Assembly: GCA_001730095.1 (NCBI GenBank)
Contig: MDLF01000032.1
Span: forward strand, 1 to 64,000
Reading direction: 5' to 3'
Length of the DNA stretch: 64,000 nucleotides
Source of the DNA: Rhodobacteraceae bacterium (ex Bugula neritina AB1)
GTDB lineage: Bacteria; Pseudomonadota; Alphaproteobacteria; Rhodobacterales; Rhodobacteraceae
This document shows, in pieces, positions 1 through 64,000 of the stretch (its first letter is position 1; each line of letters begins with the position of its first letter). Made by a program: the position numbers and the translations under genes. Under the pieces are notes generated by a model. It had not been told where the DNA came from and ran no database searches. It saw only the letters and a program-made list of their open reading frames with translations.

Positions 1-66
1 CACCCGATCCCGAAGATCGATGAGGCAACTCATCCCATCAGGGCGAACAGCGTCCCCCTGGCCTGA
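1..66 (+). CDS. possible C-terminal end of an upstream gene (partial)
   Basis: An open frame runs from the window edge to a TGA at 64-66 and encodes a 21-residue tail ending in NSVPLA. Codons are GC-rich at the third position, unlike the other frames. Nothing identifies the protein, and the fragment is too short to prove coding. Bases 67-239 hold no gene that I can support. Confidence 0.25.
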   Translation, partial: HPIPKIDEATHPIRANSVPLA

Positions 67-239
67 CTAATTCAGCGGCCTGTTAGATGCAGCGAACGAC
101 CGCTCTCCGCCCTTCGTGCGCAAAGCTAGGACTTCAGTGAGCCGATTGAGCTCGCTCTGAAGGTGACACGTTTTGCGCAACCAGAGGCAATATCTCTGAC
201 CAAAAAGACAGATCTATCTGATGCTTTACAAGAAGTGTT

Positions 240-315
240 TGGTGGAGCCTAGCGGGATCGAACCGCTGACCTCCTGCATGCCATGCAGGCGCTCTCCCAG
301 CTGAGCTAAGGCCCC
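240..315 (-). tRNA. tRNA-Ala (anticodon GGC)
   Basis: The reverse complement folds as a 76-nt cloverleaf. The 7-bp acceptor stem pairs GGGGCCU with AGGCUCC, the anticodon stem pairs CCUGC with GCAGG, and the loop AUGGCAU places GGC at positions 34-36. The T-arm contains GGUUCGAUCC and the CCA end is encoded at 240-242. GGC reads the alanine codons GCC and GCU, which are heavily used in this GC-rich genome. Confidence 0.96.
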
Positions 316-500
316 AAACCTGTCCGCTTTTCAGTGCCGTTCCGTTTCCAGTCTGGCCCGTCTTGCGGTGTGAGCGTCGTTTACGGGACAGGGGCGCGGG
401 CTGCAAGCGGAAAATGTGCCGGGTTTCAAATTTTTTCCAGCCCCCCCTGAGCGGGCAGTCCGGGGCGCGCAGGTCACGCCCCCGAACCGCTTGAGCAGCC

Positions 501-827
501 TCAGGAATCGTCCTCAGGCGAAGACATGTCGGCGATGTCGTCCAGCGAGACGTTGTCCTCATCATCGTCATCATCCAGGACATCATCGCCCAGATCGACA
601 TCGACTTCGTCGTCATCGTCCAGAACCACGTCCTCGGTGTCCATGTTCTCTTTGGCCTTCAGGGTGGCGGCGTCTTCGCTATCGGCTTCGATCATCCGGG
701 TTTTGCCGGTGCTCAGCTCGACGACCTCGCCCGTGTAGGGGCTGACGATCGGGTCCTTGTTCAGGTCATAAAAGCGCTTGCCAGTGGTCGGGCAGACGCG
801 CTTTACACCCCATTCTTCCTTGGGCAT
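501..827 (-). CDS. TIGR02300 (FYDLN_acid) family protein
   Basis: This 108-residue protein has two parts. Residues 1-45 form a conserved small domain beginning MPKEEWGVKRVCPTTGKRFY and followed by DLNKDPIVSPYTGE, the signature of the alphaproteobacterial FYDLN_acid family. The rest is a very acidic tail rich in Asp and Glu. The function of the family is not established. The N-terminal Cys and TGE motif look like half of a zinc-ribbon-like fold, which is an inference. The gene sits just upstream of tRNA-Ala on the same strand and diverges from the metallopeptidase at 928. Confidence 0.9.
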   Translation of the reverse strand: MPKEEWGVKRVCPTTGKRFYDLNKDPIVSPYTGEVVELSTGKTRMIEADSEDAATLKAKENMDTEDVVLDDDDEVDVDLGDDVLDDDDDEDNVSLDDIADMSSPEDDS

Positions 828-927
828 GTGGATCCCCTTGATTTACTGGTGAGTCGTATCGACGATTCAGGTGCCTTGCCATATGAGGGAAGCACTGTCA
901 AAGCCAAAGCCTGGAAAGGGCGCTTGC

Positions 928-1614
928 ATGGCCGAATATCATCTGTCCGGGACACCCCCGGTGCTGCTGACGTTGCGCAGGTCTGCACGGGCGCGGCGGA
1001 TCAGCCTGCGCATCTCTTCGCTGGACGGGCGGGTGACGCTGACGTTGCCCGCAACCCTGCCGGAGAAAACTGCGCTGGCCTTTGCCGAGGAGAAAGCCGA
1101 CTGGATCCGGGCCAATCTGGCGAAACAGCCGGAAGCGGTGGATGCTGATTTCGGCGCGGTGCTGCCGATCGACGGTCAGGACCGGGTGATCGAGCAGGCA
1201 GAAGGCCGGCGCATCCTTCTGGATGCCGGCCGCGTAGCAGTGCCGGGGGCCAATCCTGGTCGACCTTTGCAACGCTATCTGAAAGAGCTGGCCCGCAACC
1301 GGTTGGCTGAGGCTTCCGATTTCTACGCTGCCCGGCTGGGCCGCGGCTACAGCCGCCTTTCCCTGCGCGACACCCGCTCGCGCTGGGGGTCCTGCACCGC
1401 GGATGGCGGGCTGATGTATTCCTGGCGGCTGATCCTGGCGCCACCGTCGGTGCTGCGTTATGTTGCCGCCCATGAGGTGGCGCATCTGGCAGAGATGAAC
1501 CACTCGCAGGCGTTCTGGGATACGGTGGAACGCATTCACGGCCGATGGCAGGAGCCGCGCGCCTGGCTGCGCGAAAACGGCGCCGCTCTGCACCGCTATC
1601 GTTTCGGCGAATAG
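928..1614 (+). CDS. YgjP-like (DUF45) M48-type metallopeptidase
   Basis: This 228-residue protein is of the YgjP/DUF45 family of predicted zinc metallopeptidases. The conserved RWGSC motif occurs near residue 151. It is followed by the zinc-binding HEVAH motif near residue 182, with the downstream context LAEMNHSQAFW giving the third ligand. The Met codon at 928 is preferred over an upstream in-frame start at 871, because GGAAAGGG lies about 7 nt ahead and the extra residues have no family-like sequence. The protein is probably cytosolic since no signal peptide is seen. The substrate is unknown. Confidence 0.88.
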   Translation: MAEYHLSGTPPVLLTLRRSARARRISLRISSLDGRVTLTLPATLPEKTALAFAEEKADWIRANLAKQPEAVDADFGAVLPIDGQDRVIEQAEGRRILLDAGRVAVPGANPGRPLQRYLKELARNRLAEASDFYAARLGRGYSRLSLRDTRSRWGSCTADGGLMYSWRLILAPPSVLRYVAAHEVAHLAEMNHSQAFWDTVERIHGRWQEPRAWLRENGAALHRYRFGE

Positions 1615-1696
1615 AAACAGCGCTTTGAGCCGGCCAATGCGCGGGCTAAGCTGGCATCCGTTGTTGTTGCCAGTTCCCAGTCAGAGGTCCGTGCCT

Positions 1697-3544
1697 GTGT
1701 CAGACAAGCCGCAAAGGCGCCTTGCCGCCATTTTCATGCTGGATGTATCCGGCTTCAGCCGGATGATGGCCGAAGACGAAGCGGGCACGCTCAACCAGGT
1801 TCTGGCTCAGCAGCAGACCCTGATTGCCCCTGCCATCCGCAATCATGGCGGCCGGATTACCAAGCTGATGGGCGACGGGGTGCTGGCGCTGTTTCCCAGT
1901 GTGATCTCAGCGGTCGAGGCGGCCGCGCAAATTCAGGCGGACGCAGCACGCACCCGTCATCTGCGGCTGCGCATCGGCATCAATTTGGGCGAAGTGCTGA
2001 TCGTCCAGGGCGATGTTTTCGGAGATGAAGTCAACATTGCTGCACGGCTCGAAAGTCTCGCACAGCCAGGTGGAGTGGCGCTCTCGGCGGCCGCTTATGA
2101 TCAGGTCCGCAACCGTATCCCCTATGATTTCGAAGATTTTGGCCAGCATGAGGTCAAGAACATCCCGGATCCGGTGCAGGTGTATGTTCTGGGTGAGGAG
2201 CTGACTTCGCTGCCTTCCCTGCGTCGCAGCTTCCAGTCGCTGGCGCAGGAACCAGCCCTGCACAGGGGGATGCGGCCGGCGATGTTGCTGCTTGCAGGGG
2301 GGCTTGGTGCGGTGACGGCTGTGGCCGGGCTCTGGGGCTGGCAGCACTCTGGCCGCTTGGGCAATGCTGCTGCCCCTGCCGCAGGCCGTCCAGCTGCCAC
2401 CTTTGAGGGCAGCCCGGTGATCGCAGTGCTGCCGTTCACCGCAGAGACCCTGCAGCCGGATATTGCAGGGATGCTGTCACAGGAGGTAACCCGCAGCCTT
2501 GCTGCCGCCAGCGATATCCGGATCATCGCGCCTTCCAGCACCCGTGCTGCTGCGGGCCTGTTGCCAGGAGAGGCTGCGGTGCTTCTGGGGGCGGATTTCG
2601 TGGTCACAGGCCATTTGCCCGGCACTCTGGAGGATGGCGTACGGCTGGAAATTCTGCAGGCAGTGCCCGGCGGCGAGACCGGTGCCAAGCCGCTCAGCAT
2701 CCTGCCGCCGCAGCCGCCACAGGCAGCCGCGTCTCTGGCGCCGCAGCTTGCGGCAAGCATCGTCCGGTATTTCGGCAAACCGCTGCCGGAAATACACACA
2801 CCGCCCAGGCCCGATGGCGCGGTTTCGCAGCTGTTTACTGCGCGCAGCCTTCGTCAGCAGGGGCGCAGCAGCGGGGCAGCGCAGGCCCTGCACCGGGTGC
2901 TTCAGTTGGCACCGGACTGGCCACAGGCGCAGGCGCTGGCGGCGCTGTGGCATCTGGATTTGCTAACTGGCCCCGTAGCAGCTCTGCCACAGCGTGCGGC
3001 GGAGGCAGCGCGGATGGTCGAAGGCTTGCCGCCGCTGGCTGCCGTCCTGCATTTGCGTGCGCTGGCGGCACAATTCGCAGGCCATCCCGACACGGCGCTG
3101 GGCCTGGCGGAACAATTGGCAGAGGCGTATCCAAACGATGCCCAGGGTCAGCTTTTGCGTGCCTGGCTCTTGCATCTGGCCGGTCAGAATGGCGGGGCTC
3201 AAAAGGTGCTGGACCGGGCTTATCAGCTCGATCCGCTGCCGCAGCCGATGGCCCTGACAGTGCAGGCTGCGTTTCATCTGGCGGCAGGGCAGGGTGGCGA
3301 GGCCGCCGCAGTCGCAGCAGCGGCCTTGGCGCTGGAGCCTGAGGCGCAGCTGGCCGCGGTTCTGCGCTGCGCGAGCCAGGCCGCGCTGGGCCGGTTTGAC
3401 GCGGCTGCGGCGGCCTGCGCCCTGCTCAAGGGGGCGCCGCTGACCGTGGATCAGGCGGCTGCGGCTTTTCCCTATTCCGCGGATGCACCGCGGCGCGCCC
3501 TGCGCACAGGTCTCAGCCTGGCTGGATTGGCCGGCCGTCCCTGA
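1697..3544 (+). CDS. class III adenylate/guanylate cyclase with C-terminal TPR-like region
   Basis: This is a signalling cyclase of about 615 residues. The N-terminal class III catalytic domain (about residues 9-180) keeps the metal-binding Asp in LDVSGFS (D16), K56 and D60 in KLMGDG, and the transition-state Asn/Arg in VNIAARLE, so it should be active. A hydrophobic stretch near residues 195-216 is a probable membrane anchor. It is followed by a region resembling the TolB/FlgO-like domain that often accompanies these cyclases (SPVIAVLPF), then an Ala/Leu-rich helical repeat region resembling TPRs. I chose the GTG at 1697, with AGAGG 9 nt upstream; a longer frame starts at TTG 1625. The likely product is cAMP, but the signal is unknown. 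Confidence 0.88.
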   Translation: MSDKPQRRLAAIFMLDVSGFSRMMAEDEAGTLNQVLAQQQTLIAPAIRNHGGRITKLMGDGVLALFPSVISAVEAAAQIQADAARTRHLRLRIGINLGEVLIVQGDVFGDEVNIAARLESLAQPGGVALSAAAYDQVRNRIPYDFEDFGQHEVKNIPDPVQVYVLGEELTSLPSLRRSFQSLAQEPALHRGMRPAMLLLAGGLGAVTAVAGLWGWQHSGRLGNAAAPAAGRPAATFEGSPVIAVLPFTAETLQPDIAGMLSQEVTRSLAAASDIRIIAPSSTRAAAGLLPGEAAVLLGADFVVTGHLPGTLEDGVRLEILQAVPGGETGAKPLSILPPQPPQAAASLAPQLAASIVRYFGKPLPEIHTPPRPDGAVSQLFTARSLRQQGRSSGAAQALHRVLQLAPDWPQAQALAALWHLDLLTGPVAALPQRAAEAARMVEGLPPLAAVLHLRALAAQFAGHPDTALGLAEQLAEAYPNDAQGQLLRAWLLHLAGQNGGAQKVLDRAYQLDPLPQPMALTVQAAFHLAAGQGGEAAAVAAAALALEPEAQLAAVLRCASQAALGRFDAAAAACALLKGAPLTVDQAAAAFPYSADAPRRALRTGLSLAGLAGRP

Positions 3545-3581
3545 AGGCGCAGGAAATTGGACGGTTGACCGCGGCGGCTTT

Positions 3582-3591
3582 TGTGATCACA
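3582..3591. promoter_or_regulatory. 10-bp palindrome, possible GntR operator
   Basis: TGTGATCACA is a perfect palindrome ending 8 bp before the start codon of the GntR gene. Its position would allow autoregulation. The assignment rests on symmetry and position only. Confidence 0.3.
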
Positions 3592-3598
3592 TGAAGGG

Positions 3599-4255
3599 AT
3601 GAATTCAGCAACTCGCCCCACCCAGGACACCGCTTCGGCCCCGGCCCATGACCGTGTCTATCGAACTTTGCGCACCCGCATCATGCATGGCGAGATTACC
3701 CCCGGCGCGGCTCTGACCCTGCGCGGCATCGGCGGTGAATTCGGGGTGTCGATGACGCCAGCGCGCGAAGCAGTGCGCCGTCTGGCCGCTGAGGGCGCCT
3801 TGTTCCTGTCCTCTTCCGGCCGGGTCACCACGCCGGAGCTGACAAACGAACGGATCGAGGAACTGGCCGCGCTACGCGCGCTGCTGGAGGTGGAACTGGC
3901 CAGCCGTGCCCTGCCGCGCGCCCATATGGCGCTGATCGACCGGCTGCAGACGATCAATTCCAACGTTGCCGAAATGGTCTCCAAACGCGATGCGGTCGGC
4001 TATATCCGCACCAATCTGGAGTTTCACCGCACCCTCTATCTGCGTGCCCAGGCACCGGCCATGCTGGCGATGGCGGAAACCGTCTGGCTGCAGCTTGGCC
4101 CCACCATGCGCGCCCTTTACGGCCGCCTGCGCCGCACCGATCCACCGCAGAACCACCGCCTGATCATTGCCGCGCTGAAAGCCGGCGACGAGCCCGGCCT
4201 GCGGCTGGCGGTTCGCTCGGACGTAACCCAGGGGCTGCGGCTGCTGGCGGGCTAG
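3599..4255 (+). CDS. GntR family (FCD-type) transcriptional regulator
   Basis: This 218-residue regulator has a winged-helix GntR domain at residues 15-85. Its motifs include VYRTLRTRIMHGEI, PGAALTLRGIGGEFGVS and MTPAREAVRRLAAEGAL. A helical FCD-like effector domain occupies residues 95-215 and holds His residues (EFHRTLY and NHRLI) at places usual for metal-binding FCD domains. The inducer is unknown. The gene stands alone between the cyclase and accA, so the neighbours do not suggest a target. AAGGG directly abuts the ATG, so translation may not use a normal Shine-Dalgarno site. Confidence 0.9.
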   Translation: MNSATRPTQDTASAPAHDRVYRTLRTRIMHGEITPGAALTLRGIGGEFGVSMTPAREAVRRLAAEGALFLSSSGRVTTPELTNERIEELAALRALLEVELASRALPRAHMALIDRLQTINSNVAEMVSKRDAVGYIRTNLEFHRTLYLRAQAPAMLAMAETVWLQLGPTMRALYGRLRRTDPPQNHRLIIAALKAGDEPGLRLAVRSDVTQGLRLLAG

Positions 4256-4581
4256 GGCGGTTTCAAAGCCAGCACCCTAACGGTAGTTGGACTGATTGGC
4301 GCGAGATCAGTGAAAATTCGCTTAGTTTGGCATCTGGCTGCGTGTCTGCCTTGTGACGAAGCTGAGCGGCATCTTCTAGATTGCTAGGTGACCGGAAATG
4401 AACACAACAACCTGATTACCGGCAATATCCATGTCGTTGCCGGCAATGATAGCTTCCAAGGTGACACCGACAGGATCTCCGGACATTCCGGGGGGGCATT
4501 GTTTTCGTTTGACGGGCCTCAATCCGAGCCCAGAGGCCGAAAGGATTTGCAGTCACCCGGCACAGGCGTTGCTGATATGCA
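4256..4581. other. intergenic region with no supported gene
   Basis: This gap lies between the GntR gene and the accA terminator. It is less GC-rich than its surroundings. A 68-codon open frame at 4388-4594 has some RTX-like flavour (ITGN, AGNDSF), but it has no ribosome site and no repeat periodicity. I treat it as non-coding or as a decayed remnant. Confidence 0.4.
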
Positions 4582-4605
4582 AAACCCGGCCTGATGGCCG
4601 GGTTT
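4582..4605 (-). terminator. Rho-independent terminator of accA
   Basis: AAACCCGGCC and GGCCGGGTTT form a 10-bp stem with a TGAT loop. Read on the minus strand it is followed by a short T-run. It lies 27 bp past the accA stop codon. Confidence 0.8.
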
Positions 4606-4631
4606 CCTCATATATCAATGGCGCTGGGCGG

Positions 4632-5594
4632 TTAGGCCGCCAGCCCCTTGGAGCCGATGTCCAGGAATTTCTGGCGCCGGTCCTTGATCAGCGCTGCGCT
4701 GTCCATGTCCTTCAGCTCGTCCAGCATCTCCTGGATGGCACTGCTGACGGATGCGATCGCCGCCTTTGCGTCGCGATGGGCACCGCCCAGCGGTTCCGGG
4801 ATGATCTTGTCGTTGACGCCCAGCTTGTTCAGGTCCTGCGCGGTCAGGCGCAGGGCTTCGGCTGCTTCGCGCATTTTCTCGGCATCTTTCCACAGGATCG
4901 AGGCACAGCCCTCTGGCGAAATCACCGAATAGATTGAATGCTCCAGCATCGCCACGCGGTTGGCGGAGGCAAAGGCCACCGCACCGCCGGACCCGCCTTC
5001 GCCGATGATCACCGAAATCAGCGGCACACCGATCTTCAGGCACATCTCTGTCGAGCGCGCGATTGCCTCGGACTGGCCGCGCTCTTCGGCGCCTTTGCCG
5101 GGGTAGGCCCCGGCGGTGTCCACCAGGGTAATCACCGGCAGTTTGAACCGGCCGGCCATTTCCATCAGGCGGATCGCCTTGCGGTAGCCTTCGGGGCGCG
5201 CCATGCCAAAGTTGCGCTCGATGCGGGACTTGGTGTCAGACCCTTTCTCATGGCCGATCACCACGACGGGCTGATCGTTGAAGCGCGCAAGCCCCCCCAT
5301 CACCGCCAGATCGTCGGCAAAGTTCCTGTCGCCCGCCAGCGGCGTGTACTCGGTAAAGAGCGCTTCGATATAGTCCTTGCAGTGGGGCCGCTCCGGATGG
5401 CGCGCCACCTGGCATTTGCGCCAGGGGGTCAGATCCTTGTAGAGATCCTGCAGCAGCTGCGCCGCCTTGGCGTCCAGCGCCGCGGCCTCATCCGCCACGT
5501 CCATTTCCTCATTCGCGCGCGCCAGCGCCCGCAGCTCCTCCGCCTTGCCTTCGATTTCGGCCAGCGGTTTTTCAAATTCCAGATACTGGGTCAT
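4632..5594 (-). CDS. accA: acetyl-CoA carboxylase carboxyltransferase subunit alpha
   Basis: This 320-residue protein is full length for AccA. With AccD it transfers the carboxyl group from carboxybiotin-BCCP to acetyl-CoA, giving malonyl-CoA for fatty acid synthesis in the cytosol. Recognisable segments are the N-terminal [42 protein letters not shown], the oxyanion-hole region [20 protein letters not shown], and [12 protein letters not shown] with [15 protein letters not shown]. It is monocistronic here, since accD is not nearby. It is divergent from the AraC regulator at 5720. Confidence 0.97.
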
Positions 5595-5719
5595 CTCGCC
5601 TCTGCTCCGCAGGTTTGCAGCTATATGGCCTTAGCGGCGCCAAGATGCAACTCAGCAAGATTTGTGATTTGCTGCCGTGGCATGAGGTGAGGGCAGAGAA
5701 AGACAAGGAGACGCCGTCA

Positions 5720-6550
5720 ATGGCCGCCAGCTACGAAGACCGGATCCTGCGGGTTCTGGCCTATATCCACGACAACACCGATGGCGATTTGTCGCTGGAT
5801 GCGCTGGCGGATGTTGCGGCCATGTCGCGGTTTCACTGGCACCGGGTGTTCCGGGCGCTCACCGGCGAGACCTGCGCCCAGACCGTGCGCCGTATCCGGC
5901 TGCACCGTGCTGCGGTGTGGCTGGTGATCGGGGATATGCCCATGGCCCGGATTGCGGCCCGTGTCGGTTATCCCAATCAGCGCAGCTTCTCCCGCGCTTT
6001 CTCTGAAGCCTATGGCAGCAGCCCCGCGGTCTTTCGCTGCGGCGGCAAGATCGGGCTGCCGAACTCAACTCTCAGAACAGGAAGTTATCCCATGCATGAT
6101 GTCATCACCCGCACCGACCCCGCCCGTCGCCTTGCCGGCCTGTCGCACAAGGGCGCCTACTATGAAATCGGCAAAAGCTTTGAAGCCTTCGGCGCCATCT
6201 GCGAAAGCCGCCAGCTCTGGCCGCAGGTCGGCGCCATGTTGGGCGTCTATTTCGACAGCCCCGACGATGTGGCCGAGGCTGATCTGCGCAGTTTTGCCGG
6301 GGCCGAGCTGGGCGGCGATTTGCCCGAAGGGCTGGAGGAAGTGAACCTGCCGGGCGGGCGAACCGCGGTACTGACCTACAAAGGGCCCTATTCCGGCATC
6401 CATTCCGCCTATGACAGCCTGTTTGGCAACTGGCTGCCGCAGTCAGGCGAGGAGCCGGCCGATCAGCCCTGCTATGAGGTCTATCTCAATAATCCCCGCG
6501 ATACCGCGCCGGAGGACCTTCTGACGGAGATTTGCCTGCCACTGAAGTAA
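5720..6550 (+). CDS. AraC family regulator with GyrI-like C-terminal domain
   Basis: This protein of about 276 residues has an N-terminal AraC DNA-binding domain (residues 5-105) with two helix-turn-helix units; the second carries IAARVGYPNQRSFSRAF. The C-terminal GyrI/SoxR-like small-molecule-binding domain (about 115-275) ends in the typical YLNNPRDTAPEDLLTEICLP. This order is that of the Rob/BmrR-like regulators that sense hydrophobic compounds. The start at 5720 is chosen because AAGGAG lies 9 nt upstream. An in-frame extension to 5615 adds residues without family similarity. Confidence 0.9.
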   Translation: MAASYEDRILRVLAYIHDNTDGDLSLDALADVAAMSRFHWHRVFRALTGETCAQTVRRIRLHRAAVWLVIGDMPMARIAARVGYPNQRSFSRAFSEAYGSSPAVFRCGGKIGLPNSTLRTGSYPMHDVITRTDPARRLAGLSHKGAYYEIGKSFEAFGAICESRQLWPQVGAMLGVYFDSPDDVAEADLRSFAGAELGGDLPEGLEEVNLPGGRTAVLTYKGPYSGIHSAYDSLFGNWLPQSGEEPADQPCYEVYLNNPRDTAPEDLLTEICLPLK

Positions 6551-6553
6551 GCC

Positions 6554-7150
6554 TCATTGCTGCACAAGGATCGCGGCCAGCGAAACCACCAGCACCGCCG
6601 CCATGGTCCAGTTGAACAGTCTCAGCTGCGCCGGATTGGTCAGCAGGCGGCGCAGCTGCAGGCCCAGCATGGTCCAGGTCGAGGCCGATAAGCAGCCGAT
6701 CAGCAGATAGGTGCCGGACACCCACAGGATCGCGCTCAGATCGCGGCTGGCCGCGTATAGCGTGATCGACCCCAGTGCCATCGCCCAGGCCTTGGGGTTG
6801 ACCCACTGAAAGGCACAGGCTTGCACAAAGCTAAGGGGAGTACCCTGCGCCTCGCCTTCCTTGGGCGGGGCAGCATTGGCAATCTTCCATGCCAGCCACA
6901 GCATGTAGATGACCGACAGCACCGTCATGACCCAGGTCAGCGGCGGGAAGGCATCAAACAGCTGCATCACGCCCAGACCCACCGGCAGGATCATGACCGG
7001 AAAGCCGATCGCCACCCCCAGCAGATGCGGGATCGTGCGCTGGAACCCGAAATTGGCACCGGAGGCCATCAGCATCAGGTTGTTGGGTCCGGGAGTGAAG
7101 ACGGTGCCAAACACAAACCCGGCCAAGGCAAGCAGCAATTCATAAGTCAT
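6554..7150 (-). CDS. LysE family translocator (amino acid exporter)
   Basis: This inner-membrane protein of 198 residues has about six hydrophobic segments and the LysE/RhtB signature GTVFTPGPNNLMLMASGANF near the N-terminus, plus FQWVNPKAWAMALGS in the middle. Family members export amino acids or related metabolites using the proton gradient. The ATG at 7150 is preferred over a TTG at 7174. The gene is divergent from an Lrp-type regulator 72 bp away. That arrangement usually means the regulator senses the exported amino acid and controls the exporter; the substrate is not readable from sequence. Confidence 0.9.
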   Translation of the reverse strand: MTYELLLALAGFVFGTVFTPGPNNLMLMASGANFGFQRTIPHLLGVAIGFPVMILPVGLGVMQLFDAFPPLTWVMTVLSVIYMLWLAWKIANAAPPKEGEAQGTPLSFVQACAFQWVNPKAWAMALGSITLYAASRDLSAILWVSGTYLLIGCLSASTWTMLGLQLRRLLTNPAQLRLFNWTMAAVLVVSLAAILVQQ

Positions 7151-7222
7151 TTGCAGAGCATCGCGCGAAACCAACCAAATGAAATTGCGTTATGAAGCGT
7201 TTTTTGCCTAGTATCGCAATTA

Positions 7223-7675
7223 ATGCCTAAGAATGATAAGATAAGTAAACATATATTGCAGGAATTATCCCGCGACGGCCGGATCAGCAACCTGGAACTG
7301 GCCGAGCGTGTGGGTCTTTCACCCTCTGCCTGCCTGCGTCGGGTGCAAGAGTTGGAGCGTTCCGGCGTCATCTGCGGTTACCGTGCGGTGCTGGACCGGC
7401 AGAAACTCGGGGTGGGCTTTGCCACCTATATCGGGGTTGGTCTGGGGGAGCATACCAAAGAGGCGCAAGAAGCCTTTGAACATGCGATGAATGCCGCGCC
7501 TGAGGTGGTGGAATGCCACAATATCACCGGCACTATCGAATACCTCCTGCGGGTCGAATGTGCTGATCTGCCCAGTTACAAACAGTTCCACACTGATATT
7601 CTCGGCACTTCGCCCTATGTCACCGCGATCACCACATATGTGGTGATGGGCTCGCCCAAGGATCTGCGGGGGTGA
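7223..7675 (+). CDS. Lrp/AsnC family transcriptional regulator
   Basis: This 150-residue protein has an N-terminal helix-turn-helix (LSRDGRISNLELAERVGLSP, then SACLRRVQELERSGVI) and a C-terminal RAM/AsnC ligand-binding domain (FEHAMNAAPEVVECHNITGT). It is divergent from the LysE exporter and is its probable regulator. No clear Shine-Dalgarno site is seen before ATG 7223, and the intergenic region is AT-rich. Confidence 0.93.
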   Translation: MPKNDKISKHILQELSRDGRISNLELAERVGLSPSACLRRVQELERSGVICGYRAVLDRQKLGVGFATYIGVGLGEHTKEAQEAFEHAMNAAPEVVECHNITGTIEYLLRVECADLPSYKQFHTDILGTSPYVTAITTYVVMGSPKDLRG

Positions 7676-7695
7676 TTTCCGGCACTGTTGGATTT

Positions 7696-7750
7696 TGAGT
7701 ATTTGGGAAAGGTGAAAAGCTGCCGTGTTTCATCTTTCCTCAAATACTCA
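7696..7750. repeat. inverted pair of a short extragenic repeat
   Basis: TGAGTATTTGGGAAAGGTGAAA (7696-7717) and the inverted copy 7728-7750 form a hairpin of about 22 bp with a 10-nt loop. A third related copy lies at 44156-44178. The hairpin may terminate the Lrp transcript that ends at 7675. Confidence 0.7.
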
Positions 7751-7932
7751 TTGCGCGGCAGCAGCGGCAAGCACAGCGCTCAAGGAGGGGGCATCGATGC
7801 CACCCCGCGCCGGCGCTCGCCAGTCGGTGTGCATCTGCTGGTCCAGTCCCGCCTCCGGTGCCAAAGCGTGAAAGATATCCACGTGCATGTGAGCCATATG
7901 CCGCAAGGTCAAATCCGGGATCTTGGTCTCCA
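7748..7932 (-). CDS. possible small conserved-like ORF, no assignment
   Basis: An open frame on the minus strand could begin at a GTG near 7932 and encode about 61 residues, including TLRHMAHMHVDIFHALAPE and ending in Ala repeats. Codon third positions look coding. Against it, there is no good ribosome site, the frame begins at the tail of the malyl-CoA lyase terminator, and its 3' end overlaps an extragenic repeat. I do not recognise it. Confidence 0.3.
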
Positions 7933-7939
7933 CCCAAAA

Positions 7940-7964
7940 AAGAGCGCCCCCGCGGGGCGCTCTT
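7940..7964 (-). terminator. Rho-independent terminator of the malyl-CoA lyase gene
   Basis: AAGAGCGCCCC and GGGGCGCTCTT form a perfect 11-bp stem with a 3-nt loop. On the minus strand it is followed by TTTTTT. It lies 25 bp past the stop codon at 7989. Confidence 0.9.
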
Positions 7965-7988
7965 GAAACCATTCGTCGAGGTCCGGCG

Positions 7989-8948
7989 TCAGCTGCCCGC
8001 AATCAGCTCGGCCTGCGCCACAATGACCTCAGCCTGCTTGATCGAGGCGATATCCACAAGGCGGCCTTTGTAAACGGTTGCGCCGGCACCAGAGGCCTTG
8101 GCCTCTTCCATTGCGGCCAGGATTTCGCGGGCTTCCTGCACGGCTTCGTCCGAGGGGGTGAAGACCTGATTGGCCAGCGTGATCTGGCTGGGGTGGATTG
8201 CCCATTTGCCAACCATGCCCAGGGTGGCAGAGCGTTTGGCCTGCGCGATATAGCCGTCCTCGTCTGAAAAATCGCCGAACGGGCCGTCGACCGGCAGGAT
8301 GCCATGGGTGCGGCAGGCGGCGACGATGGCGGCCTGCGCCCAGTGCCAGGGGTCGGACCAGTGCTTTTGGCCGTCGCGGATCATATAGTAGTTTTCCTGG
8401 GTGCCGCCGATGCCGGTGGTCTGCATCCCCATCGAGGCGGCAAAATCCGCAGCGCCCAGCGACATCGCCTGCAGGCGGGGGGAGGATTTGGCGATGTCCT
8501 CGGCATGGGCGATGCCCGCGGCAGATTCAATGATCACCTCAAAGGACACTGGCTTGGTGCGGCCTTTGGCACGTTCAATCGCGGTGACCAGCGCGTCCAC
8601 CGCATAAACGTCTTCGGCGCAGCCAACCTTGGGGATCATGATCTGATCCAGCCGCTCGCCTGCCTGCTCCAGAATATCCACCACGTCGCGGTACCAGTAG
8701 GGCGTGTCGAGCCCGTTGATGCGCACCGACAAATATTTGTTGCCCCAGTCCACGCTGTTGATCGCTTCGATCACATTGGCGCGGGCCTGATCCTTGTCAT
8801 CCGGTGCCACCGAATCCTCAAGGTCCAGGTTGATGACATCAGCCGCCGAGGCGGCCATCTTCTCGAACAGTTTGACTTTGGAGCCGGGGCCGAACAGCTG
8901 GCAGCGGTTGGGGCGCGCAGGAGCGGCGGGCTGGATGCGGAATGACAT
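7989..8948 (-). CDS. mcl1: L-malyl-CoA/beta-methylmalyl-CoA lyase
   Basis: This 319-residue lyase of the CitE-like superfamily matches the length of rhodobacterial Mcl1. It would cleave beta-methylmalyl-CoA to glyoxylate and propionyl-CoA and interconvert malyl-CoA with acetyl-CoA and glyoxylate, in the ethylmalonyl-CoA pathway. Visible motifs are NRCQLFGPGSK, DVINLDLEDSVAPDDKDQAR, the metal and CoA site VSFEVIIESAAGIAHAEDI with SLGAADFAASMGM, and GKWAIHPSQI near the C-terminus. A strong AGGAGG lies upstream of the ATG. No other pathway gene is in this window. Confidence 0.94.
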   Translation of the reverse strand: MSFRIQPAAPARPNRCQLFGPGSKVKLFEKMAASAADVINLDLEDSVAPDDKDQARANVIEAINSVDWGNKYLSVRINGLDTPYWYRDVVDILEQAGERLDQIMIPKVGCAEDVYAVDALVTAIERAKGRTKPVSFEVIIESAAGIAHAEDIAKSSPRLQAMSLGAADFAASMGMQTTGIGGTQENYYMIRDGQKHWSDPWHWAQAAIVAACRTHGILPVDGPFGDFSDEDGYIAQAKRSATLGMVGKWAIHPSQITLANQVFTPSDEAVQEAREILAAMEEAKASGAGATVYKGRLVDIASIKQAEVIVAQAELIAGS

Positions 8949-9464
8949 GCGGAAACCTCCTGGGGTAAGGAAATTGCAGAATTTTCATTCGTGGAGTTAT
9001 TAAATTGCGCGCCCTCTTGCAAGTGGATTTTGCACCTGCGGCACGAAACGCCGCGTTGCGGCAATTTTTTGTGTGTCGGCGCAGTTGCACTCCTGCGTGA
9101 AACCGCCACTGCGATGCTGCATCGCGCAGGCAGGGGGCTGAAACAACTGCTGTGCGCAGTCGGGATAACCGTTGCGCTTATCGCCATTGCCCACCGCGCC
9201 GCATCTGATGCGCCCAAGGAGACAGGAGAGCTCCAGGCTATGGGGATCATCGGTGTGGCCTGGCCTGCTGTGCTGCAGCCTGCATCACGGAGCGGAGAGG
9301 AGGAAGCGTCTGTTAGGGGTGGGATGAAGGGAGAATCTTCGCCGACTTGGCGGATCTGGCGAAGAAAATCGCACTCAGGCAACTTTCTTGCGCGATTTCG
9401 AGAGGACTTTGCGCAGAATTAGCCCGAAATTAGCGCGACCAATTTGACTCGAAGGATGAGCGCG
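8949..9464. other. divergent intergenic region between mcl1 and dgcN
   Basis: This gap of about 516 bp should hold the promoters of the lyase gene and of the dgc operon. Open frames here (for example 8991-9422 on the plus strand) show no recognisable protein. An inverted repeat, TCTTCGCC (9336-9343) with GGCGAAGA (9358-9365), is a possible regulatory hairpin or operator upstream of dgcN. Confidence 0.5.
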
Positions 9465-10466
9465 ATGATCGAGACCCCTTATCTGCTGTTCCTGGGCGAC
9501 GCGCCTGACATGCTGGCTGCCAAAGTGGCCATTGGCATCCGTGACTGGCGTCCTGACCATGCGGTTGGCCAGATCCGCCTGCCGGGCTGCGGCGCGGACC
9601 TGGGGATCAAGGACATGACTCTGGCCGAAGCCAAGGAAGCCGGAGCCAAGACCCTGGTGATCGGCGTTGCCAACCGTGGCGGCGTGATTTCCGAGGCTTG
9701 GAAGGAAGTGCTGATTGAAGCGCTGGAAATGGGCTATGACCTGGCTTCCGGCCTGCATAACCTGCTGCGCGACGAAGGCGATCTGGTGGCAGCTGCCCAG
9801 ACCCACGGCGGCACCCTGCATGACGTACGCGTTCCCACTGTCGGCTACCCGATTGCCAACGGCAAGCCTCGCACCGGCAAGCGCTGCCTGGCGGTTGGCA
9901 CCGACTGCTCGGTCGGCAAGATGTACACCGCCATGGCGATGGACAACGAGATGCGCGAGCGCGGCATGAAGTCGACCTTCCGTGCCACCGGCCAGACCGG
10001 CATCCTGATCACCGGCCACGGCGTGCCGCTGGACGCGGTCATTGCCGACTTCATGGCAGGCTCGATTGAGTATCTGACCCCGGACAACGACGAAGACCAC
10101 TGGGACCTGATCGAAGGCCAGGGCTCGCTGTTCCATGTGTCTTATTCTGGTGTGACCATGGCACTGGTGCACGGCGGCCAGCCCGACGCGCTGATCCTGT
10201 GTCACGAGCCGACCCGCACCCATATGCGCGGCCTGCCGGAATATGACGTTCCGACCCTGGAAGAGCTGCGCGACGTGGCCCTGCCGCTGGCACAGCGTGC
10301 CAACCCGGCCTGCCAGATCGTTGGCATCTCTGTGAACACCCAGCATCTCAGCGAAGACGAAGCCGTGAAATATCTGGCCGAAGTCGAAGAGCGCATGAGC
10401 CTGCCTGCTGTTGACCCCTACCGCCACGGCGCAGGCCGTCTGGTAGACGCGCTGGCCGCAGTCTGA
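9465..10466 (+). CDS. dgcN: DUF1611 protein, probable D-glutamate N-acetyltransferase DgcN
   Basis: This 333-residue protein is of the DUF1611 family. It has an N-terminal domain (residues 1-130) and a P-loop-like C-terminal domain with AVGTDCSVGKMYTAMAM near residue 145, RATGQTGILITGHGVPLDAV, and GQGSLFHVSYSGVTMALVHG. In marine bacteria the dgcN-dgcA pair has been described as converting D-glutamate to N-acetyl-D-glutamate (DgcN) and racemising that to the L form (DgcA). The downstream gene matches DgcA, which supports the call. The start at 9465 has GAAGGA 8 nt upstream; other in-frame starts lie at 9444 and 9456. Confidence 0.83.
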   Translation: MIETPYLLFLGDAPDMLAAKVAIGIRDWRPDHAVGQIRLPGCGADLGIKDMTLAEAKEAGAKTLVIGVANRGGVISEAWKEVLIEALEMGYDLASGLHNLLRDEGDLVAAAQTHGGTLHDVRVPTVGYPIANGKPRTGKRCLAVGTDCSVGKMYTAMAMDNEMRERGMKSTFRATGQTGILITGHGVPLDAVIADFMAGSIEYLTPDNDEDHWDLIEGQGSLFHVSYSGVTMALVHGGQPDALILCHEPTRTHMRGLPEYDVPTLEELRDVALPLAQRANPACQIVGISVNTQHLSEDEAVKYLAEVEERMSLPAVDPYRHGAGRLVDALAAV

Positions 10467-10474
10467 TTTGTAAG

Positions 10475-10501
10475 GGGCGTCTGGAAACAGACGCCCTTTT
10501 T
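10475..10501 (+). terminator. intrinsic-terminator-like hairpin inside the dgc operon
   Basis: GGGCGTCTG and CAGACGCCC form a perfect 9-bp stem closed by a GAAA tetraloop and followed by five T residues. It lies between dgcN (stop 10466) and dgcA (start 10520). It could reduce distal gene expression or stabilise the dgcN mRNA end. Confidence 0.8.
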
Positions 10502-10519
10502 CCGTCGAAAGGAATGGAT

Positions 10520-11485
10520 ATGAATGTCACCGTGACGCCGGACGTCTTTAAGCTGGCGCAGGTCTTCACCATCTCGCGCGGCTCGCGCACCGAAGCCAAA
10601 GTCCTGACCGTCCGTGTCGAAAAGGACGGCGTGACCGGCTGGGGCGAATGTGTGCCCTATGCCCGCTATAATGAAACTCTGGAAAGCGTGACCGCGGAAA
10701 TCGATGGCCTGCCTGCCGATTTCACCCGCGAAGAGCTGCAGGCGCTGCTGCCCGCCGGTGCCGCGCGCAATGCAGTCGACTGCGCGCTGTGGGATCTGGA
10801 GGCGAAACAGGCCGGTAAACGTGTCTGGGAACTGGCCGGGCTGCCGGAACCCAAGGCTGAGATCACCGCCTATACGCTGTCGCTGGATACGCCCGAAAAC
10901 ATGCAGAAACAGGCGGCGGAAAACGCGTTTCGCCCGCTTCTGAAGATCAAGCTTGGCACCCCGGACGATATGCCCCGCCTGGAAGCGGTGCGCGCCGGTG
11001 CGCCGGATGCCAAGATCATCATCGACGCCAACGAGGGTTGGTCGGCAGAGGTCTACGCCGAATTGGCGCCGCATCTGGTGCGCCTTGGCGTGGAACTGGT
11101 CGAGCAGCCGCTGCCATCTGGCGAGGACGACGCCCTCATTGGCATGGAGCGCCCGGTGCCGGTCTGCGCCGATGAGAGCTGCCATGACCGCGAGAGTCTG
11201 CCCAAGCTCAAAGGCAAATACGATGTGGTCAACATCAAGCTGGACAAAACCGGCGGGTTGACTGAGGCGCTGAAGCTGCGCGATCAGGCGCTGGCCGAAG
11301 GTTATCAGGTGATGGTGGGCTGCATGGTCGGATCTTCGCTGGCGATGGCGCCGGCGACGCTTGTGGCGCATGGTGCGGCGGTAACGGATCTTGACGGGCC
11401 GCTCCTGCTGGCCGAAGACCGCGACGAACCTTTGACATTTGATGCCGATGGCGTGCACCCGCCAGTGGCTGCACTCTGGGGCTGA
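10520..11485 (+). CDS. dgcA: enolase-superfamily racemase, probable N-acetyl-D-glutamate racemase DgcA
   Basis: This 321-residue protein is of the dipeptide epimerase branch of the enolase superfamily. It has a capping domain (1-110) and a barrel with the catalytic KxK in LLKIKLG, metal ligands in IIDANEGW, VEQPLP and ADESCH, and the second catalytic Lys in NIKLDKTGG. Annotated alone it would be called L-Ala-D/L-Glu epimerase. Next to a DUF1611 gene it fits DgcA, which racemises N-acetyl-D-glutamate. ATG 10520 has AAAGGA 6 nt upstream; an in-frame ATG at 10514 is too close to that site. Confidence 0.85.
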   Translation: MNVTVTPDVFKLAQVFTISRGSRTEAKVLTVRVEKDGVTGWGECVPYARYNETLESVTAEIDGLPADFTREELQALLPAGAARNAVDCALWDLEAKQAGKRVWELAGLPEPKAEITAYTLSLDTPENMQKQAAENAFRPLLKIKLGTPDDMPRLEAVRAGAPDAKIIIDANEGWSAEVYAELAPHLVRLGVELVEQPLPSGEDDALIGMERPVPVCADESCHDRESLPKLKGKYDVVNIKLDKTGGLTEALKLRDQALAEGYQVMVGCMVGSSLAMAPATLVAHGAAVTDLDGPLLLAEDRDEPLTFDADGVHPPVAALWG

Positions 11486-11495
11486 GGAGAATACC

Positions 11496-12356
11496 ATGAC
11501 CCGTACCGTTTATGTGAATGGCGAATACCTGCCGGAAAATGAGGCCAAGGTTTCGATCTTCGACCGCGGCTTCCTGTTTGCCGATGCGGTCTATGAGGTG
11601 ACTTCGGTTCTAGACGGCAAGCTGATCGATTTTGAAGGCCACGCGGTGCGCCTAGAGCGCTCGCTGAACGAACTCGACATGCCGTCGCCCTGTACCAAGG
11701 ACGAGCTGTTGGAAATCCACCGCAAGCTGGTGGAGCTGAACGGCATCGAAGAAGGCTTGGTCTATCTGCAGGTCTCGCGCGGTTCCGATGGCGACCGCGA
11801 CTTTGTGTTCCCTTCTGCTGACACGCCGCCGAGCCTGGTGCTGTTCACCCAGAACAAACCTGGCCTGGCCGACAGCCCGGCGGCCAAGAAGGGTGCCAAG
11901 ATCATCTCGATCGAGGACATCCGTTGGGGCCGCCGCGACATCAAGACCGTGCAGCTGCTGTATCCGTCCATGGGCAAGATGATGGCCAAGAAAGCGGGCT
12001 GCGATGATGCCTGGCTGATCGAGGATGGCCATGTGACCGAAGGCACCTCGAACAACGCCTATTACGTCAAGAACGGCAAGATCGTGACCCGTCCGCTGTC
12101 CAACGACATTCTGCATGGCATCACCCGCGCCGCGGTGCTGCGTCTGGCAGAAGAAGCGCAGATGGAAATCGAAGAGCGCCTGTTCACCATCGACGAGGCA
12201 AAGGAAGCAGACGAAGCCTTCACCACCTCGGCCTCGGCCTTTGTGATGCCGGTGGTGGAAATCGACGGCGTGGCGCTGGGCGATGGCACTCCGGGCCCGA
12301 TCGCCAAGCGCCTGCGTGAGATCTATCTGGAAGAAAGCCGCAAGAAAGCCGTCTGA
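11496..12356 (+). CDS. D-amino-acid transaminase-like fold-type IV PLP enzyme
   Basis: This 286-residue aminotransferase is of the D-alanine transaminase/branched-chain group. The PLP-binding Lys lies in DIKTVQLLYPSMGK near residue 146, and the cofactor-phosphate region is VTEGTSNNAYYVKNGKI with ITRAAVLRLAEE. An N-terminal FDRGFLFADAVYEVTSV is typical of the fold. The start at 11496 has GAGGAG 6 nt upstream and follows dgcA by 10 bp, so the two are probably coupled. In this operon it would move amino groups from D-amino acids to 2-oxoglutarate, making D-glutamate for DgcN; this is an inference. Confidence 0.88.
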   Translation: MTRTVYVNGEYLPENEAKVSIFDRGFLFADAVYEVTSVLDGKLIDFEGHAVRLERSLNELDMPSPCTKDELLEIHRKLVELNGIEEGLVYLQVSRGSDGDRDFVFPSADTPPSLVLFTQNKPGLADSPAAKKGAKIISIEDIRWGRRDIKTVQLLYPSMGKMMAKKAGCDDAWLIEDGHVTEGTSNNAYYVKNGKIVTRPLSNDILHGITRAAVLRLAEEAQMEIEERLFTIDEAKEADEAFTTSASAFVMPVVEIDGVALGDGTPGPIAKRLREIYLEESRKKAV

Positions 12357-12376
12357 GGCTGTTTGCTGAGATGTAT

Positions 12377-12409
12377 TGGAAAGGCCGTCCCTGTGGGGCG
12401 GCCTTTCCA
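12377..12409 (+). terminator. terminator of the dgcN-dgcA-transaminase operon
   Basis: TGGAAAGGCCG and CGGCCTTTCCA form a perfect 11-bp stem with an 11-nt loop, 20 bp after the transaminase stop. The T-run after it is weak (TTAAAT). Confidence 0.7.
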
Positions 12410-12693
12410 TTAAATAGAGAATCAATTCTGATTTTCCGGGCCACCAATGCAGGTGAAAATGCAGGTGATGATGTCGGCAAAAGGCATGTCACGGGGCGGT
12501 ATTTTCCCACATTAGGCAACAATGTACATCCAGTGACTGGATTGTCATCTGATGCGCTCTCTCAGCTCCAGATTTTAACTAATTTTATACAAACTGCACC
12601 CGTTGGCAGCTGATTGCGGTACTTTGATTGCAGGCGATGGGGCTGGCCCGGGGGGGGGAAGCGCGCCAGAGCCGCAAACCGTGGAGATGCCAG

Positions 12694-12930
12694 ATGCAAA
12701 CATGTTATCAGCCGGAAACCGGGGAAGCCGTGAACAGCCCAGCTGCAGAGCCGAGCGACGCGGAGATTTTGGCTGTTGTTCGCCAGGTGCTGACTGCGGA
12801 AGAAGCAGAGCATGCTGATCGCGCCGGGGCGCCTGACAGCCGGGGCTGGCTGGCAGGCAAGCTTCTGGGGAGGGAGCGTCCGGCTTCCGGTGCATTGGCT
12901 GCCCGGCTTCTGGGCCGTTTGCGCGGCTAG
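12694..12930 (+). CDS. small hypothetical protein
   Basis: This 78-residue protein starts at an ATG with GGAG 7 nt upstream and ends with repeated LLGR segments (KLLGRERP, RLLGRLRG). The middle, SDAEILAVVRQVLTAEEAEH, is predicted helical. A strong terminator follows 70 bp later, which supports a real transcription unit. I do not recognise the family. Codon usage fits the neighbours. Confidence 0.5.
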   Translation: MQTCYQPETGEAVNSPAAEPSDAEILAVVRQVLTAEEAEHADRAGAPDSRGWLAGKLLGRERPASGALAARLLGRLRG

Positions 12931-12999
12931 GCGCGCTGTTGGGGGGCGCGCCCTGCCGCGGATTTGCGGTCCGGGGTTTTCAGGAAGACATTTTGCAGC

Positions 13000-13026
13000 G
13001 GCCGCCCAGAAGGGGCGGCCTTTTTT
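13000..13026 (+). terminator. Rho-independent terminator
   Basis: GGCCGCCC and GGGCGGCC form an 8-bp stem with a 5-nt loop and six T residues after it. It ends the transcript of the small gene at 12694-12930. Confidence 0.88.
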
Positions 13027-13130
13027 CATGCGGGCAATTGGGGGTCCAGATGCGGTGGATGCGCTGCTGACAGGCAGATGGCAGCAGCAGGGTGCTAGCA
13101 GGGATCGGACCCTTCAGGAGGCCGGGAAAC

Positions 13131-14018
13131 ATGGATGCATCCATTCAGTCGCAACGTATGGCAGGACTTGTTCTGGTGACCGTTTCAGCGCTGGTGTTCA
13201 GCACTGCGGGGATCTTTACCCGCTCTGTCACGGCCACGGCCTGGGTGGTGATCTTCTGGCGCGGTTTTGCCGCTGCCGGGTTCACGCTGGCCTGGCTGGC
13301 GCTGCGTGGGCAATTCGCGGAGGAAGCCCGCAGTTTTGACCGACGGTCCCTGCTGATTTCCGGTATGGGCGCGGCTGGCAGCGCAGCCTTCATCCCGGCC
13401 TTCAAGCTGAGCAGCGTTGCCAATGTGGCGCTGATCTATGCGGCCGCCCCCTTTGCTGCGGCAGGTCTGGCCTGGGTTGTGCTGCGTGAAGCGCCGGGGC
13501 GGCGTGTTCTGCTGGCCAGCGCTGTCTCGCTGGGCGGGGTGGCGGTGATCCTGCAGGGTGGCCTGGCGGGCGGCAGCCTGACTGGCGATTTGCTGGCGCT
13601 GTTCATGACGCTGATGCTGGCAGGGATGATGACAGGCTACCGGGCATGGCCGGATGTGAAGGCCGCGCTGCCCAATGCAGTGTCGTCGCTGTTGCTGTTG
13701 CCGGTGGCTGCCTTGATGACGCCCGTGGCAACGGTGCCGGCGGGCGAAATGCTGGTGCTGGTTCTGTTCGGGCTGGTGTTTGCCGTTGCCTCGGTCACCC
13801 TGTGCGAGGGCGCGCGGCGGCTGCCCGCAGCGGAAACCGCGCTGGTGTCGGCGCTGGAGACACCGCTGGCGCCGCTCTTGGCGTTTCTGATCCTGGCAGA
13901 GCAGCCCGGCCTGCAGACCATCGCGGGCGGGGCGGTGATTTTTGCCGCGGTGCTGTGGGCGCAGCGGCCTGCGCGCAAGCCGGTTGCGCCTAGGACTTGT
14001 CGGTCACGTTTTCCTTGA
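13131..14018 (+). CDS. DMT superfamily (EamA) permease
   Basis: This inner-membrane protein of 295 residues has about ten hydrophobic segments in two EamA halves. The first half contains STAGIFTRSV and VVIFWRGFAAAGFTLAW, and the second ends with ETALVSALETPLAPLLAFL. Such permeases carry amino acids, nucleotides or other metabolites; the substrate cannot be read. The start at 13131 is preferred because CAGGAGG precedes it. Its 3' end overlaps the convergent DUF1244 gene by 29 bp. Confidence 0.9.
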   Translation: MDASIQSQRMAGLVLVTVSALVFSTAGIFTRSVTATAWVVIFWRGFAAAGFTLAWLALRGQFAEEARSFDRRSLLISGMGAAGSAAFIPAFKLSSVANVALIYAAAPFAAAGLAWVVLREAPGRRVLLASAVSLGGVAVILQGGLAGGSLTGDLLALFMTLMLAGMMTGYRAWPDVKAALPNAVSSLLLLPVAALMTPVATVPAGEMLVLVLFGLVFAVASVTLCEGARRLPAAETALVSALETPLAPLLAFLILAEQPGLQTIAGGAVIFAAVLWAQRPARKPVAPRTCRSRFP

Positions 14019-14304
14019 ATGCCACCTCAAAGGCGGCCTGTGTCTCGGCGCTGGCGTCAGTCTGATAGTTGGCTTTCCACTCTGCCATGGTCATGCCGTA
14101 GTAGATTTCGCGGGCCTCGGTCTTGTCCATCTCGATGCCGCGCTCATTTGCGGCTTCCTGATACCACCGCGACAGACAGTTGCGGCAGAAGCCGGCCATG
14201 TTCATCAGGTCGATGTTCTGCACATCAGTGCGGTCTTCCATCAGGTGTTTCTGCAGGCGCCGAAAGGCGGCGGCCTGGAGTTCGATCTCGGTTTGCTTGT
14301 CCAT
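13990..14304 (-). CDS. DUF1244 domain protein
   Basis: This 104-residue protein is full length for DUF1244, with AAFRRLQKHLMEDRTDVQN and the metal-like Cys pair in MAGFCRNCLSRWYQEAA. REIYYGMTMAEWKANYQ lies toward the end. The family is common in Proteobacteria and has no settled function. The gene precedes no obvious partner; the DUF6868-like gene upstream on the same strand is about 95 bp away and could be cotranscribed. Confidence 0.92.
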   Translation of the reverse strand: MDKQTEIELQAAAFRRLQKHLMEDRTDVQNIDLMNMAGFCRNCLSRWYQEAANERGIEMDKTEAREIYYGMTMAEWKANYQTDASAETQAAFEVAFKENVTDKS

Positions 14305-14399
14305 CGCTGGTGTCCCGGTGTGAGTTGGCGCGTCGGCACAGGCCTAGCAGCCGCTGCAGGGGCGGGCAATGGGCACGGGCAAAGGGCGGGGCCGCCGGA

Positions 14400-14639
14400 T
14401 CAGATCAGCTGCAGCGCAACCCAAGGCCCCAGCGCCGTGGCAAAGATCACGATCTTGTAGGTGCCGAGCCAGCGGTAGATGGTCAGGCTGACATCCGCCG
14501 GTGCCAGCCCGAACATGCGGCCGTGCAGCCGCGCCACCCAGTCCTGCAGCAGCATCAGCAGGATGGTAGAGAGGGTGAATAGGCCGATGTGCAAGATGGT
14601 CAGCCAGCCGAAAAAGGCGGTAAGGGTGTCCTGGGCCAT
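14400..14639 (-). CDS. small two-helix membrane protein (DUF6868-like)
   Basis: This 79-residue protein has two hydrophobic segments, FFGWLTILHIGLFTLSTILL near the N-terminus and YKIVIFATALGPWVALQLI at the C-terminus, joined by a short loop. The ATG at 14639 has AAAGGAG 6 nt upstream. It resembles the DUF6868 family of small membrane proteins. Its function is unknown. Confidence 0.75.
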   Translation of the reverse strand: MAQDTLTAFFGWLTILHIGLFTLSTILLMLLQDWVARLHGRMFGLAPADVSLTIYRWLGTYKIVIFATALGPWVALQLI

Positions 14640-14755
14640 GGTGGCTCCTTTCCCGTATCTGTCCCGCGTTTCCGTTACGGATATGGGGATGCCGCACCGG
14701 TTCTGCAACATTTTCCCGCCGTCTGCGGCGTTGGAAAGGGCCAGGGCGAACAGGA

Positions 14756-15493
14756 TCAGAGCCCGGAAGCCTCCAGCGCTTTTGGCAATACCTCGGCCAG
14801 CCGTTCAGCCCATTCCTGCTGTCCTTTATGTTCGGCAATCAGGTCGTTGCGCAGCTCGATCAGCGTGTTCGGGCGACCCGGCTTGGTGGCGTGGGTTTCG
14901 ATCGCATCGCCGGGAAGATGGCCGGTGTAGGGCTCATTGACGCCGACACACAGATCACCGGGCCGGTTCAGCTCCTCAATCACGAAGGGCGAGAAACGCT
15001 CGCCTTCGGGGAACAGAATGCCGATCTCCCAGGGACGCGGAGGCCGTCCACGCAGCTGCCGGGTAAAGCTGTGGACCGAGATAATGACCGTGCGGGGGCG
15101 TTCGGCCAGCCGTGCCAGTGCCCGGTGGTAGGGGCGGTAGCAGGCCTCCAGCCGTGCTTTCAGCTCTGCCTCGCCCGCGTGGCGGTTGGCGGGGATGATG
15201 GTGCCGTCATAAAGCTTCATCAAGAGGGTCGGGTCGTCTTCGCCGCGGTTGGGGTCGATCACCAGCCGGGAGAAGTTGGAGGCCACCACCGGCGCATCCA
15301 GCATTTCGCCCAAAAGTTTCGACACCTCATAGGCGCCGACATCATAGGCGATGTGGCGCTCCATGTCCTCGCGCGGGAGGCCAAGGTCGCCGCCGCCGAC
15401 AAACTCCGGCACGTTGTTGGAGGCATGGTCGCATGTGATCAGCCAGCGGGCGGGACGGTCATTACCGTGAACAAAAAAAGGTGTGTATGTCAT
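14756..15493 (-). CDS. N-formylglutamate amidohydrolase family protein
   Basis: This 245-residue predicted zinc amidohydrolase is related to HutG2, which hydrolyses N-formylglutamate to glutamate and formate in histidine degradation. Motifs include LITCDHASNNVP at the start of the fold, RHIAYDVGA, SNFSRLVIDPNR, IISVHSFTRQL and a C-terminal LIELRNDLIAE. No hut gene is nearby, so a role outside histidine use is possible. The start at 15493 (MTYTPFFVHG) is preferred over an extension to 15562, which lacks family sequence. It is divergent from pyk. Confidence 0.87.
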   Translation of the reverse strand: MTYTPFFVHGNDRPARWLITCDHASNNVPEFVGGGDLGLPREDMERHIAYDVGAYEVSKLLGEMLDAPVVASNFSRLVIDPNRGEDDPTLLMKLYDGTIIPANRHAGEAELKARLEACYRPYHRALARLAERPRTVIISVHSFTRQLRGRPPRPWEIGILFPEGERFSPFVIEELNRPGDLCVGVNEPYTGHLPGDAIETHATKPGRPNTLIELRNDLIAEHKGQQEWAERLAEVLPKALEASGL

Positions 15494-15613
15494 GAGCCTG
15501 ATATGTTTTGCCGCAAGCTGTTTACGGGAGTTGCGGCAGAATGGGAATTGAGGGATAAGCACCCTGATCGCTGTTTGCGGTAACAGAACCTAGGGCCAGA
15601 GGAGAGACCCCCA

Positions 15614-17059
15614 ATGAAACGTTCGCGCAATGTGAAGATTGTCGCCACTTTGGGGCCGGCTTCCGAGACCTATGAGACCATCCGGGCGCTGCATGAGGCC
15701 GGGGCAGATGTGTTCCGCCTGAACATGTCGCATGGTAGCCACGAGGAGATCGCTGAAAAGCACAAGATCATCCGCCAGGTGGAGCAGGATCTGGACAGCC
15801 CGATCGCCATTCTGGCCGATTTGCAAGGTCCCAAACTGCGAGTTGGCGTTTTCGCCAATGGCGAGGAAGAACTGCAGGAAGGCGCGAAATTCCGGCTTGA
15901 TCTGGATGAGGCAGAGGGGGACGTCTCGCGCGTGTGTCTGCCGCATCCGGAGATCTTCCAAGCGCTGGAGCCGGGTGCGCATCTCTTGGTCAATGACGGC
16001 AAGATCCGCCTGGTGGTGGATGACTGCGGCCCGGATTTCGCCGATTGCACAGTGGAAACCGGCGGCACGATCTCGAACCGCAAGGGTGTGAATGTGCCGG
16101 ATGTGGTGCTGCCGCTGGCGGCTCTGTCAGAGAAAGACCGGGCGGATCTGGAATTTGTCTGTGCGCTGGGCGTGGATTGGCTGGCGCTGTCATTTGTGCA
16201 GCGGGCCAAAGATGTCTATGAGGCGCGCGGGCTGGCCGATGGCCGTGCTGCAGTGCTGTCCAAGATTGAAAAACCGCAGGCGGTAGAGGATTTCGAGGCC
16301 ATTCTGGATGCATCCGACGGCATCATGGTGGCGCGCGGCGACCTGGGTGTGGAACTGCCCGTGGCCGCGGTGCCGCCGATCCAGAAGCGGCTGGTGCGCA
16401 AATGCCGGGCGGCGGCCAAGCCGGTGATCGTGGCGACGCAGATGCTGGAGAGCATGATCGAAAGCCCGATGCCGACGCGGGCCGAAGTCTCGGATGTGGC
16501 AACTGCGATCTATGAAGGCACTGATGCCATCATGCTGAGCGCCGAAAGCGCGGCGGGGCAGTATCCGATCGAAGCGGTGCAGACCATGGACCGGGTGGCA
16601 ACCGAGGTCGAAATCGACCCGACCTATACCCAGATCATCACAGCCTCGCGCTCGGCCAAGGGCACCACCGTGGCCGATGGTATTGTCGCCGCAGCGCGGG
16701 AGATCGCGGAGAAGACCGATATCAAGGCGATCTGCTGTTTCACCCAGTCCGGCACCACCGCGCTGCTCACTGCGCGAGAGCGTCCTGGCGTGCCGATCAT
16801 CGCAATGACCCCGGTCAGCGCCACTGCGCGCAGGCTGTGCCTCAGCTGGGGCTGCAAATGCGTGCTGACGCCAGAGCTGGACCGTTTCAAGGGCGCGGTG
16901 GTCAGTGCCGCGCGGGCGGCGCGGGCGGGCGGCTATGCTGGTGACACCGACCAGATCGTGGTGACTGCGGGGGTGCCTTTCAATGTGCCGGGCACCACCA
17001 ACATCCTGCGCATCGCGCCTTGCGACGAGCGGCTGATCTACAGCACCGACCCTGAGTAA
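15614..17059 (+). CDS. pyk: pyruvate kinase
   Basis: This 481-residue enzyme converts phosphoenolpyruvate and ADP to pyruvate and ATP. The N-terminal barrel starts RSRNVKIVATLGPAS, FRLNMSHGSHEE contains the substrate Arg and Asn, ILADLQGPKLRVG follows, and the catalytic segments are GIMVARGDLGVELP and VATQMLESMIESPMPTRAE with DAIMLSAESAAGQYP. The C-terminal regulatory domain is complete. It is apparently cotranscribed with the small membrane protein gene downstream. AGAGGAG precedes the start. Confidence 0.97.
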   Translation: MKRSRNVKIVATLGPASETYETIRALHEAGADVFRLNMSHGSHEEIAEKHKIIRQVEQDLDSPIAILADLQGPKLRVGVFANGEEELQEGAKFRLDLDEAEGDVSRVCLPHPEIFQALEPGAHLLVNDGKIRLVVDDCGPDFADCTVETGGTISNRKGVNVPDVVLPLAALSEKDRADLEFVCALGVDWLALSFVQRAKDVYEARGLADGRAAVLSKIEKPQAVEDFEAILDASDGIMVARGDLGVELPVAAVPPIQKRLVRKCRAAAKPVIVATQMLESMIESPMPTRAEVSDVATAIYEGTDAIMLSAESAAGQYPIEAVQTMDRVATEVEIDPTYTQIITASRSAKGTTVADGIVAAAREIAEKTDIKAICCFTQSGTTALLTARERPGVPIIAMTPVSATARRLCLSWGCKCVLTPELDRFKGAVVSAARAARAGGYAGDTDQIVVTAGVPFNVPGTTNILRIAPCDERLIYSTDPE

Positions 17060-17142
17060 CCGGAAGTTAGGGGCAGCAATTGAAAATGCTGCTGTCCACG
17101 CCTACCATCTCCCCTGTTGGAATACTGACGGGGGGCTGAAGG

Positions 17143-17364
17143 ATGGATACCGATCTGGCGCTGATCCTGGGACTTGTGATCGGGGCGTTCACTGTGCCGT
17201 CGCTGATGTCTTCTATCAGCGAGCGGCGCCCGCCGCGGGCGTCGTTTCTGACCATTTTGATCGCTGTGAGCCTGATCACCTATGCGGTGGTGCTGAAACC
17301 CGGCGGGTACAGTATCGATGAGATCCCGGATGTGTTTTTCCGGGTTGTCGGGCGGCTTTTCTAG
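17143..17364 (+). CDS. small two-helix membrane protein, unknown function
   Basis: This 73-residue protein has two hydrophobic segments, LALILGLVIGAFTVPSLMSS and ASFLTILIAVSLITYAVVL, separated by a basic loop (SERRPPR). A Pro/Gly-rich short tail follows. It starts 84 bp after pyk. The sequence looks like a conserved small protein of Rhodobacteraceae, but no function is known to me. Confidence 0.7.
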   Translation: MDTDLALILGLVIGAFTVPSLMSSISERRPPRASFLTILIAVSLITYAVVLKPGGYSIDEIPDVFFRVVGRLF

Positions 17365-17481
17365 CAGAATCTGCTTGCCCATCCATCCAGCATTGCTTAA
17401 AGGGCAGCTCTGTTCCGCGCGGCCGGCCGTCGAGGCATGCCGAGTCGCGCGTCTAGCGAACCCGCATTGAAGGAGACGGAA

Positions 17482-17682
17482 ATGCCCAAGATGAAGACAA
17501 AGTCGAGCGCCAAGAAGCGCTTCAAGGTTACTGCCACCGGCAAGGTGAAAGCAGGTCAGGCCGGCAAACGCCACGGTATGATCAAGCGCACCACCAAGTT
17601 CATCCGCGACGCTCGCGGCACCACCACCCTGTCCGCACCGGACGCCAAGATCGTCAAGGGCTTCATGCCCTACGACCGCTAA
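17482..17682 (+). CDS. rpmI: 50S ribosomal protein L35
   Basis: This 66-residue L35 begins [20 protein letters not shown], which is the family signature, and is highly basic. The ATG at 17482 has AAGGAG about 9 nt upstream. It is followed after 15 bp by rplT, as usual. infC, which often precedes rpmI, is not here. Confidence 0.97.
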
Positions 17683-17697
17683 GAGGAGATCTGACAC

Positions 17698-18063
17698 ATG
17701 TCCCGCGTTAAAGGTGGTACCACAACTCACGCCCGTCACAAGAAGGTTATCAAGGCAGCCAAAGGTTATTATGGCCGCCGCAAGAATACCTTCAAGGTTG
17801 CCCGTCAGGCCGTCGATAAGGCCAACCAATATGCAACCCGCGACCGTAAGAACCGCAAGCGCAACTTCCGCGCGCTGTGGATCCAGCGTATCAACGCTGC
17901 TGTGCGTTCGCATGACGAAGCGCTGACATATTCCCGCTTCATCAACGGTCTGACCCTGGCCGGCATCGAAGTGGACCGTAAAGTTCTGGCCGACCTGGCC
18001 GTGCACGAGCCCGAAGCTTTCGGTGCCATCGTCCGCCAGGCACAGGATGCGCTGGCTGCCTAA
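17698..18063 (+). CDS. rplT: 50S ribosomal protein L20
   Basis: This 121-residue L20 is full length and basic, with [20 protein letters not shown] and [20 protein letters not shown]. It binds 23S rRNA early in large-subunit assembly. A good AGAGGAG site lies between rpmI and this gene, and a strong terminator follows. Confidence 0.97.
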
Positions 18064-18085
18064 GCCCGCAAGTTCCGGAATTCAG

Positions 18086-18116
18086 AAAAGGCCGCTCCAG
18101 CAGGAGCGGCCTTTTT
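18086..18116 (+). terminator. Rho-independent terminator of rpmI-rplT
   Basis: AAGGCCGCTCC and GGAGCGGCCTT form an 11-bp stem with an AGCA loop, followed by a T-run. It begins 22 bp after rplT. Confidence 0.93.
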
Positions 18117-18164
18117 CTTTTGCCCGCACCGCTGGCCTGGCCCCGCGTCTTTGAGGCGGGGCAT

Positions 18165-19037
18165 TCAGTGCGGGAGCGGCAGAACGCTGGTCAGCGCCGC
18201 GGTTACTGTCAGTATCGCAAGGAAGATTACGGCCTCTGCTTCGATGGAGCGCGCCAGGTGTTGGCCCGCACGGGCGTCTCCGGTCTGCATGGCGGGCACG
18301 AAACGGAATTTATTCGCGGCTGCCAGGCCAAGAAGCGTGCCTGCCAATGCCAGTTTGATCAGCAGGGATTGCCCGTAACCTGTGCGGAAGACCGCCGCTG
18401 GTTCACCTGTCAGCAGCCAGGCCATCAGAAGCCCTGCCAGGATCAGCGCAGGCACGATCACCGCTGCGGCCTGCCCAAAGCGGTGACCCAGCAGAGCGGC
18501 GCTCTTCAGATGCTGGGGATGTTGTGACAGGTAGTGCAGCGGGCCAAGAATGCCGATCCAGAATGCCGCGCCCACAAGGTGCAGCATCAGCAGGAGGCGC
18601 ACACCGCTTTGCTCCAGATCCGGCACGTGCCCGATTTGCGTCAGTGACCACAGCGCCAGCCCGCCGCCAGCTAGCGCGGCCCACTGACCGGGCCGCGGCA
18701 GGCACAGCCCGACAATCAGAAGCGCGGCACCGGAAATCCGGTAGACCAGTGCACTGCCTGCCTGGGTTTGCCACAGCAGGCCCAGCATCTCTGGATCGGT
18801 CATTCCCGAAGCATCGCCGGTCAGCGCTGCGCCGCGGAGCATGAAGCCCAGAACGGCTGCAGCCAGTCCCAGACCGGCGAGACACAGAGCCTGTTGTCCG
18901 CTCCGTCTGCCAAGCAGAGACAGCGGCGCAGGAAACGCAGCGCGCACCATAACCAGTCCGGTTGCGCCCAGGAAACCAGCGTAAAGCGCCAGTTTCGCAA
19001 CTATCGCAGCCAGGCCCCAGATGTCCGGCATGGTCAT
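18165..19037 (-). CDS. CopD family copper resistance membrane protein
   Basis: This inner-membrane protein of 290 residues has about eight hydrophobic segments and the C-terminal CopD domain: LMLHLVGAAFWIGILGPL, a His-rich HYLSQHPQHLKSA, and RTGYGQSLLIKLALAGTLLG. CopD proteins move copper into the cytoplasm, often with periplasmic CopC. Its start overlaps the stop of the upstream copC-like gene in an ATGA, so the two are translationally coupled. Confidence 0.9.
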   Translation of the reverse strand: MTMPDIWGLAAIVAKLALYAGFLGATGLVMVRAAFPAPLSLLGRRSGQQALCLAGLGLAAAVLGFMLRGAALTGDASGMTDPEMLGLLWQTQAGSALVYRISGAALLIVGLCLPRPGQWAALAGGGLALWSLTQIGHVPDLEQSGVRLLLMLHLVGAAFWIGILGPLHYLSQHPQHLKSAALLGHRFGQAAAVIVPALILAGLLMAWLLTGEPAAVFRTGYGQSLLIKLALAGTLLGLAAANKFRFVPAMQTGDARAGQHLARSIEAEAVIFLAILTVTAALTSVLPLPH

Positions 19038-19375
19038 TCGGCCTGGAAAGAAAATTCACCCTGCATAACGTGGCCGTCCGTCCCCAAACCGCGCCACTCA
19101 ATGCGGTAGCTGCCTGGGCCCATATTCTGCAGCGGAAGGACAAACACCCGGTCGAAACCTGTCTGATCGCCCAGGTCCAACTGGACCGGCCCGTGATCCT
19201 GATACACCATGCCCACCCGCGTCAGCCGCATGCCACCTGCAAAGCTGAGGCTGATTTCCGCAGGGACTCCGGCAACCACGGAGCCGCTTGCCGGCGCGGT
19301 GCTCTCCACCGGTGAATGCGCACCCGCCCCGGTGGCAAGAAACGCTGTCAAAGCGGTCATGGCCAGTATTCTCAT
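19034..19375 (-). CDS. CopC family periplasmic copper-binding protein
   Basis: This 113-residue precursor has a signal peptide (MRILAMTALTAFLATGAGA) and mature N-terminus HSPVESTAPASGS. The N-terminal His and the GTDGHVMQG motif near the end are the usual Cu(II) ligands of CopC. The ATG at 19375 has AGGGAAG upstream and gives the correct signal peptide; a longer frame to 19405 does not. It forms a two-gene operon with the CopD gene. Confidence 0.9.
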   Translation of the reverse strand: MRILAMTALTAFLATGAGAHSPVESTAPASGSVVAGVPAEISLSFAGGMRLTRVGMVYQDHGPVQLDLGDQTGFDRVFVLPLQNMGPGSYRIEWRGLGTDGHVMQGEFSFQAE

Positions 19376-19505
19376 GGAGAGCTTCCCTTTTGTCTCTGTC
19401 TGCACGCCGGATTTTGCACATAGCAGAAAATCTCAAGACTGTATCTGTTCATTTCTGCCCGCGCAGGCAGGCCGTCGGAAACCCGGCAGTTGGACCGCTT
19501 ACTGG

Positions 19506-20108
19506 TCACCACATGCGGGTCTTGGCATATTCCGCATAACCTTCGTCATAGGTTTCCGCCTCAAAGGCGGCTTCCTGTTCTTTCAGGAACTGGCCTGCGG
19601 TGGGCACGGCGGGGCGTTCGGCGCCGGTTTCCCAAAGGCGGGAGCGCATCAGTGCCTTGGCGCATTGGAAGTAGAGCTCTTGCACGGTAATCACGGTCAC
19701 GGTGGCGGGCAGGATGCTCTTGCGTTCAAAGACGGCGCGGGCGTCCTGATCAGCTGTCAGGACGGCGGAGCCGTTTACCCGCACCACATTATTGCAGCCA
19801 TGCACCATGAACATCAGGCTGACACGGCTGTCGCGCACGATGTTGCGCAAACTGTCGATCCGGTTGTTGCCGCGCCAGTCCGGCAGCCAGAGAGTATGCT
19901 CATCTGCTATATGCACCACTGGGCCATCGTCGCCGCGCGGGCTGGCGTCGGTGCCTTCCGGGCCGATGGTGGACAGGATCAGAAACCGGGAGGCTTCGAT
20001 CCATTGGCGGTACAGCGGTGTCAGCCGGCTGGCCACCTTGGTCAGGGACTGCGGCACAGGCGCGCCGTAAATCTCTGCAAGCTGTTCAGTGCGGGTCAGT
20101 GTCTGCAT
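19506..20108 (-). CDS. PPOX-type flavoprotein (pyridoxamine 5'-phosphate oxidase family)
   Basis: This 200-residue protein has the split-barrel FMN-binding fold. Visible segments are RFLILSTIGPEGTDASPRGD, LWLPDWRGNNRIDSLRNIV and SLMFMVHGCNNVVRVNGSA, which match the MSMEG_1061-like FMN-dependent branch more than true PdxH. The reaction is probably a redox step with an unknown substrate. It is divergent from an AraC regulator 67 bp away, which may control it. Confidence 0.88.
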   Translation of the reverse strand: MQTLTRTEQLAEIYGAPVPQSLTKVASRLTPLYRQWIEASRFLILSTIGPEGTDASPRGDDGPVVHIADEHTLWLPDWRGNNRIDSLRNIVRDSRVSLMFMVHGCNNVVRVNGSAVLTADQDARAVFERKSILPATVTVITVQELYFQCAKALMRSRLWETGAERPAVPTAGQFLKEQEAAFEAETYDEGYAEYAKTRMW

Positions 20109-20153
20109 GGGGCAACCTCCTTTTGGTTGTGAAATACCTTGCCCTTTTGTGCC

Positions 20154-20190
20154 AATAGGGCCAATTTTCGCGCAAATGGGCCAAAATTCG
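20154..20190. promoter_or_regulatory. direct repeats in the PPOX/AraC intergenic region
   Basis: Two similar 17-bp elements (AATAGGGCCAATTTTCG at 20154-20170, AAATGGGCCAAAATTCG at 20174-20190) are spaced 20 bp apart. This is two helical turns, as expected for an AraC-type operator. The second covers the AraC start codon at 20176. Confidence 0.45.
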
Positions 20191-20943
20191 AATATCCGGC
20201 GACCGGGATGGTCTTCGTCTGATGCGGTGCAGGAGCTGCCGCACGGGGTGGCGTCTTATGCGCGCAGCTATGCGGATGGCTATGTGTCCACCTGGCACGA
20301 TCATCCGCGCCACCAGCTGGTCTATGCGGTTTCCGGTCTGATGATGGCAGAGGCGGGCGGCACCAGCTGGGCCGTGCCTGCGGGAACAGGGCTGATCGTG
20401 CCGGCAGGGATGCGGCACGAGATCCGGATGGCCGGCGAGGTGCGGCTGCAATCGCTGTACATAGACCCGTCCGAAGCAGGCGCGGATGCTATGGCAGAGT
20501 GCCGGGCAGTGACAGTGGAGCCGCTGCTGGCAGGGCTGATTGCGGCACTGTGCGAAATGAACAACCCCTGGCCGCTGCCGCCGCGAGCGCATCATCTGAG
20601 CCGTCTGATCCTGCTTGAACTGGGCGCCGCGTCGAAATCGTCGCTGGCGCTGCCATACCCGGCAGACATCCGGCTGCGGCGGGTCTGCGATGATCTGGCG
20701 GCGGCACCGGGCAGCGGTCGGACGATTGACCATTGGGCAGCACTGGCGGGGATGAGCCGCCGCAGCTTCACGCGCCGGTTCCATCAGGAAACCGGGCTCA
20801 GCCTGGGCGGCTGGCGTGACCGGCTGCGCTGCCAGATCGCGCTGCGGGCCAAAGCGCGCGGCGAAAGAATGGAGCAAGTGGCACAGCGGCTGGGGTATGC
20901 CAGCCGCCAGTCCTTGCAGATGATGATGCGGCGGCTGGTCTAA
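20176..20943 (+). CDS. AraC family transcriptional regulator
   Basis: This 255-residue protein has a cupin-type N-terminal domain with HDHPRHQLVYAVSG and PAGTGLIVPAGMRHEI, then an AraC DNA-binding domain (about 150-255) with WAALAGMSRRSFTRRFHQET and QRLGYASRQSLQMMMRRL. The ATG at 20176 is chosen because an upstream in-frame start at 20089 would overlap the divergent PPOX gene. It probably regulates that gene. Confidence 0.85.
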   Translation: MGQNSNIRRPGWSSSDAVQELPHGVASYARSYADGYVSTWHDHPRHQLVYAVSGLMMAEAGGTSWAVPAGTGLIVPAGMRHEIRMAGEVRLQSLYIDPSEAGADAMAECRAVTVEPLLAGLIAALCEMNNPWPLPPRAHHLSRLILLELGAASKSSLALPYPADIRLRRVCDDLAAAPGSGRTIDHWAALAGMSRRSFTRRFHQETGLSLGGWRDRLRCQIALRAKARGERMEQVAQRLGYASRQSLQMMMRRLV

Positions 20944-21033
20944 ACGGCTGCGGACCTTACCACGTATTGATTTCCGTAGTCGCAGGTTGCCGGTGTTTGT
21001 GGCAGGTTGCGCCGCAACGCAGGAGGGGTCGGC

Positions 21034-22200
21034 ATGAAATTCATCCGCAATGTGATCGCACAGTTGGAAACGCCGCGCGCGGCACGGCCGCTGGGCAGCG
21101 GCTGGCTGTCCGGCTCCATGGCACTGCTGGCCGCCATCACCGGGCTGCTGCTGGTCCTGCTGCGCTGGTACCCTGAGACCTTTTCCTACCCGCAGATCGC
21201 CTTTGTGCATTCCAGCGGGTATGTCACCGCTTTCCTGCGTTTTGTGCTGCTGGCGGGCTATGCATTGTCGCTGCTAAGCCTGATCCTGAGCCGCCAGAAA
21301 AGCCTGGGCTGGGCAGCGCTGGGGCTGTCGGTGATGGCCTCATTGATGGCAACGGCACAGCCGCAGCATGCAGGCGGGGCGCCGCAGAGCCTTTATTTCG
21401 GGCTGGATTACTTCGTTGTGAATGTGCTGCTGGTGGGGTTTCTGTTTGTGCCTCTGGAACGCTTCTTTCCAGCGCGGTCCGAACAGACCGTGTTCCGCAC
21501 TGAATGGCGCGAGGACATGTTCTATTACCTTGCGAGCTCAATGCTGGTGCAGGTGCTGACCTTCCTGACCATGGCACCCGCGAACTATGTGAACACCGAA
21601 TTCGACCTGGAAGGGATCCGCGCCCATATCACCAATCTGCCCTTTGCGGTGCAGGTGCTGATCATCATGGCGGCGACGGATTTTGTGCAGTACTGGGTGC
21701 ACCGTGCCTTTCACACATTCCCGGCGCTGTGGCATTTCCATGCAATCCACCATTCGGCCAAGAAGATGGACTGGCTGGCTGGCGCGCGCATGCATCTTAT
21801 CGAGATCGCGGTGCTGCGCGGGCTGACGGCCGTGCCGATGTTCACGCTGGGTTTCAAACCGGAGGCGATCCAGGGCTATCTGCTGATCGTCTATTTCTAC
21901 TCCAGCTTCATCCACGCCAATATTGGCTGGAAGCTGGGGGTCTTGGAGCGGTTCCTGGTGACGCCGCGCTATCACCACTGGCATCATGGCAGCGAGCGGG
22001 CCGCGATTGACATCAACTATGCCTCGCATTTTCCGCTTTATGACTGGCTGTTCGGCACGCATCACCTGCCAGAGGAAGACTGGCCGTCGAAATACGGTGT
22101 GGCCGGAGACACGGTGCCAAACGGGTATTGGCGGCAGTTCCTGTACCCGTTCAATCAGAAGCGCTGGAAGAAGCAGCCGGATGAGAGCCACGGGGACTGA
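21034..22200 (+). CDS. sterol desaturase family (fatty acid hydroxylase superfamily) protein
   Basis: This 388-residue membrane protein has several hydrophobic segments in its first half. The di-iron His motifs of the family follow: HRAFHTFPALWHFHAIHHSA near residue 227, then HANIG, YHHWHHGSE and GTHHL. Members add hydroxyl groups or double bonds to lipids using oxygen and a di-iron centre. The substrate is unknown. The ATG at 21034 has AGGAGG upstream. Confidence 0.9.
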   Translation: MKFIRNVIAQLETPRAARPLGSGWLSGSMALLAAITGLLLVLLRWYPETFSYPQIAFVHSSGYVTAFLRFVLLAGYALSLLSLILSRQKSLGWAALGLSVMASLMATAQPQHAGGAPQSLYFGLDYFVVNVLLVGFLFVPLERFFPARSEQTVFRTEWREDMFYYLASSMLVQVLTFLTMAPANYVNTEFDLEGIRAHITNLPFAVQVLIIMAATDFVQYWVHRAFHTFPALWHFHAIHHSAKKMDWLAGARMHLIEIAVLRGLTAVPMFTLGFKPEAIQGYLLIVYFYSSFIHANIGWKLGVLERFLVTPRYHHWHHGSERAAIDINYASHFPLYDWLFGTHHLPEEDWPSKYGVAGDTVPNGYWRQFLYPFNQKRWKKQPDESHGD

Positions 22201-22203
22201 GCG

Positions 22204-22557
22204 TCAGAGACTTTTGCCATCGAAAATCTCTGACGGCAGACGCAATGCGCCCATTCCGTCGATGCACCCCAGATTGACACGGTAGCTGCCCGGCGACAGG
22301 CGCGGCTCGACAAAGGTGTGAATGCCGCAGGTGCCGCAGAAATGGTGGCGCGCGGTCATGGTGCCGAACTGATAGGTTTTCAGCGCATCGCCTTCTGCGG
22401 TGATCGCCATGTCCTCTTTCGACACTTTGAATGGGGTCAGATAGGCGGTTTTGCGGATGCAGATCGAACAGTCGCATTGCATCGCGCTGGCAATGTCCGG
22501 TGCCCGAAAGGAGAAGCGCACAGCGCCGCAATGGCAGCTGCCGGAATGGGTTCGCAT
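22204..22557 (-). CDS. GFA (glutathione-dependent formaldehyde-activating) family protein
   Basis: This 117-residue zinc protein carries Cys ligands in GSCHCGAVRF, CDCSICIRK and FCGTCGIHTF. Despite the family name, most GFA proteins have no proven reaction, so a specific enzyme name is not supported. It is convergent with the sterol-desaturase-like gene with only 3 bp between stops. Confidence 0.9.
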   Translation of the reverse strand: MRTHSGSCHCGAVRFSFRAPDIASAMQCDCSICIRKTAYLTPFKVSKEDMAITAEGDALKTYQFGTMTARHHFCGTCGIHTFVEPRLSPGSYRVNLGCIDGMGALRLPSEIFDGKSL

Positions 22558-22737
22558 GGCTTGTCTCCTATGGGGGCAGTTGGTTTGCAGGAATTAAAAA
22601 TAGCATTTCTCGCTCGTCCGGCCCGGAGCGTTGCAAAGCCAGCTTTGTGTGCAAGGCCGGGTTTCTATTGTATTGACGCGTCTGAACATTAGTCTAGGTT
22701 GCGCTCGCGATTGCAAGAAAAGAGCAGGATTAGACTT

Positions 22738-23001
22738 ATGAAATTTGGGGTTATCTGCGCCGCCGCTGCTGTGCTGCTGGCGGGGTGCCAAAGCAGCACA
22801 AACAGTGAAATGTTCGTCGCCAAACCGCAGGCCGCGTCTGCGGCCGTTACCAAGGCGCACATCGAAACCTGCTGGAAGAAGGCAGGCATCCCGGGCGATC
22901 TGTACAAGTTCATGTCGCCGGCAGAGGCCGCAGGTGTTCAGCCGGGTGGGGTATTTTCCAAAGAAAAACACGCGGTGTTTACCGCTTGCCTGAACGCATA
23001 G
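22738..23001 (+). CDS. small lipoprotein, unknown function
   Basis: This 87-residue precursor has a lipoprotein signal (MKFGVICAAAAVLLAGC) with the lipobox Cys at residue 17. The mature part has a second Cys (IETCWKKAGIP) and a C-terminal FTACLNA. A possible promoter lies upstream (TTGACG near 22674, TAGGTT near 22695). I do not recognise the mature sequence. Confidence 0.72.
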   Translation: MKFGVICAAAAVLLAGCQSSTNSEMFVAKPQAASAAVTKAHIETCWKKAGIPGDLYKFMSPAEAAGVQPGGVFSKEKHAVFTACLNA

Positions 23002-23009
23002 GCCGGAGC

Positions 23010-23276
23010 TCAGACGGCAATCCCGTACGGGCCGTGGCGGATGATGGCCCATTGGCCGTAGCTGTCCTCTAGGTCCTGCTTGATTGCCGCGTTTGCCTTG
23101 GTGGAGGCGCTGCCGATTTCCGCCAGGGTGAACTCAAGGCCGCCGGGTCTGTCAATGCGGACCCGGTGCTCGCTGCAATGGCTGTCAGGGCAGGCCGGTC
23201 AATGGCCACAGCGGCATCCGCTGAAGCTGCCGTAAAAGGCGCGGCAATGCGGAGAGGACGTCGACCGCGCCGCCAT
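23010..23276 (-). pseudogene. Cys-rich reading frame interrupted by one in-frame TGA
   Basis: On the minus strand a frame from an ATG near 23276 encodes a Cys-rich stretch (GCRCGH), meets TGA at 23199-23201, and continues in the same frame with PACPDSHCSEHRVRI and a coding-like tail (ASTKANAAIKQDLEDSYGQW) to a stop at 23010. The part after TGA has no start codon of its own. It could be a gene broken by a Trp-to-stop change, a selenocysteine site, or chance. I do not recognise the product. Confidence 0.3.
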
Positions 23277-23385
23277 CCAGTCCGGTTGCCAGACAGGCAA
23301 CACTGACCCCCGCCATCCGTTCCCGCCCTCTTGCTTTCGCGCGCTCTTGTGGTAGCAGGGCACAAGCAGAATTCGAGGGGCCGTT

Positions 23386-24459
23386 ATGGACGATCTTAAA
23401 GCCAAATACCTGGGTCAGATTGCAGAGGCCGCCGACGAGGCAGCGCTGGAGGCGATCCGCCTTGCGGCTGTCGGCAAGAAGGGCGAAGTGGCGCTGAAGA
23501 TGCGCGAACTGGGCAAGATGACCCCGGAAGAGCGTCAAGTGGCAGGCCCCGCATTGAACGCGCTGAAGGATGAGATCAACTCGGCCCTGGTGGCCAAAAA
23601 GGCGGGGCTGGAAGATGCCGCGCTGGACGAGCGCCTGCGCACTGAATGGCTGGACGTGACCCTGCCGTCGCGCCCCACCCGACAGGGCAGCCTGCACCCC
23701 ATTAGCCAGGTCCAGGAAGAGATCACCGCGATCTTTGCGGAACTGGGGTTCTCCGTCGCCGAAGGTCCGCGGATCGATACCGACTGGTACAACTTCGATG
23801 CGCTGAACATTCCCGGCCACCACCCGGCCCGCGCCGAGATGGACACATTTTACATGCACCGCGCGGAAGGCGACGACCGCCCGCCGCATGTGCTGCGCAC
23901 CCATACCAGCCCGGTGCAGATCCGCTCGATGGAGAAGATGGGCGCGCCCTTGCGCATCATCTGCCCGGGCGGCGTCTACCGCGCTGACTATGACCAGACC
24001 CACACGCCGATGTTCCACCAGGTCGAAGGCCTGGCGCTGGACAAGGACATCTCGATGGCGAACCTCAAGTGGGTGTTGGAGGAATTTGTCAAATCCTTCT
24101 TTGAGGTGGACGACGTCGAGCTGCGCTTCCGGGCCTCGCATTTCCCCTTCACCGAACCATCGGCAGAGGTCGACATCCGCTGCTCCTGGGAGGGCGGCAC
24201 GCTGAAGATCGGCGAGGGTGACGACTGGATGGAAATCCTCGGCTCCGGTATGGTGCATCCCAAGGTGATCGCGGCCGGCGGCATTGATCCAGATGTTTAT
24301 CAGGGCTTTGCCTTCGGTATCGGCATCGACCGTCTGGCGATGCTGAAATACGGCATCCCCGACCTGCGCGCCTTTTTCGACAGCGACCTGCGCTGGCTGC
24401 GCCATTATGGTTTCCAGAGCCTTGATATGCCGGCGCTGCATGGTGGCCTGAGCCGGTAA
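23386..24459 (+). CDS. pheS: phenylalanyl-tRNA synthetase alpha subunit
   Basis: This 357-residue catalytic subunit of the alpha2-beta2 enzyme charges tRNA-Phe. The N-terminal coiled region (1-90) precedes the class II core with motif 2-like [19 protein letters not shown] and [16 protein letters not shown]. The Phe pocket region is [17 protein letters not shown], and motif 3 is [26 protein letters not shown] precedes the ATG. pheT lies about 6 kb away on the opposite strand rather than directly downstream. Confidence 0.97.
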
Positions 24460-24492
24460 TTGTATGTCATCAGCTTATACCTGTCGCGCTAT

Positions 24493-24756
24493 GTGAACTG
24501 GTGCAATGCGGTTTCTAAAACCACGCCCCGCTGGAAAATCAATCTGGCGGGGCTGTTGTTTTTTGCTGTGGCTGTTGCATTGATCGTTTTCACGCCTGCC
24601 GAGGTTTCCCTGCCGATTGTGTTTTTTGGAGGTGCTCCGGCCAGCCTGTTCTTTGAACTGGACCGGCGTGCAAGCAGAAAGCGGGCGCGTGAAAAGTGGG
24701 GCGCGACGGCGCAATTGCGCAAAACCCAGGGCCTGCTCAAAGGTTCCAAACGTTAG
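24493..24756 (+). CDS. possible small membrane protein downstream of pheS
   Basis: A frame directly after pheS encodes up to 98 residues from a TTG at 24460, or 87 from GTG 24493. It has two hydrophobic segments (INLAGLLFFAVAVALIVF, LPIVFFGGAPASLFF) and a basic tail (RRASRKRAREKW). No strong ribosome site is visible, so the start is uncertain. The family is not recognised. Confidence 0.45.
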   Translation: MNWCNAVSKTTPRWKINLAGLLFFAVAVALIVFTPAEVSLPIVFFGGAPASLFFELDRRASRKRAREKWGATAQLRKTQGLLKGSKR

Positions 24757-25507
24757 ACAATGTGCCTTCGGGCGGGCCGGTTATCGCCCGTTTCGCAACC
24801 AAAAGGCGCGCGCTGCCCTTGGTGATTGATGGCATGGGGGCAATTGGGATCGGCGTCCAGTGTGCGAATTGCTTTTTTCGATACTGCTGAACAGAAAGCG
24901 TGCTGCCCTTGTTTTATATGCCTTGCGAGGCCAGTCGGTATCATAGCCGCAATTTGCCAGCGTGTCGGTGCCGCTGCGCTGATCCGCAAGGCTGACCATC
25001 ATCCGGGCGCAGATGCTCCTGTCGCCCCCGTTGCCCGCCACTACAGTCGCGGCAAGTGTGAACAGAGCCGCTTGCATCTGTTGTAAAGCGTCTTGTGCGG
25101 GACCTATCCCACAGGCGTATAGGATCAACTTAACCTCTTGTGGTAGATAGAGATAACTCCGACAGACACCTGCCTGTGGTCACCCGCCAGCTTGCCACAG
25201 AAACTGCGGGGAGGAGGGCTCAAGGCGCGTCATCTGCGCGTCTGTTTACCAGATTGGATCAGCCAAGTTCACTACGCTTTTTTGAGCGGCCAATAACATC
25301 ACCAGATGGAAAACAACGGGCCCTGACCCTGACATCACGGGGGGCGAGAAAAGGCTTTGCCCTGCTGGCAGAAATGCTGTCAGGCATGCCCCGCACTTGC
25401 AAGTTGAGCCGCCCGCGCCGAAATTTTCCCCAAAACTCGCTATTGCCTCAGCCGCACAGTTGCCTGACATTCACGCGCATAACATCAGAGCGACAGGGAA
25501 AACTGAT
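24757..25507. other. 750-bp region without a supported gene
   Basis: This stretch lies between the small membrane gene and the MscS gene. Open frames occur on both strands (the longest is minus 24781-25128), but none shows a recognised domain or a convincing ribosome site. The base composition is lower in GC than in the flanking genes. Confidence 0.45.
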
Positions 25508-26314
25508 ATGGAACAGATGATCGAACAAGCAGGCGCCTATTGGCCCCTGATGGTCAGCGGCGTCAAGGCGCTGGCGGTACTGATACTTGGTTGGATGGCC
25601 ACCGGCTGGATCAGCGGCGTGGCGCGCCGCCGCATCAACAACACCCCCAATATCGATCCGACTCTGGGGAACTTCGCCGCCAGCGTTATTCGCTGGGTGC
25701 TGCTGGCGGTGGTGCTGGTTGCGGTGCTGGGCATCTTCGGCATTCAGGCCACCAGCCTTGTGGCCATGCTGGGCGCGGCGACACTGGCGATCGGCCTGGC
25801 GCTGCAGGGCACGCTCAGCGATCTGGCGGCTGGGTTCATGCTGATCCTGTTCCGCCCCTACAAGATCGGCCAATATGTCGACATCGGCGGCACCGCCGGC
25901 ACGGTGAAGGATCTGAACCTGTTCATCACCGAACTGGCCACCCCGGACAATGTTCAGATCATCGTCCCCAATGGCCAGGCCTGGGGTGCGATCATCACCA
26001 ATTTCTCGCATCACGACACCCGCCGCGTCGACATGGTGTTTGGCATCGACTACGGCGACAGCGCAGATGCGGCCAAGGCCATCATCCTGGAGCAGGCGGC
26101 AGCCGACGCTCGGGTGCTTAAAGATCCCGAACCCTGGGTGCGGGTTACCAACCTGGGCGACAGCTCGGTCGATCTGACCGCTCGGGTCTGGTGTGATGCA
26201 GCGGACTATTGGGAAGTGAAATTTGCGCTGACACAGGGCGTGAAAGAAGCCTTTGACGCCAAGGGCATCTCCATTCCTTATCCGCATTCGGTGGAAATCA
26301 AGAAAGCGGGCTAA
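25508..26314 (+). CDS. MscS family mechanosensitive ion channel
   Basis: This 268-residue inner-membrane channel has three hydrophobic segments. The third is the Gly/Ala-rich pore helix (MLGAATLAIGLALQGTLSDL) and is followed by AAGFMLILFRPYKIGQYV, the MscS signature. The C-terminal cytosolic vestibule has VPNGQAWGAIITNFS and ends ISIPYPHSVEI. It relieves osmotic downshock. The size is close to that of E. coli MscS. ATG 25508 is chosen; the frame extends upstream without family sequence. Confidence 0.94.
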   Translation: MEQMIEQAGAYWPLMVSGVKALAVLILGWMATGWISGVARRRINNTPNIDPTLGNFAASVIRWVLLAVVLVAVLGIFGIQATSLVAMLGAATLAIGLALQGTLSDLAAGFMLILFRPYKIGQYVDIGGTAGTVKDLNLFITELATPDNVQIIVPNGQAWGAIITNFSHHDTRRVDMVFGIDYGDSADAAKAIILEQAAADARVLKDPEPWVRVTNLGDSSVDLTARVWCDAADYWEVKFALTQGVKEAFDAKGISIPYPHSVEIKKAG

Positions 26315-26365
26315 CACGCCTCCGCCCGGCCTTGGCCAAGGCCAGGGCTGCGTGCCGTTGTACCT

Positions 26366-26393
26366 GACACCCCGTCTTTGGCGGGGTGTCTTT
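26366..26393 (+). terminator. terminator downstream of the MscS gene
   Basis: GACACCCCG and CGGGGTGTC form a 9-bp stem with a 7-nt loop, followed by a short T-run. A perfect 16-bp palindrome, GGCCTTGGCCAAGGCC, lies at about 26329-26344 just before it. Confidence 0.65.
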
Positions 26394-26412
26394 GGTTCTG
26401 GGGGTCAGCGGT

Positions 26413-26949
26413 TCATTGCTGCCGCGCGGCCTGCATCGCGCGGATAGCCGCATTCCGGCTTCTTGCTGCGCGCGCTCGCTCCTGTGCTGGGTTTTCCTGT
26501 TCGACCGGTGGCCAACCCGCCCGCATGGTGACGCCATCCTGATCGGCAAAGACCCACTGCGCCGCGATCAGCTGGTAGCTCTTGACCTCCCAGCCAGAAG
26601 GATCGGGCTGGAACCGGAACCGCCAGGTGCCCCGGATGTTCACCGGCAACCGCAGCTGACGGATGCTGTTCATTGCCTGATGCCCTGTCATGGCAGCGCG
26701 CACCCCTGCCGCCCGAAGCCGCTTCATCCGCATGACCAGATTGCCCACATCCCGCATCCGCCGCCCGGCAAAGACCACTTCGATCTCGGCGTCAGGAGGC
26801 ACGATCCCTTTGACGACCAGATCGCCGCGAGTGTTGCGGCTGAACACCGGAACCAATGCCACCGCCACGTCACGCACCTCGCGCTTGAACAGCCCTGCGT
26901 CCTCAATCGTCGGGGTGATTTGCGCTGCAGGACGGCGGTGGTTCGTCAT
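26413..26949 (-). CDS. conserved hypothetical protein
   Basis: This 178-residue protein begins MTNHRRPAAQITPTIEDAGL. GGAAG lies 7 nt before the ATG at 26949, and an in-frame extension to 27015 is less likely. The middle contains DLVVKGIVPPDAEIEVVFAG and RMRDVGNLVMRMKRLR, and the C-terminus is Arg/Ala-rich and probably helical. There is no signal peptide or membrane segment. It looks like a genuine alphaproteobacterial gene, but I cannot name the family. Confidence 0.7.
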   Translation of the reverse strand: MTNHRRPAAQITPTIEDAGLFKREVRDVAVALVPVFSRNTRGDLVVKGIVPPDAEIEVVFAGRRMRDVGNLVMRMKRLRAAGVRAAMTGHQAMNSIRQLRLPVNIRGTWRFRFQPDPSGWEVKSYQLIAAQWVFADQDGVTMRAGWPPVEQENPAQERARAARSRNAAIRAMQAARQQ

Positions 26950-27121
26950 AAGGCACTTCCAAACACCGCCCTTAAGAAAGGAGCAGCACACATTTGTTGT
27001 TCTACGCAGGGGCACACTAGCCTGCGGCTGGTTAAAGAAGCGTTGAATAGCGCATCGAGCAGCAGCCGTTACAGCCGCCTTGAAGTCACTTCAACACGCT
27101 GAATTAAAACAATAAACCCGC

Positions 27122-27649
27122 TCAGCGCGCGATCTTTCGTTTCATGATCAGCGTCGGCGCGCCGTTGAATTGCGCCTCGCCCGCTGGTGCGTAGCCCAGT
27201 TTCTGCGCAATTCTTTGCGAGGCCAAGTGGGCCGGGTCAAAAATGCAGGCCGTTTCTGTCCAGCCTGTTTCATCTTCGGCCCATGTATGAATGCGCTGGA
27301 CGGCTTCGGTGGCCAAACCCTGGCCGTGCAGGTCCGGATGCAGAGCCCAGCCTGCCTCCGGCACGCCATTCAGCGGCGGTTCCATGTCGCGCTGGAAATC
27401 GGCAAATCCAACCTCTCCGGCAAACCGCCCGCTGTCCCGCAGGGTCACAGCCCAATAGCCGTATCCCAAGGCCTGCCAGTGGCCGATGTATCGCAGCAGC
27501 CTGCTCCAGCTTTCTCCGCGTGTTGACGGCTTGCCGGAAATGAAGCGCACCACCTCCGGTTCCGCCCAGAGCGCGGCCACATCATCAAAATCCTGCACCC
27601 GGTGCGGGCGCAGGATCAGCCGGTCTGTTTCCAGAACAGGAGCCGTCAT
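27122..27649 (-). CDS. GNAT family N-acetyltransferase (RimJ/RimL type)
   Basis: This 175-residue acetyltransferase begins with LETDRLILRPHRVQDFDDVA, typical of the RimJ/RimL-like GNAT group. The acetyl-CoA-binding segment is LHPDLHGQGLATEAVQRI and the last beta strands carry ASQRIAQKLGY. The acceptor is unknown. Its start overlaps the stop of the upstream YtoQ gene by 4 bp, so it is the last gene of a three-gene coupled operon. Confidence 0.92.
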   Translation of the reverse strand: MTAPVLETDRLILRPHRVQDFDDVAALWAEPEVVRFISGKPSTRGESWSRLLRYIGHWQALGYGYWAVTLRDSGRFAGEVGFADFQRDMEPPLNGVPEAGWALHPDLHGQGLATEAVQRIHTWAEDETGWTETACIFDPAHLASQRIAQKLGYAPAGEAQFNGAPTLIMKRKIAR

Positions 27650-28095
27650 GCAGGCAGTTTGCCTGTCAGTACATAGGTCAGAATTTCTACCACCTGGCGC
27701 GGCTCCTCTGCCACGGCCAGCGCGGCAGCGTGAACTTCTTTCAGCGCATGTTGGTGTTCCGGTGGGCTGAGGACGATGATCGACTTGCCCAGAGCGGCAG
27801 CATAGCCCGCATCAAACGCCGCGTTCCATTGCTTGTACTTGTCGCCAAAGCGGACGACCACAACATCGGCATCTTCAATTCCCTTGCGGGTGCGGATCGC
27901 ATTGACCATCGCGCCCTTGTGGTCGTGCCAGTATTTGTTCTCCTCGGCACCCAGGACCGCCACACCGCAGTCATCACTGGCGCCGTGATCCGTCACCGGC
28001 GCGCCAAAGCTCACGTCCAGCTCCTTGGCGCCCTCGATGATCTGTTCCCGCCAGTCGGTATGAATTTCGCCTGAGAGATAAACATTCAATGCCAC
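27646..28095 (-). CDS. YtoQ family protein
   Basis: This 149-residue protein matches the YtoQ family: NVYLSGEIHTDWREQIIEGA at the start, DADVVVVRFGDKYKQWNAAF in the middle, and IIVLSPPEHQHALKEV. The fold looks like the nucleoside 2-deoxyribosyltransferase/TIR-related group, and the family function is not settled. It overlaps the PRTase gene by 10 bp and the GNAT gene by 4 bp. With a PRTase beside it, a nucleotide-related role is possible, but this is an inference. Confidence 0.9.
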   Translation of the reverse strand: MALNVYLSGEIHTDWREQIIEGAKELDVSFGAPVTDHGASDDCGVAVLGAEENKYWHDHKGAMVNAIRTRKGIEDADVVVVRFGDKYKQWNAAFDAGYAAALGKSIIVLSPPEHQHALKEVHAAALAVAEEPRQVVEILTYVLTGKLPA

Positions 28096-28748
28096 GTCTT
28101 GTCCTTTCCTGCGCCAGCGCCCCGGGCCGCGGAAAATGCGGCCAGAACCTCTTCATCGCTGGTTTGCCTAAAATCCCTGTAGTGCGCGCCGACCGCCCTA
28201 AACTCCCGGGGGCTCAGCAGGCAGACCAGAGTATCTACCAAGGGACGCAGTTCGTCCACCGCTTCTGGCGGCGCAACCGGCACTGCCAGGATCACCTGAG
28301 AGGGCTTGCGCTCCTTCAACCAGAAGAACGCCGCCATGAATGTGGCGCCGGTGGCGATCCCATCATCTGTCACAATGACGCTGCGCCCCTCCAGCTCCAC
28401 TGGTGCACGGCCTTGCAAATAGCGGCTGCGCCGGGCCGCGTTTTCCGCCCTTGCCTGGGCAACCTGCGCAGCAAAATCCTCTGGCTTCATACCGGTGGTT
28501 TTCAGCAATGCGCCGTTGAAAACCGGGTTGCTGCCCTCCGCCAGGGCGCCGGCGGCAAGCTCCGGATTGGACGGCATGCCGATCTTGCGGATCAGGATCA
28601 GGTCCATTGGCGCCTGAAGTTTCAGCGCTATCGGCAGCGCAACAGGCGCCCCGCCCCGCGGCAGCGCCAGCACCACCGGGTCCGTTATTGCCAGCTCGGC
28701 CAGTTTTTCGGCCAGCAAAAGCCCGGCCGAAATCCGGTCTTCAAACAT
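28086..28748 (-). CDS. phosphoribosyltransferase family protein
   Basis: This 220-residue protein has the PRPP-binding loop SVIVTDDGIATGATFMAAF near residue 120 and an N-terminal VVLALPRGGAPVALPIALKL with LILIRKIGMPSNPELAAGA, as in the standalone predicted PRTases often fused or linked to dienelactone hydrolases. The substrate base is unknown. It is the first gene of the coupled PRTase-YtoQ-GNAT operon. Confidence 0.9.
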   Translation of the reverse strand: MFEDRISAGLLLAEKLAELAITDPVVLALPRGGAPVALPIALKLQAPMDLILIRKIGMPSNPELAAGALAEGSNPVFNGALLKTTGMKPEDFAAQVAQARAENAARRSRYLQGRAPVELEGRSVIVTDDGIATGATFMAAFFWLKERKPSQVILAVPVAPPEAVDELRPLVDTLVCLLSPREFRAVGAHYRDFRQTSDEEVLAAFSAARGAGAGKDKTWH

Positions 28749-28796
28749 GTTAAACCTCCACCCCGCAACCTAGTGCGCGCGGGGCAAAGGCAAGAT

Positions 28797-29432
28797 TCAG
28801 CGCCGCCGCGCCACCAGATAGCGGCTGGGAACTGCGGCCGGAGAGTTGCCTGTCTCGATGATCTCAAACCCGGCATTCTGCACCGCCGTCTCAAGTCTGC
28901 GGATGCTGATGAAATCCACATGGCCGGGCGCCTTGCCCGCCAGCTGCATCAGCGGGATGAGCGCGCGGAACATCCAGTATTTCCAGCTGCTCCGGTGTTC
29001 GCCCAGGCACGGAGTTTTTGAAATGAACAGGCCGCCGGGTCTCACACGGGCCGCGGTCTCTTGCAGATCCTGTTCCAGGTCTGGCAGCAAATGCAGCAGG
29101 TTATGCGCCAGCACCGCATCAAACGGCCCCTCCGGTGCCGTCCCCGCGCTGCAACATTGAAACTCCACATTGCCGACACCTGCGTCCCATGCTCTTTCCC
29201 GGCCAATCTCCAGCATGGTAGCTGACAGATCAGTCGCGATGATCCTTTTCACACCGCGCGCCAGTTCGATCGCGGTAGAGCCGGTACCGCAGCCCAGCTC
29301 CAGCACGCTGTCCTCTGCGCCCAAATACGACCGGGTCCGCTCCAGCGTATAGCGATAGGCATCCTCGTCGCGGATCTTCGACTTGGCGTATTTCGGGGCA
29401 ATCTTGTCCCAAAAACGGGCGTCGGCACTCAT
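28797..29432 (-). CDS. class I SAM-dependent methyltransferase
   Basis: This 211-residue methyltransferase starts MSADARFWDKIAPKYAKSKI. The SAM-binding motif I is VLELGCGTGSTAIELARGV, followed by IIATDLSATMLEIG and an acidic FDAVLAHNLLHLLPD. The ATG at 29432 has AGGAG upstream; a long upstream frame is an antisense artefact of the promoter region. It resembles UbiE/Methyltransf_11 proteins, but the substrate is unknown. It is divergent from a LysR regulator 87 bp away, which probably controls it. Confidence 0.9.
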   Translation of the reverse strand: MSADARFWDKIAPKYAKSKIRDEDAYRYTLERTRSYLGAEDSVLELGCGTGSTAIELARGVKRIIATDLSATMLEIGRERAWDAGVGNVEFQCCSAGTAPEGPFDAVLAHNLLHLLPDLEQDLQETAARVRPGGLFISKTPCLGEHRSSWKYWMFRALIPLMQLAGKAPGHVDFISIRRLETAVQNAGFEIIETGNSPAAVPSRYLVARRR

Positions 29433-29519
29433 GGCAGGTCTCCTTGCTTGTGCTGACCATATCCATGCGCACACAGCAGATAAATTGCTGAAATCCGCAG
29501 GGTTGTTATACATAAATGC

Positions 29520-30398
29520 ATGAATAACCCTGACTGGAACCACATCCGCGCCTTTCTCGCCACTGCTGAAACCGGCTCTTTGTCTGCTGCTGCACGGCAG
29601 ATTGGCCTCACGCAGCCGACGCTGTCACGCCAGGTTGCCGCATTGGAAGAGCAGCTCGGCGTGCTGCTGTTCGAACGGCTTGGCCGCGCCCTGGCCCTGA
29701 CCGACGCGGGGCATGAGCTGCTGGAGCACAGCCGGAAAATGGGGGAGGCAGCGCAGGGGCTCAGCCTTGCTGCCATTGGCCAGGCGCAATCGATTGAGGG
29801 CACTGTGCGGATCACCGCCTCGGATATGATGTCGGCTTATGTGCTGCCGCAGGTGCTGCATCAGCTGCGGCAGCGGGCGCCAAAGCTCTCCATTGAGGTG
29901 GTGGCGGCCAATGACATCCGCGATTTGATGCGGCGCGAGGCCGATATCGCCATCCGTCACGTCCGCCCTGAACAACCGGAACTGATCGCCCGTCTGGTGC
30001 AGGAGGCGACCGGGCATTTCTATGCTGCCAAGACCTACCTTGACCGGCGCGGCCGACCATCTTCCCTGGCAGGCCTTGCCAGTCATGACTTTGTCAGCTT
30101 CGGAGATGCCGAACGGATGATCAGCTATCTGGAGCCGCTGGGCATTCCCGTCACCACCGGTAATTTCCGCATCGGCTCCAACAGCGGATTGGTGGCCTGG
30201 GAGCTGGTCAGGCAGGGGTTTGGTGTCACCCCGATGTCGGATGAGGTCGCCGCCACTGCGCCGGAGGTGGAACGCCTGGTGCCCGGCAGCGATGCCATTA
30301 CCTTTCCGGTCTGGCTGGCCACCCACCGCGAGCTGCACACCAGTCGCCGCATTCGGCTGGTGTATGATCTGCTGGCGGAATTCTTTGCCGCCAAATGA
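29520..30398 (+). CDS. LysR family transcriptional regulator
   Basis: This 292-residue LysR protein has an N-terminal helix-turn-helix (TGSLSAAARQIGLTQPTLSR, then QVAALEEQLGVLLFERLGRA) and a periplasmic-binding-like effector domain at about 90-290. It is divergent from the methyltransferase gene; LysR regulators usually control such a neighbour. The AT-rich intergenic segment at 29490-29519 is a likely promoter and operator. Confidence 0.94.
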   Translation: MNNPDWNHIRAFLATAETGSLSAAARQIGLTQPTLSRQVAALEEQLGVLLFERLGRALALTDAGHELLEHSRKMGEAAQGLSLAAIGQAQSIEGTVRITASDMMSAYVLPQVLHQLRQRAPKLSIEVVAANDIRDLMRREADIAIRHVRPEQPELIARLVQEATGHFYAAKTYLDRRGRPSSLAGLASHDFVSFGDAERMISYLEPLGIPVTTGNFRIGSNSGLVAWELVRQGFGVTPMSDEVAATAPEVERLVPGSDAITFPVWLATHRELHTSRRIRLVYDLLAEFFAAK

Positions 30399-30406
30399 TA
30401 TGAAAA

Positions 30407-30440
30407 GGCAGCGCCCCAACGGGTGCGCTGCCCAACTTTT
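30407..30440. terminator. bidirectional terminator between the LysR gene and pheT
   Basis: GGCAGCGC (30407-30414) and GCGCTGCC (30425-30432) form an 8-bp stem extended by CCC/GGG pairing in the loop. T-rich sequence lies on both sides (CTTTTT on plus, CTTTTCAT on minus), so it may serve both convergent genes. Confidence 0.65.
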
Positions 30441-30484
30441 TCCAAAACTTTTGCCAGGGCTGTGCTCAACAGCCTTGGTTTTGC

Positions 30485-32884
30485 CTATCCGCGCAGGGTG
30501 CCGCCGGTGGCTTTGGTCACTTTGGCGATGATCTTCTCACTCACCGCCTCGATGTCTTTTTCCTTCAGCGTCTGGTCGCTGGGCTGCAGCCGCACGGTGA
30601 TCGCCAGTGACTTCTTGCCCTCGCCCAGAGAACCGCCGATGAACTCGTCAAAGACACGCACGTCTTCGATCAGCGTCTTGTCAGCTCCGGCCGCTGCGTT
30701 GACCAGCGTCAGCGCCTCGACATTTGCGTCCACCACAAAGGCAAAGTCACGCTCCACCGCCTGCAGGTCGCTGATGTTCAGCGCCGGGCGGGTGGCCGAG
30801 GATTTGCGCGGTAACGGAATTTCATCCGGCCAGATGGTGAAAGCCACGGCTGCGCCCTTGATACCCATCTCTTTCAGAACCTTGGGGTGCAACTCGCCAA
30901 AGACGCCCAGGGTCTTTTTCGGGCCCAGACAGATGCGGCCATGACGGCCCGGGTGCCACCAGGCAGCCCCATCGCGCAGAACCTGTACCTTGGCAGGTGC
31001 ACCGATGGCCGCCAGAACGGCCTCAATGTCCGCCTTAGCGTCATACAGATCCACCGCGCGCGCGGCGCCATGCACGTCCTTTGGCCCGGTGCGGCCCACC
31101 AGCAGGCCTGCAATCTGATTGACCTGCTCGCCTGGCTCGCCGCCGGTGAAGGCAGGGCCTGCCTCAAACAATGCAAGATCCATATAGCCGCGTGCCTGAT
31201 TGCGAGCCGCCGCCTGCAAGAGGCCCGCCAGCAGGTCCGGGCGCATATGCGACATTTCGGACGAGATCGGGTTGGCCAGCATGGTGGCATCATCGCCGCC
31301 GCCGAACAGCGCGGCTGAGGCCTGGTCGATGAAGCTGTAGCTCACAACTTCGTTGTAGCCGAGGCTGGCCGCGGTGCGGCGTGCCATCTGCTGGCGGCGC
31401 TGCTGCGGTGTCATCACCGGCTTGGGGATGCCATCGGTCAGACGCGGCAGCGGTTTGCCCTGCAGCTTGGTCAGCGAGGCAATCCGCGCGACCTCTTCGA
31501 CCAGATCGGCCTCGCCCTGGACGTCCGGGCGCCAGCTGGGCACATGCGCCATATTGCCCTCCAGGCGAAAGCCCAGGCGGGTCAGTGTCTGACGCTGGTC
31601 GCTTTCCGGGATCTCCATTCCCACCAGCGACTGCACGCGGTCAGCGTCCAGCTTGTAGGCACGGGAATGATCCGGCACATCGCCTGCAATCACCACTTCA
31701 GACGGCTTGCCGCCGCAGAGATCCAGGATCATCTGGGTCGCGCGGTGCAGGCCTTCGATGGTGTATTCCGGGTCAACTCCGCGCTCAAAGCGGTAGCGCG
31801 CGTCGGAGTTGATCTTGAGCGCGCGACCCGCCATGGCGATCTGCACGTGATCCCAGAATGCGCTTTCCAGAAACACATCCACGGTTTCCTCGGTGCAGCC
31901 GGTCTCTTCGCCGCCCATGATGCCGCCAATGCTCTCGGGGCCCTTGGCGTCGGAAATCACCATCTGGCCCGCGCCAAAGGTATATTCTTTTTCGTCCAGC
32001 GCCTTCAGGGTCTCGCCGCCAGCGGCACGATGAACCCGAAGCTCCCCCCCCGAAACCTTCGCAGCATCGAACACATGCAGCGGGCGGTTCTGGTCGAACG
32101 TGAAAAAGTTGGTCACATCCACCAGCGCTGAAATCGGGCGCAGGCCGATCGCCTTCAGCCGGTCCTGCAGCCACTGCGGGGACGGGCCGTTCTTCACGCC
32201 CTTGATCAAGCGGCCTGCAAACAGCGGGCAGCCGTCCAGCGTGTCCTCGTCGATGGTCACTTTGACAGGGCATTCGAAATCGCCAGAAATCGCCTCAAAC
32301 GCGCGGGTTTTCAGCTTGCCCAGGCCGCGCGCCGCCAGATCGCGGGCGATGCCGTAGACACCCAGCGCATCGGGACGGTTCGGAGTGATCGCGATCTCGA
32401 TCACCGGATCGACCTTGGCGGGATCATTTTCAGCCAGCCAATCGACAAATCTGTCGCCAACCGCGCCGGAGGGCAGCTCAATGATGCCGTCATGCTCGTC
32501 AGACAGTTCCAGCTCGCGCTCAGACGCCATCATGCCAAAGCTTTCGACGCCGCGAATTTTGCCAACGCCAATAGTGATGTCGAGACCGGGAACATACATG
32601 CCCGGCTTGCAGACCACCACGGTGATGCCTTCGCGCGCGTTCGGCGCGCCGCAGATAATCTGCAGTTCACCCTCGTCGGTGTCCACTTTGCAAACCCGCA
32701 GCTTATCCGCGTCCGGGTGCTTTTCGGCGTGCTTCACATAGCCAAGCTTGAAGTCTTTCAGCGCATCGGCAGGATTGACGAGCCCTTCGACCTCAAGACC
32801 CAGATCGGTCAGGGCATCAGTGATCTCTTCCACCGAGGCGTCGGTGTCGAGGTGGTCTTTCAGCCAGGAAAGCGTGAATTTCAT
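30485..32884 (-). CDS. pheT: phenylalanyl-tRNA synthetase beta subunit
   Basis: This 799-residue beta subunit is full length. Order: N-terminal MKFTLSWLKDHLDTDASVEE, a tRNA-binding OB domain at about 40-150 (CKVDTDEGELQIICGAPNAR), the B3/4 editing domain, B5 (DRVQSLVGMEIPESDQRQTL), a catalytic-like core (RPDLLAGLLQAAARNQARGY), and the FDX-ACB anticodon-binding domain (DFAFVVDANVEALTLVNAAA). The ATG at 32884 matches the family start. It lies 6 kb from pheS and points toward it. Confidence 0.97.
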   Translation of the reverse strand: MKFTLSWLKDHLDTDASVEEITDALTDLGLEVEGLVNPADALKDFKLGYVKHAEKHPDADKLRVCKVDTDEGELQIICGAPNAREGITVVVCKPGMYVPGLDITIGVGKIRGVESFGMMASERELELSDEHDGIIELPSGAVGDRFVDWLAENDPAKVDPVIEIAITPNRPDALGVYGIARDLAARGLGKLKTRAFEAISGDFECPVKVTIDEDTLDGCPLFAGRLIKGVKNGPSPQWLQDRLKAIGLRPISALVDVTNFFTFDQNRPLHVFDAAKVSGGELRVHRAAGGETLKALDEKEYTFGAGQMVISDAKGPESIGGIMGGEETGCTEETVDVFLESAFWDHVQIAMAGRALKINSDARYRFERGVDPEYTIEGLHRATQMILDLCGGKPSEVVIAGDVPDHSRAYKLDADRVQSLVGMEIPESDQRQTLTRLGFRLEGNMAHVPSWRPDVQGEADLVEEVARIASLTKLQGKPLPRLTDGIPKPVMTPQQRRQQMARRTAASLGYNEVVSYSFIDQASAALFGGGDDATMLANPISSEMSHMRPDLLAGLLQAAARNQARGYMDLALFEAGPAFTGGEPGEQVNQIAGLLVGRTGPKDVHGAARAVDLYDAKADIEAVLAAIGAPAKVQVLRDGAAWWHPGRHGRICLGPKKTLGVFGELHPKVLKEMGIKGAAVAFTIWPDEIPLPRKSSATRPALNISDLQAVERDFAFVVDANVEALTLVNAAAGADKTLIEDVRVFDEFIGGSLGEGKKSLAITVRLQPSDQTLKEKDIEAVSEKIIAKVTKATGGTLRG

Positions 32885-32973
32885 CGGTCGGGGACCCCTT
32901 GGCAGACATGCGTGTTTGACCTGAGGCAATGGCAAAGAATGCGCCAAGGTTCAAGGGTTCTGCACGCCGGCTG

Positions 32974-33789
32974 TCAAGGATAGCTGGGAGTGAGGTTCAA
33001 AAGCTCATCCAATTGCCGTCCGATCCAGCCATGCGGGATGAAATGGCCGCCTGGATGGGTGTCCAGCACCACTTGGCCTAGCGCGCAGTCTGACCAGACC
33101 GTGCGGTCCAGTTTCAGAAACTCCACCACTTGCCATTGCCCCAGCGCCCGCGCCGTGCCACAGCCCAGCCGGGCCCGCCACAGTGCCACAGAATAGCTTG
33201 GCTCGCCGCCGGGGCCATAAGGGAAATCCATCACGGTGTCCTTCAGACCATGCACATGGCGTACCTCCCGCGGCGCTTCGGGGCAGCTTTCGTCTTGCTG
33301 GATGGTGCCGGCCACCGCCAACAGCGCCGCCACATCATTGCCGCTGCGGCAGACATAACGCCATGCCATCGCCGATCCATAGGAATAGCCAGACACATAT
33401 ATCCGGTCTCTGTCGACTGGATAGCGCCTGGCAACATCTACCAGAACGGCATCAGCGAATTCCGTGTCCTCCGTTTCAACCGGCCAGAAATCCCAGGTCT
33501 TGTTCCGCCCGTTCGGCGTCACCAGCAGCACCCCACGGCGCTTGACCGAGTTGCCGATCCGCTCGCTTTTTTGCGCATGGCGTCCGGTGCGGGACCAGCC
33601 GTGGAAATGCAAAAGCACCGGCAGCGGCGAAACACCATCCCAGTCTTCCGGCGCCATAACGTGATAGGAGCGTCCCTCCAGCTCACAGGGCGTTTCACCG
33701 TGGCAGCCGGATGGCTTCCACGGCCCCATGGCGGCGGCGCCAGAAGCCCAGAAAAGGGCGGTGAGAAGGAGAACACTGGAGCGGATCAT
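32974..33789 (-). CDS. secreted PHB-depolymerase-like esterase (LpqC type)
   Basis: This 271-residue precursor has a signal peptide (MIRSSVLLLTALFWASGAAA). The mature alpha/beta hydrolase has LPVLLHFHGWSRTGRHAQ (oxyanion region), the nucleophile Ser in VSGYSYGSAMAWRY, an Asp in HVHGLKDTVMDF, and the catalytic His probably in THPGGHFIPHGW. Several Cys residues suggest disulfides in the periplasm or outside. The substrate may be a polyester or an aryl ester, which the sequence does not decide. Confidence 0.86.
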   Translation of the reverse strand: MIRSSVLLLTALFWASGAAAMGPWKPSGCHGETPCELEGRSYHVMAPEDWDGVSPLPVLLHFHGWSRTGRHAQKSERIGNSVKRRGVLLVTPNGRNKTWDFWPVETEDTEFADAVLVDVARRYPVDRDRIYVSGYSYGSAMAWRYVCRSGNDVAALLAVAGTIQQDESCPEAPREVRHVHGLKDTVMDFPYGPGGEPSYSVALWRARLGCGTARALGQWQVVEFLKLDRTVWSDCALGQVVLDTHPGGHFIPHGWIGRQLDELLNLTPSYP

Positions 33790-33931
33790 CTGGCCCAGGT
33801 TAGCCAGAGCAGCCCAGGTGTCACGTCACATGTTTGTGGGGCTGTTCTAAGCCAGCTTCAAAGCGGTCAATTGGCCTCGCAAAAGGTTCACAGCGCAACA
33901 TCACCAAGCCTGGAATGCCGCAATTCCTCTT

Positions 33932-34192
33932 TCAGTCGACGCATGCCGATCTCCTCGTAGCCAGGGTGCAGACCAGGTCAAGTGTCGCCATGGCCTGATC
34001 CAGCGCAGAGACAAAACCCAGTCCGATTGCTGCCGTCACGATCCAGGTTGCCAGATGATAGCCCGCATTGGCCGGAACCGTGGCGGCAAAACCAAAGCGC
34101 GCGGCACTGGCGGCAAAGACCAGGTTGCCGGGGCCGGGGCTGTAGGCAAGCGGGAACAGGAACATGATCAGGGCTGCGGTTGTCTGGAGCAT
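33932..34192 (-). pseudogene. truncated LysE family transporter
   Basis: The first 60 or so residues match the LysE family (FPLAYSPGPGNLVFAASAAR and a following hydrophobic segment). The frame then ends at residue 86 in TRRSACVD, whereas family members have about 200 residues. No continuation is visible in any frame of the remaining 140 bp before the esterase gene. It looks like a 3' deletion. The region is flanked by ald and its terminator. Confidence 0.75.
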
Positions 34193-34273
34193 CTTAAGAC
34201 CTCTTGCTGCAGCGTCAGAAAGGCCATTTCCGACCTCCCGGTCGATCCGGTTTTTGCGCAAAAGGCAGGCATG

Positions 34274-34301
34274 AAAAAGCCCCGCCGGAGTGGCGGGGCT
34301 T
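34274..34301 (-). terminator. Rho-independent terminator of ald
   Basis: AAGCCCCGCC and GGCGGGGCTT form a 10-bp stem with a 5-nt loop, and on the minus strand a T-run follows. It lies 30 bp after the ald stop. Confidence 0.92.
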
Positions 34302-34330
34302 GGCAGTTTTCTTGTAGTCCCGAGGGCTGA

Positions 34331-35449
34331 TTACAGCGCCAGCGCCTCTTCCGGGGTGATGCAGTCCAGGCCCAGGGCCTCGCCCACCGCAGCATAGGTC
34401 AGCTTGCCTGCGTGCACGTTCAGGCCGTTCAGCAGGTGCTTGTCGTCCTTGCATGCCTGGCGCCAGCCTTTGTTGGCCAGGTTCAGCATGAAGGGCAGGG
34501 TGGCGTTGCCCAGTGCTTGGGTCGAGGTGCGCGCCACGGCGCCCGGCATGTTCGCCACACAATAGTGCATGATGCCGTCGACTTCATAGATCGGCTCGGC
34601 GTGGGTGGTCGCCTTGGAGGTCTCAAAGCAGCCGCCCTGGTCGATCGCAACGTCCACCAGCACTGCGCCCGGCTTCATTTCGCTGAGCTGTGCGCGGGAC
34701 ACCAGTTTCGGTGCCGCCGCACCCGGGATCAGAACCGCGCCGATTACCATGTCGGCCTCACGGACCAGCTCGGCAGTGGCGCCGGCGGTGGAGTACTGGT
34801 TCTTGAACTCGCGGCCGAAGACGTCGTCCAGATACTTCAGACGGGTCAGCGAACGGTCCAGGATGGTCACATCCGCGCCCATGCCTGCAGCCACTTTGGC
34901 TGCGTGGGTGCCGACAACGCCGCCGCCGATCACAACAACCTTGGCTGGTGCTACGCCCGGGACGCCGCCCATCAGAACGCCGCGGCCGCCGTTGGCCTTT
35001 TGCAGGGTGTAGGCGCCGACCTGCGGTGCCAGACGACCGGCAACTTCCGACATCGGCGCCAGCAGCGGCAGGCCGCCGCGGTCATCGGTGACGGTTTCAT
35101 AGGCGATGGCGGTGCAGCCCGATTCCAGCAGGTCATGGGTCTGGTCCGGATCGGGTGCCAGGTGCAGGTAGGTGAACAGCAGCTGGTCTTTGCGCAGCAT
35201 CTTACGTTCAACCGCCTGCGGTTCCTTCACCTTGACGATCATGTCGGCGGAGGCAAAGATTTCCTCGGCGGTGTCCAGGATGACGGCGCCGGCAGCGGCA
35301 TAATCTTCGTCAGTAAAGCCGGCACCCAGGCCTGCGCCTTTCTGAATGACAACGTCGTGGCCGTGGGAAACTGCTTCGCGGGCAGCATCCGGGGTCATGC
35401 CGACGCGGAATTCCTGCGGTTTGATTTCGGTGGGGCAGCCGATTTTCAT
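34331..35449 (-). CDS. ald: alanine dehydrogenase
   Basis: This 372-residue NAD-dependent enzyme interconverts L-alanine with pyruvate and ammonium. Catalytic Lys and His lie in MIVKVKEPQ and FTYLHLAPD (about residues 74 and 95). The NAD-binding Rossmann segment is [20 protein letters not shown], and the end [20 protein letters not shown] is typical. GAGGAG precedes the start. The divergent Lrp-type gene at 35588 is the expected regulator (AldR type). Confidence 0.97.
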
Positions 35450-35587
35450 TTTGATATCTCCTCAAACTCTCTGCATCCAGCTTGGGGGAGCTGCGACAAA
35501 AGGTGCTGCTTTTTTGAGCGGAATAAAAACATGCCTTTCGAAGAATCTTCACGTATACTGCCGGAATACAGCAAGGATCTTCGCAAA

Positions 35588-36046
35588 ATGTCGTTAGACG
35601 AAACAGATCGTCGCATTCTGTCGGTGCTTCAAAAGCAGGGCCGTGTTTCCAACGCCGATCTGTCGGACCGGGTGCACCTGTCTGCCTCGGCCTGCCACCG
35701 GCGGGTGCAGCGGCTGGAGGCAGAAGGGTACATCCGCGACTATGTTGCACTGCTGGATGCACGAAAGATGAACGTGCCGACCACCGTATTTGTGGAGATT
35801 ACCCTGTCGGGGCAGGCGGATGAAGTGCTGGATGCGTTCGAAAAGGCAGTGTCGCGTATCCCGGATGTGCTGGAGTGTCACCTGATGGCCGGCACTGCGG
35901 ATTACATCCTCAAAGTGGTGGCAGAAAACACTGAGGATTTCGCCCGCATCCATCGCCAGTATCTGGCACGTCTGCCGGGGGTGGCGCAGATGCAGTCGAG
36001 TTTTGCCTTGCGCACGGTGTTCAAAACTACGGCGCTGCCAGTCTGA
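35588..36046 (+). CDS. Lrp/AsnC family regulator, probable ald regulator
   Basis: This 152-residue protein starts MSLDETDRRILSVLQKQGRV, then has the helix-turn-helix NADLSDRVHLSASACHRRVQ and a C-terminal ligand domain (VLECHLMAGTADYILKV). An in-frame ATG at 35531 would add 19 residues, but the family start fits 35588. It is divergent from ald over 138 bp. Activation of ald by alanine through such a regulator is known in other alphaproteobacteria. Confidence 0.92.
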   Translation: MSLDETDRRILSVLQKQGRVSNADLSDRVHLSASACHRRVQRLEAEGYIRDYVALLDARKMNVPTTVFVEITLSGQADEVLDAFEKAVSRIPDVLECHLMAGTADYILKVVAENTEDFARIHRQYLARLPGVAQMQSSFALRTVFKTTALPV

Positions 36047-36116
36047 GGCCAGTCTGAAGCAGGGCTTCAGGTGGCGGTATGGCTGCCCTCTTCCTGTGCA
36101 CCGGAACAGCGCTAAT

Positions 36117-36956
36117 TCAGGCCGGGCCGGGATAGGTGAACAGCAAAAGATGTGCAAAGTTGAAGGCAAAGTGCATCAGCACCGGCGCGCAGAACCGGCC
36201 CGATCCCCAATATCCCAGCCCGCAGGCCAGCCCCAGAAGCGTTGCAAATGCAGCCACCGCAGGGCCGGCGCCGATGTGGGCGAGGCCGAACAGCAGGCTG
36301 GCAGTGGCAATGCCGACCGCAGGCCCGAAGGATCGGGTCAGGCCCTGCTGCAGATAACCGCGGAAGAAGGCTTCTTCTGCCAGGCAGGTGAGCAGCAGGT
36401 TTGAGGCCATCCATAGGAGGGTCCACTCCGGCAGCGACAGCTCCAGGTGCAGCGCGCCAGTCAGCAGGGCGGCTGGCAGCAGCGCGGCGAGGAGCAGCAA
36501 GCCAGACAGCCAGGCCGAACGCCCAGCAGGATCATTGGGCTGCAACAGCGCAGGCCAGGCGAGCAGCAGGACAAAAAACACCAGCGGCTTGTCGAGGTTC
36601 AAATGCAGTGAATAGGGGGCGCTGGCAGGACCGGCCTGGACCTGATCGAGGATCAGCAGGTTGTGCACCCCCGGCAGCAGATGTGCGCCAAGCGCCAGCG
36701 CCCACAAGGCCAGCGCCAGATGGCTGATCAGTTTGGCAGGACCGCGGATGCGGGCCACAAAGGCGGCACACAGCAGCCCCGCGGCCAGTGCCGTCAGCGC
36801 CAGCGGCTCCAGATGGCCAAGTGCCAAAGCCGCAGCGCCAAAGACCGCAAGCAGGGCAAAGGCCAGGTGACGCTGCCCGGCCCAGCCCAAGGCAAGCGCC
36901 GTCATCAGGATCAGCCAGGGGCAGGTTTGTGGCAGGGGTGTCAGAAAAATGCTCAT
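36117..36956 (-). CDS. CPBP family intramembrane glutamic endopeptidase
   Basis: This protein of about 279 residues has eight or more hydrophobic segments. The CPBP/Abi motif EEAFFRGYLQQGLTRSFG lies near residue 195, followed by SLLFGLAHIGAGPAVAAFAT and a C-terminal PVLMHFAFNFAHLLL, giving the conserved Glu-Glu-Arg and two His motifs. The enzyme would cleave within the membrane; targets are unknown. Start choice lies between GTG 36965 and ATG 36956. Confidence 0.9.
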   Translation of the reverse strand: MSIFLTPLPQTCPWLILMTALALGWAGQRHLAFALLAVFGAAALALGHLEPLALTALAAGLLCAAFVARIRGPAKLISHLALALWALALGAHLLPGVHNLLILDQVQAGPASAPYSLHLNLDKPLVFFVLLLAWPALLQPNDPAGRSAWLSGLLLLAALLPAALLTGALHLELSLPEWTLLWMASNLLLTCLAEEAFFRGYLQQGLTRSFGPAVGIATASLLFGLAHIGAGPAVAAFATLLGLACGLGYWGSGRFCAPVLMHFAFNFAHLLLFTYPGPA

Positions 36957-37141
36957 GACCGGCACATAATCCGCCCATTTCGAGGATTTCCAGCCTGTTG
37001 TGAAGGGGCTTTTGGGCTTTTGCGCTTGAACCTGCCGGGGAATTCCGATTGCCTTGGGGGAGGCTGCAAGGGGGCTCAGCCCGTCTCATAGCGCCGCTAG
37101 CAGGCTGACTTTGCATCACCAGACAAGGAAGGAACCCGCCC

Positions 37142-38059
37142 GTGACCCGCGAATTTGAAACCGCCTCCCTCGCTTGGCTGGAAGCGGAGCTGCAGGACAC
37201 GCTGGACGAGGACATTGAAATCGAGTTCTCCGAGCCGATGCTGAGCCAGGAGATCCGAAAGATCTACCGTGAGCAGCACCCGGAGATGCTGGATCGGCAG
37301 GTTTACTTCCGCAATCTTTTGCGGCTGCAGGCCGAGCTGATCAAAGTGCAGGATTGGGTGCAACAGACCGGCGCCAAGGTCTGTATCCTGTTTGAGGGTC
37401 GCGATGCAGCGGGCAAGGGCGGGGTGATCAAGCGGATCACCCAGCGGCTGGACCCGCGGGTGGCCCGGGTGGTGGCACTGCCAGCGCCGAACCGCCGCGA
37501 ACAAAGCCAATGGTATTTCCAGCGCTATGTGCCGCATCTGCCTGCTGGCGGCGAAATCGTGCTGTTTGACCGTTCCTGGTACAATCGGGCGGGGGTCGAA
37601 CAGGTGATGGGCTTTGCCACCGAGGAGCAGGTGGAACAGTTCTTTCAGGACGTACCCGAATTTGAGCGAATGCTGGCACGGTCCGGAATCATTCTGCTGA
37701 AATACTGGTTCTCGATCACCGACGAAGAGCAGCAGCTGCGGTTCATGATGCGCATTCATGATCCAATGAAACAGTGGAAGCTGTCGCCTATGGATCTGGA
37801 GAGCCGAATCCGCTGGGAGCAATACACCAAGGCCAAGGAGGAAATGCTGGAACGCACCAATATTCCCGAGGCCCCCTGGTATGTTGTCGAGGGCAACGAC
37901 AAAAAACGCGAACGGCTGAACTGCATCGAGCACCTGTTGACCAAGATCCCCTATGAAGAAGTGCCGGTTGAAAAAGTGGAGCTGCCGGACCGCAAGTACA
38001 ATCCGGATTACGAGCGCCAGGTGCTGCCGGATGAACTGTATGTGCCAAAGATTTACTGA
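37142..38059 (+). CDS. ppk2: polyphosphate kinase 2
   Basis: This 305-residue PPK2 uses polyphosphate to phosphorylate nucleoside diphosphates (or the reverse). The Walker A motif is FEGRDAAGKGGVIKRITQRL near residue 84, and Walker B is VLFDRSWYNRAGVEQVMGF. Also seen are WYFQRYVPHLPAGGE and the lid-like KQWKLSPMDLESRIRWEQY. It starts at GTG, with AAGGAAGGA upstream. Length and motifs fit a one-domain class I enzyme. Confidence 0.94.
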   Translation: MTREFETASLAWLEAELQDTLDEDIEIEFSEPMLSQEIRKIYREQHPEMLDRQVYFRNLLRLQAELIKVQDWVQQTGAKVCILFEGRDAAGKGGVIKRITQRLDPRVARVVALPAPNRREQSQWYFQRYVPHLPAGGEIVLFDRSWYNRAGVEQVMGFATEEQVEQFFQDVPEFERMLARSGIILLKYWFSITDEEQQLRFMMRIHDPMKQWKLSPMDLESRIRWEQYTKAKEEMLERTNIPEAPWYVVEGNDKKRERLNCIEHLLTKIPYEEVPVEKVELPDRKYNPDYERQVLPDELYVPKIY

Positions 38060-38128
38060 GCTCAGATACTGGACGTAAGAAAGGGGCACACCGTGGCGCG
38101 CCCCTGCTGTTTTGGTTCGGCAGGATGG

Positions 38129-39220
38129 TCAGAATAGGAAATCACCAGAGCTGAGGTCTTGCTCTGTGATGCCTGCCAGCAACATGCCGTCACCGTCAAT
38201 GTCCGTGATCAGCAAGCCATTTGAGGTTTGCCGAGTATGATTGTTCATCAGGTCGCCGTAGCTGGTGATGCCATCCGCGTTGCGGAGGTCAATCCGTTCA
38301 CCGCTGGCACTGGGATTGAAGTCGGTGACGGTGTCGTCGCCAGAACTGAAGACAAAGATATCACCGCCGCCCTTGCCGGTCAGTTTGTCGTTGCCGGAGC
38401 CGCCGTCGAGAGTGTCGCGGCCAGTGCCGCCCCAAAGTTTGTCGTTGCCGCTGCCTCCGTCTATGTCGTCAGAGCCGGACTGACCGCGCAGTTTGTCATT
38501 GCCGCTGCCACCGTTCAGGTCATCATCGCCGCCGCCGCCTTGCAGGGTATCTGCCTGGCTGCCTCCGTTCAGAGCGTCGTGGCCGCCCATGCCTTTCAGC
38601 TTGTCACGGCCGTCATTGCCGTCCAGGCGGTCACTGCCGCTGCTTCCAGTCAGTGTGTCGTTACCGGCCAGCCCATCGAGGTTGCCGGAGCTGGTGAGGG
38701 TGATGGCATCGTTGCCCATGGTGGCCTGTCCGGTGCTGCCACCGGAGCCGCCACCAGAGCCATTGTCCAGCTGTAGCTGGGCGCTGGTCTTGGCGAAATT
38801 CTGGGTGACCATAACTGCGTCCCAGCCTTTGAAATTGCCCTGCTCGATGCCAATACCAATTACTTCGACATTGGCATTCAGGATGTTGGCACGGTGCCCT
38901 GGGCTGTTCATCAGAGAATTGTGCAGATCGATCACGTCATCGGCCAGGCCAGGGGCGCCGCGCTCGCTTTGCCAGGCGATGTTTTCCGCCCAGGTCCAGC
39001 TGCCGGAGAAGGCAAAGCCTGCATCCTCCATCCGATCACCTGCACTGGAGCCGCCGGAACCTGTGTGGGAGAACACATCCGCTTGCAGCATCCATTCGCT
39101 GTGGTCCTCAGCGGAATCGTTGAGCCGCAGCTCCAGCTGAACCGGGTTAAGCCCGCGTGAAGTGCGCTCAGCGTTGATCAGCTCGAGCATCTGCCGCTCG
39201 AGATCGCTTGCCTGTGACAT
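38129..39220 (-). CDS. CAP-domain protein with C-terminal RTX calcium-binding repeats
   Basis: This protein of about 363 residues has an N-terminal CAP/SCP domain (residues 10-145) with LINAERTSRGLNPVQ, HSEWMLQADVFSHTG, WTWAENIAW and NSPGHRANILNANVEVIGIG. A Gly/Ser linker follows, then about nine glycine-rich nonapeptides of GGxGxD type (GGSGNDKL, GGGGDDDL) and a C-terminal tail typical of type I secretion signals (FVFSSGDDTVTDFNPSAS, ending DFLF). No N-terminal signal is present, so export by a type I system is inferred. ATG 39220 is chosen; 39235 is also possible. Confidence 0.9.
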   Translation of the reverse strand: MSQASDLERQMLELINAERTSRGLNPVQLELRLNDSAEDHSEWMLQADVFSHTGSGGSSAGDRMEDAGFAFSGSWTWAENIAWQSERGAPGLADDVIDLHNSLMNSPGHRANILNANVEVIGIGIEQGNFKGWDAVMVTQNFAKTSAQLQLDNGSGGGSGGSTGQATMGNDAITLTSSGNLDGLAGNDTLTGSSGSDRLDGNDGRDKLKGMGGHDALNGGSQADTLQGGGGDDDLNGGSGNDKLRGQSGSDDIDGGSGNDKLWGGTGRDTLDGGSGNDKLTGKGGGDIFVFSSGDDTVTDFNPSASGERIDLRNADGITSYGDLMNNHTRQTSNGLLITDIDGDGMLLAGITEQDLSSGDFLF

Positions 39221-39265
39221 CGTAAACTGCTCCATGAGTGAGCCGGTTCCCCGGCGGTGCGCCAC

Positions 39266-39849
39266 CCGGTTAAAGGAAATTAAGTTTGCGTGAAGGGTAG
39301 GTAAGTAATTTGGCAGTTTTGCGGCAAAGCTCTGCCCGTTCGATGGCTAGGACTGCGCGGATTGTTGCGCGTTCTGCCGGTTCACGGGTGCGCAGATAGG
39401 CAGCGGCAACTGTCCGCTGTCCTGCGCCCTGCCGGGAGGCCGCTAGCGGATTCGGCCATGCAGAAGTTGACTACGGGAAAGAGATTGCGGGGGGGGCGGA
39501 AGCGATCCGGACGCCGCCGGGGGGGATGGCAGCGTCCGGTAAATTGGACCCCCGTGGGAGGGGAGGCGAGCCTTGTTTACAGGGACCAAGACCAGCGCCG
39601 GTTAAAGGGGGGGGAAGCGCCGCCTGCCCAAGGGATCCAGAAAACCGGGAGTTCCAGGCCCGGCCGGCGGGGCAATTGTTAGGGAAACGCAACTTAACAG
39701 CCCTGCCGTGGCTTTAGGTATAGCATGGCTTGGAAAAGAAATACACCCTAAAGATGTGTTTGAGATCAATTTAATATTTTTACGTGTGCATCTGATGCAT
39801 GGAAGAAGCGGCTGCGCTGCAGCCCCGCCAAAACGAAGTGCCCCAAATG
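39266..39849. other. intergenic region with G-runs, no supported gene
   Basis: About 580 bp lie between the CAP/RTX gene and the rpsU terminator. Open frames here are biased by poly-G and give no recognisable protein. Three runs of 7 to 8 G occur on the plus strand at 39489-39496, 39519-39525 and 39607-39614. An AT-rich patch at about 39760-39790 could hold a promoter. Confidence 0.5.
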
Positions 39850-39853
39850 ACAA

Positions 39854-39879
39854 ACCCCCGGGCAGAGCCGCGGGGGTCG
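39854..39879 (-). terminator. probable terminator of rpsU
   Basis: ACCCCCG and CGGGGGT form the base of a GC-rich hairpin, with extra pairing inside. It lies about 70 bp past the rpsU stop. The T-run on the minus strand is weak. Confidence 0.5.
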
Positions 39880-39949
39880 TCTGATCTTCAGTTCGGGCTG
39901 ATCCTGAGACCCGCCCTAGTGCTGTCCAAAGCTGGAGAGCAAGGCGTGC

Positions 39950-40156
39950 TTACAGCAAACCTTCGCGCTGTGCTTTCTTACGTGCCAGTTTACGGGCACG
40001 GCGGATCGCTTCAGCTTTCTCGCGCGCTTTTTTCTCGGACGGCTTTTCGAAATGTTGCTTGAGCTTCATTTCGCGGAAGACGCCTTCACGCTGCAGCTTT
40101 TTCTTCAGGGCACGAAGCGCCTGATCGACGTTGTTGTCGCGAACACTAACCTGCAT
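39950..40156 (-). CDS. rpsU: 30S ribosomal protein S21
   Basis: This 68-residue S21 begins [20 protein letters not shown] and continues with [20 protein letters not shown] and a basic helical tail. The length is normal for alphaproteobacteria. It is divergent from the COQ9 gene at 40284, and an AAGGTGG site precedes it. Confidence 0.97.
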
Positions 40157-40283
40157 GTGGTTTTCACCACCTTTCTAAGTTGAGTTGCAAGGATTTGCAG
40201 GAAGTGGCCATATAGCAAAGCGCTGCAAATTTGTCTAGTAGGGTGGCGGAACCTATCAGAACGCTGCCGGCGGGAGGGTGCAA

Positions 40284-40985
40284 ATGAGCAAAGATCAGGA
40301 CCACGCACAGGACGATATCAAGGAAAAACTGCTGGATGCGGCCTTGATGCATGTGCCTTTTGATGGCTGGTCAGAGGTCACATTCCGCGCGGCCTGCCAG
40401 GATGCGGATGTGTCTGAGGTGCTGGCCCAAGCCATCTGTCCGCGCGGCGGTGTAGATCTGGCGCTGTCCTATCACGCACGCGGCGATTCGCTGATGCTTG
40501 AACGGCTGAAGAGCGCAGACCTGACCGGCCTCAGGTTCCGCGACAAGGTGGCAGCCGCGGTACGGTTCCGGCTGGAAGCGGTCGACGACAAAGAGGCGGT
40601 GCGCCGCGGCACCACGCTGCTCACTCTGCCGCAATACGCGGGCGACGGGGTCAAGGCGATCTGGGGCACCTGCGATCTGATCTGGGAGGCGCTGGGCGAC
40701 GGCGCGGATGATTTCAACTGGTACACCAAACGGGCATCTCTGGCAGGCGTCTATTCGTCAACCGTGCTGTACTGGCTGGGCGACGACAGCCTGGATCATC
40801 AGGCAACCTGGGACTTCCTGGACCGGCGTATTGATAACGTCATGGACTTTGAAAAGCTCAAAGCAGGGCTGCAAAAGAACCCGCTTCTGAAGCCGCTGCT
40901 GGCGGGGCCGAACTGGCTGGCTGAGCAGATCAAACCACCAAAACCATCCGGCGGTCTGCCGGGCATCCTGAACCCGAAACGGTAA
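40284..40985 (+). CDS. COQ9 family ubiquinone biosynthesis protein
   Basis: This 233-residue protein has a TetR-like helical N-terminus (LLDAALMHVPFDGWSEVTFR) and the lipid-binding COQ9 core (LSYHARGDSLMLERLKSADL, VDDKEAVRRGTTLLTLPQYA, IWEALGDGADDFNWYTKRAS). COQ9 binds isoprenoid intermediates and helps COQ7 hydroxylation in ubiquinone synthesis. GGGAGG precedes ATG 40284. The assignment is by sequence pattern; no other ubi gene is close. Confidence 0.9.
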   Translation: MSKDQDHAQDDIKEKLLDAALMHVPFDGWSEVTFRAACQDADVSEVLAQAICPRGGVDLALSYHARGDSLMLERLKSADLTGLRFRDKVAAAVRFRLEAVDDKEAVRRGTTLLTLPQYAGDGVKAIWGTCDLIWEALGDGADDFNWYTKRASLAGVYSSTVLYWLGDDSLDHQATWDFLDRRIDNVMDFEKLKAGLQKNPLLKPLLAGPNWLAEQIKPPKPSGGLPGILNPKR

Positions 40986-41253
40986 TCCGATCCTCCGAAA
41001 ACAGGGAGGGTCCGGATTAAACCAATTGGCAAGGCCGGTGGCATGACCATCCGGCCCAGGCCTGCGCAGACGCAGGACTTGCCCGCTATGGGGTCTTGTG
41101 TCAATATTAAATCAACCAAAAGTGGCGAATAATCTTCTGCTGTCTGGTCGTGAAACGGCTTTTCAGCAGGCAGGATCTGTCTGGGCTTCTGTCCCTGGCA
41201 AAGCCGGCCGGTGGCCGGTCTGAAACCTTGGTGTCTAAACAAGAGGAGCGGCA

Positions 41254-41928
41254 ATGAAAGATCTGAAAAGTGACTCGCCATTTGTGCTGGCTTTGACAAT
41301 CGTGAAGTCGAAACAGGATTTAGGCGACGGGATTGCGGCCAGCGATGACGTGTTGATTTGCGTTCGCAACGAGGACATCAATGAGACCCATCCGAATGTC
41401 ATCAGCGTGCCCACCCAGCGAATCCCGGCTGTTCTGGCAGAGAAGATAATCGCCGCCGGAGCCGAAGAGGGCAGCAGCGGCAGTACCACGATTTACCGGG
41501 GGCAGGCGGCCTCCAGCAAATCCGCAAACGGTCACAGTGAAATCATTTACGCCGTTGAGAGCCTTCTGGCGGGCAAGCTTGGGCTTGCGGATGCGATCGA
41601 GCGCGGCGAATTTTCCTTTACGGCCCGTCTTGCAGGCAACCAGATAGGCACGGCCAACCATCCGGAGTTTCATGGAACCGACCGGCCAGACCACGAAGAC
41701 CTGCAGATGATGAACATCATGGTGCGGGTTGACCGAGGGGCTGAGCTGCTGGGGGAACCGACAGTCAGCTATGATCACGTAAAATGGGTGTCCATCGACA
41801 AGTTCCGCACCATGTGGGCAAACGGCAAGCAACCCACGGATGTCGGGTTTACAGGCGAAGAGTCGTTCCGTCTTTGCATTCACGGTCTTTGCATTTCTTC
41901 CTCGGCGGATGTTCTCGCCGTTATCTGA
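41254..41928 (+). CDS. orphan Nudix-like protein in lower-GC DNA
   Basis: This 224-residue protein contains DDVLICVRNEDINETHPN and VISVPTQRIP near residues 31-58, a pattern seen in some poorly known Nudix-fold proteins. A further segment, DLQMMNIMVRVD, lies near 150 and GEPTVSYDHVKWVSIDKF near 168. I do not see a classical Nudix box with its REUXEE motif, so hydrolase activity is not supported. AAGAGG precedes the ATG. The gene and its upstream 260 bp are visibly less GC-rich than the neighbours, which suggests recent gain. Confidence 0.6.
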   Translation: MKDLKSDSPFVLALTIVKSKQDLGDGIAASDDVLICVRNEDINETHPNVISVPTQRIPAVLAEKIIAAGAEEGSSGSTTIYRGQAASSKSANGHSEIIYAVESLLAGKLGLADAIERGEFSFTARLAGNQIGTANHPEFHGTDRPDHEDLQMMNIMVRVDRGAELLGEPTVSYDHVKWVSIDKFRTMWANGKQPTDVGFTGEESFRLCIHGLCISSSADVLAVI

Positions 41929-42054
41929 AACGCTGCTCGCTTTCCCCTATGCCGTCGGAGATTTCGCAAAGGCGCCAGACTGCGGCGCCTTTGCTGTTTG
42001 CGCTGATCTGGCCGGATGCTAGGCAGGAGCCAAGGATCAGGAGGACATATTCCG

Positions 42055-43038
42055 ATGACAGAGATGATGCGCGCGGTGGAGATCACCAAACCCGGCGGGC
42101 CGGAGGTTCTGCAGCTTTGCCAGCGACCGGTGCCGCAGCCGGGCCATGGCGAGGTGGTGATCAAGGTGGCCTATGCCGGTGTGAACCGTCCCGATGCGCT
42201 GCAGCGTGCCGGTGCCTATGACCCGCCCAAAGGGGCCAGTGACCTGCCGGGGCTGGAGGCCTCAGGCGAAGTTGTGGCCGTGGGCGCAGGTGTCAGCGGC
42301 ATTGCAGCAGGTGATCAGGTTTGCGCGCTGCTGCCCGGTGGCGGCTATGCGGAATATGTGGCCACTCCGGCGGCCCATTGCCTGCCGGTTCCTGCCGGGC
42401 TGGACCTGAAACAGGCGGCCTGTCTGCCTGAAACCTTCTTTACTGTCTGGTCCAATGTCTTCACCCGCGGCGGGCTGAAGGCTGGCGAGCGGTTCCTGGT
42501 GCATGGCGGCTCATCCGGCATCGGCACCACGGCAATCCAGCTGGCCAGGGCGTTTGGGGCGCGGGTGTTTGCCACCGCAGGGTCGGATGAGAAATGCCAG
42601 GCCTGCCTGGACCTGGGGGCCGAACGGGCAATCAATTACCGGGACGAGGATTTCGTCAAGGTGCTGCGTGCGGAAGGCGGTGCGGATCTGGTGCTGGACA
42701 TGGTCGGCGGCGACTACATCCCGCGCAACGTCAAGGCAATGGCCGAGGATGGCCGTCTGGTGCAGATCGCCTTTCTGCAAGGCCCCAAGGTGGAGCTGAA
42801 CTTTGCCTTGATGATGGTCAAGCGGCTGACGCTGACCGGCTCCACTCTGCGGCCGCAAAGCGACCTGGCCAAGGCGCAGATCGCACAGGACCTGCGCGAG
42901 GCGGTCTGGCCGCTGATCGACGCAGGCAAGGTGGCGCCGGTGATGGACAGCACGTTTGCACTGGAGGATGCAGCCGCGGCCCACGCCCGGATGGAAAGCT
43001 CCGGCCACATCGGCAAGATCGTCCTGAAAGTGGGCTGA
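42055..43038 (+). CDS. NAD(P)H-quinone oxidoreductase (zinc-free MDR, PIG3 type)
   Basis: This 327-residue medium-chain reductase begins MTEMMRAVEITKPGGPEVLQ, with GVNRPDALQRAGAYDPP in the N-terminal domain. The NADPH-binding segment is RFLVHGGSSGIGTTAIQLAR near residue 142. It lacks the Cys and His zinc ligands of alcohol dehydrogenases, and the PIG3-like length fits a quinone or enone reductase. An AGGAGG site precedes ATG 42055; ATG 42064 is an alternative. Confidence 0.9.
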   Translation: MTEMMRAVEITKPGGPEVLQLCQRPVPQPGHGEVVIKVAYAGVNRPDALQRAGAYDPPKGASDLPGLEASGEVVAVGAGVSGIAAGDQVCALLPGGGYAEYVATPAAHCLPVPAGLDLKQAACLPETFFTVWSNVFTRGGLKAGERFLVHGGSSGIGTTAIQLARAFGARVFATAGSDEKCQACLDLGAERAINYRDEDFVKVLRAEGGADLVLDMVGGDYIPRNVKAMAEDGRLVQIAFLQGPKVELNFALMMVKRLTLTGSTLRPQSDLAKAQIAQDLREAVWPLIDAGKVAPVMDSTFALEDAAAAHARMESSGHIGKIVLKVG

Positions 43039-43057
43039 GCCTCAGGGGTGGACGGCA

Positions 43058-43083
43058 AAGGGCCGGCGGATGCGCCGGCCCTT
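43058..43083. terminator. bidirectional terminator
   Basis: AAGGGCCGGCG and CGCCGGCCCTT form a perfect 11-bp stem with a GATG loop between two convergent genes (stops at 43038 and 43102). Confidence 0.85.
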
Positions 43084-43101
43084 GTCATGAACAGCAAGCG
43101 G

Positions 43102-43959
43102 TCAGTCTACTGCGCGGCGGTACAGATGCCAGGTGGCATGCCCCAGCACCGGCACGACAATGATCAGCCCGGCCAGGAACGGAATGGCGCCGACGATCAG
43201 CGACACGCCGACAATCGCGCCCCATGTCAGGCAGACAGCCGGGTTCTTGCGCAGAACCTTGATCGAAGTTGCAACTGCCACCGGCAGGCCGACATGGCGG
43301 TCCATCAGCAGTGGGAATGACACCAGGCTCATCGCCAGCGCGGCAAAGGCAAAGACTGCGCCGACGATGCCGCCGCCGATCGACATGATCCAACCTTCGC
43401 GGGTGGTCAGCACGTCAGCGGCAAAACCGAGGATGGATGCTGGCGGCTCCGGTCCAAGCGTGCGGCTGTAGATCATTTCGGCTGCCACCAGCCAGAGGAT
43501 GAAGAGAGCCGCCAGATAGAGCCCCAGCACAAGGATGGCGCCAAAGGAGGGTGAGCGGATCACCGCAAAAGCATCCATCCAGCGGGTTTCCATACCGGTC
43601 TCGCGCCGCGAGGACATTTCATACAGCCCGACCGCAGCCACCGGCCCGAGGATCGCGAACCCCATGATCATCGGCACGATGAGTGGCAGAAGGTTCATCG
43701 ACAGGCTCATCACAATAAGGGCGATGCCGATCACCGGATAGAACAGGACCAGGAACATCGCGTCCGAGCGGCAGGCCGCAAAATCCTCCAGCCCTGCCGC
43801 CAGGGAATGGATGATGTCATCCATACTGAGCCTGCGCGCCTCGGGCATCGCCGCAGCACCGGTGCTGCGCATCTCTTCGACAGACTGGCTGACATGATGG
43901 GACGTGGTCTCTGCACCCTGCAAAAGCCAGCTGAGCGGGTTACCGATTGTTTTTGCCAT
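43102..43959 (-). CDS. DUF2189 family membrane protein
   Basis: This 285-residue inner-membrane protein has about six hydrophobic segments. The N-terminal soluble part (1-65) contains LSMDDIIHSLAAGLEDFAAC, and the DUF2189 region includes VAAVGLYEMSSRRETG and TRWMDAFAV. Near the end is SFPLLMDRHVGLPVAVATSI. The family is widespread in alphaproteobacteria and lacks a known function. Confidence 0.9.
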   Translation of the reverse strand: MAKTIGNPLSWLLQGAETTSHHVSQSVEEMRSTGAAAMPEARRLSMDDIIHSLAAGLEDFAACRSDAMFLVLFYPVIGIALIVMSLSMNLLPLIVPMIMGFAILGPVAAVGLYEMSSRRETGMETRWMDAFAVIRSPSFGAILVLGLYLAALFILWLVAAEMIYSRTLGPEPPASILGFAADVLTTREGWIMSIGGGIVGAVFAFAALAMSLVSFPLLMDRHVGLPVAVATSIKVLRKNPAVCLTWGAIVGVSLIVGAIPFLAGLIIVVPVLGHATWHLYRRAVD

Positions 43960-43990
43960 GCGCTTCCTCCTTCTTGCCGACCAAAACGGT

Positions 43991-44020
43991 AGTGCCGTTC
44001 AGGCGAAGTGCCGTTCAGGC
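43991..44020. repeat. 14-bp direct tandem repeat upstream of the DUF2189 gene
   Basis: AGTGCCGTTCAGGC occurs twice (43991-44004 and 44007-44020), separated by GA. It lies 32 bp upstream of the DUF2189 start, in promoter position. Confidence 0.7.
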
Positions 44021-44155
44021 AAGGCCGGGGCGGCACCTGAAGATAATCTAGCGCAAACTGCGATAAAGTCCGATTCACAGGCCCTTTACTGCCAAGTGAG
44101 AAGGGCGCGGCTGATCCGGCCCCCGCACTTGCTGGCGCCTGCTGCCCCGGAGGAT

Positions 44156-44178
44156 TGAGTATTTCTGGAAAGATGAAG
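44156..44178 (+). repeat. third copy of the TGAGTATTT extragenic repeat
   Basis: TGAGTATTTCTGGAAAGATG followed by AAG matches the inverted pair at 7696-7750. GATGAAG at its end can pair with CTTCATC at about 44191-44197. Confidence 0.6.
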
Positions 44179-44256
44179 TCTCTGCCTTGTCTTCATCAGG
44201 CGGCAAAACCCCGGAGAGATGGCTGGCAGGTCAAGAGGGGCGCCCCCCCTTTTTGT

Positions 44257-44904
44257 TCAGCGCAGAGGGGCGAAACGGGCGTTGGTCAATGTGCAGTCCT
44301 TGATCACGTCCCGCCCGCAGGGCACCGGCTTCAGATCCCTGGACAGGCAGATGCGGGCCTCCTGGATGGCGCCGCCCCGGCAGGTAATGGTCAGCGTGTC
44401 GCGGGACAGCTCTGGGTTTTCTTTCAGGAAAGCTTCCTCAATCAGTGAGGCGGGCAGGGTGACGGGCTGTTCCAGCCTCCGGAAGACGGCGGGGCGCACC
44501 ACGCGACCGTAGGCCTCACGCATCAGCGCATAATAGGCGCGTGCGCTGAGACCGGAACAGGTGCCGTGTTTCTTCCACTGATGCCAGGCCAGGCCGGGGC
44601 TGCCTATGATATCTGCCATGTTCCGGCTCATCGTGCGGCTGGGCGGGGCTTCAACGGTGCGGCAATAGCTGGGCCAGCCGCGGTGGAACTGGGGCCACAG
44701 ACCGTGCAGCGTCCAGCCGTGGTCATGGCGCGGGTGGCATTGATCGGATCCGCGTGCGTCGCCTTCCTGTTCACACCAGTTCGGCGACCAGCTGAGCGCC
44801 AGCACGTAATAATCGAAGTCGCCCGCAGGTTCGCCGTCTGCTGCGGCAACAGTCGGCAGCACGGCAAGGGCGGCCGCAAAAACACCTGTGAACAACTTGC
44901 GCAT
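44257..44904 (-). CDS. ribonuclease T2 family protein
   Basis: This 215-residue secreted nuclease has a signal peptide (MRKLFTGVFAAALAVLPTVA). Both catalytic segments are present: CAS I with His in GWTLHGLWPQF and CAS II in WHQWKKHGTCSG. LALSWSPNWCE near the mature start is typical of the bacterial branch. It should cleave RNA in the periplasm through 2',3'-cyclic phosphates. It is divergent from trcR. Confidence 0.94.
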   Translation of the reverse strand: MRKLFTGVFAAALAVLPTVAAADGEPAGDFDYYVLALSWSPNWCEQEGDARGSDQCHPRHDHGWTLHGLWPQFHRGWPSYCRTVEAPPSRTMSRNMADIIGSPGLAWHQWKKHGTCSGLSARAYYALMREAYGRVVRPAVFRRLEQPVTLPASLIEEAFLKENPELSRDTLTITCRGGAIQEARICLSRDLKPVPCGRDVIKDCTLTNARFAPLR

Positions 44905-45045
44905 TGGCCTCTTTCCTTATGCAATAATGCCGACTATATAGGGCAGAAGTTCCCCGACAACGGAAACCTGCCCCGCCAGCCGGGGACGCCCTTTCAGGCG
45001 GCGGGAGAGATGTATCCGGGGGCAAGTGTTTTAAGGAGATGACAC

Positions 45046-45813
45046 ATGGCAAAACCGTTGATGGCCAAGGCAACCGCCGTGTGGCTGGTGGACAATACCA
45101 CAATCAGCTTCAAGCAGATCGCCGATTTCGTGGGCATGCACGAGCTGGAGATCCAGGGCATTGCCGACGGTGAAGTCGCGGTTGGCGTCAAAGGGTTCGA
45201 CCCGATGGCCAACAACCAGCTGACCCAGGACGAGATCGACAAGGCGCAGGCAAACCCGCTGCACAAGCTGAAGCTCAAGTTCAACCCGGCCGCTGCCGGC
45301 GAGGAAAAGCGCCGCGGCCCGCGCTATACCCCGCTGTCCAAGCGCCAGGACCGTCCCAACTCGATCCTGTGGCTGGTCAAATTCCACCCGGAACTGTCCG
45401 ACGCCCAGATTGCCAAGCTGGTGGGCACCACCAAGCCGACCATCCAGTCGATCCGCGAGCGCACCCACTGGAACATTGCCAACATGCAGCCGATCGACCC
45501 GGTGGCGCTGGGCCTGTGCAGACAGTCCGAGCTGGATTCCGTTGTGCAGAAGGCGGCAGCCAAGAAAGCAGCTGAAGGCGGCGTGATGAGCGATGATGAG
45601 CGCCGCAAGCTGGTTTCCACCGAGCAGTCGCTGGAGATGGACGCGGAACCGAAGATCCCGTCGGCCATTGAAGGTCTCGAGACCTTCACGCTGGGCGGCG
45701 GTCTCAGTGACCATGAAGAGAAGAAGGAAGAGGACGTTCTTGACGCCGACAGCTTCTTCAACCTGCCTGCGGGCGGCGATGACGAAGACGACGAAGAGGA
45801 CAGCCGCTTCTGA
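45046..45813 (+). CDS. trcR: DUF1013 cell-cycle transcriptional regulator TrcR
   Basis: This 255-residue DUF1013 protein has two helix-turn-helix-like segments, TTISFKQIADFVGMHELEI near residue 18 and LSDAQIAKLVGTTKPTIQSI near residue 115. KRRGPRYTPLSKRQDRPNSI links them, and the C-terminus is very acidic. In Caulobacter the family member TrcR is linked to cell-cycle transcription. The length and motif order fit. A strong terminator follows. Confidence 0.9.
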   Translation: MAKPLMAKATAVWLVDNTTISFKQIADFVGMHELEIQGIADGEVAVGVKGFDPMANNQLTQDEIDKAQANPLHKLKLKFNPAAAGEEKRRGPRYTPLSKRQDRPNSILWLVKFHPELSDAQIAKLVGTTKPTIQSIRERTHWNIANMQPIDPVALGLCRQSELDSVVQKAAAKKAAEGGVMSDDERRKLVSTEQSLEMDAEPKIPSAIEGLETFTLGGGLSDHEEKKEEDVLDADSFFNLPAGGDDEDDEEDSRF

Positions 45814-45865
45814 TCCGGATACCTCTGTCGTCGTTTCGCCGACTTGCCCGGTAAACGAAAATCCA

Positions 45866-45907
45866 AAAAGGCCGCAGATCCGATGCTCCGGATTTGCGGC
45901 TTTTTTC
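45866..45907 (+). terminator. Rho-independent terminator of trcR
   Basis: GCCGCAGATCCG pairs with CGGATTTGCGGC (12 bp including a G-U pair), followed by six T residues. It lies about 55 bp after the stop codon. Confidence 0.9.
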
Positions 45908-45949
45908 ATTAGAATGAAGGCTCAGTCATAGGAACTGTTGGCTGCGGCG

Positions 45950-46604
45950 TCAGATCTCTTTGCGCGCCTGCATCGCGGCGGAAATGGTGCCATCGTCGAG
46001 ATAGTCCAGCTCGCCGCCGATCGGCACCCCCTGTGCCAGAGAGGTCAGTTTCGCCTGCCCCTGCAGCTGGTCGGCGATGTAATGCGCCGTGGTCTGGCCA
46101 TCGATGGTGGCATTCAGCGCCAGGATCACTTCGCTGATCTCTTCGGTGGCGACCCGGTCCACCAGCCGCGGAATGCGCAGATCCTCCGGTGATCTCTTCG
46201 GTGGCGACCCGGTCCACCAGCCGCGGAATGCGCAGATCCTCCGGTCCGACTGCATCCAGCGCCGAGAGTGTGCCGCCGAGCACGTGATAACGGCCTTTGA
46301 ACACGCCAGCGCGCTCCATTGCCCAGAGATCGGCTACATCTTCGACCACGCACAGCTCGCCGTTGGCACGCCTCTCGTCCGTGCAAAGAGGGCAGATTTC
46401 GCTGGTGCCGACGTTGCCGCAGTTGAGGCATTCGCGCGCTGTCGCCGCGACCTCGCTCATCACGTCGGCCAGCGGCGTCAGCAGCAGCGACCGCTTGCGG
46501 ATCAGATGCAACACGGCGCGCCGGGCCGAGCGCGGCCCCAGTCCCGGCAACTTGGCCATCAGGGCAATCAGGTCTTCGATGTCGCTGGTGGAGTTCTTGA
46601 TCAT
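45950..46604 (-). pseudogene. recR: recombination mediator RecR, frame broken by a 55-bp tandem duplication
   Basis: The N-terminal part is intact RecR: start at 46604, [20 protein letters not shown] helix-hairpin-helix, the zinc-finger Cys set in [16 protein letters not shown], and Toprim beginning [17 protein letters not shown]. After residue 137 the frame shifts because 46136-46190 is repeated exactly at 46191-46245. The rest of RecR ([20 protein letters not shown] and a C-terminal end at 45950) is in another frame. Removing one copy restores 199 residues, the normal RecR length. As read, the product would be a frameshifted protein ending at 45909. It could be a real mutation or an assembly error. 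Confidence 0.93.
46136..46245. repeat. exact 55-bp tandem duplication inside recR
   Basis: Units 46136-46190 and 46191-46245 are identical. The unit length is not a multiple of three, so it shifts the reading frame. Each unit begins GATCTCTTCGGTGGC and ends ATCCTCCGGT. Confidence 0.97.
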
Positions 46605-46978
46605 TCCGCGGCCCTTTGCTTGCCAGCCATATAGGCCGATCGGGGCCGGGGAGCGCAAGGGTGGGCCGACAAAATGTTCAGGGTTTGTCTTGGCGCTATT
46701 CGGGATCGTCCCAGGGGCTGCGCTGTGTCCGGCTGATACAGGCTGCGCCGGATCAGATCGCCCGCCCATTTGTCTGACTTGCGCATGGCAGAGCGGATAC
46801 CGCAGCTGAAGGGGCTGTGGAATGCAGCGGCGGGGACGTGCAATTTCATTGCGGCCAAGGCCGCCTGCTGGGCGGCGCGCCCTGACAGACCGACTGGAGA
46901 CAACGTGCGGCCGGCAGCGATTGGCGGGCAAAGAAAAGGCGGCACCAAGGCCGCCCTTTCCGGGTCTGCAAACACCGT
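46605..46978. other. gap between recR and ybaB
   Basis: About 370 bp separate recR from ybaB, which are usually closer. A minus-strand frame (46601-46975) is open but has no recognised domain or ribosome site. The gap includes an Arg-rich frame that I do not accept as a gene. Confidence 0.4.
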
Positions 46979-47323
46979 TTAGAACGGCAGTTTGATGTCC
47001 TTGGGCAGGCCCATGCTCTCAGTCAGCTTGGCCATCTCATCCTGTGCTTTCTCGGCCGCCTTGGCCTGCGCGTCCTTGATGGCGGCCAGGATCAGGTCCT
47101 CGACCACTTCCTTGTCGTCGCCATTGAAGATCGAGGGATCGATATCCAGGCCTTTCAAGTCGCCCTTGGCAGAGGCGGTGGCTTTGACCAGACCCGCGCC
47201 GGCCTCGCCGGTTACCATGACGTTGTGCAGCTCTTCCTGCATCTGCGCCATCTTGGTCTGCAGTTCCTGTGCCGATTTCATCATCTTGGCCATGTCGCCA
47301 AGACCGCCGAGGCCTTTGAGCAT
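46979..47323 (-). CDS. ybaB: YbaB/EbfC family nucleoid-associated protein
   Basis: This 114-residue DNA-binding protein begins [20 protein letters not shown], then [20 protein letters not shown] and the conserved [20 protein letters not shown]. It forms tweezer-like dimers that bind DNA. Its place between dnaX and recR is the usual gene order in bacteria. Confidence 0.95.
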
Positions 47324-47333
47324 CTGTATTCTC

Positions 47334-47732
47334 CTAAGTGCGGAGGCGCAGCGCGCCGTAAATCATCCCCGCACATATCGCAATTGCAAGCGCGATGAAC
47401 AAGTGGGGGGAGGCCGTGCAGTCCTGGATTATGCCCATGGCCTTCTTATCATCGAAGAAAACTTCATGGTTATCCACGGCTATGACGCATGCAAGAGCGG
47501 CCCAAAGAAGGCCGGCGATTGCGAACAGGCCGCGCTTTCTAGAGTAGAGCGCGAATCCGGCAAGGGCGAAGAGCGCCAGTGCAACAGGTTTGGACGAGAG
47601 CCGCAAAAACACATCCCACGCGCTTTCACGTGCTTCTCCTGTATCAAAGCAGGTGGTGGCAAAGGCAGCTGCCGGCAGGGTGAGCAACAGGGCGGTCAGG
47701 CCGGCGGTTACCCGTCCTCGAACGGATCCCAT
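47334..47732 (-). CDS. small membrane protein between dnaX and ybaB
   Basis: This 132-residue protein has a signal-like N-terminus (LTALLLTLPAAAFATTC) and three more hydrophobic segments (PVALALFALAGFALY, LFAIAGLLWAALACVIAV, HLFIALAIAICAGMIYGAL). The first 25 bp of the gene overlap the 3' end of dnaX and its stop is 10 bp before ybaB, so it is embedded in the operon. It is not recognised. It interrupts the standard dnaX-ybaB adjacency. Confidence 0.7.
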   Translation of the reverse strand: MGSVRGRVTAGLTALLLTLPAAAFATTCFDTGEARESAWDVFLRLSSKPVALALFALAGFALYSRKRGLFAIAGLLWAALACVIAVDNHEVFFDDKKAMGIIQDCTASPHLFIALAIAICAGMIYGALRLRT

Positions 47733-49522
47733 TCGTCCTCCACCTCTGGCAGCGCCTCAGCTGCGACTTCGGCAGCCAGTTCCTCGGGCGTGCGGATGCG
47801 GGTGATCTTGGCCTTGGGAAAGCTTTCCAGCACCGCCTGCACCAGCGGATGCGCGGTGGCTTCTTGCCGCAGGGCGTTCTCAGCCGCATCGCGGATCTCG
47901 GCAATGGTGGATGCCTCGCCATCCGGCGCGATGGAGACCACCCATCGGGCGCCGGTCCAGTTCTGCAGTGCGGAACCAAGCCGGGCGGCCAGATCGCGCG
48001 GCGCCTGGGCCGAGGGCGTGAACTCGATCCGTCCCGGCTGGTAGGCGACCAGCCGCACACCGGTTTCCACCTCCACCAGCAGTTTCACGTCGCGGTTGGT
48101 GCGGATCAGTTCAACCACATGTTCGAAACTTGGGTAACGGGCGAGGGCAGAACTGGCCTGCGGTGCCAACGCCGCCACCGTGCCGCCGCCGCCATGGGCA
48201 ACCGGGGCGCCGCCCGCAGGGCCGCCGCCGCCATCTCCGCCGCCGGGTGCCGCGCTGCCAAGCGTCTGGGCGCCCATGCCCTGCATCTGCGCACCACCGC
48301 CGGGACCGCCCGGGGCGGCGGGCGGCGGGGGCGGCGTGTCCTGCAGCTTGCGGATCAATTCCTCGGGGCTGGGCAGATCGGCCACATGGGTCAGGCGGAT
48401 CACTGCCATCTCTGCCGCCATCATCGCGTTCGGGGCCGCGGCCACTTCCTCCAGCGCCTTCAGCAGCATCTGCCACATGCGGGTCAGGACACGCATTGCC
48501 AGCGCATCGGCCATCGCCTTGCCACGAGCGCGCTCATCCGGGCTGACGGTGGGGTCCTCAGCCGCGTCCGGCGTGATCTTCACGACTGAGACCCAATGGG
48601 TGATCTCTGCCAGATCGCGCAGCACCGCCAGCGGGTCGGCGCCCTCGGCGTATTGGCCGCTGAGTTCCGTCAAAGCTGCGGCCGCATCGCCGCGCAGGAT
48701 CATGTCCATCAGGTCCAGCACCCGGCCACGGTCGGCAAGCCCCAGCATGGCGCGGACCTGTTCGGCAGAGGTCTCGCCGGCGCCATGGGAAATCGCCTGA
48801 TCCAGCAGCGAGGTTGCATCGCGCGCGGAGCCTTCGGCGGCGCGGGTGATCAGCGCCAGCGCATCCTCGGCAATTTCAGCACCTTCGGCACCGGCGATCT
48901 TGCGCAGCAGCGCAATCATCACTTCCGGCTCGATCCGGCGCAGGTCGAACCGCTGACACCGCGACAGAACGGTCACCGGTACCTTGCGGATTTCGGTGGT
49001 GGCAAAGATGAATTTCACATGCGCCGGCGGTTCCTCCAGCGTCTTCAACAGGGCGTTGAACGCAGAGGTCGACAGCATGTGAACTTCGTCGATGATGTAG
49101 ATCTTGTAGCGGGCCGACGCGGCGCGGTACTGCACGCTGTCAATGATCTCGCGGATGTCGTTGACACCGGTGCGGCTAGCCGCGTCCATTTCCATCACAT
49201 CGACATGGCGGCCTTCCATGATGGCGGTGCAATGTTCGCATGTGCCGCAGGGATCGGTGGTGGGGCCGCCCTGGCCGTCCTCACCGACGCAGTTCATCCC
49301 CTTGGCGATGATCCGCGCGGTGGTGGTCTTACCGGTGCCGCGGATGCCGGTCATGATAAAGGCCTGGGCGATCCGGTCAGCCGCAAAAGCGTTCTTCAGG
49401 GTGCGCACCATGGCGTCCTGACCCACCAGATCGGCAAAGGTTTCTGGCCGGTATTTGCGGGCCAGAACCTGATATTGGGATTGGCCGGTGTCGCCGGTGG
49501 TGCCGCTGGGGATGTCGTTCAT
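47708..49522 (-). CDS. dnaX: DNA polymerase III subunits gamma and tau
   Basis: This 604-residue clamp-loader subunit has Walker A GIRGTGKTTTARIIAKGMNC near residue 58, zinc-binding Cys in CGTCEHCTAIMEG, Walker B IYIIDEVHMLSTSAFNALLK and a sensor TEIRKVPVTVLSRCQRFDLR. Domain III ends near 380, followed by a Gly/Pro-rich linker (about 395-450) and a tau-type C-terminus. No obvious slippery A-run is seen at the tau/gamma boundary. The gene starts the dnaX-ybaB-recR operon. Confidence 0.96.
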   Translation of the reverse strand: MNDIPSGTTGDTGQSQYQVLARKYRPETFADLVGQDAMVRTLKNAFAADRIAQAFIMTGIRGTGKTTTARIIAKGMNCVGEDGQGGPTTDPCGTCEHCTAIMEGRHVDVMEMDAASRTGVNDIREIIDSVQYRAASARYKIYIIDEVHMLSTSAFNALLKTLEEPPAHVKFIFATTEIRKVPVTVLSRCQRFDLRRIEPEVMIALLRKIAGAEGAEIAEDALALITRAAEGSARDATSLLDQAISHGAGETSAEQVRAMLGLADRGRVLDLMDMILRGDAAAALTELSGQYAEGADPLAVLRDLAEITHWVSVVKITPDAAEDPTVSPDERARGKAMADALAMRVLTRMWQMLLKALEEVAAAPNAMMAAEMAVIRLTHVADLPSPEELIRKLQDTPPPPPAAPGGPGGGAQMQGMGAQTLGSAAPGGGDGGGGPAGGAPVAHGGGGTVAALAPQASSALARYPSFEHVVELIRTNRDVKLLVEVETGVRLVAYQPGRIEFTPSAQAPRDLAARLGSALQNWTGARWVVSIAPDGEASTIAEIRDAAENALRQEATAHPLVQAVLESFPKAKITRIRTPEELAAEVAAEALPEVEDEWDPFEDG

Positions 49523-49723
49523 GATGTCTCGTGCCGGATTCGGTGTGCGGGCGCGCGCCCTGCGTTCCGCGCAGGGTATTGAAGCGCGGCCCGTTCGTCC
49601 ACTGCAGAAGGGCAGGCGGCGGGCAGGCAGGAAAAGGAATTGTTTTTTGACTTTTTGCCGTTAGAATCAATTGGCAAGACCCTGGGCGGGCGTGGGAATT
49701 GGAACGCAACGCAAGGAGGCGGC

Positions 49724-50278
49724 ATGCGATCTGACAAATCCTCTGGGACTGCGGTGCAGGAAATGCCTGTACCAGTGAATATCTCGATCCATGAAGTGCC
49801 CGTCGCGGGCGGGCTTTTGGCCCTGTGCCCCTTGCCGGGCAAGGGCGGCGATTATGCCGGCGACATGGGCCGGATCAACGCCTGGAAGCCCGGACTGGTG
49901 ATCTCCATGACCACGGCTGAGGAACACGCGGCGGCAGGCAGCCATCGGCTGGGCTGCGATATCCAAAGCATGGCCAGCCGATGGATTCACCTGCCAGTGC
50001 CGGATTTCGACGTGCCATCCCCGCAGGTGGCGGCCATATGGCCCAAGGCCAGCGCTTCGGCGCGGATGGCGCTGGAGGGCGGCGGCCGGGTGCTGGTGCA
50101 TTGCCAGGGCGGCTGTGGCCGCTCCGGCATGGCAGTGCTGCGGCTGATGATCGAAATCGGCGAAGATCCCGCACAGGCGCTGGAACGGCTGCGCAGCGTG
50201 CGCCCCTGCGCGGTGGAAACACAGGCGCAGCTGGAATGGGCCAATGCCGGCCGCCCGACAGGGCAGCGCCCGCAATAG
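49724..50278 (+). CDS. dual-specificity/tyrosine phosphatase-like protein
   Basis: This 184-residue protein has the Cys-phosphatase signature VLVHCQGGCGRSGMAVLRLM (HCxxGxxRS) near residue 125 and a general-acid Asp probably in PVPDFDVPSP. An N-terminal LPGKGGDYAGDMGRINAWKP is also seen. It is likely a cytosolic protein phosphatase or a lipid phosphatase. AAGGAGG precedes ATG 49724; an in-frame extension to 49640 is not needed. It is divergent from dnaX. Confidence 0.87.
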   Translation: MRSDKSSGTAVQEMPVPVNISIHEVPVAGGLLALCPLPGKGGDYAGDMGRINAWKPGLVISMTTAEEHAAAGSHRLGCDIQSMASRWIHLPVPDFDVPSPQVAAIWPKASASARMALEGGGRVLVHCQGGCGRSGMAVLRLMIEIGEDPAQALERLRSVRPCAVETQAQLEWANAGRPTGQRPQ

Positions 50279-50324
50279 GTCGGCAGCCCGCTGCGGCCTG
50301 CCGGTCCCTGCCCAATCCGCTGGT

Positions 50325-50729
50325 TTAAAGCGCCAGCATCTGCTCTGCCTGCCGCGCCTCTGCCGTTTTCGGCAGCGCCTCCATCAGCGCGCAAGGGCGG
50401 GCGTCCAGTTTTGACGCGGCAAAGCCAGTGCCGTCACGGCTGAGGATCGCGTCGGCAAAGCGGTCCAGGCCTTCACGCGGGGCCTCCTCTCCGACACCGC
50501 AGAACAGCCGGATCCGGTCATGGCTGGCCACGAATTGGGCCGGGCAGCTGCGCGGGCAGCCGTCCAGTGCAGAAGTGCCCGTGATTTCGAAATCCTCATG
50601 GGTCATCGGCTTGGCCTTGGTCATTGCCTCAGCCAGTTTGGCGATCATCCGCTCTGCCGCGGGGCAGGGGCGCCCCAGGTGTTTGCAATCCGTTGCCGCA
50701 TAGAAATGCGTCTTGTCCGTCCACATCAT
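50325..50729 (-). CDS. DUF1636 (ferredoxin-like metal-binding) protein under B12 control
   Basis: This 134-residue protein has Cys residues in ATDCKHLGRPCPAAE, SALDGCPRSCPAQFVASHD and LFCGVGEEAPRE, the pattern of DUF1636, a thioredoxin-like ferredoxin-related fold. DUF1636 genes often sit with cobalamin genes. GGAGG precedes the ATG. A cobalamin riboswitch lies about 120 bp upstream on the same strand with no other gene between, so this is the regulated gene. A role in cobalt or corrinoid handling is an inference. Confidence 0.88.
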   Translation of the reverse strand: MMWTDKTHFYAATDCKHLGRPCPAAERMIAKLAEAMTKAKPMTHEDFEITGTSALDGCPRSCPAQFVASHDRIRLFCGVGEEAPREGLDRFADAILSRDGTGFAASKLDARPCALMEALPKTAEARQAEQMLAL

Positions 50730-50847
50730 ATTTGCGCCCTCCGCGCGTGGTACGGGGGTCTTGAAAGCAGGAGTTCGGATGAAAAACGGTTTGCCGCCGG
50801 TGCCATCAGACCCTGCCCGGACACCCCGCCCGGGTTCGAGTTACAGT

Positions 50848-51062
50848 TCCGATGGCAGGTCTCCTGACTTGCGGGTCGTCGCTTTCCCGATCCTTCCCGG
50901 CCTCTTGCGGGCCAGTGGCTCTATCGGGGTCGCTCGCCGCTTACAGTTGCGGGGGCAGTCTCGGACTTGGCCTGCTGACATGCGGGCCGCACCGTGTTCC
51001 CTTTTGATCCCGGACACAAGATTCTGTGGCACGGGAACCATCGGCACCAGCGGTAGCGGTTC
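50848..51062 (-). ncRNA. cobalamin (B12) riboswitch
   Basis: On the minus strand the conserved pieces occur in the right order: GGTGCCGATGGTTCCCGTGC near the 5' end, AAAAGGGAACACGGTGCGGC, CCCCGCAACTGTAAGCGGCG, the B12-box region AGAGCCACTGGCC, GGGAAGG, and the 3' signature AGTCAGGAGACCTGCCATC. It should repress the downstream DUF1636 gene when adenosylcobalamin is plentiful. Edges are approximate. Confidence 0.93.
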
Positions 51063-51292
51063 GCCTGCCGAGTCGTCAATCGTTTTTCTGCACCTGCACT
51101 AGCTGCCAGTGGCGGCGCGGGTTCGGCGATCTGCCGGAAATCGGCGCATCCCTGCTGTGGCGCCCCATCGCGCCGACCCGGCAACAGACGGGAGTGTGAA
51201 AGTTCGGCCAACTGGGCACCCTTGCCCGCACCTGGCCTGCGCTCAGGCCGCAGTAGACGCCGGAGGGCTGATAGGAGGGGGAGGCGGGGTTG

Positions 51293-51760
51293 TCAGGCGG
51301 TTCGGTTCAAACGCTCTTCCGTGATGCGGGCGTATTCTGCCAGCCGCAGCTTGAAACGGCGGTTGAGATTGCTGCGCGCCAGTTTCAGCGATTGCACCAT
51401 CAAACGCCCGGTCAGCGTGGTCGGAGACAGTGCCAGCCGAACAGACATACGGGTCCGGTGTGGCGACAAGGCCAGCAGCTCAACCTCTGTCCGGCCGTCA
51501 ATGCCACTGCCGCTGCCATTCAGCACAAGGCCTGACGGCGGCGTGAATGATGCCATCGTCAGTTTGATGTCGCGCGACTTGCCGCGAAAATTGAAGGTCA
51601 GATCCCAAACCAGGCCGTTCTCCGGCTGGGCGAGGTCGCCGGTGCGCTGCAGCTCTATCCCGCGCCGCAGGGCAGAGCGCTCCAGCAGCTCGAAGTCCGA
51701 GATGGCCGCAAAGACATGATCGATCGGAGCCTCGATGTCTTCTTTGCTGTGAAATTCCAT
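51293..51760 (-). CDS. SRPBCC/START-like lipid or ligand-binding protein
   Basis: This 155-residue protein begins MEFHSKEDIEAPIDHVFAAI, the first strand and helix of a SRPBCC fold, and ends in a basic helix (NLNRRFKLRLAEYARITEER). The middle has WDLTFNFRGKSRDIKLT. The start is placed at 51760; an extension to 51835 would overlap nudC. The ligand is unknown. It lies directly downstream of nudC on the same strand. Confidence 0.82.
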   Translation of the reverse strand: MEFHSKEDIEAPIDHVFAAISDFELLERSALRRGIELQRTGDLAQPENGLVWDLTFNFRGKSRDIKLTMASFTPPSGLVLNGSGSGIDGRTEVELLALSPHRTRMSVRLALSPTTLTGRLMVQSLKLARSNLNRRFKLRLAEYARITEERLNRTA

Positions 51761-51815
51761 TTGCGTTGCCTCATATGCCGCTTGGGAGCCGCGCTGTTTC
51801 CGCCAAATATGCGCT

Positions 51816-52799
51816 TTAGTCCAGCGTGTCCGCAAGCCAGTTCTTGATCAAAAACTGTGCAATTGCCCCTTTGCGCGCGGGTTTCAGAACCGGATGTTCG
51901 CCGGCGAACACTGTCATCATCTCCTGACGGCCGATCCACAGCGCATCCTCGATCTCCTCGGGGTCGATGGTGATCTCACGGCTCAGGGCCTCACCTGCAC
52001 AGCCAAACATCAGCGACATCGGAAAGGCCCAAGGTTGACTCGACAGGTACCGCACTGGACCAACCTGCACTCCGGTTTCCTCCAGCACTTCGCGGCGCAC
52101 CGCGGCCTCCAGCGTCTCTCCCGGTTCCACGAAGCCGGCCAACAAAGAGTACATCCCTTCCGGCCAGCCGGGCGAGCGGCCCATCAGAACGCTGTCACCA
52201 TGGGTGATCAGCATGATCACGACCGGGTCTGTCCGCGGAAAATGCGGCGCTTTGCAGGCCGGGCAGACCCTTTGCCAGCCCGCTTGCGCCATGTCGCTGG
52301 CGGCGCCGCAGCAGGCGCAATACCGGTGGCTGCGGTGCCAGGCCAGCAATGCCTTTGCGGTGGCGGCCAGCTCTGCCTCCAGCGGCGACAGGCGGGTCAT
52401 CACCCGGCGCAGTTCAGCAAAGACATGGCCGGACGGCAGGTCCGGGTGCTGTTGTTCGCTGGCGTCGGCAAAGCTGTTGAGAGCCTCACTGTCGACATCA
52501 TCAGGCTGCCAGCCACTGATATCGCAGGCAAAGCAGGGGGTGCCGTCCGAGGTCAGTCCAAGAAACAGCGCATCCGGTTTGCAGGCTGCGGCCAGCGGAT
52601 GGGCCGGTTTGCTCCAGGCAAGGCCGCAGGGCAGATCCGTCTCCGTTTCCTGCCGCGTCAGCGGTTTGCCCCGCCACATGAGCAGCACCTGGGCGCCGGG
52701 CGTGTTCCAGGCTGTTTCCAAAGCTGCGCTGTCGCTTCGCAGATGCGCGGCGCGTTCCAATATGCCGCCGCCAAAGGTCACCTGTTCCGCGCGTTTCAT
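51816..52799 (-). CDS. nudC: NAD(+)/NADH diphosphatase NudC
   Basis: This 327-residue enzyme hydrolyses NADH (and NAD caps on RNA) to NMNH and AMP. A zinc ribbon is formed by CACCGAASD and RVCPACKAPHFPRTDPVV. The Nudix box is GFVEPGETLEAAVRREVLEE followed by TGV, and the NADH-specific motif is SSQPWAFPMSLMFG. The N-terminal domain (1-150) is typical. ATG 52799 is chosen over a long upstream frame. It is followed by the SRPBCC gene. Confidence 0.95.
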   Translation of the reverse strand: MKRAEQVTFGGGILERAAHLRSDSAALETAWNTPGAQVLLMWRGKPLTRQETETDLPCGLAWSKPAHPLAAACKPDALFLGLTSDGTPCFACDISGWQPDDVDSEALNSFADASEQQHPDLPSGHVFAELRRVMTRLSPLEAELAATAKALLAWHRSHRYCACCGAASDMAQAGWQRVCPACKAPHFPRTDPVVIMLITHGDSVLMGRSPGWPEGMYSLLAGFVEPGETLEAAVRREVLEETGVQVGPVRYLSSQPWAFPMSLMFGCAGEALSREITIDPEEIEDALWIGRQEMMTVFAGEHPVLKPARKGAIAQFLIKNWLADTLD

Positions 52800-53134
52800 G
52801 GCAGCTCTCCTATGGCTGGCGGCCTTTTGGGCCGTGCTCAACGTGGGACTGCAGCCATGCATGACAGTATGACGCAGGGGCAGCCAGCATTCGCCTGCGA
52901 TCAATGCTTGCCTGTCGCAGTGCCGCCACACCTGCCCTGATTAACGCGGGGTCATTTTTCAGCAGAACAGGGAAAACCACGCTGCCGCAGCGGGCGATCT
53001 ACGAAAAAGTTAATATGCTGTGAAAAGGATGCTTTGCAAAAGCGGAAAACGCTGATTCAAATAGCGCGGGACAAGAATAACGCCGAAGGGCGCGAAAGGA
53101 GCGGCGGGCAGGCAGTGTCAGCAGAATTTTGGAT
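52800..53134. other. divergent intergenic region, no gene
   Basis: This gap of about 335 bp between nudC and the metallophosphoesterase should hold two promoters. It contains an AT-rich block at about 53005-53030. No open frame here looks like a real gene. Confidence 0.5.
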
Positions 53135-54988
53135 ATGACCACCGGGGCCGGGACCTCAGAAACCGGGACTTCCGGGACGCTGCATGTGTTGGCCACCACG
53201 GACCTGCACTGCAATCTGCTGAGCCATGATTATTATGCTGACCGGCCGGATCCAGCCATCGGCCTGTCACGGGCGGCCACTTTGATCGCCCAGGCGCGCA
53301 CTGAGGCAGCGCGACTGGGCGCGGCCTGTATCCTGGTTGATAATGGCGACGGGTTGCTGGGATCGCCCCTGGGGGAAATTCTGCCGCAAATGGCTGGACC
53401 GCACCCGCTGATGCGCGCCTTTCAGGTCCTGCAATATGACGCAGCGGGCCTCGGCAACCATGATTTCGATTCCGGGCTGGCTGCTCTGACGAACATGCTG
53501 AAGGACGCGCCTTGCCCGATGCTGTGTGCGAATCTGACGGCCGCGCAGCCGGGCCTGGAACTGCCGTTTGCCGCTTCAGCAGTTCTGGAGCGCGCCGTGC
53601 CCGCCTGCCCAGGCTTGCCGCCTCTGCGGATCGGCGTTTTCTCAGTCCTGCCGCCGCAGACGCTCTCCTGGTGCCGTCAGGTGCTGGCAGGGCAATTGCA
53701 GGCGCAGGGCATTGCAGAGGCCGCCGCCGAGCAGGCGCGGCAGCTGAAGGCGCAGGGCTGCGATCTGGTGCTGGGCCTGGCGCATAGCGGACTGGCGGCA
53801 GAAGGTGGCGACAGCAGTGAAAACGCCTTGGAGCTGCTGGCGGCCCTGCCAGAGATCGACGCTCTGGTTGGCGGCCATACCCATCTGACACTGCCACATC
53901 CGGACCACCCCTTTGCCAAGCCGGTGGTGATGCCAGGCGCGCATGGCTCGCATCTGGGGATGATCCGGCTGGAGCTGGAACATGTTTCCGGCAGCTGGCG
54001 GATGCGCCGTGGCACGCCCAGCCTGCAGCCGGTTGCCCAACCGGGGGCAACAGGTGCCGTGCAGCCGCTGGCGCAGGAGGCGCCTGCATTGGTGCAGGCC
54101 CTGGCAGATGATCACGGCCTCACCTTACAGCGCATGCAGGAGCCGGCAGGACACAGCCCGGTGGCGATGCATTCCTATTTTACCTTCTTTGCGCCGGACC
54201 GCGGTCTTGCCCTGACGGCCAGCGCCCAGGCGGCTGCGGCGCGGGTGCTGCTGCGCGGCACTGACGGTGAAAACCTGCCGTTGCTGTCTGCGGTGGCGCC
54301 AGGCAAATTCGGCGGCCGCTCCGGGCCGCAATATTACACTGATATTGCCGCCGGTGCGCTGTCTGCCCGCAATATTGCGGATCTGCAGGTCTTTCCGAAT
54401 GAACTGAAGGCAATGGCTGTCACGGGCGCGCAGCTGCAGGATTGGCTGGAAATGTCGGCCGGGCTGTTTAACCAGGTGATGCCAGGCAGTGCCGGACAGC
54501 AGCTGGCAGACCCGCATCGGGCAGGCCACAACTTCGATGTGATCTTTGGCCTCAGCTACCGGATCGATGTATCCCAGCCACCGCGGTTCTCCGCCTCGGG
54601 GGCGCTGTTGAATCCGGATGCCCGGCGGGTTTCGGATCTTCGCTGGCAAGGCCAGCCGATTGACCCCGGCCAGCGGTTCGCAGTTGCACTCAACAGTTAC
54701 CGGGCCAGCGGTGGTGGCCGGTTCCGGATGCTGGAAACCGCAGAGGAGCTGCCGTTGCCGCCGCTCCGCATCCGGCAGGCGATCAGCGACTATATTGCCG
54801 GGCGTTTGCCGCCGGATCCGCTGGCCGAGGCCGCCTATCCCTGGCAGCTGGCGCCGGTTCCGGGCGCACGCGCAGTTGCCGTGACAGGGGCGGGCGCTGC
54901 GCAGCACCTGGCGGAATTGCCGGACGGGCTGGCCACGCCACGCGGTTTCAGCAGCGATGGTTTCTGGGAGCTGGAACTGCAGCTATGA
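53135..54988 (+). CDS. 2',3'-cyclic nucleotide phosphodiesterase/5'-nucleotidase family protein
   Basis: This protein of about 617 residues has two domains. The metallophosphoesterase half (about 15-300) has LHVLATTDLHCNLL, ILVDNGDGLLGS, GLGNHDFDSGL and ALVGGHTHLTLP, which supply the two-metal ligands. The C-terminal 5'-nucleotidase half (about 330-570) has NLPLLSAVAPGKFGGRSGPQ and FAVALNSYRASGGGRFRML. It resembles CpdB. No signal peptide is visible, unlike periplasmic CpdB. Substrates are probably cyclic or 3'-nucleotides. The ribosome site is weak. Confidence 0.88.
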   Translation: MTTGAGTSETGTSGTLHVLATTDLHCNLLSHDYYADRPDPAIGLSRAATLIAQARTEAARLGAACILVDNGDGLLGSPLGEILPQMAGPHPLMRAFQVLQYDAAGLGNHDFDSGLAALTNMLKDAPCPMLCANLTAAQPGLELPFAASAVLERAVPACPGLPPLRIGVFSVLPPQTLSWCRQVLAGQLQAQGIAEAAAEQARQLKAQGCDLVLGLAHSGLAAEGGDSSENALELLAALPEIDALVGGHTHLTLPHPDHPFAKPVVMPGAHGSHLGMIRLELEHVSGSWRMRRGTPSLQPVAQPGATGAVQPLAQEAPALVQALADDHGLTLQRMQEPAGHSPVAMHSYFTFFAPDRGLALTASAQAAAARVLLRGTDGENLPLLSAVAPGKFGGRSGPQYYTDIAAGALSARNIADLQVFPNELKAMAVTGAQLQDWLEMSAGLFNQVMPGSAGQQLADPHRAGHNFDVIFGLSYRIDVSQPPRFSASGALLNPDARRVSDLRWQGQPIDPGQRFAVALNSYRASGGGRFRMLETAEELPLPPLRIRQAISDYIAGRLPPDPLAEAAYPWQLAPVPGARAVAVTGAGAAQHLAELPDGLATPRGFSSDGFWELELQL

Positions 54989-55053
54989 CTGGCTGAACTC
55001 AGCGCAGGCGGCGCAGCCCTTGCCAATCCCGGCAGCGGCCCTTATATCGGGAT

Positions 55054-55152
55054 TCGAGAGGTTGGCGCGGGCAGGCGCCTCGCCAACCTGGTCAGATCCG
55101 GAAGGAAGCAGCCACAACGAGCCCCGCTTGGGTCGATGTCCAGCCTCTCACT
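55054..55152 (+). ncRNA. ffs: signal recognition particle 4.5S RNA
   Basis: A hairpin closed by GAGAGG (55056-55061) and CCTCTC (55144-55149) contains the universally conserved domain IV sequence GGTCAGATCCGGAAGGAAGC followed by AGCCACAACGA. The length of about 97 nt is normal for a bacterial small SRP RNA. It partners Ffh in cotranslational targeting. Ends are approximate. Confidence 0.95.
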
Positions 55153-55302
55153 TACCCCCCCTCCACTATTACCTCCCCTGAACCAATTGATGTGAAATTG
55201 ACAAGGGGCTCCCGCCCGCTTTGGAGCAATCAAAGATTGCCCCGCGCCGTTGGGCCGGGCGCCACGCTGGCGCGTGGCGGGAATCGCCGCTTCTTCTGGC
55301 TG

Positions 55303-55350
55303 GAAATATCCTGGGGTGAATTGGCCTGGAGGCCAAGAGGGGCAACGCCC
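55303..55350 (+). repeat. possible extragenic repeat (AAATATCCTGGGGTGAATTGG)
   Basis: The segment GGAAATATCCTGGGGTGAAT followed by TGGCCTGGAGGCCAAGAGGG has internal pairing (GGCC/GGCC) and resembles a short element that I have seen at gene ends in Roseobacter genomes. A related fragment (GGTCAAGAGGGGCGCC) occurs at about 44228-44243. Confidence 0.35.
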
Positions 55351-55369
55351 CTGCCTGCCGTGCGCTAGT

Positions 55370-56203
55370 TCAGAACCGGCCGTTGTCCGCCGGGTAAACG
55401 CCAAGGATTTCCACATTGGTGGTGAAATAACTCAGCTCGTCCATCGCCAGCTGCACATTGGCGTCATCGGGATGGCCTTCGATGTCGGCATAAAACTGGG
55501 TCGCGGTGAACGAGCCGTCCACCATATAGCTTTCCAGTTTGGTCATGTTGATGCCGTTGGTGGCAAAACCGCCCATCGCCTTGTAAAGCGCCGCCGGGAT
55601 GTTGCGCACCTGAAACACGAAGCTGGTGATCATGTTATGGGCGCCGCGGCGGCTAAAGTCCGGCTTCTGCGCCATGATCAGAAAGCGGGTGGTGTTGTCG
55701 CTGCTGTCCTCGATATGGCGAGCAAGCACATTCAGACCGTAGATCTCGCCTGCCAGTTCGCTGGCCAGCGCGGCAGAATGGATGTCGCCGGCTTCGGCCA
55801 CATCACGGGCGGCGCGCGCGTTGTCGGGGCTAACCCGGCCGCGGATGCCATTGTCCCGCAGGAAGGTTCCGCATTGCGGCAAAAGCACCAGATGCGAATG
55901 CGCCTCCTGGATGTCTTCCAGTTTTGCTCCCGGCACCGCCAGCAGGTTGATATGCACCCGCACAAAGGCTTCGTCCACGATATGCAGCCCGCTGTGCGGC
56001 AACAGCCGGTGGCTGTCGGCCACGCGGCCATAGGTGGAGTTTTCCACCGGCAGCATCGCCTGCTCCGCCGCGCCGCTGCGCACCGCTTCCAGAATGTCCT
56101 CAAACGTGCGGCAGGCCAGCACCTCCATGCCGGGGCGGGCGATGCGGCAGGCCTCGTGGCTGTAGGAGCCAAGCTCCCCCTGAATGGCGATTTTGCGGCT
56201 CAT
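55370..56203 (-). CDS. pheA: prephenate dehydratase
   Basis: This 277-residue monofunctional enzyme converts prephenate to phenylpyruvate for phenylalanine synthesis. The catalytic domain (1-180) has AIQGELGSYSHEACR, LPVENSTYGRVADSHRLL and the catalytic DNTTRFLIMAQ. The ACT domain (about 190-275) has the GALYKA-like IPAALYKAMGGFATNGIN and KLESYMVDG; the classical ESRP is replaced by ESYM. The ATG at 56203 is chosen. It is divergent from cycM. Confidence 0.95.
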   Translation of the reverse strand: MSRKIAIQGELGSYSHEACRIARPGMEVLACRTFEDILEAVRSGAAEQAMLPVENSTYGRVADSHRLLPHSGLHIVDEAFVRVHINLLAVPGAKLEDIQEAHSHLVLLPQCGTFLRDNGIRGRVSPDNARAARDVAEAGDIHSAALASELAGEIYGLNVLARHIEDSSDNTTRFLIMAQKPDFSRRGAHNMITSFVFQVRNIPAALYKAMGGFATNGINMTKLESYMVDGSFTATQFYADIEGHPDDANVQLAMDELSYFTTNVEILGVYPADNGRF

Positions 56204-56322
56204 GGGTGTGTTCCCCGTGCAAAACTTCAAGATTTGGGCGTTTCGTCGCGCTGTCTATACCTTGCCACTTTGAAGGGGAAGCCTTAGACAACCGGTCAGA
56301 CAGCTAAATGGACCCGCGATTC

Positions 56323-56829
56323 ATGTTTGACACAATGACCCTTACCAAAGCGACCGCAGGCTTTTGCGGCGCGTTCCTGGTTCTCCTGCTGGGCAAATGG
56401 GCCGCAGAGGGCCTGTATCACGTGGACAGCCACGGTGAGGCCGCCTATGTGATCGAAGTCGCCTCGGCCGAAGCCGCCAGCGATGAGCCGGAAGTCAGCT
56501 TCGAAGAGCTGATGGCCTCTGCCGATGTTGCCAAAGGCGCAAAAGTTTTCAAGAAATGCTCTGCCTGCCACAAGCTGGAAGACGGCGCGAACTCAACTGG
56601 CCCCTACCTCTATGGCGTGGTTGGCCGCAATATCGCTGCCGCACCGGGCTTTGGCTATTCCGGCGCTCTGACCGGCATGGCAGACAAGGCCTGGACTGCC
56701 GAAGAGCTGGACGCCTTCCTGACCAAGCCGTCGGCCTATGCGTCTGGCACCACCATGTCGTTCTCGGGTCTGAAGAAACAGAAAGACCGCGTGAACCTGA
56801 TCGCCTATCTGGACAGCCTGGACAACTAA
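56323..56829 (+). CDS. cycM: membrane-anchored cytochrome c (CycM/cytochrome cy type)
   Basis: This 168-residue protein has an uncleaved N-terminal anchor (MTLTKATAGFCGAFLVLLLG), an acidic linker, and a cytochrome c domain with heme motif CSACHKL near residue 85 and the axial Met in TTMSFSGLKKQKDR. NIAAAPGFGYSGALTGM is typical of class I cytochromes. It carries electrons between bc1 and terminal oxidases in the membrane. The start at 56323 matches the family; an ATG at 56308 lies upstream in frame. Confidence 0.93.
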   Translation: MFDTMTLTKATAGFCGAFLVLLLGKWAAEGLYHVDSHGEAAYVIEVASAEAASDEPEVSFEELMASADVAKGAKVFKKCSACHKLEDGANSTGPYLYGVVGRNIAAAPGFGYSGALTGMADKAWTAEELDAFLTKPSAYASGTTMSFSGLKKQKDRVNLIAYLDSLDN

Positions 56830-56860
56830 ACCTGTCTACTGTCCCAGCTATCCAACCGAA

Positions 56861-56892
56861 AAAGCCGCTGCAGACCCGCAGCGGCTTTTTTT
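56861..56892 (+). terminator. Rho-independent terminator of cycM
   Basis: AAAGCCGCTGC and GCAGCGGCTTT form an 11-bp stem with an AGACCC loop and a T-run after it. It lies 32 bp after the stop codon. Confidence 0.95.
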
Positions 56893-56916
56893 GATGGCAG
56901 CATTGCCCGGCCGTCA

Positions 56917-57153
56917 TCAGGCCGGGTTGTTTTCCCGGTAATAGGCCAGCGCATCGCGTTCCTGACCGTCGGGCAGGATGCAGACGCCGATGGGGCCGGC
57001 CTTGCCGCTGCGCCGCACATACTGGCCGCTGCTCTGGACGCAGAACGCCTCTTCGGGGCTGGAATAGACCACTTCCTCCTCCTGCTGGGCGCAGGCGCTG
57101 AGGGCTGCAACCCCGGCCAGGGCAAGGGGGGCTAGATACTTCACTGTCGGCAT
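56917..57153 (-). CDS. DUF333-like lipoprotein
   Basis: This 78-residue precursor has a lipoprotein signal (YLAPLALAGVAALSAC). The mature part resembles DUF333: AFCVQSSGQYVRRSGKAGPI and GVCILPDGQERDALAYY, with two Cys that may form a disulfide. It is small and cell-envelope located. ATG 57153 matches the signal; a longer frame to 57219 does not. Confidence 0.83.
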   Translation of the reverse strand: MPTVKYLAPLALAGVAALSACAQQEEEVVYSSPEEAFCVQSSGQYVRRSGKAGPIGVCILPDGQERDALAYYRENNPA

Positions 57154-57386
57154 TTCTGTCTCCCTGAGGTTCTGACGTTTTTGTGATTCGAGGCTGGCAT
57201 GCAGTCCAATACCGGGCAAGCAGCCGCTGAAAAGGCTGGCAGGATCGGCCGTTGCACGCCAAAAGGGAGCGTGGCGCGAACAGGAAACCGCCTAATCGCA
57301 ACTTGAATGTTACCGCCCCCCGCCATTAGCTTGTGGGCAGATAAGATCCTGGGCGCTAGGCCGCAGGCAAAAGGAGGTCATGGCAG

Positions 57387-59312
57387 ATGAATCCCGCTCG
57401 AGCTGCGGCGCGCGTGCGCACAATGGACAGGGTGAACCCGCTGCAGGTAGCTGCGGTACTGGCCCAGGCTCTGACACTGGGGCTGATCCTGGTTCTTGCC
57501 GCGGCGACGCTGGTCCGGGCAGAGGACACCATCATCAAGGCCCATGGCTTTGCCGAGTTCGGGGATCTGAAATACCCCCAAGGCTTTGCGCATTTCGACT
57601 ATGTGAACCCTGAGGCGCCCAAGGGCGGTGAACTGGCGATTTCGGCGGTTGGCACTTTCGACAGCATGAACCCCTACACCCGCAAGGGCCGGGCAGGGAT
57701 GTTGTCTTCGCAGCACTTCGAAAGCCTGATGGTCGGCTCGTACGATGAACCCGGCTCCTACTACGGGCTGCTGGCCGAAAGCCTTGAGTATCCGGAAAGC
57801 CAGGACTGGGTGATCTTCAATCTGCGGCCCGAGGCGCGGTTTTCGGACGGGTCTGCGGTTACGGCTGATGATGTGGTCTTCTCTCACAACATTCTGCTGG
57901 AGCAGGGGCTGAAATCCTATGCCGAAGCCGTGCGCAAGCGCATCCCAAAGGCCGAAGCACTGGGGCCGCACCGGGTGAAATTCTACTTCTCGCCGGACTT
58001 CCCGCGCCGGGCGATGATTTCCCAGGTGGCCGGCACGTCGGTATTCTCCAAGGCTTGGTTCGAGGCCGACCCCGAAAACCGCCGCATTGACGAACCGCGG
58101 CTGGAACCGGGCATCGGCTCGGGGCCTTACGTGCTGGACAAGGCAGAGGTGAACCAAAGCATCATTTACCGCCGCAACCCGGACTACTGGGGCAAGGACA
58201 TCAACGTGAATATCGGTCGCCACAACTATGACAGCATCCGGGTTGAGTACTTTGGCGATGCGGTGGCCGCGATGGAAGGGTTCAAGGCAGGGGTCTACAC
58301 GCTGCGCCCTGAAAACAGTTCTAAAAGCTGGGCGACTGCCTACAATTTTGATGCGGTGAACGCAGGCGAGGTGGTCAAAGGCGAAATTCCGGACGGAAAC
58401 GTGCCTGCGGCCTCTGGCTTTGTGATGAACCTGCTGCGTCCCAAATTCCAGGACATCCGCGTCCGCGAGGCGCTGCAGCTGGCCTATAATTTCGAGTGGA
58501 CCAACGAAAGCCTGCAATATGGGTTGTTCCGCCACCGGTCCTCTTTCTGGCAGGACACGCCGCTGCAGGCTGAGGGCCTGCCCGAAGGCCGCGAAAAAGA
58601 GGTGCTGGAGGCGCTGGACGGTCAGATCGATCCATCGCTGCTGACCTCGGAGCCGGTGATGGCGCATGCCTCCAAACCGGCCCGCCCCGGCGACCGCAAG
58701 AACCTGCGCCGCGCCATGAAACTGCTGGACGAGGCTGGCTGGACCGTCGGCGATGACGGCGTGCGCCGCAACGCGGACGGCGAGGTGTTCAAACTGGAGT
58801 TTCTGGTCGACAGCCCGACCATCGAACGTATCGTGCAGCCCTATGTCACCAATCTGAACACCATGGGGCTGGAGGCTGTGGTGAACCGGGTCGACTATGC
58901 ACAATTCACCAGCCGCCGCCGCGAGAAGGAGTTCGACATGATCTCCTCCGCCTACCGGATGTCGCTGGAGCCTTCGACCGGCCTCTACCAGCAATTCGGC
59001 TCCGAAGCGCATGAGTATTCGGTCTTCAACCCCGCCGGGCTGGCCGATCCGGCAGTCGATGCGCTGATCGGCAATATCGTCAATGCCACGACACAGGACG
59101 AACTGCGCGCCAATGCCCGCGCCCTAGACCGGGTGCTGCGTGCCAAACGATTTGCGGTGCCGACCTGGTATCTGGACGTGAACTGGGTTGCTTATTGGGA
59201 CATGTACAGCCAGCCGGAAAACCTGCCGCCCTACAGCCCGGGCTTCCTGGACCTGTGGTGGATTGACGATGCCCGCGAAGCGGCGCTGAAGTCTTCCGGC
59301 GCGCTGCGGTAA
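57387..59312 (+). CDS. yejA: ABC transporter substrate-binding protein, YejA type
   Basis: This 641-residue periplasmic binding protein has a signal-like N-terminus with an extended basic start (ARAAARVRTMDRVNPLQVAA) and hydrophobic core (LTLGLILVLAAATLVRA). The SBP_bac_5 fold begins AHGFAEFGDLKYPQGFAHFD. It contains FNLRPEARFSDGSAVTADDV and ends YSPGFLDLWWIDDAREAA. YejA binds oligopeptides and microcin C-like peptides. AAGGAGG lies 9 nt before the start. It is the first gene of yejABEF. Confidence 0.95.
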   Translation: MNPARAAARVRTMDRVNPLQVAAVLAQALTLGLILVLAAATLVRAEDTIIKAHGFAEFGDLKYPQGFAHFDYVNPEAPKGGELAISAVGTFDSMNPYTRKGRAGMLSSQHFESLMVGSYDEPGSYYGLLAESLEYPESQDWVIFNLRPEARFSDGSAVTADDVVFSHNILLEQGLKSYAEAVRKRIPKAEALGPHRVKFYFSPDFPRRAMISQVAGTSVFSKAWFEADPENRRIDEPRLEPGIGSGPYVLDKAEVNQSIIYRRNPDYWGKDINVNIGRHNYDSIRVEYFGDAVAAMEGFKAGVYTLRPENSSKSWATAYNFDAVNAGEVVKGEIPDGNVPAASGFVMNLLRPKFQDIRVREALQLAYNFEWTNESLQYGLFRHRSSFWQDTPLQAEGLPEGREKEVLEALDGQIDPSLLTSEPVMAHASKPARPGDRKNLRRAMKLLDEAGWTVGDDGVRRNADGEVFKLEFLVDSPTIERIVQPYVTNLNTMGLEAVVNRVDYAQFTSRRREKEFDMISSAYRMSLEPSTGLYQQFGSEAHEYSVFNPAGLADPAVDALIGNIVNATTQDELRANARALDRVLRAKRFAVPTWYLDVNWVAYWDMYSQPENLPPYSPGFLDLWWIDDAREAALKSSGALR

Positions 59313-59321
59313 ACCACAGCC

Positions 59322-60407
59322 ATGGCAGCCTATATTTTCCGACGCCTGCTCTTGGTGATCCCGACGCTGTTCGGCATCCTGGTGGTGAATTTTGCCCTGG
59401 TGCAATTTGTCCCCGGCGGCCCTGTAGAACAGATCATCGCCCAGCTCGAAGGCGGCGGCGATGTGTTCGAAGGATTCGCCGGCGGCGGTGGTGACACCGG
59501 CACTGAAACCATCGGTGCCAATGAAAACTACGCCGGCCGCCAGGGGCTGCCACCGGAACTGATCGCGGAACTCGAAGAGCAGTTCGGCCTTGATAAACCA
59601 CCACTGGAGCGGTTCCTGATCATGCTGGGCAATTACGCCACGTTTGATTTCGGCGAGAGTTATTTCCGCAAGATCGCAGTGACCGACCTGGTGTTGGAAA
59701 AAATGCCGGTCTCGATCTCGCTGGGCCTGTGGTCGACCCTGATCGCCTATCTAATCTCGATCCCGCTGGGCATTCGCAAGGCGATGAAAGACGGCTCCTC
59801 CTTCGACACCTGGACCAGCGGCGTGATCATCGCGGCCTATGCCATCCCCGGTTTCCTGTTTGCCATCATGCTGCTGGTGCTGTTTGCCGGCGGCTCCTAC
59901 TGGCAGATCTTCCCGCTGCGCGGGCTGACGTCCGACAATTGGGACAGCCTCAGCCTTATTGGCAAAATCCTGGATTACTTCTGGCACATCGCGCTGCCGG
60001 TCGCAGCCTCGACCATTGCGGCCTTCGCCACCCTGACGCTGCTCACCAAGAATTCCTTTCTGGATGAGATCAAAAAGCAATACGTCATGACCGCCCGTGC
60101 CAAGGGGCTCAGTGAAACGCGGGTGCTTTACGGCCATGTGTTCCGCAATGCGATGCTAATTGTGATTGCCGGTTTCCCGGCGGTTTTCATCGGCGTGTTC
60201 TTTGCCGGCTCTCTGATCATCGAGACGATTTTCTCGCTCGACGGGCTGGGCCGACTGGGGTTTGAAGCTGCGGTGGCGCGTGACTATCCGGTGATGTTCG
60301 GCACAATGTATATCTTCGGGCTGATGGGGCTGGTGGTCGGCATCCTCTCTGACTTGATGTATGTGTTCGTCGATCCCCGCATCGACTTTGAAAAGCGGGA
60401 GGGCTGA
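59322..60407 (+). CDS. yejB: ABC transporter permease YejB
   Basis: This 361-residue inner-membrane permease begins [20 protein letters not shown] and has six hydrophobic segments. The cytoplasmic EAA-type loop is near [19 protein letters not shown], which contacts the ATPase. A long periplasmic Gly-rich insert (about 50-80) is typical of YejB. It starts 9 bp after yejA. Confidence 0.95.
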
Positions 60408-60410
60408 TCC

Positions 60411-61517
60411 ATGGCGTTATCCCCCCTGAACCAGCGCCGCTGGCATAATTTCTGCAAAAACCGCCGTGCCTACTGGTCGCTGTGGATCTTTTCGGTGCTG
60501 TTCGGCCTGTCGCTCTTTGCCGAATTCATCGCCAACGACAAACCGATCCTTGTCAGCTACCGGGGCGAGGTCTATGCACCGGTGTTCAAATTCTACCCGG
60601 AAACCAAATTCGGCGGCGATTTCCAAACAGAGGCGGTTTATTCCGATCCGGAAGTCGAATGCCTGATCCGCTCCGGTGGGGTGGAAGACTGCTTTGACGA
60701 ACCAGCAGCCATCCTGGAGGAGATCACGACCGGCACCTATGCAGCGGAAGGCTTCGCAGAAGGCTGGACCCTATGGCCGCCCATTCCCTACAGTTTCAAC
60801 ACCACGGTGGACCGCCCGGGTGCTGCGCCGCTGCCGCCGGGCGGGCTGAACCTTCTGGGCACCGATGACACCAAGCGCGATGTGCTGGCGCGGGTGATCT
60901 ACGGTTTCCGCCTATCGATCCTGTTCACCCTGATGGTCACAGGCGCCGCCAGCCTGATCGGCATTCTGGCCGGCGCTGTGCAGGGCTACTTCGGCGGTCT
61001 CACCGACCTGATCTTCCAGCGGGTGATCGAGGTCTGGGGATCAATCAACTCGCTTTATGTGATCATCATCATGTTTGCGATCCTGGGGCGCAGTTTCTGG
61101 CTGCTGGTGGGTCTGATGATCCTGTTTGGCTGGACCGCTCTTGTCGGTGTGGTGCGGGCCGAGTTCCTGCGCGCCCGCAACCTGGAATATGTCCGCGCCG
61201 CCAAGGCACTGGGCGTCGGCAACCTGACGATCATGTTCCGCCATATGCTGCCCAATGCGATGGTGGCGACGCTGACCATGCTGCCCTTCATCATCACCGG
61301 CACCATCGGCCTGCTGGCCGGGCTCGATTTCCTCGGCTTCGGCCTGCCGTCCTCGGCGCCGTCCCTGGGCGAGCTGACCCTGCAGGCCAAACAGAACCTC
61401 GAAGCGCCCTGGCTGGCTTTCACCGCCTTCTTCACCTTTGCCATCATGCTGTCGCTCTTGATTTTCATTTTCGAAGGCGTGCGCGATGCCTTCGACCCGC
61501 GGAAGACGTTTTCATGA
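60411..61517 (+). CDS. yejE: ABC transporter permease YejE
   Basis: This 368-residue permease begins LSPLNQRRWHNFCKNRRAYW and has a large periplasmic loop (about 45-140, including GGDFQTEAVYSDPEVECLIR) as in YejE. LLGTDDTKRDVLARVIYGFR and the EAA loop near AKALGVGNLTIMFRHMLPNA follow. It starts 3 bp after yejB. Confidence 0.95.
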   Translation: MALSPLNQRRWHNFCKNRRAYWSLWIFSVLFGLSLFAEFIANDKPILVSYRGEVYAPVFKFYPETKFGGDFQTEAVYSDPEVECLIRSGGVEDCFDEPAAILEEITTGTYAAEGFAEGWTLWPPIPYSFNTTVDRPGAAPLPPGGLNLLGTDDTKRDVLARVIYGFRLSILFTLMVTGAASLIGILAGAVQGYFGGLTDLIFQRVIEVWGSINSLYVIIIMFAILGRSFWLLVGLMILFGWTALVGVVRAEFLRARNLEYVRAAKALGVGNLTIMFRHMLPNAMVATLTMLPFIITGTIGLLAGLDFLGFGLPSSAPSLGELTLQAKQNLEAPWLAFTAFFTFAIMLSLLIFIFEGVRDAFDPRKTFS

Positions 61518-61677
61518 CCGGCTCAGACTTGTTTGAAATGCATCGCCCGGCGGGACGCCGGGCAGTGCCCGTCCGCCCCGCCACGCCAAAGGCGTGCTTT
61601 CAGCACGACGGGCGGGTACTTCGTTTCCGCCCTCGGACGGGCAGTGCCCTCATGGTGGTGTCGCAAGGGGAAACACA
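61518..61677. repeat. structured spacer between yejE and yejF
   Basis: The 160-bp gap holds GCCCGGCG/CGCCGGGC (61545-61563), and GGGCAGTGCCCGTCC (61560-61574) nearly complementary to GGACGGGCAGTGCCC (61635-61649). It can fold into a long hairpin and may be a REP-like insertion within the operon. Confidence 0.55.
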
Positions 61678-63267
61678 ATGACCGTTACAGCCCCTCTCCT
61701 GAACGTCCAGAACCTCCGCGTCTCCTTCCGCCAGGACGGCCAATTAAGCGAAGCCGTCCGCGGCGTCTCCTTCTCTGTCGGCCGTGGCGAGACCGTGGCG
61801 CTGGTGGGCGAAAGCGGCTCCGGCAAATCGGTCTCGGCGCTCTCCACCGTGTCGCTTCTGGGCGACAGCGCCATGGTGACAGGCTCCGTCACCTATGACG
61901 GCACCGAGATGGTCGGCGCCAGCGAACGCCATCTGATGCAGGTGCGCGGCAATGACATCAGCTTCATCTTTCAGGAGCCGATGACCTCTCTCAACCCGCT
62001 GCACACGATCGAGCGCCAGCTGGAGGAATCCCTGGCCCTGCATCAGGGGATTTCCGGTCAGGCCGCCCGCGCCCGCATTCTGGAACTGATGGAGAAGGTC
62101 GGCATCCGCGATGCGGAAAACCGGCTGACGTCTTATCCGCATCAGCTGTCTGGCGGGCAGCGGCAGCGGGTGATGATCGCCATGGCGCTGGCCAACAAAC
62201 CCGACATCCTGATCGCGGATGAGCCGACCACGGCGCTGGACGTGACCATCCAGGCGCAGATCCTCGACCTGCTGGCGGATCTCAAGGAAAGCGAAGGCAT
62301 GGGGCTGTTGTTCATCACTCATGACCTGGCCATCGTGCGCCGCATTGCCGACCGCGTCTGCGTGATGAAGGACGGCGAGATCGTCGAGGAAGGCCCGGCT
62401 GCAGAGATCTTTGCCAATCCGCAGCACCCCTATACGCAGAAACTGCTGGCGGCAGAGCCCTCCGGCCAGCCACAGCCGGTGCCGCAAAACGCTGATACGC
62501 TGGTGGCGGCCAAGGATCTGAAGGTCTGGTTTCCGATCCAGAAGGGGCTGCTCAAACGTACTGTCGGCCATGTGAAAGCCGTGAACCCAATGTCGCTGTC
62601 CGTGCGTGCCGGTGAAACCCTGGGCATCGTGGGAGAGAGCGGCTCGGGCAAGACCACGCTGGCGCTCGCCATCATGCGGCTGATTGCGTCCGAGGGCGCA
62701 GTGGAGTTTCAGGGACAGGACCTGCGCAAGTGGTCCACCCGCGAGCTGCGACGCCTGCGCAAGGACATGCAGATCGTGTTCCAGGATCCGTTCGGCTCGC
62801 TCAGCCCGCGGATGACCTGCGCCCAGATCATCTCTGAAGGGCTGGCCATTCACAATGTGGATCAGCACCGCGATCCGCGTGAACTGGTGGCTGAGGTGAT
62901 GCAGGAGGTCGGTCTCGATCCTGCAGCCATGGATCGCTACCCGCATGAGTTTTCCGGCGGCCAGCGCCAGCGCATCGCCATTGCCCGCGCCATGGTGCTG
63001 CGGCCCAAACTGGTGGTGTTGGATGAGCCGACCTCGGCGCTGGACATGACGGTGCAGGTGCAGATCGTCGAACTGCTGCGCGATCTGCAGGCCCGATACG
63101 GGCTGGCCTATCTGTTCATCTCTCACGACCTCAACGTGGTGCGGGCGATGTCGCATAACGTGGTGGTGATGAACCAGGGCGATGTGGTGGAGACCGGAGC
63201 CGCCGAAGCGCTGTTTGCCAATCCCCAGGCCGAGTACACCCGCCGTCTTCTGGCTGCCGCCGGTTAA
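61678..63267 (+). CDS. yejF: ABC transporter ATP-binding protein YejF (two ATPase domains)
   Basis: This 529-residue ATPase has two fused nucleotide-binding domains. The first has Walker [14 protein letters not shown], signature [13 protein letters not shown] and Walker [14 protein letters not shown]. The second has [30 protein letters not shown] and [13 protein letters not shown]. It energises peptide uptake with YejB and YejE. AAGGGG precedes the start at 61678. An in-frame extension to 61594 lies in the structured spacer. Confidence 0.95.
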
Positions 63268-63360
63268 GCCGCCGCAGGTTAACTCCTCGGCAAGCTTTGC
63301 AATATCTATGCGTGCGCAACCCGCGCAACGCCCAGAAGTTGCGGCAGCGCCGCTGACCAA

Positions 63361-63380
63361 ATGTTTCGCACGCGAAACAT
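63361..63380. promoter_or_regulatory. 20-bp palindrome ATGTTTCGCACGCGAAACAT
   Basis: Nine-base arms ATGTTTCGC and GCGAAACAT flank a central AC. It resembles the ParB parS site (TGTTTCACGTGAAACA) but with a 2-bp longer centre, and it could instead be an operator for an unknown regulator. Confidence 0.45.
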
Positions 63381-63512
63381 TGCGGCAGAAATACTGACCT
63401 ATCAGGCTGTGTTTTTGGCCGACTGTATTTTGAACGGGCTGTGTTTTCAAAGGACAGCGAGGCACTCCCGCGCCCGCAGGTGCCCCGGCTGCGCCGGAAC
63501 CCCTTGGCGGCC

Positions 63513-63553
63513 TTGGGCGAGGCTCAGCGCCAAGGGCGCTGAGCCTCGCCCAA
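63513..63553. repeat. 18-bp perfect inverted repeat hairpin
   Basis: TTGGGCGAGGCTCAGCGC and GCGCTGAGCCTCGCCCAA are perfect inverted copies with a 5-nt loop. It lies between two convergent genes and could act as a terminator or an extragenic repeat; no T-run follows. Confidence 0.8.
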
Positions 63554-63617
63554 CGGGAGCGCTGCGCCTTTGGCGCGGCGGCGACAGGCGGGAGAAATGC
63601 GCCGCTCAACGATTGTG

Positions 63618-64000
63618 TCAGAAGGCGGTGCGGCGGTCGAAGCAGCTCAGGTCGTAGGCGTCAAAGTTGCGGGCGATCATCCGGGGCAGCGGACGGGCTT
63701 CCTTGCAGATATCCAGCCCCTTGGCGGAAATCTGTAACATACCCGGAAAGGCAGCGCTGACTTCCTGGAACATCCGCTCCAGTTGGTCTGCGCTGATGGC
63801 AAACTGAGACAGGATTTCTGCGCGGCAAATGCGGAAATCGCACATCAACGCTTCAATCAGCCGTGCCCGCAGCAGATCTTTACCGCCAAGGGCATGGCCG
63901 TGGGCCGTGGCGAAGTGCCGGTCCCGGATGGTGCGGATATGGGTGGAGCTGGCCAGCGCATGCAGCCGCCGGTCACCGATCTCATTCGGGTCAATCTCCA
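63618..64000 (-). CDS. hemN: oxygen-independent coproporphyrinogen III oxidase, C-terminal part
   Basis: The frame runs to the window end, so only the last 126 or so residues are present. They include EIDPNEIGDRRLHALASS, AHGHALGGKDLLRARLIEAL and MCDFRICRAEI, and end RNFDAYDLSCFDRRTAF, matching the C-terminal domain of HemN (the E. coli protein has a similar late Arg-Asn-x-Cys-x-x-Phe-Asp-x-Tyr segment). HemN makes protoporphyrinogen IX anaerobically by a radical SAM reaction. The radical SAM core lies outside the window. Confidence 0.85.
   Translation of the reverse strand, partial: EIDPNEIGDRRLHALASSTHIRTIRDRHFATAHGHALGGKDLLRARLIEALMCDFRICRAEILSQFAISADQLERMFQEVSAAFPGMLQISAKGLDICKEARPLPRMIARNFDAYDLSCFDRRTAF

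Follow-up and report, generated by a model that had tools for sequence, protein, structure and literature searches.

An exact 55-bp tandem duplication that breaks recR in a Rhodobacteraceae draft genome is very probably an unmerged assembly overlap

The recR gene, on the minus strand of the window (the entire 64,000-nucleotide stretch of DNA analysed here), has its reading frame shifted by one through an exact 55-bp tandem duplication, which we hold with high confidence to be an artefact of assembly and not a feature of the biology. This reading is preferred because the duplicated unit has the same length as the overlap shared by contig ends, because a second 55-bp duplication occurs in the same assembly, and because the repeats that flank two scaffold gaps are bounded by exact 55-base matches. 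We infer that the living strain most likely carries a single unit and an ordinary RecR. The initial annotation of the locus had left three readings side by side, namely loss of RecFOR-type repair, a slippage-reversible switch, and an error of assembly; the 55-base end overlaps and the second 55-bp unit favor the last of these and not the other two.

The duplication itself is unambiguous in the sequence as deposited. Tandem Repeats Finder (TRF) reports an array at positions 46135-46245 of the window with a period of 55, 2.0 copies, 100% matches, 0% indels and a score of 222, while the window's three other arrays match at 61-83%. A self-comparison at period 55 gives a run of 56 consecutive matches starting at 46135, and direct comparison finds the two 55-mers at 46135-46244 to be identical, in agreement with the head-to-tail arrangement originally described (Table 1). 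With matches running to 56, the 46136-46245 of the initial annotation describes this repeat just as well, one base out of phase. An exact tandem copy of 55 bases cannot reasonably be put down to chance. The short motifs GATC and CGGT recur close to both ends of the unit.

Table 1. Features of the recR region and contig ends with a 55-base overlap
Feature	Location	Strand or match	Basis
recR 5' part	46191..46604	-	in frame, 138 codons from ATG 46604; TIGR00615 positions 3-137
recR 3' part	45950..46190	-	other frame; TIGR00615 positions 118-196; ends at usual C-terminus
55-bp unit, first copy	46135..46189		TRF, period comparison, 55-mer identity
55-bp unit, second copy	46190..46244		46245 matches too, giving the run of 56
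ybaB/ebfC, intact neighbour	46979..47323	-	above NCBIfam cut-off
dnaX, intact neighbour	47708..49522	-	above NCBIfam cut-off
55-base end pairs	C7/C3, C18/C9, C86/C9, C86/C18, C93/C6	exact	end comparison
55-base end pairs	C38/C9, C51/C104, C59/C9, C59/C38	exact	end comparison

The consequence for recR is seen in the match to its family model, TIGR00615, which is split between two frames: one piece covers positions 3-137 of the profile at 46592-46188 (124.4 bits), the other positions 118-196 at 46192-45959 (74 bits). This bears out the earlier statement that the downstream Toprim part is out of frame. In the assembly as given, no single recR frame exceeds the family cut-off of 162.55 bits, and both pieces fall below it. 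Read from its ATG (46604), the shifted frame meets no stop before 45909. Searching the assembly with the recR family model found no second copy, only the two pieces of the one gene, and a DNA search with recR likewise hit one place only. A functional RecR made in two pieces, with the 3' part translated from its own ATG frame (45950-46255), was considered and set aside: the 5' frame passes through 45950-46255 to 45909 with no stop, so coupled re-initiation would have nothing to act on.

Both ybaB and dnaX score above their NCBIfam cut-offs, and the initial annotation was right to call them intact; no NCBIfam family matches the putative trcR at 45046-45813. RecF matches profile positions 1-339 of 339 and RecO positions 1-175 of 239, and since both exceed their cut-offs and are free of stops, the partners of RecR in the RecFOR pathway are kept. 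As a separate observation on this region, 1172 plasmid records match part of window positions 45000-64000, 739 of them from Klebsiella, and the best covers 18% of the query.

The length of the unit takes on meaning when the contig ends are compared. The draft assembly comprises 4,671,673 bases in 106 contigs, of which 83 were covered, with 133 clean ends compared; the far ends of contigs longer than 20 kb were left out, and contig C2, whose 2994 bases read wholly as N, perhaps because they are withheld, was dropped. Counting as shared any exact prefix or overlap of at least 15 bases, we found 11 end-sharing pairs among these 133 ends, and in nine of the 11, equivalent to five of seven independent junctions, the shared sequence is exactly 55 bases long. 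The two remaining junctions share 82 bases (C105/C32, the latter being the contig that carries the window) and 438 bases (C102/C92). The unit duplicated in recR thus equals the commonest contig-end overlap of the assembly; the description of recR as biologically disrupted is not supported. At the left contig end, window positions 1-85 include the 82 bases that match C105 exactly and have near-copies in C22 and C52; this stretch may mark one end of a mobile element.

We scanned 41% of the assembly, window included (1,919,520 bases), at periods of 10-2500. Just two exact tandem duplications have units of at least 30 bp, and in each the unit is exactly 55 bp long. All other exact tandem matches in the scanned 1.92 Mb are short-period arrays of 12 to 24 bp. 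One of the two is that in recR. The other, at an unrelated locus, lies at C85:62312-62421 (L164:2312-2421), with a run of 55, where one open frame begins and shortly ahead of a second, oppositely oriented one; its existence leaves the supposed specificity of the lesion to recR unsupported. The frame whose start it covers, on the minus strand, looks histidine-kinase-like (named by eye), and the predicted start of this frame may be wrong. Among the 20 same-genus genomes, the nearest thing to a counterpart of the C85 duplication is a match of 30 bases, seen in two, and none shows its single-unit form. As a control, 400 kb of one same-genus genome (G007) yielded one 24-bp and one 375-bp tandem case and no 55-bp unit; the 375-bp duplication (G007:C1, L132:14268) is exact, with a run of 512. 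The present assembly shows no excess of long tandem duplications (two in 1.92 Mb versus one, of 375 bp, in the 400-kb control), and the argument for an artefact therefore rests on the length of the unit. The oddity is that both long duplications are equal in length, and that this length is that of the contig overlap.

Similar traces of 55 bases occur at gaps. Six gaps were compared for flush copies, with those on L143 and L160 left out, and in two of the six, both of 100 N, a near-copy lies flush across the gap. In the case of the gap at C85:96500, the preceding 634 bp recur flush after the gap at 98.1% (C85:95866-97233; L030:5867-7234), and at C1:9804 the preceding 228 bp do so at 94.3% (L035:9576-10131). 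Exact 55-base matches bound each of these repeats at both ends, the pattern to be expected when the two arms of one graph bubble are set one after the other. Two Toprim_4 matches on C85 came up as a candidate for another duplicated gene and were set aside, being near-copies on either side of the 100-N gap; the two matches, at C85:95866-97233, are probably one. At the gap in C60 (L160:3851-3950), the first 55 bases after the gap reappear 2,461 bp further along. The starts of C33 and C36 are repeated inward, that of C33 after 167 bp over exactly 55 bases and that of C36 after 366 bp over 55 bases. The C36 start (L078:1-826) recurs at both 366 and 732 bp inward, making a repeat of about 366 bp at the contig end that may be a tandem array in collapsed form. 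Counting against the artefact reading, the sample also contains exact local repeats between 40 and 130 bases long that differ from 55: 44 bases in C22, 89 and 85 in C97, 54 and 49 where C57 begins, and a 94-base match in C36.

A failure of assembly best accounts for the state of recR. The genome would have been assembled from short reads through a de Bruijn graph in which adjacent edges share 55 bases. Where two edges met at a single 55-mer in recR, they would have been written consecutively with their overlap left unmerged; the 55-mer would then stand twice, and the frame would shift by one. We infer an assembler that is SPAdes-like, with K=55, and likewise the exact step at which merging would have failed; an odd overlap such as 55 presumably fits a SPAdes-type graph with this K. 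The literature searched contained, among the matches listed, no description of a contig-internal duplication produced by an unmerged overlap.

Related genomes agree on a single unit. Of 61 genomes searched, 20 belong to the same genus, each being a different species, and in 20 of 20 the recR query, which spans 655 bases, matches over 600, shorter by 55 and so with one unit; the comparison with close relatives that had been proposed earlier thus gives a uniform answer. At the 19 loci fetched, from 19 of the 20 genomes, recR is without exception a 199-residue frame. Codon differences from these 19 relatives sum to 709 synonymous and 160 non-synonymous for the N part and 417 synonymous and 95 non-synonymous for the C part, sums that count related genomes many times and are not independent. 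Judged by these substitutions, neither piece shows any sign of decay or relaxed selection. A very recent mutation would look the same as an artefact in this respect.

It is very unlikely, in our estimation, that recR, and with it RecFOR-type gap repair, has been lost to a real and recent 55-bp tandem duplication arising by slippage or template switching. The duplication is indeed present in the sequence, its copies are identical and the family search found no other recR, but none of the 20 same-genus genomes carries it, and recF and recO are kept, above cut-off and without stops. The absence of relaxed selection in either piece also counts against it, although a fresh duplication would likewise show none. 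GATC and CGGT near both unit ends could aid misalignment, and the genus does contain real long tandem duplications, such as that of 375 bp in G007. A real duplication of exactly the overlap length, joined by one of equal length at an unrelated locus, makes a poor rival.

A variant of this idea takes the duplication as real but carried by only part of the culture, recR being a slippage-reversible switch, with cells of one and two units coexisting and confusing the assembler. Reversion is possible for exact tandem repeats of such a length, and a mixed population of one- and two-unit cells might be expected to branch the graph just at recR. The 20 same-genus genomes, each a different species, show no variation in repeat number at recR, and their uniform single unit is at odds with a conserved switch; moreover, a switch in recR would leave the equal unit length at C85:62312 unexplained. 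We consider it extremely unlikely. Literature searches on recR with a tandem duplication gave nothing useful among the matches listed, and those on reversible short tandem duplications found no paper.

Reading the duplication as an assembly artefact removes the ground for the claim that RecFOR repair has been lost. It also suggests a check for draft genomes: where a conserved gene is broken by an exact tandem duplication, the length of the unit can be compared with the overlap at contig ends. In the present assembly at least one other apparent duplication shares the 55-bp length.

Three known situations offer points of comparison. A passage in PMC5481147 describes SPAdes-type overlaps at contig ends, and the present case is similar in that the contig ends mostly share 55 bases and the recR unit is 55, but the recR overlap lies inside a contig whereas those of the passage are at contig ends. 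False duplications that flank scaffold gaps are present in this very assembly, at C85:96500 and C1:9804; those joins contain 100 N and are inexact, whereas the recR join has no N and is exact. Finally, reversible inactivation by a short tandem duplication resembles recR in that the repeat is exact, tandem and frame-shifting, but differs in that recR is invariant across 20 same-genus genomes and the length of its repeat is explained by the assembler.
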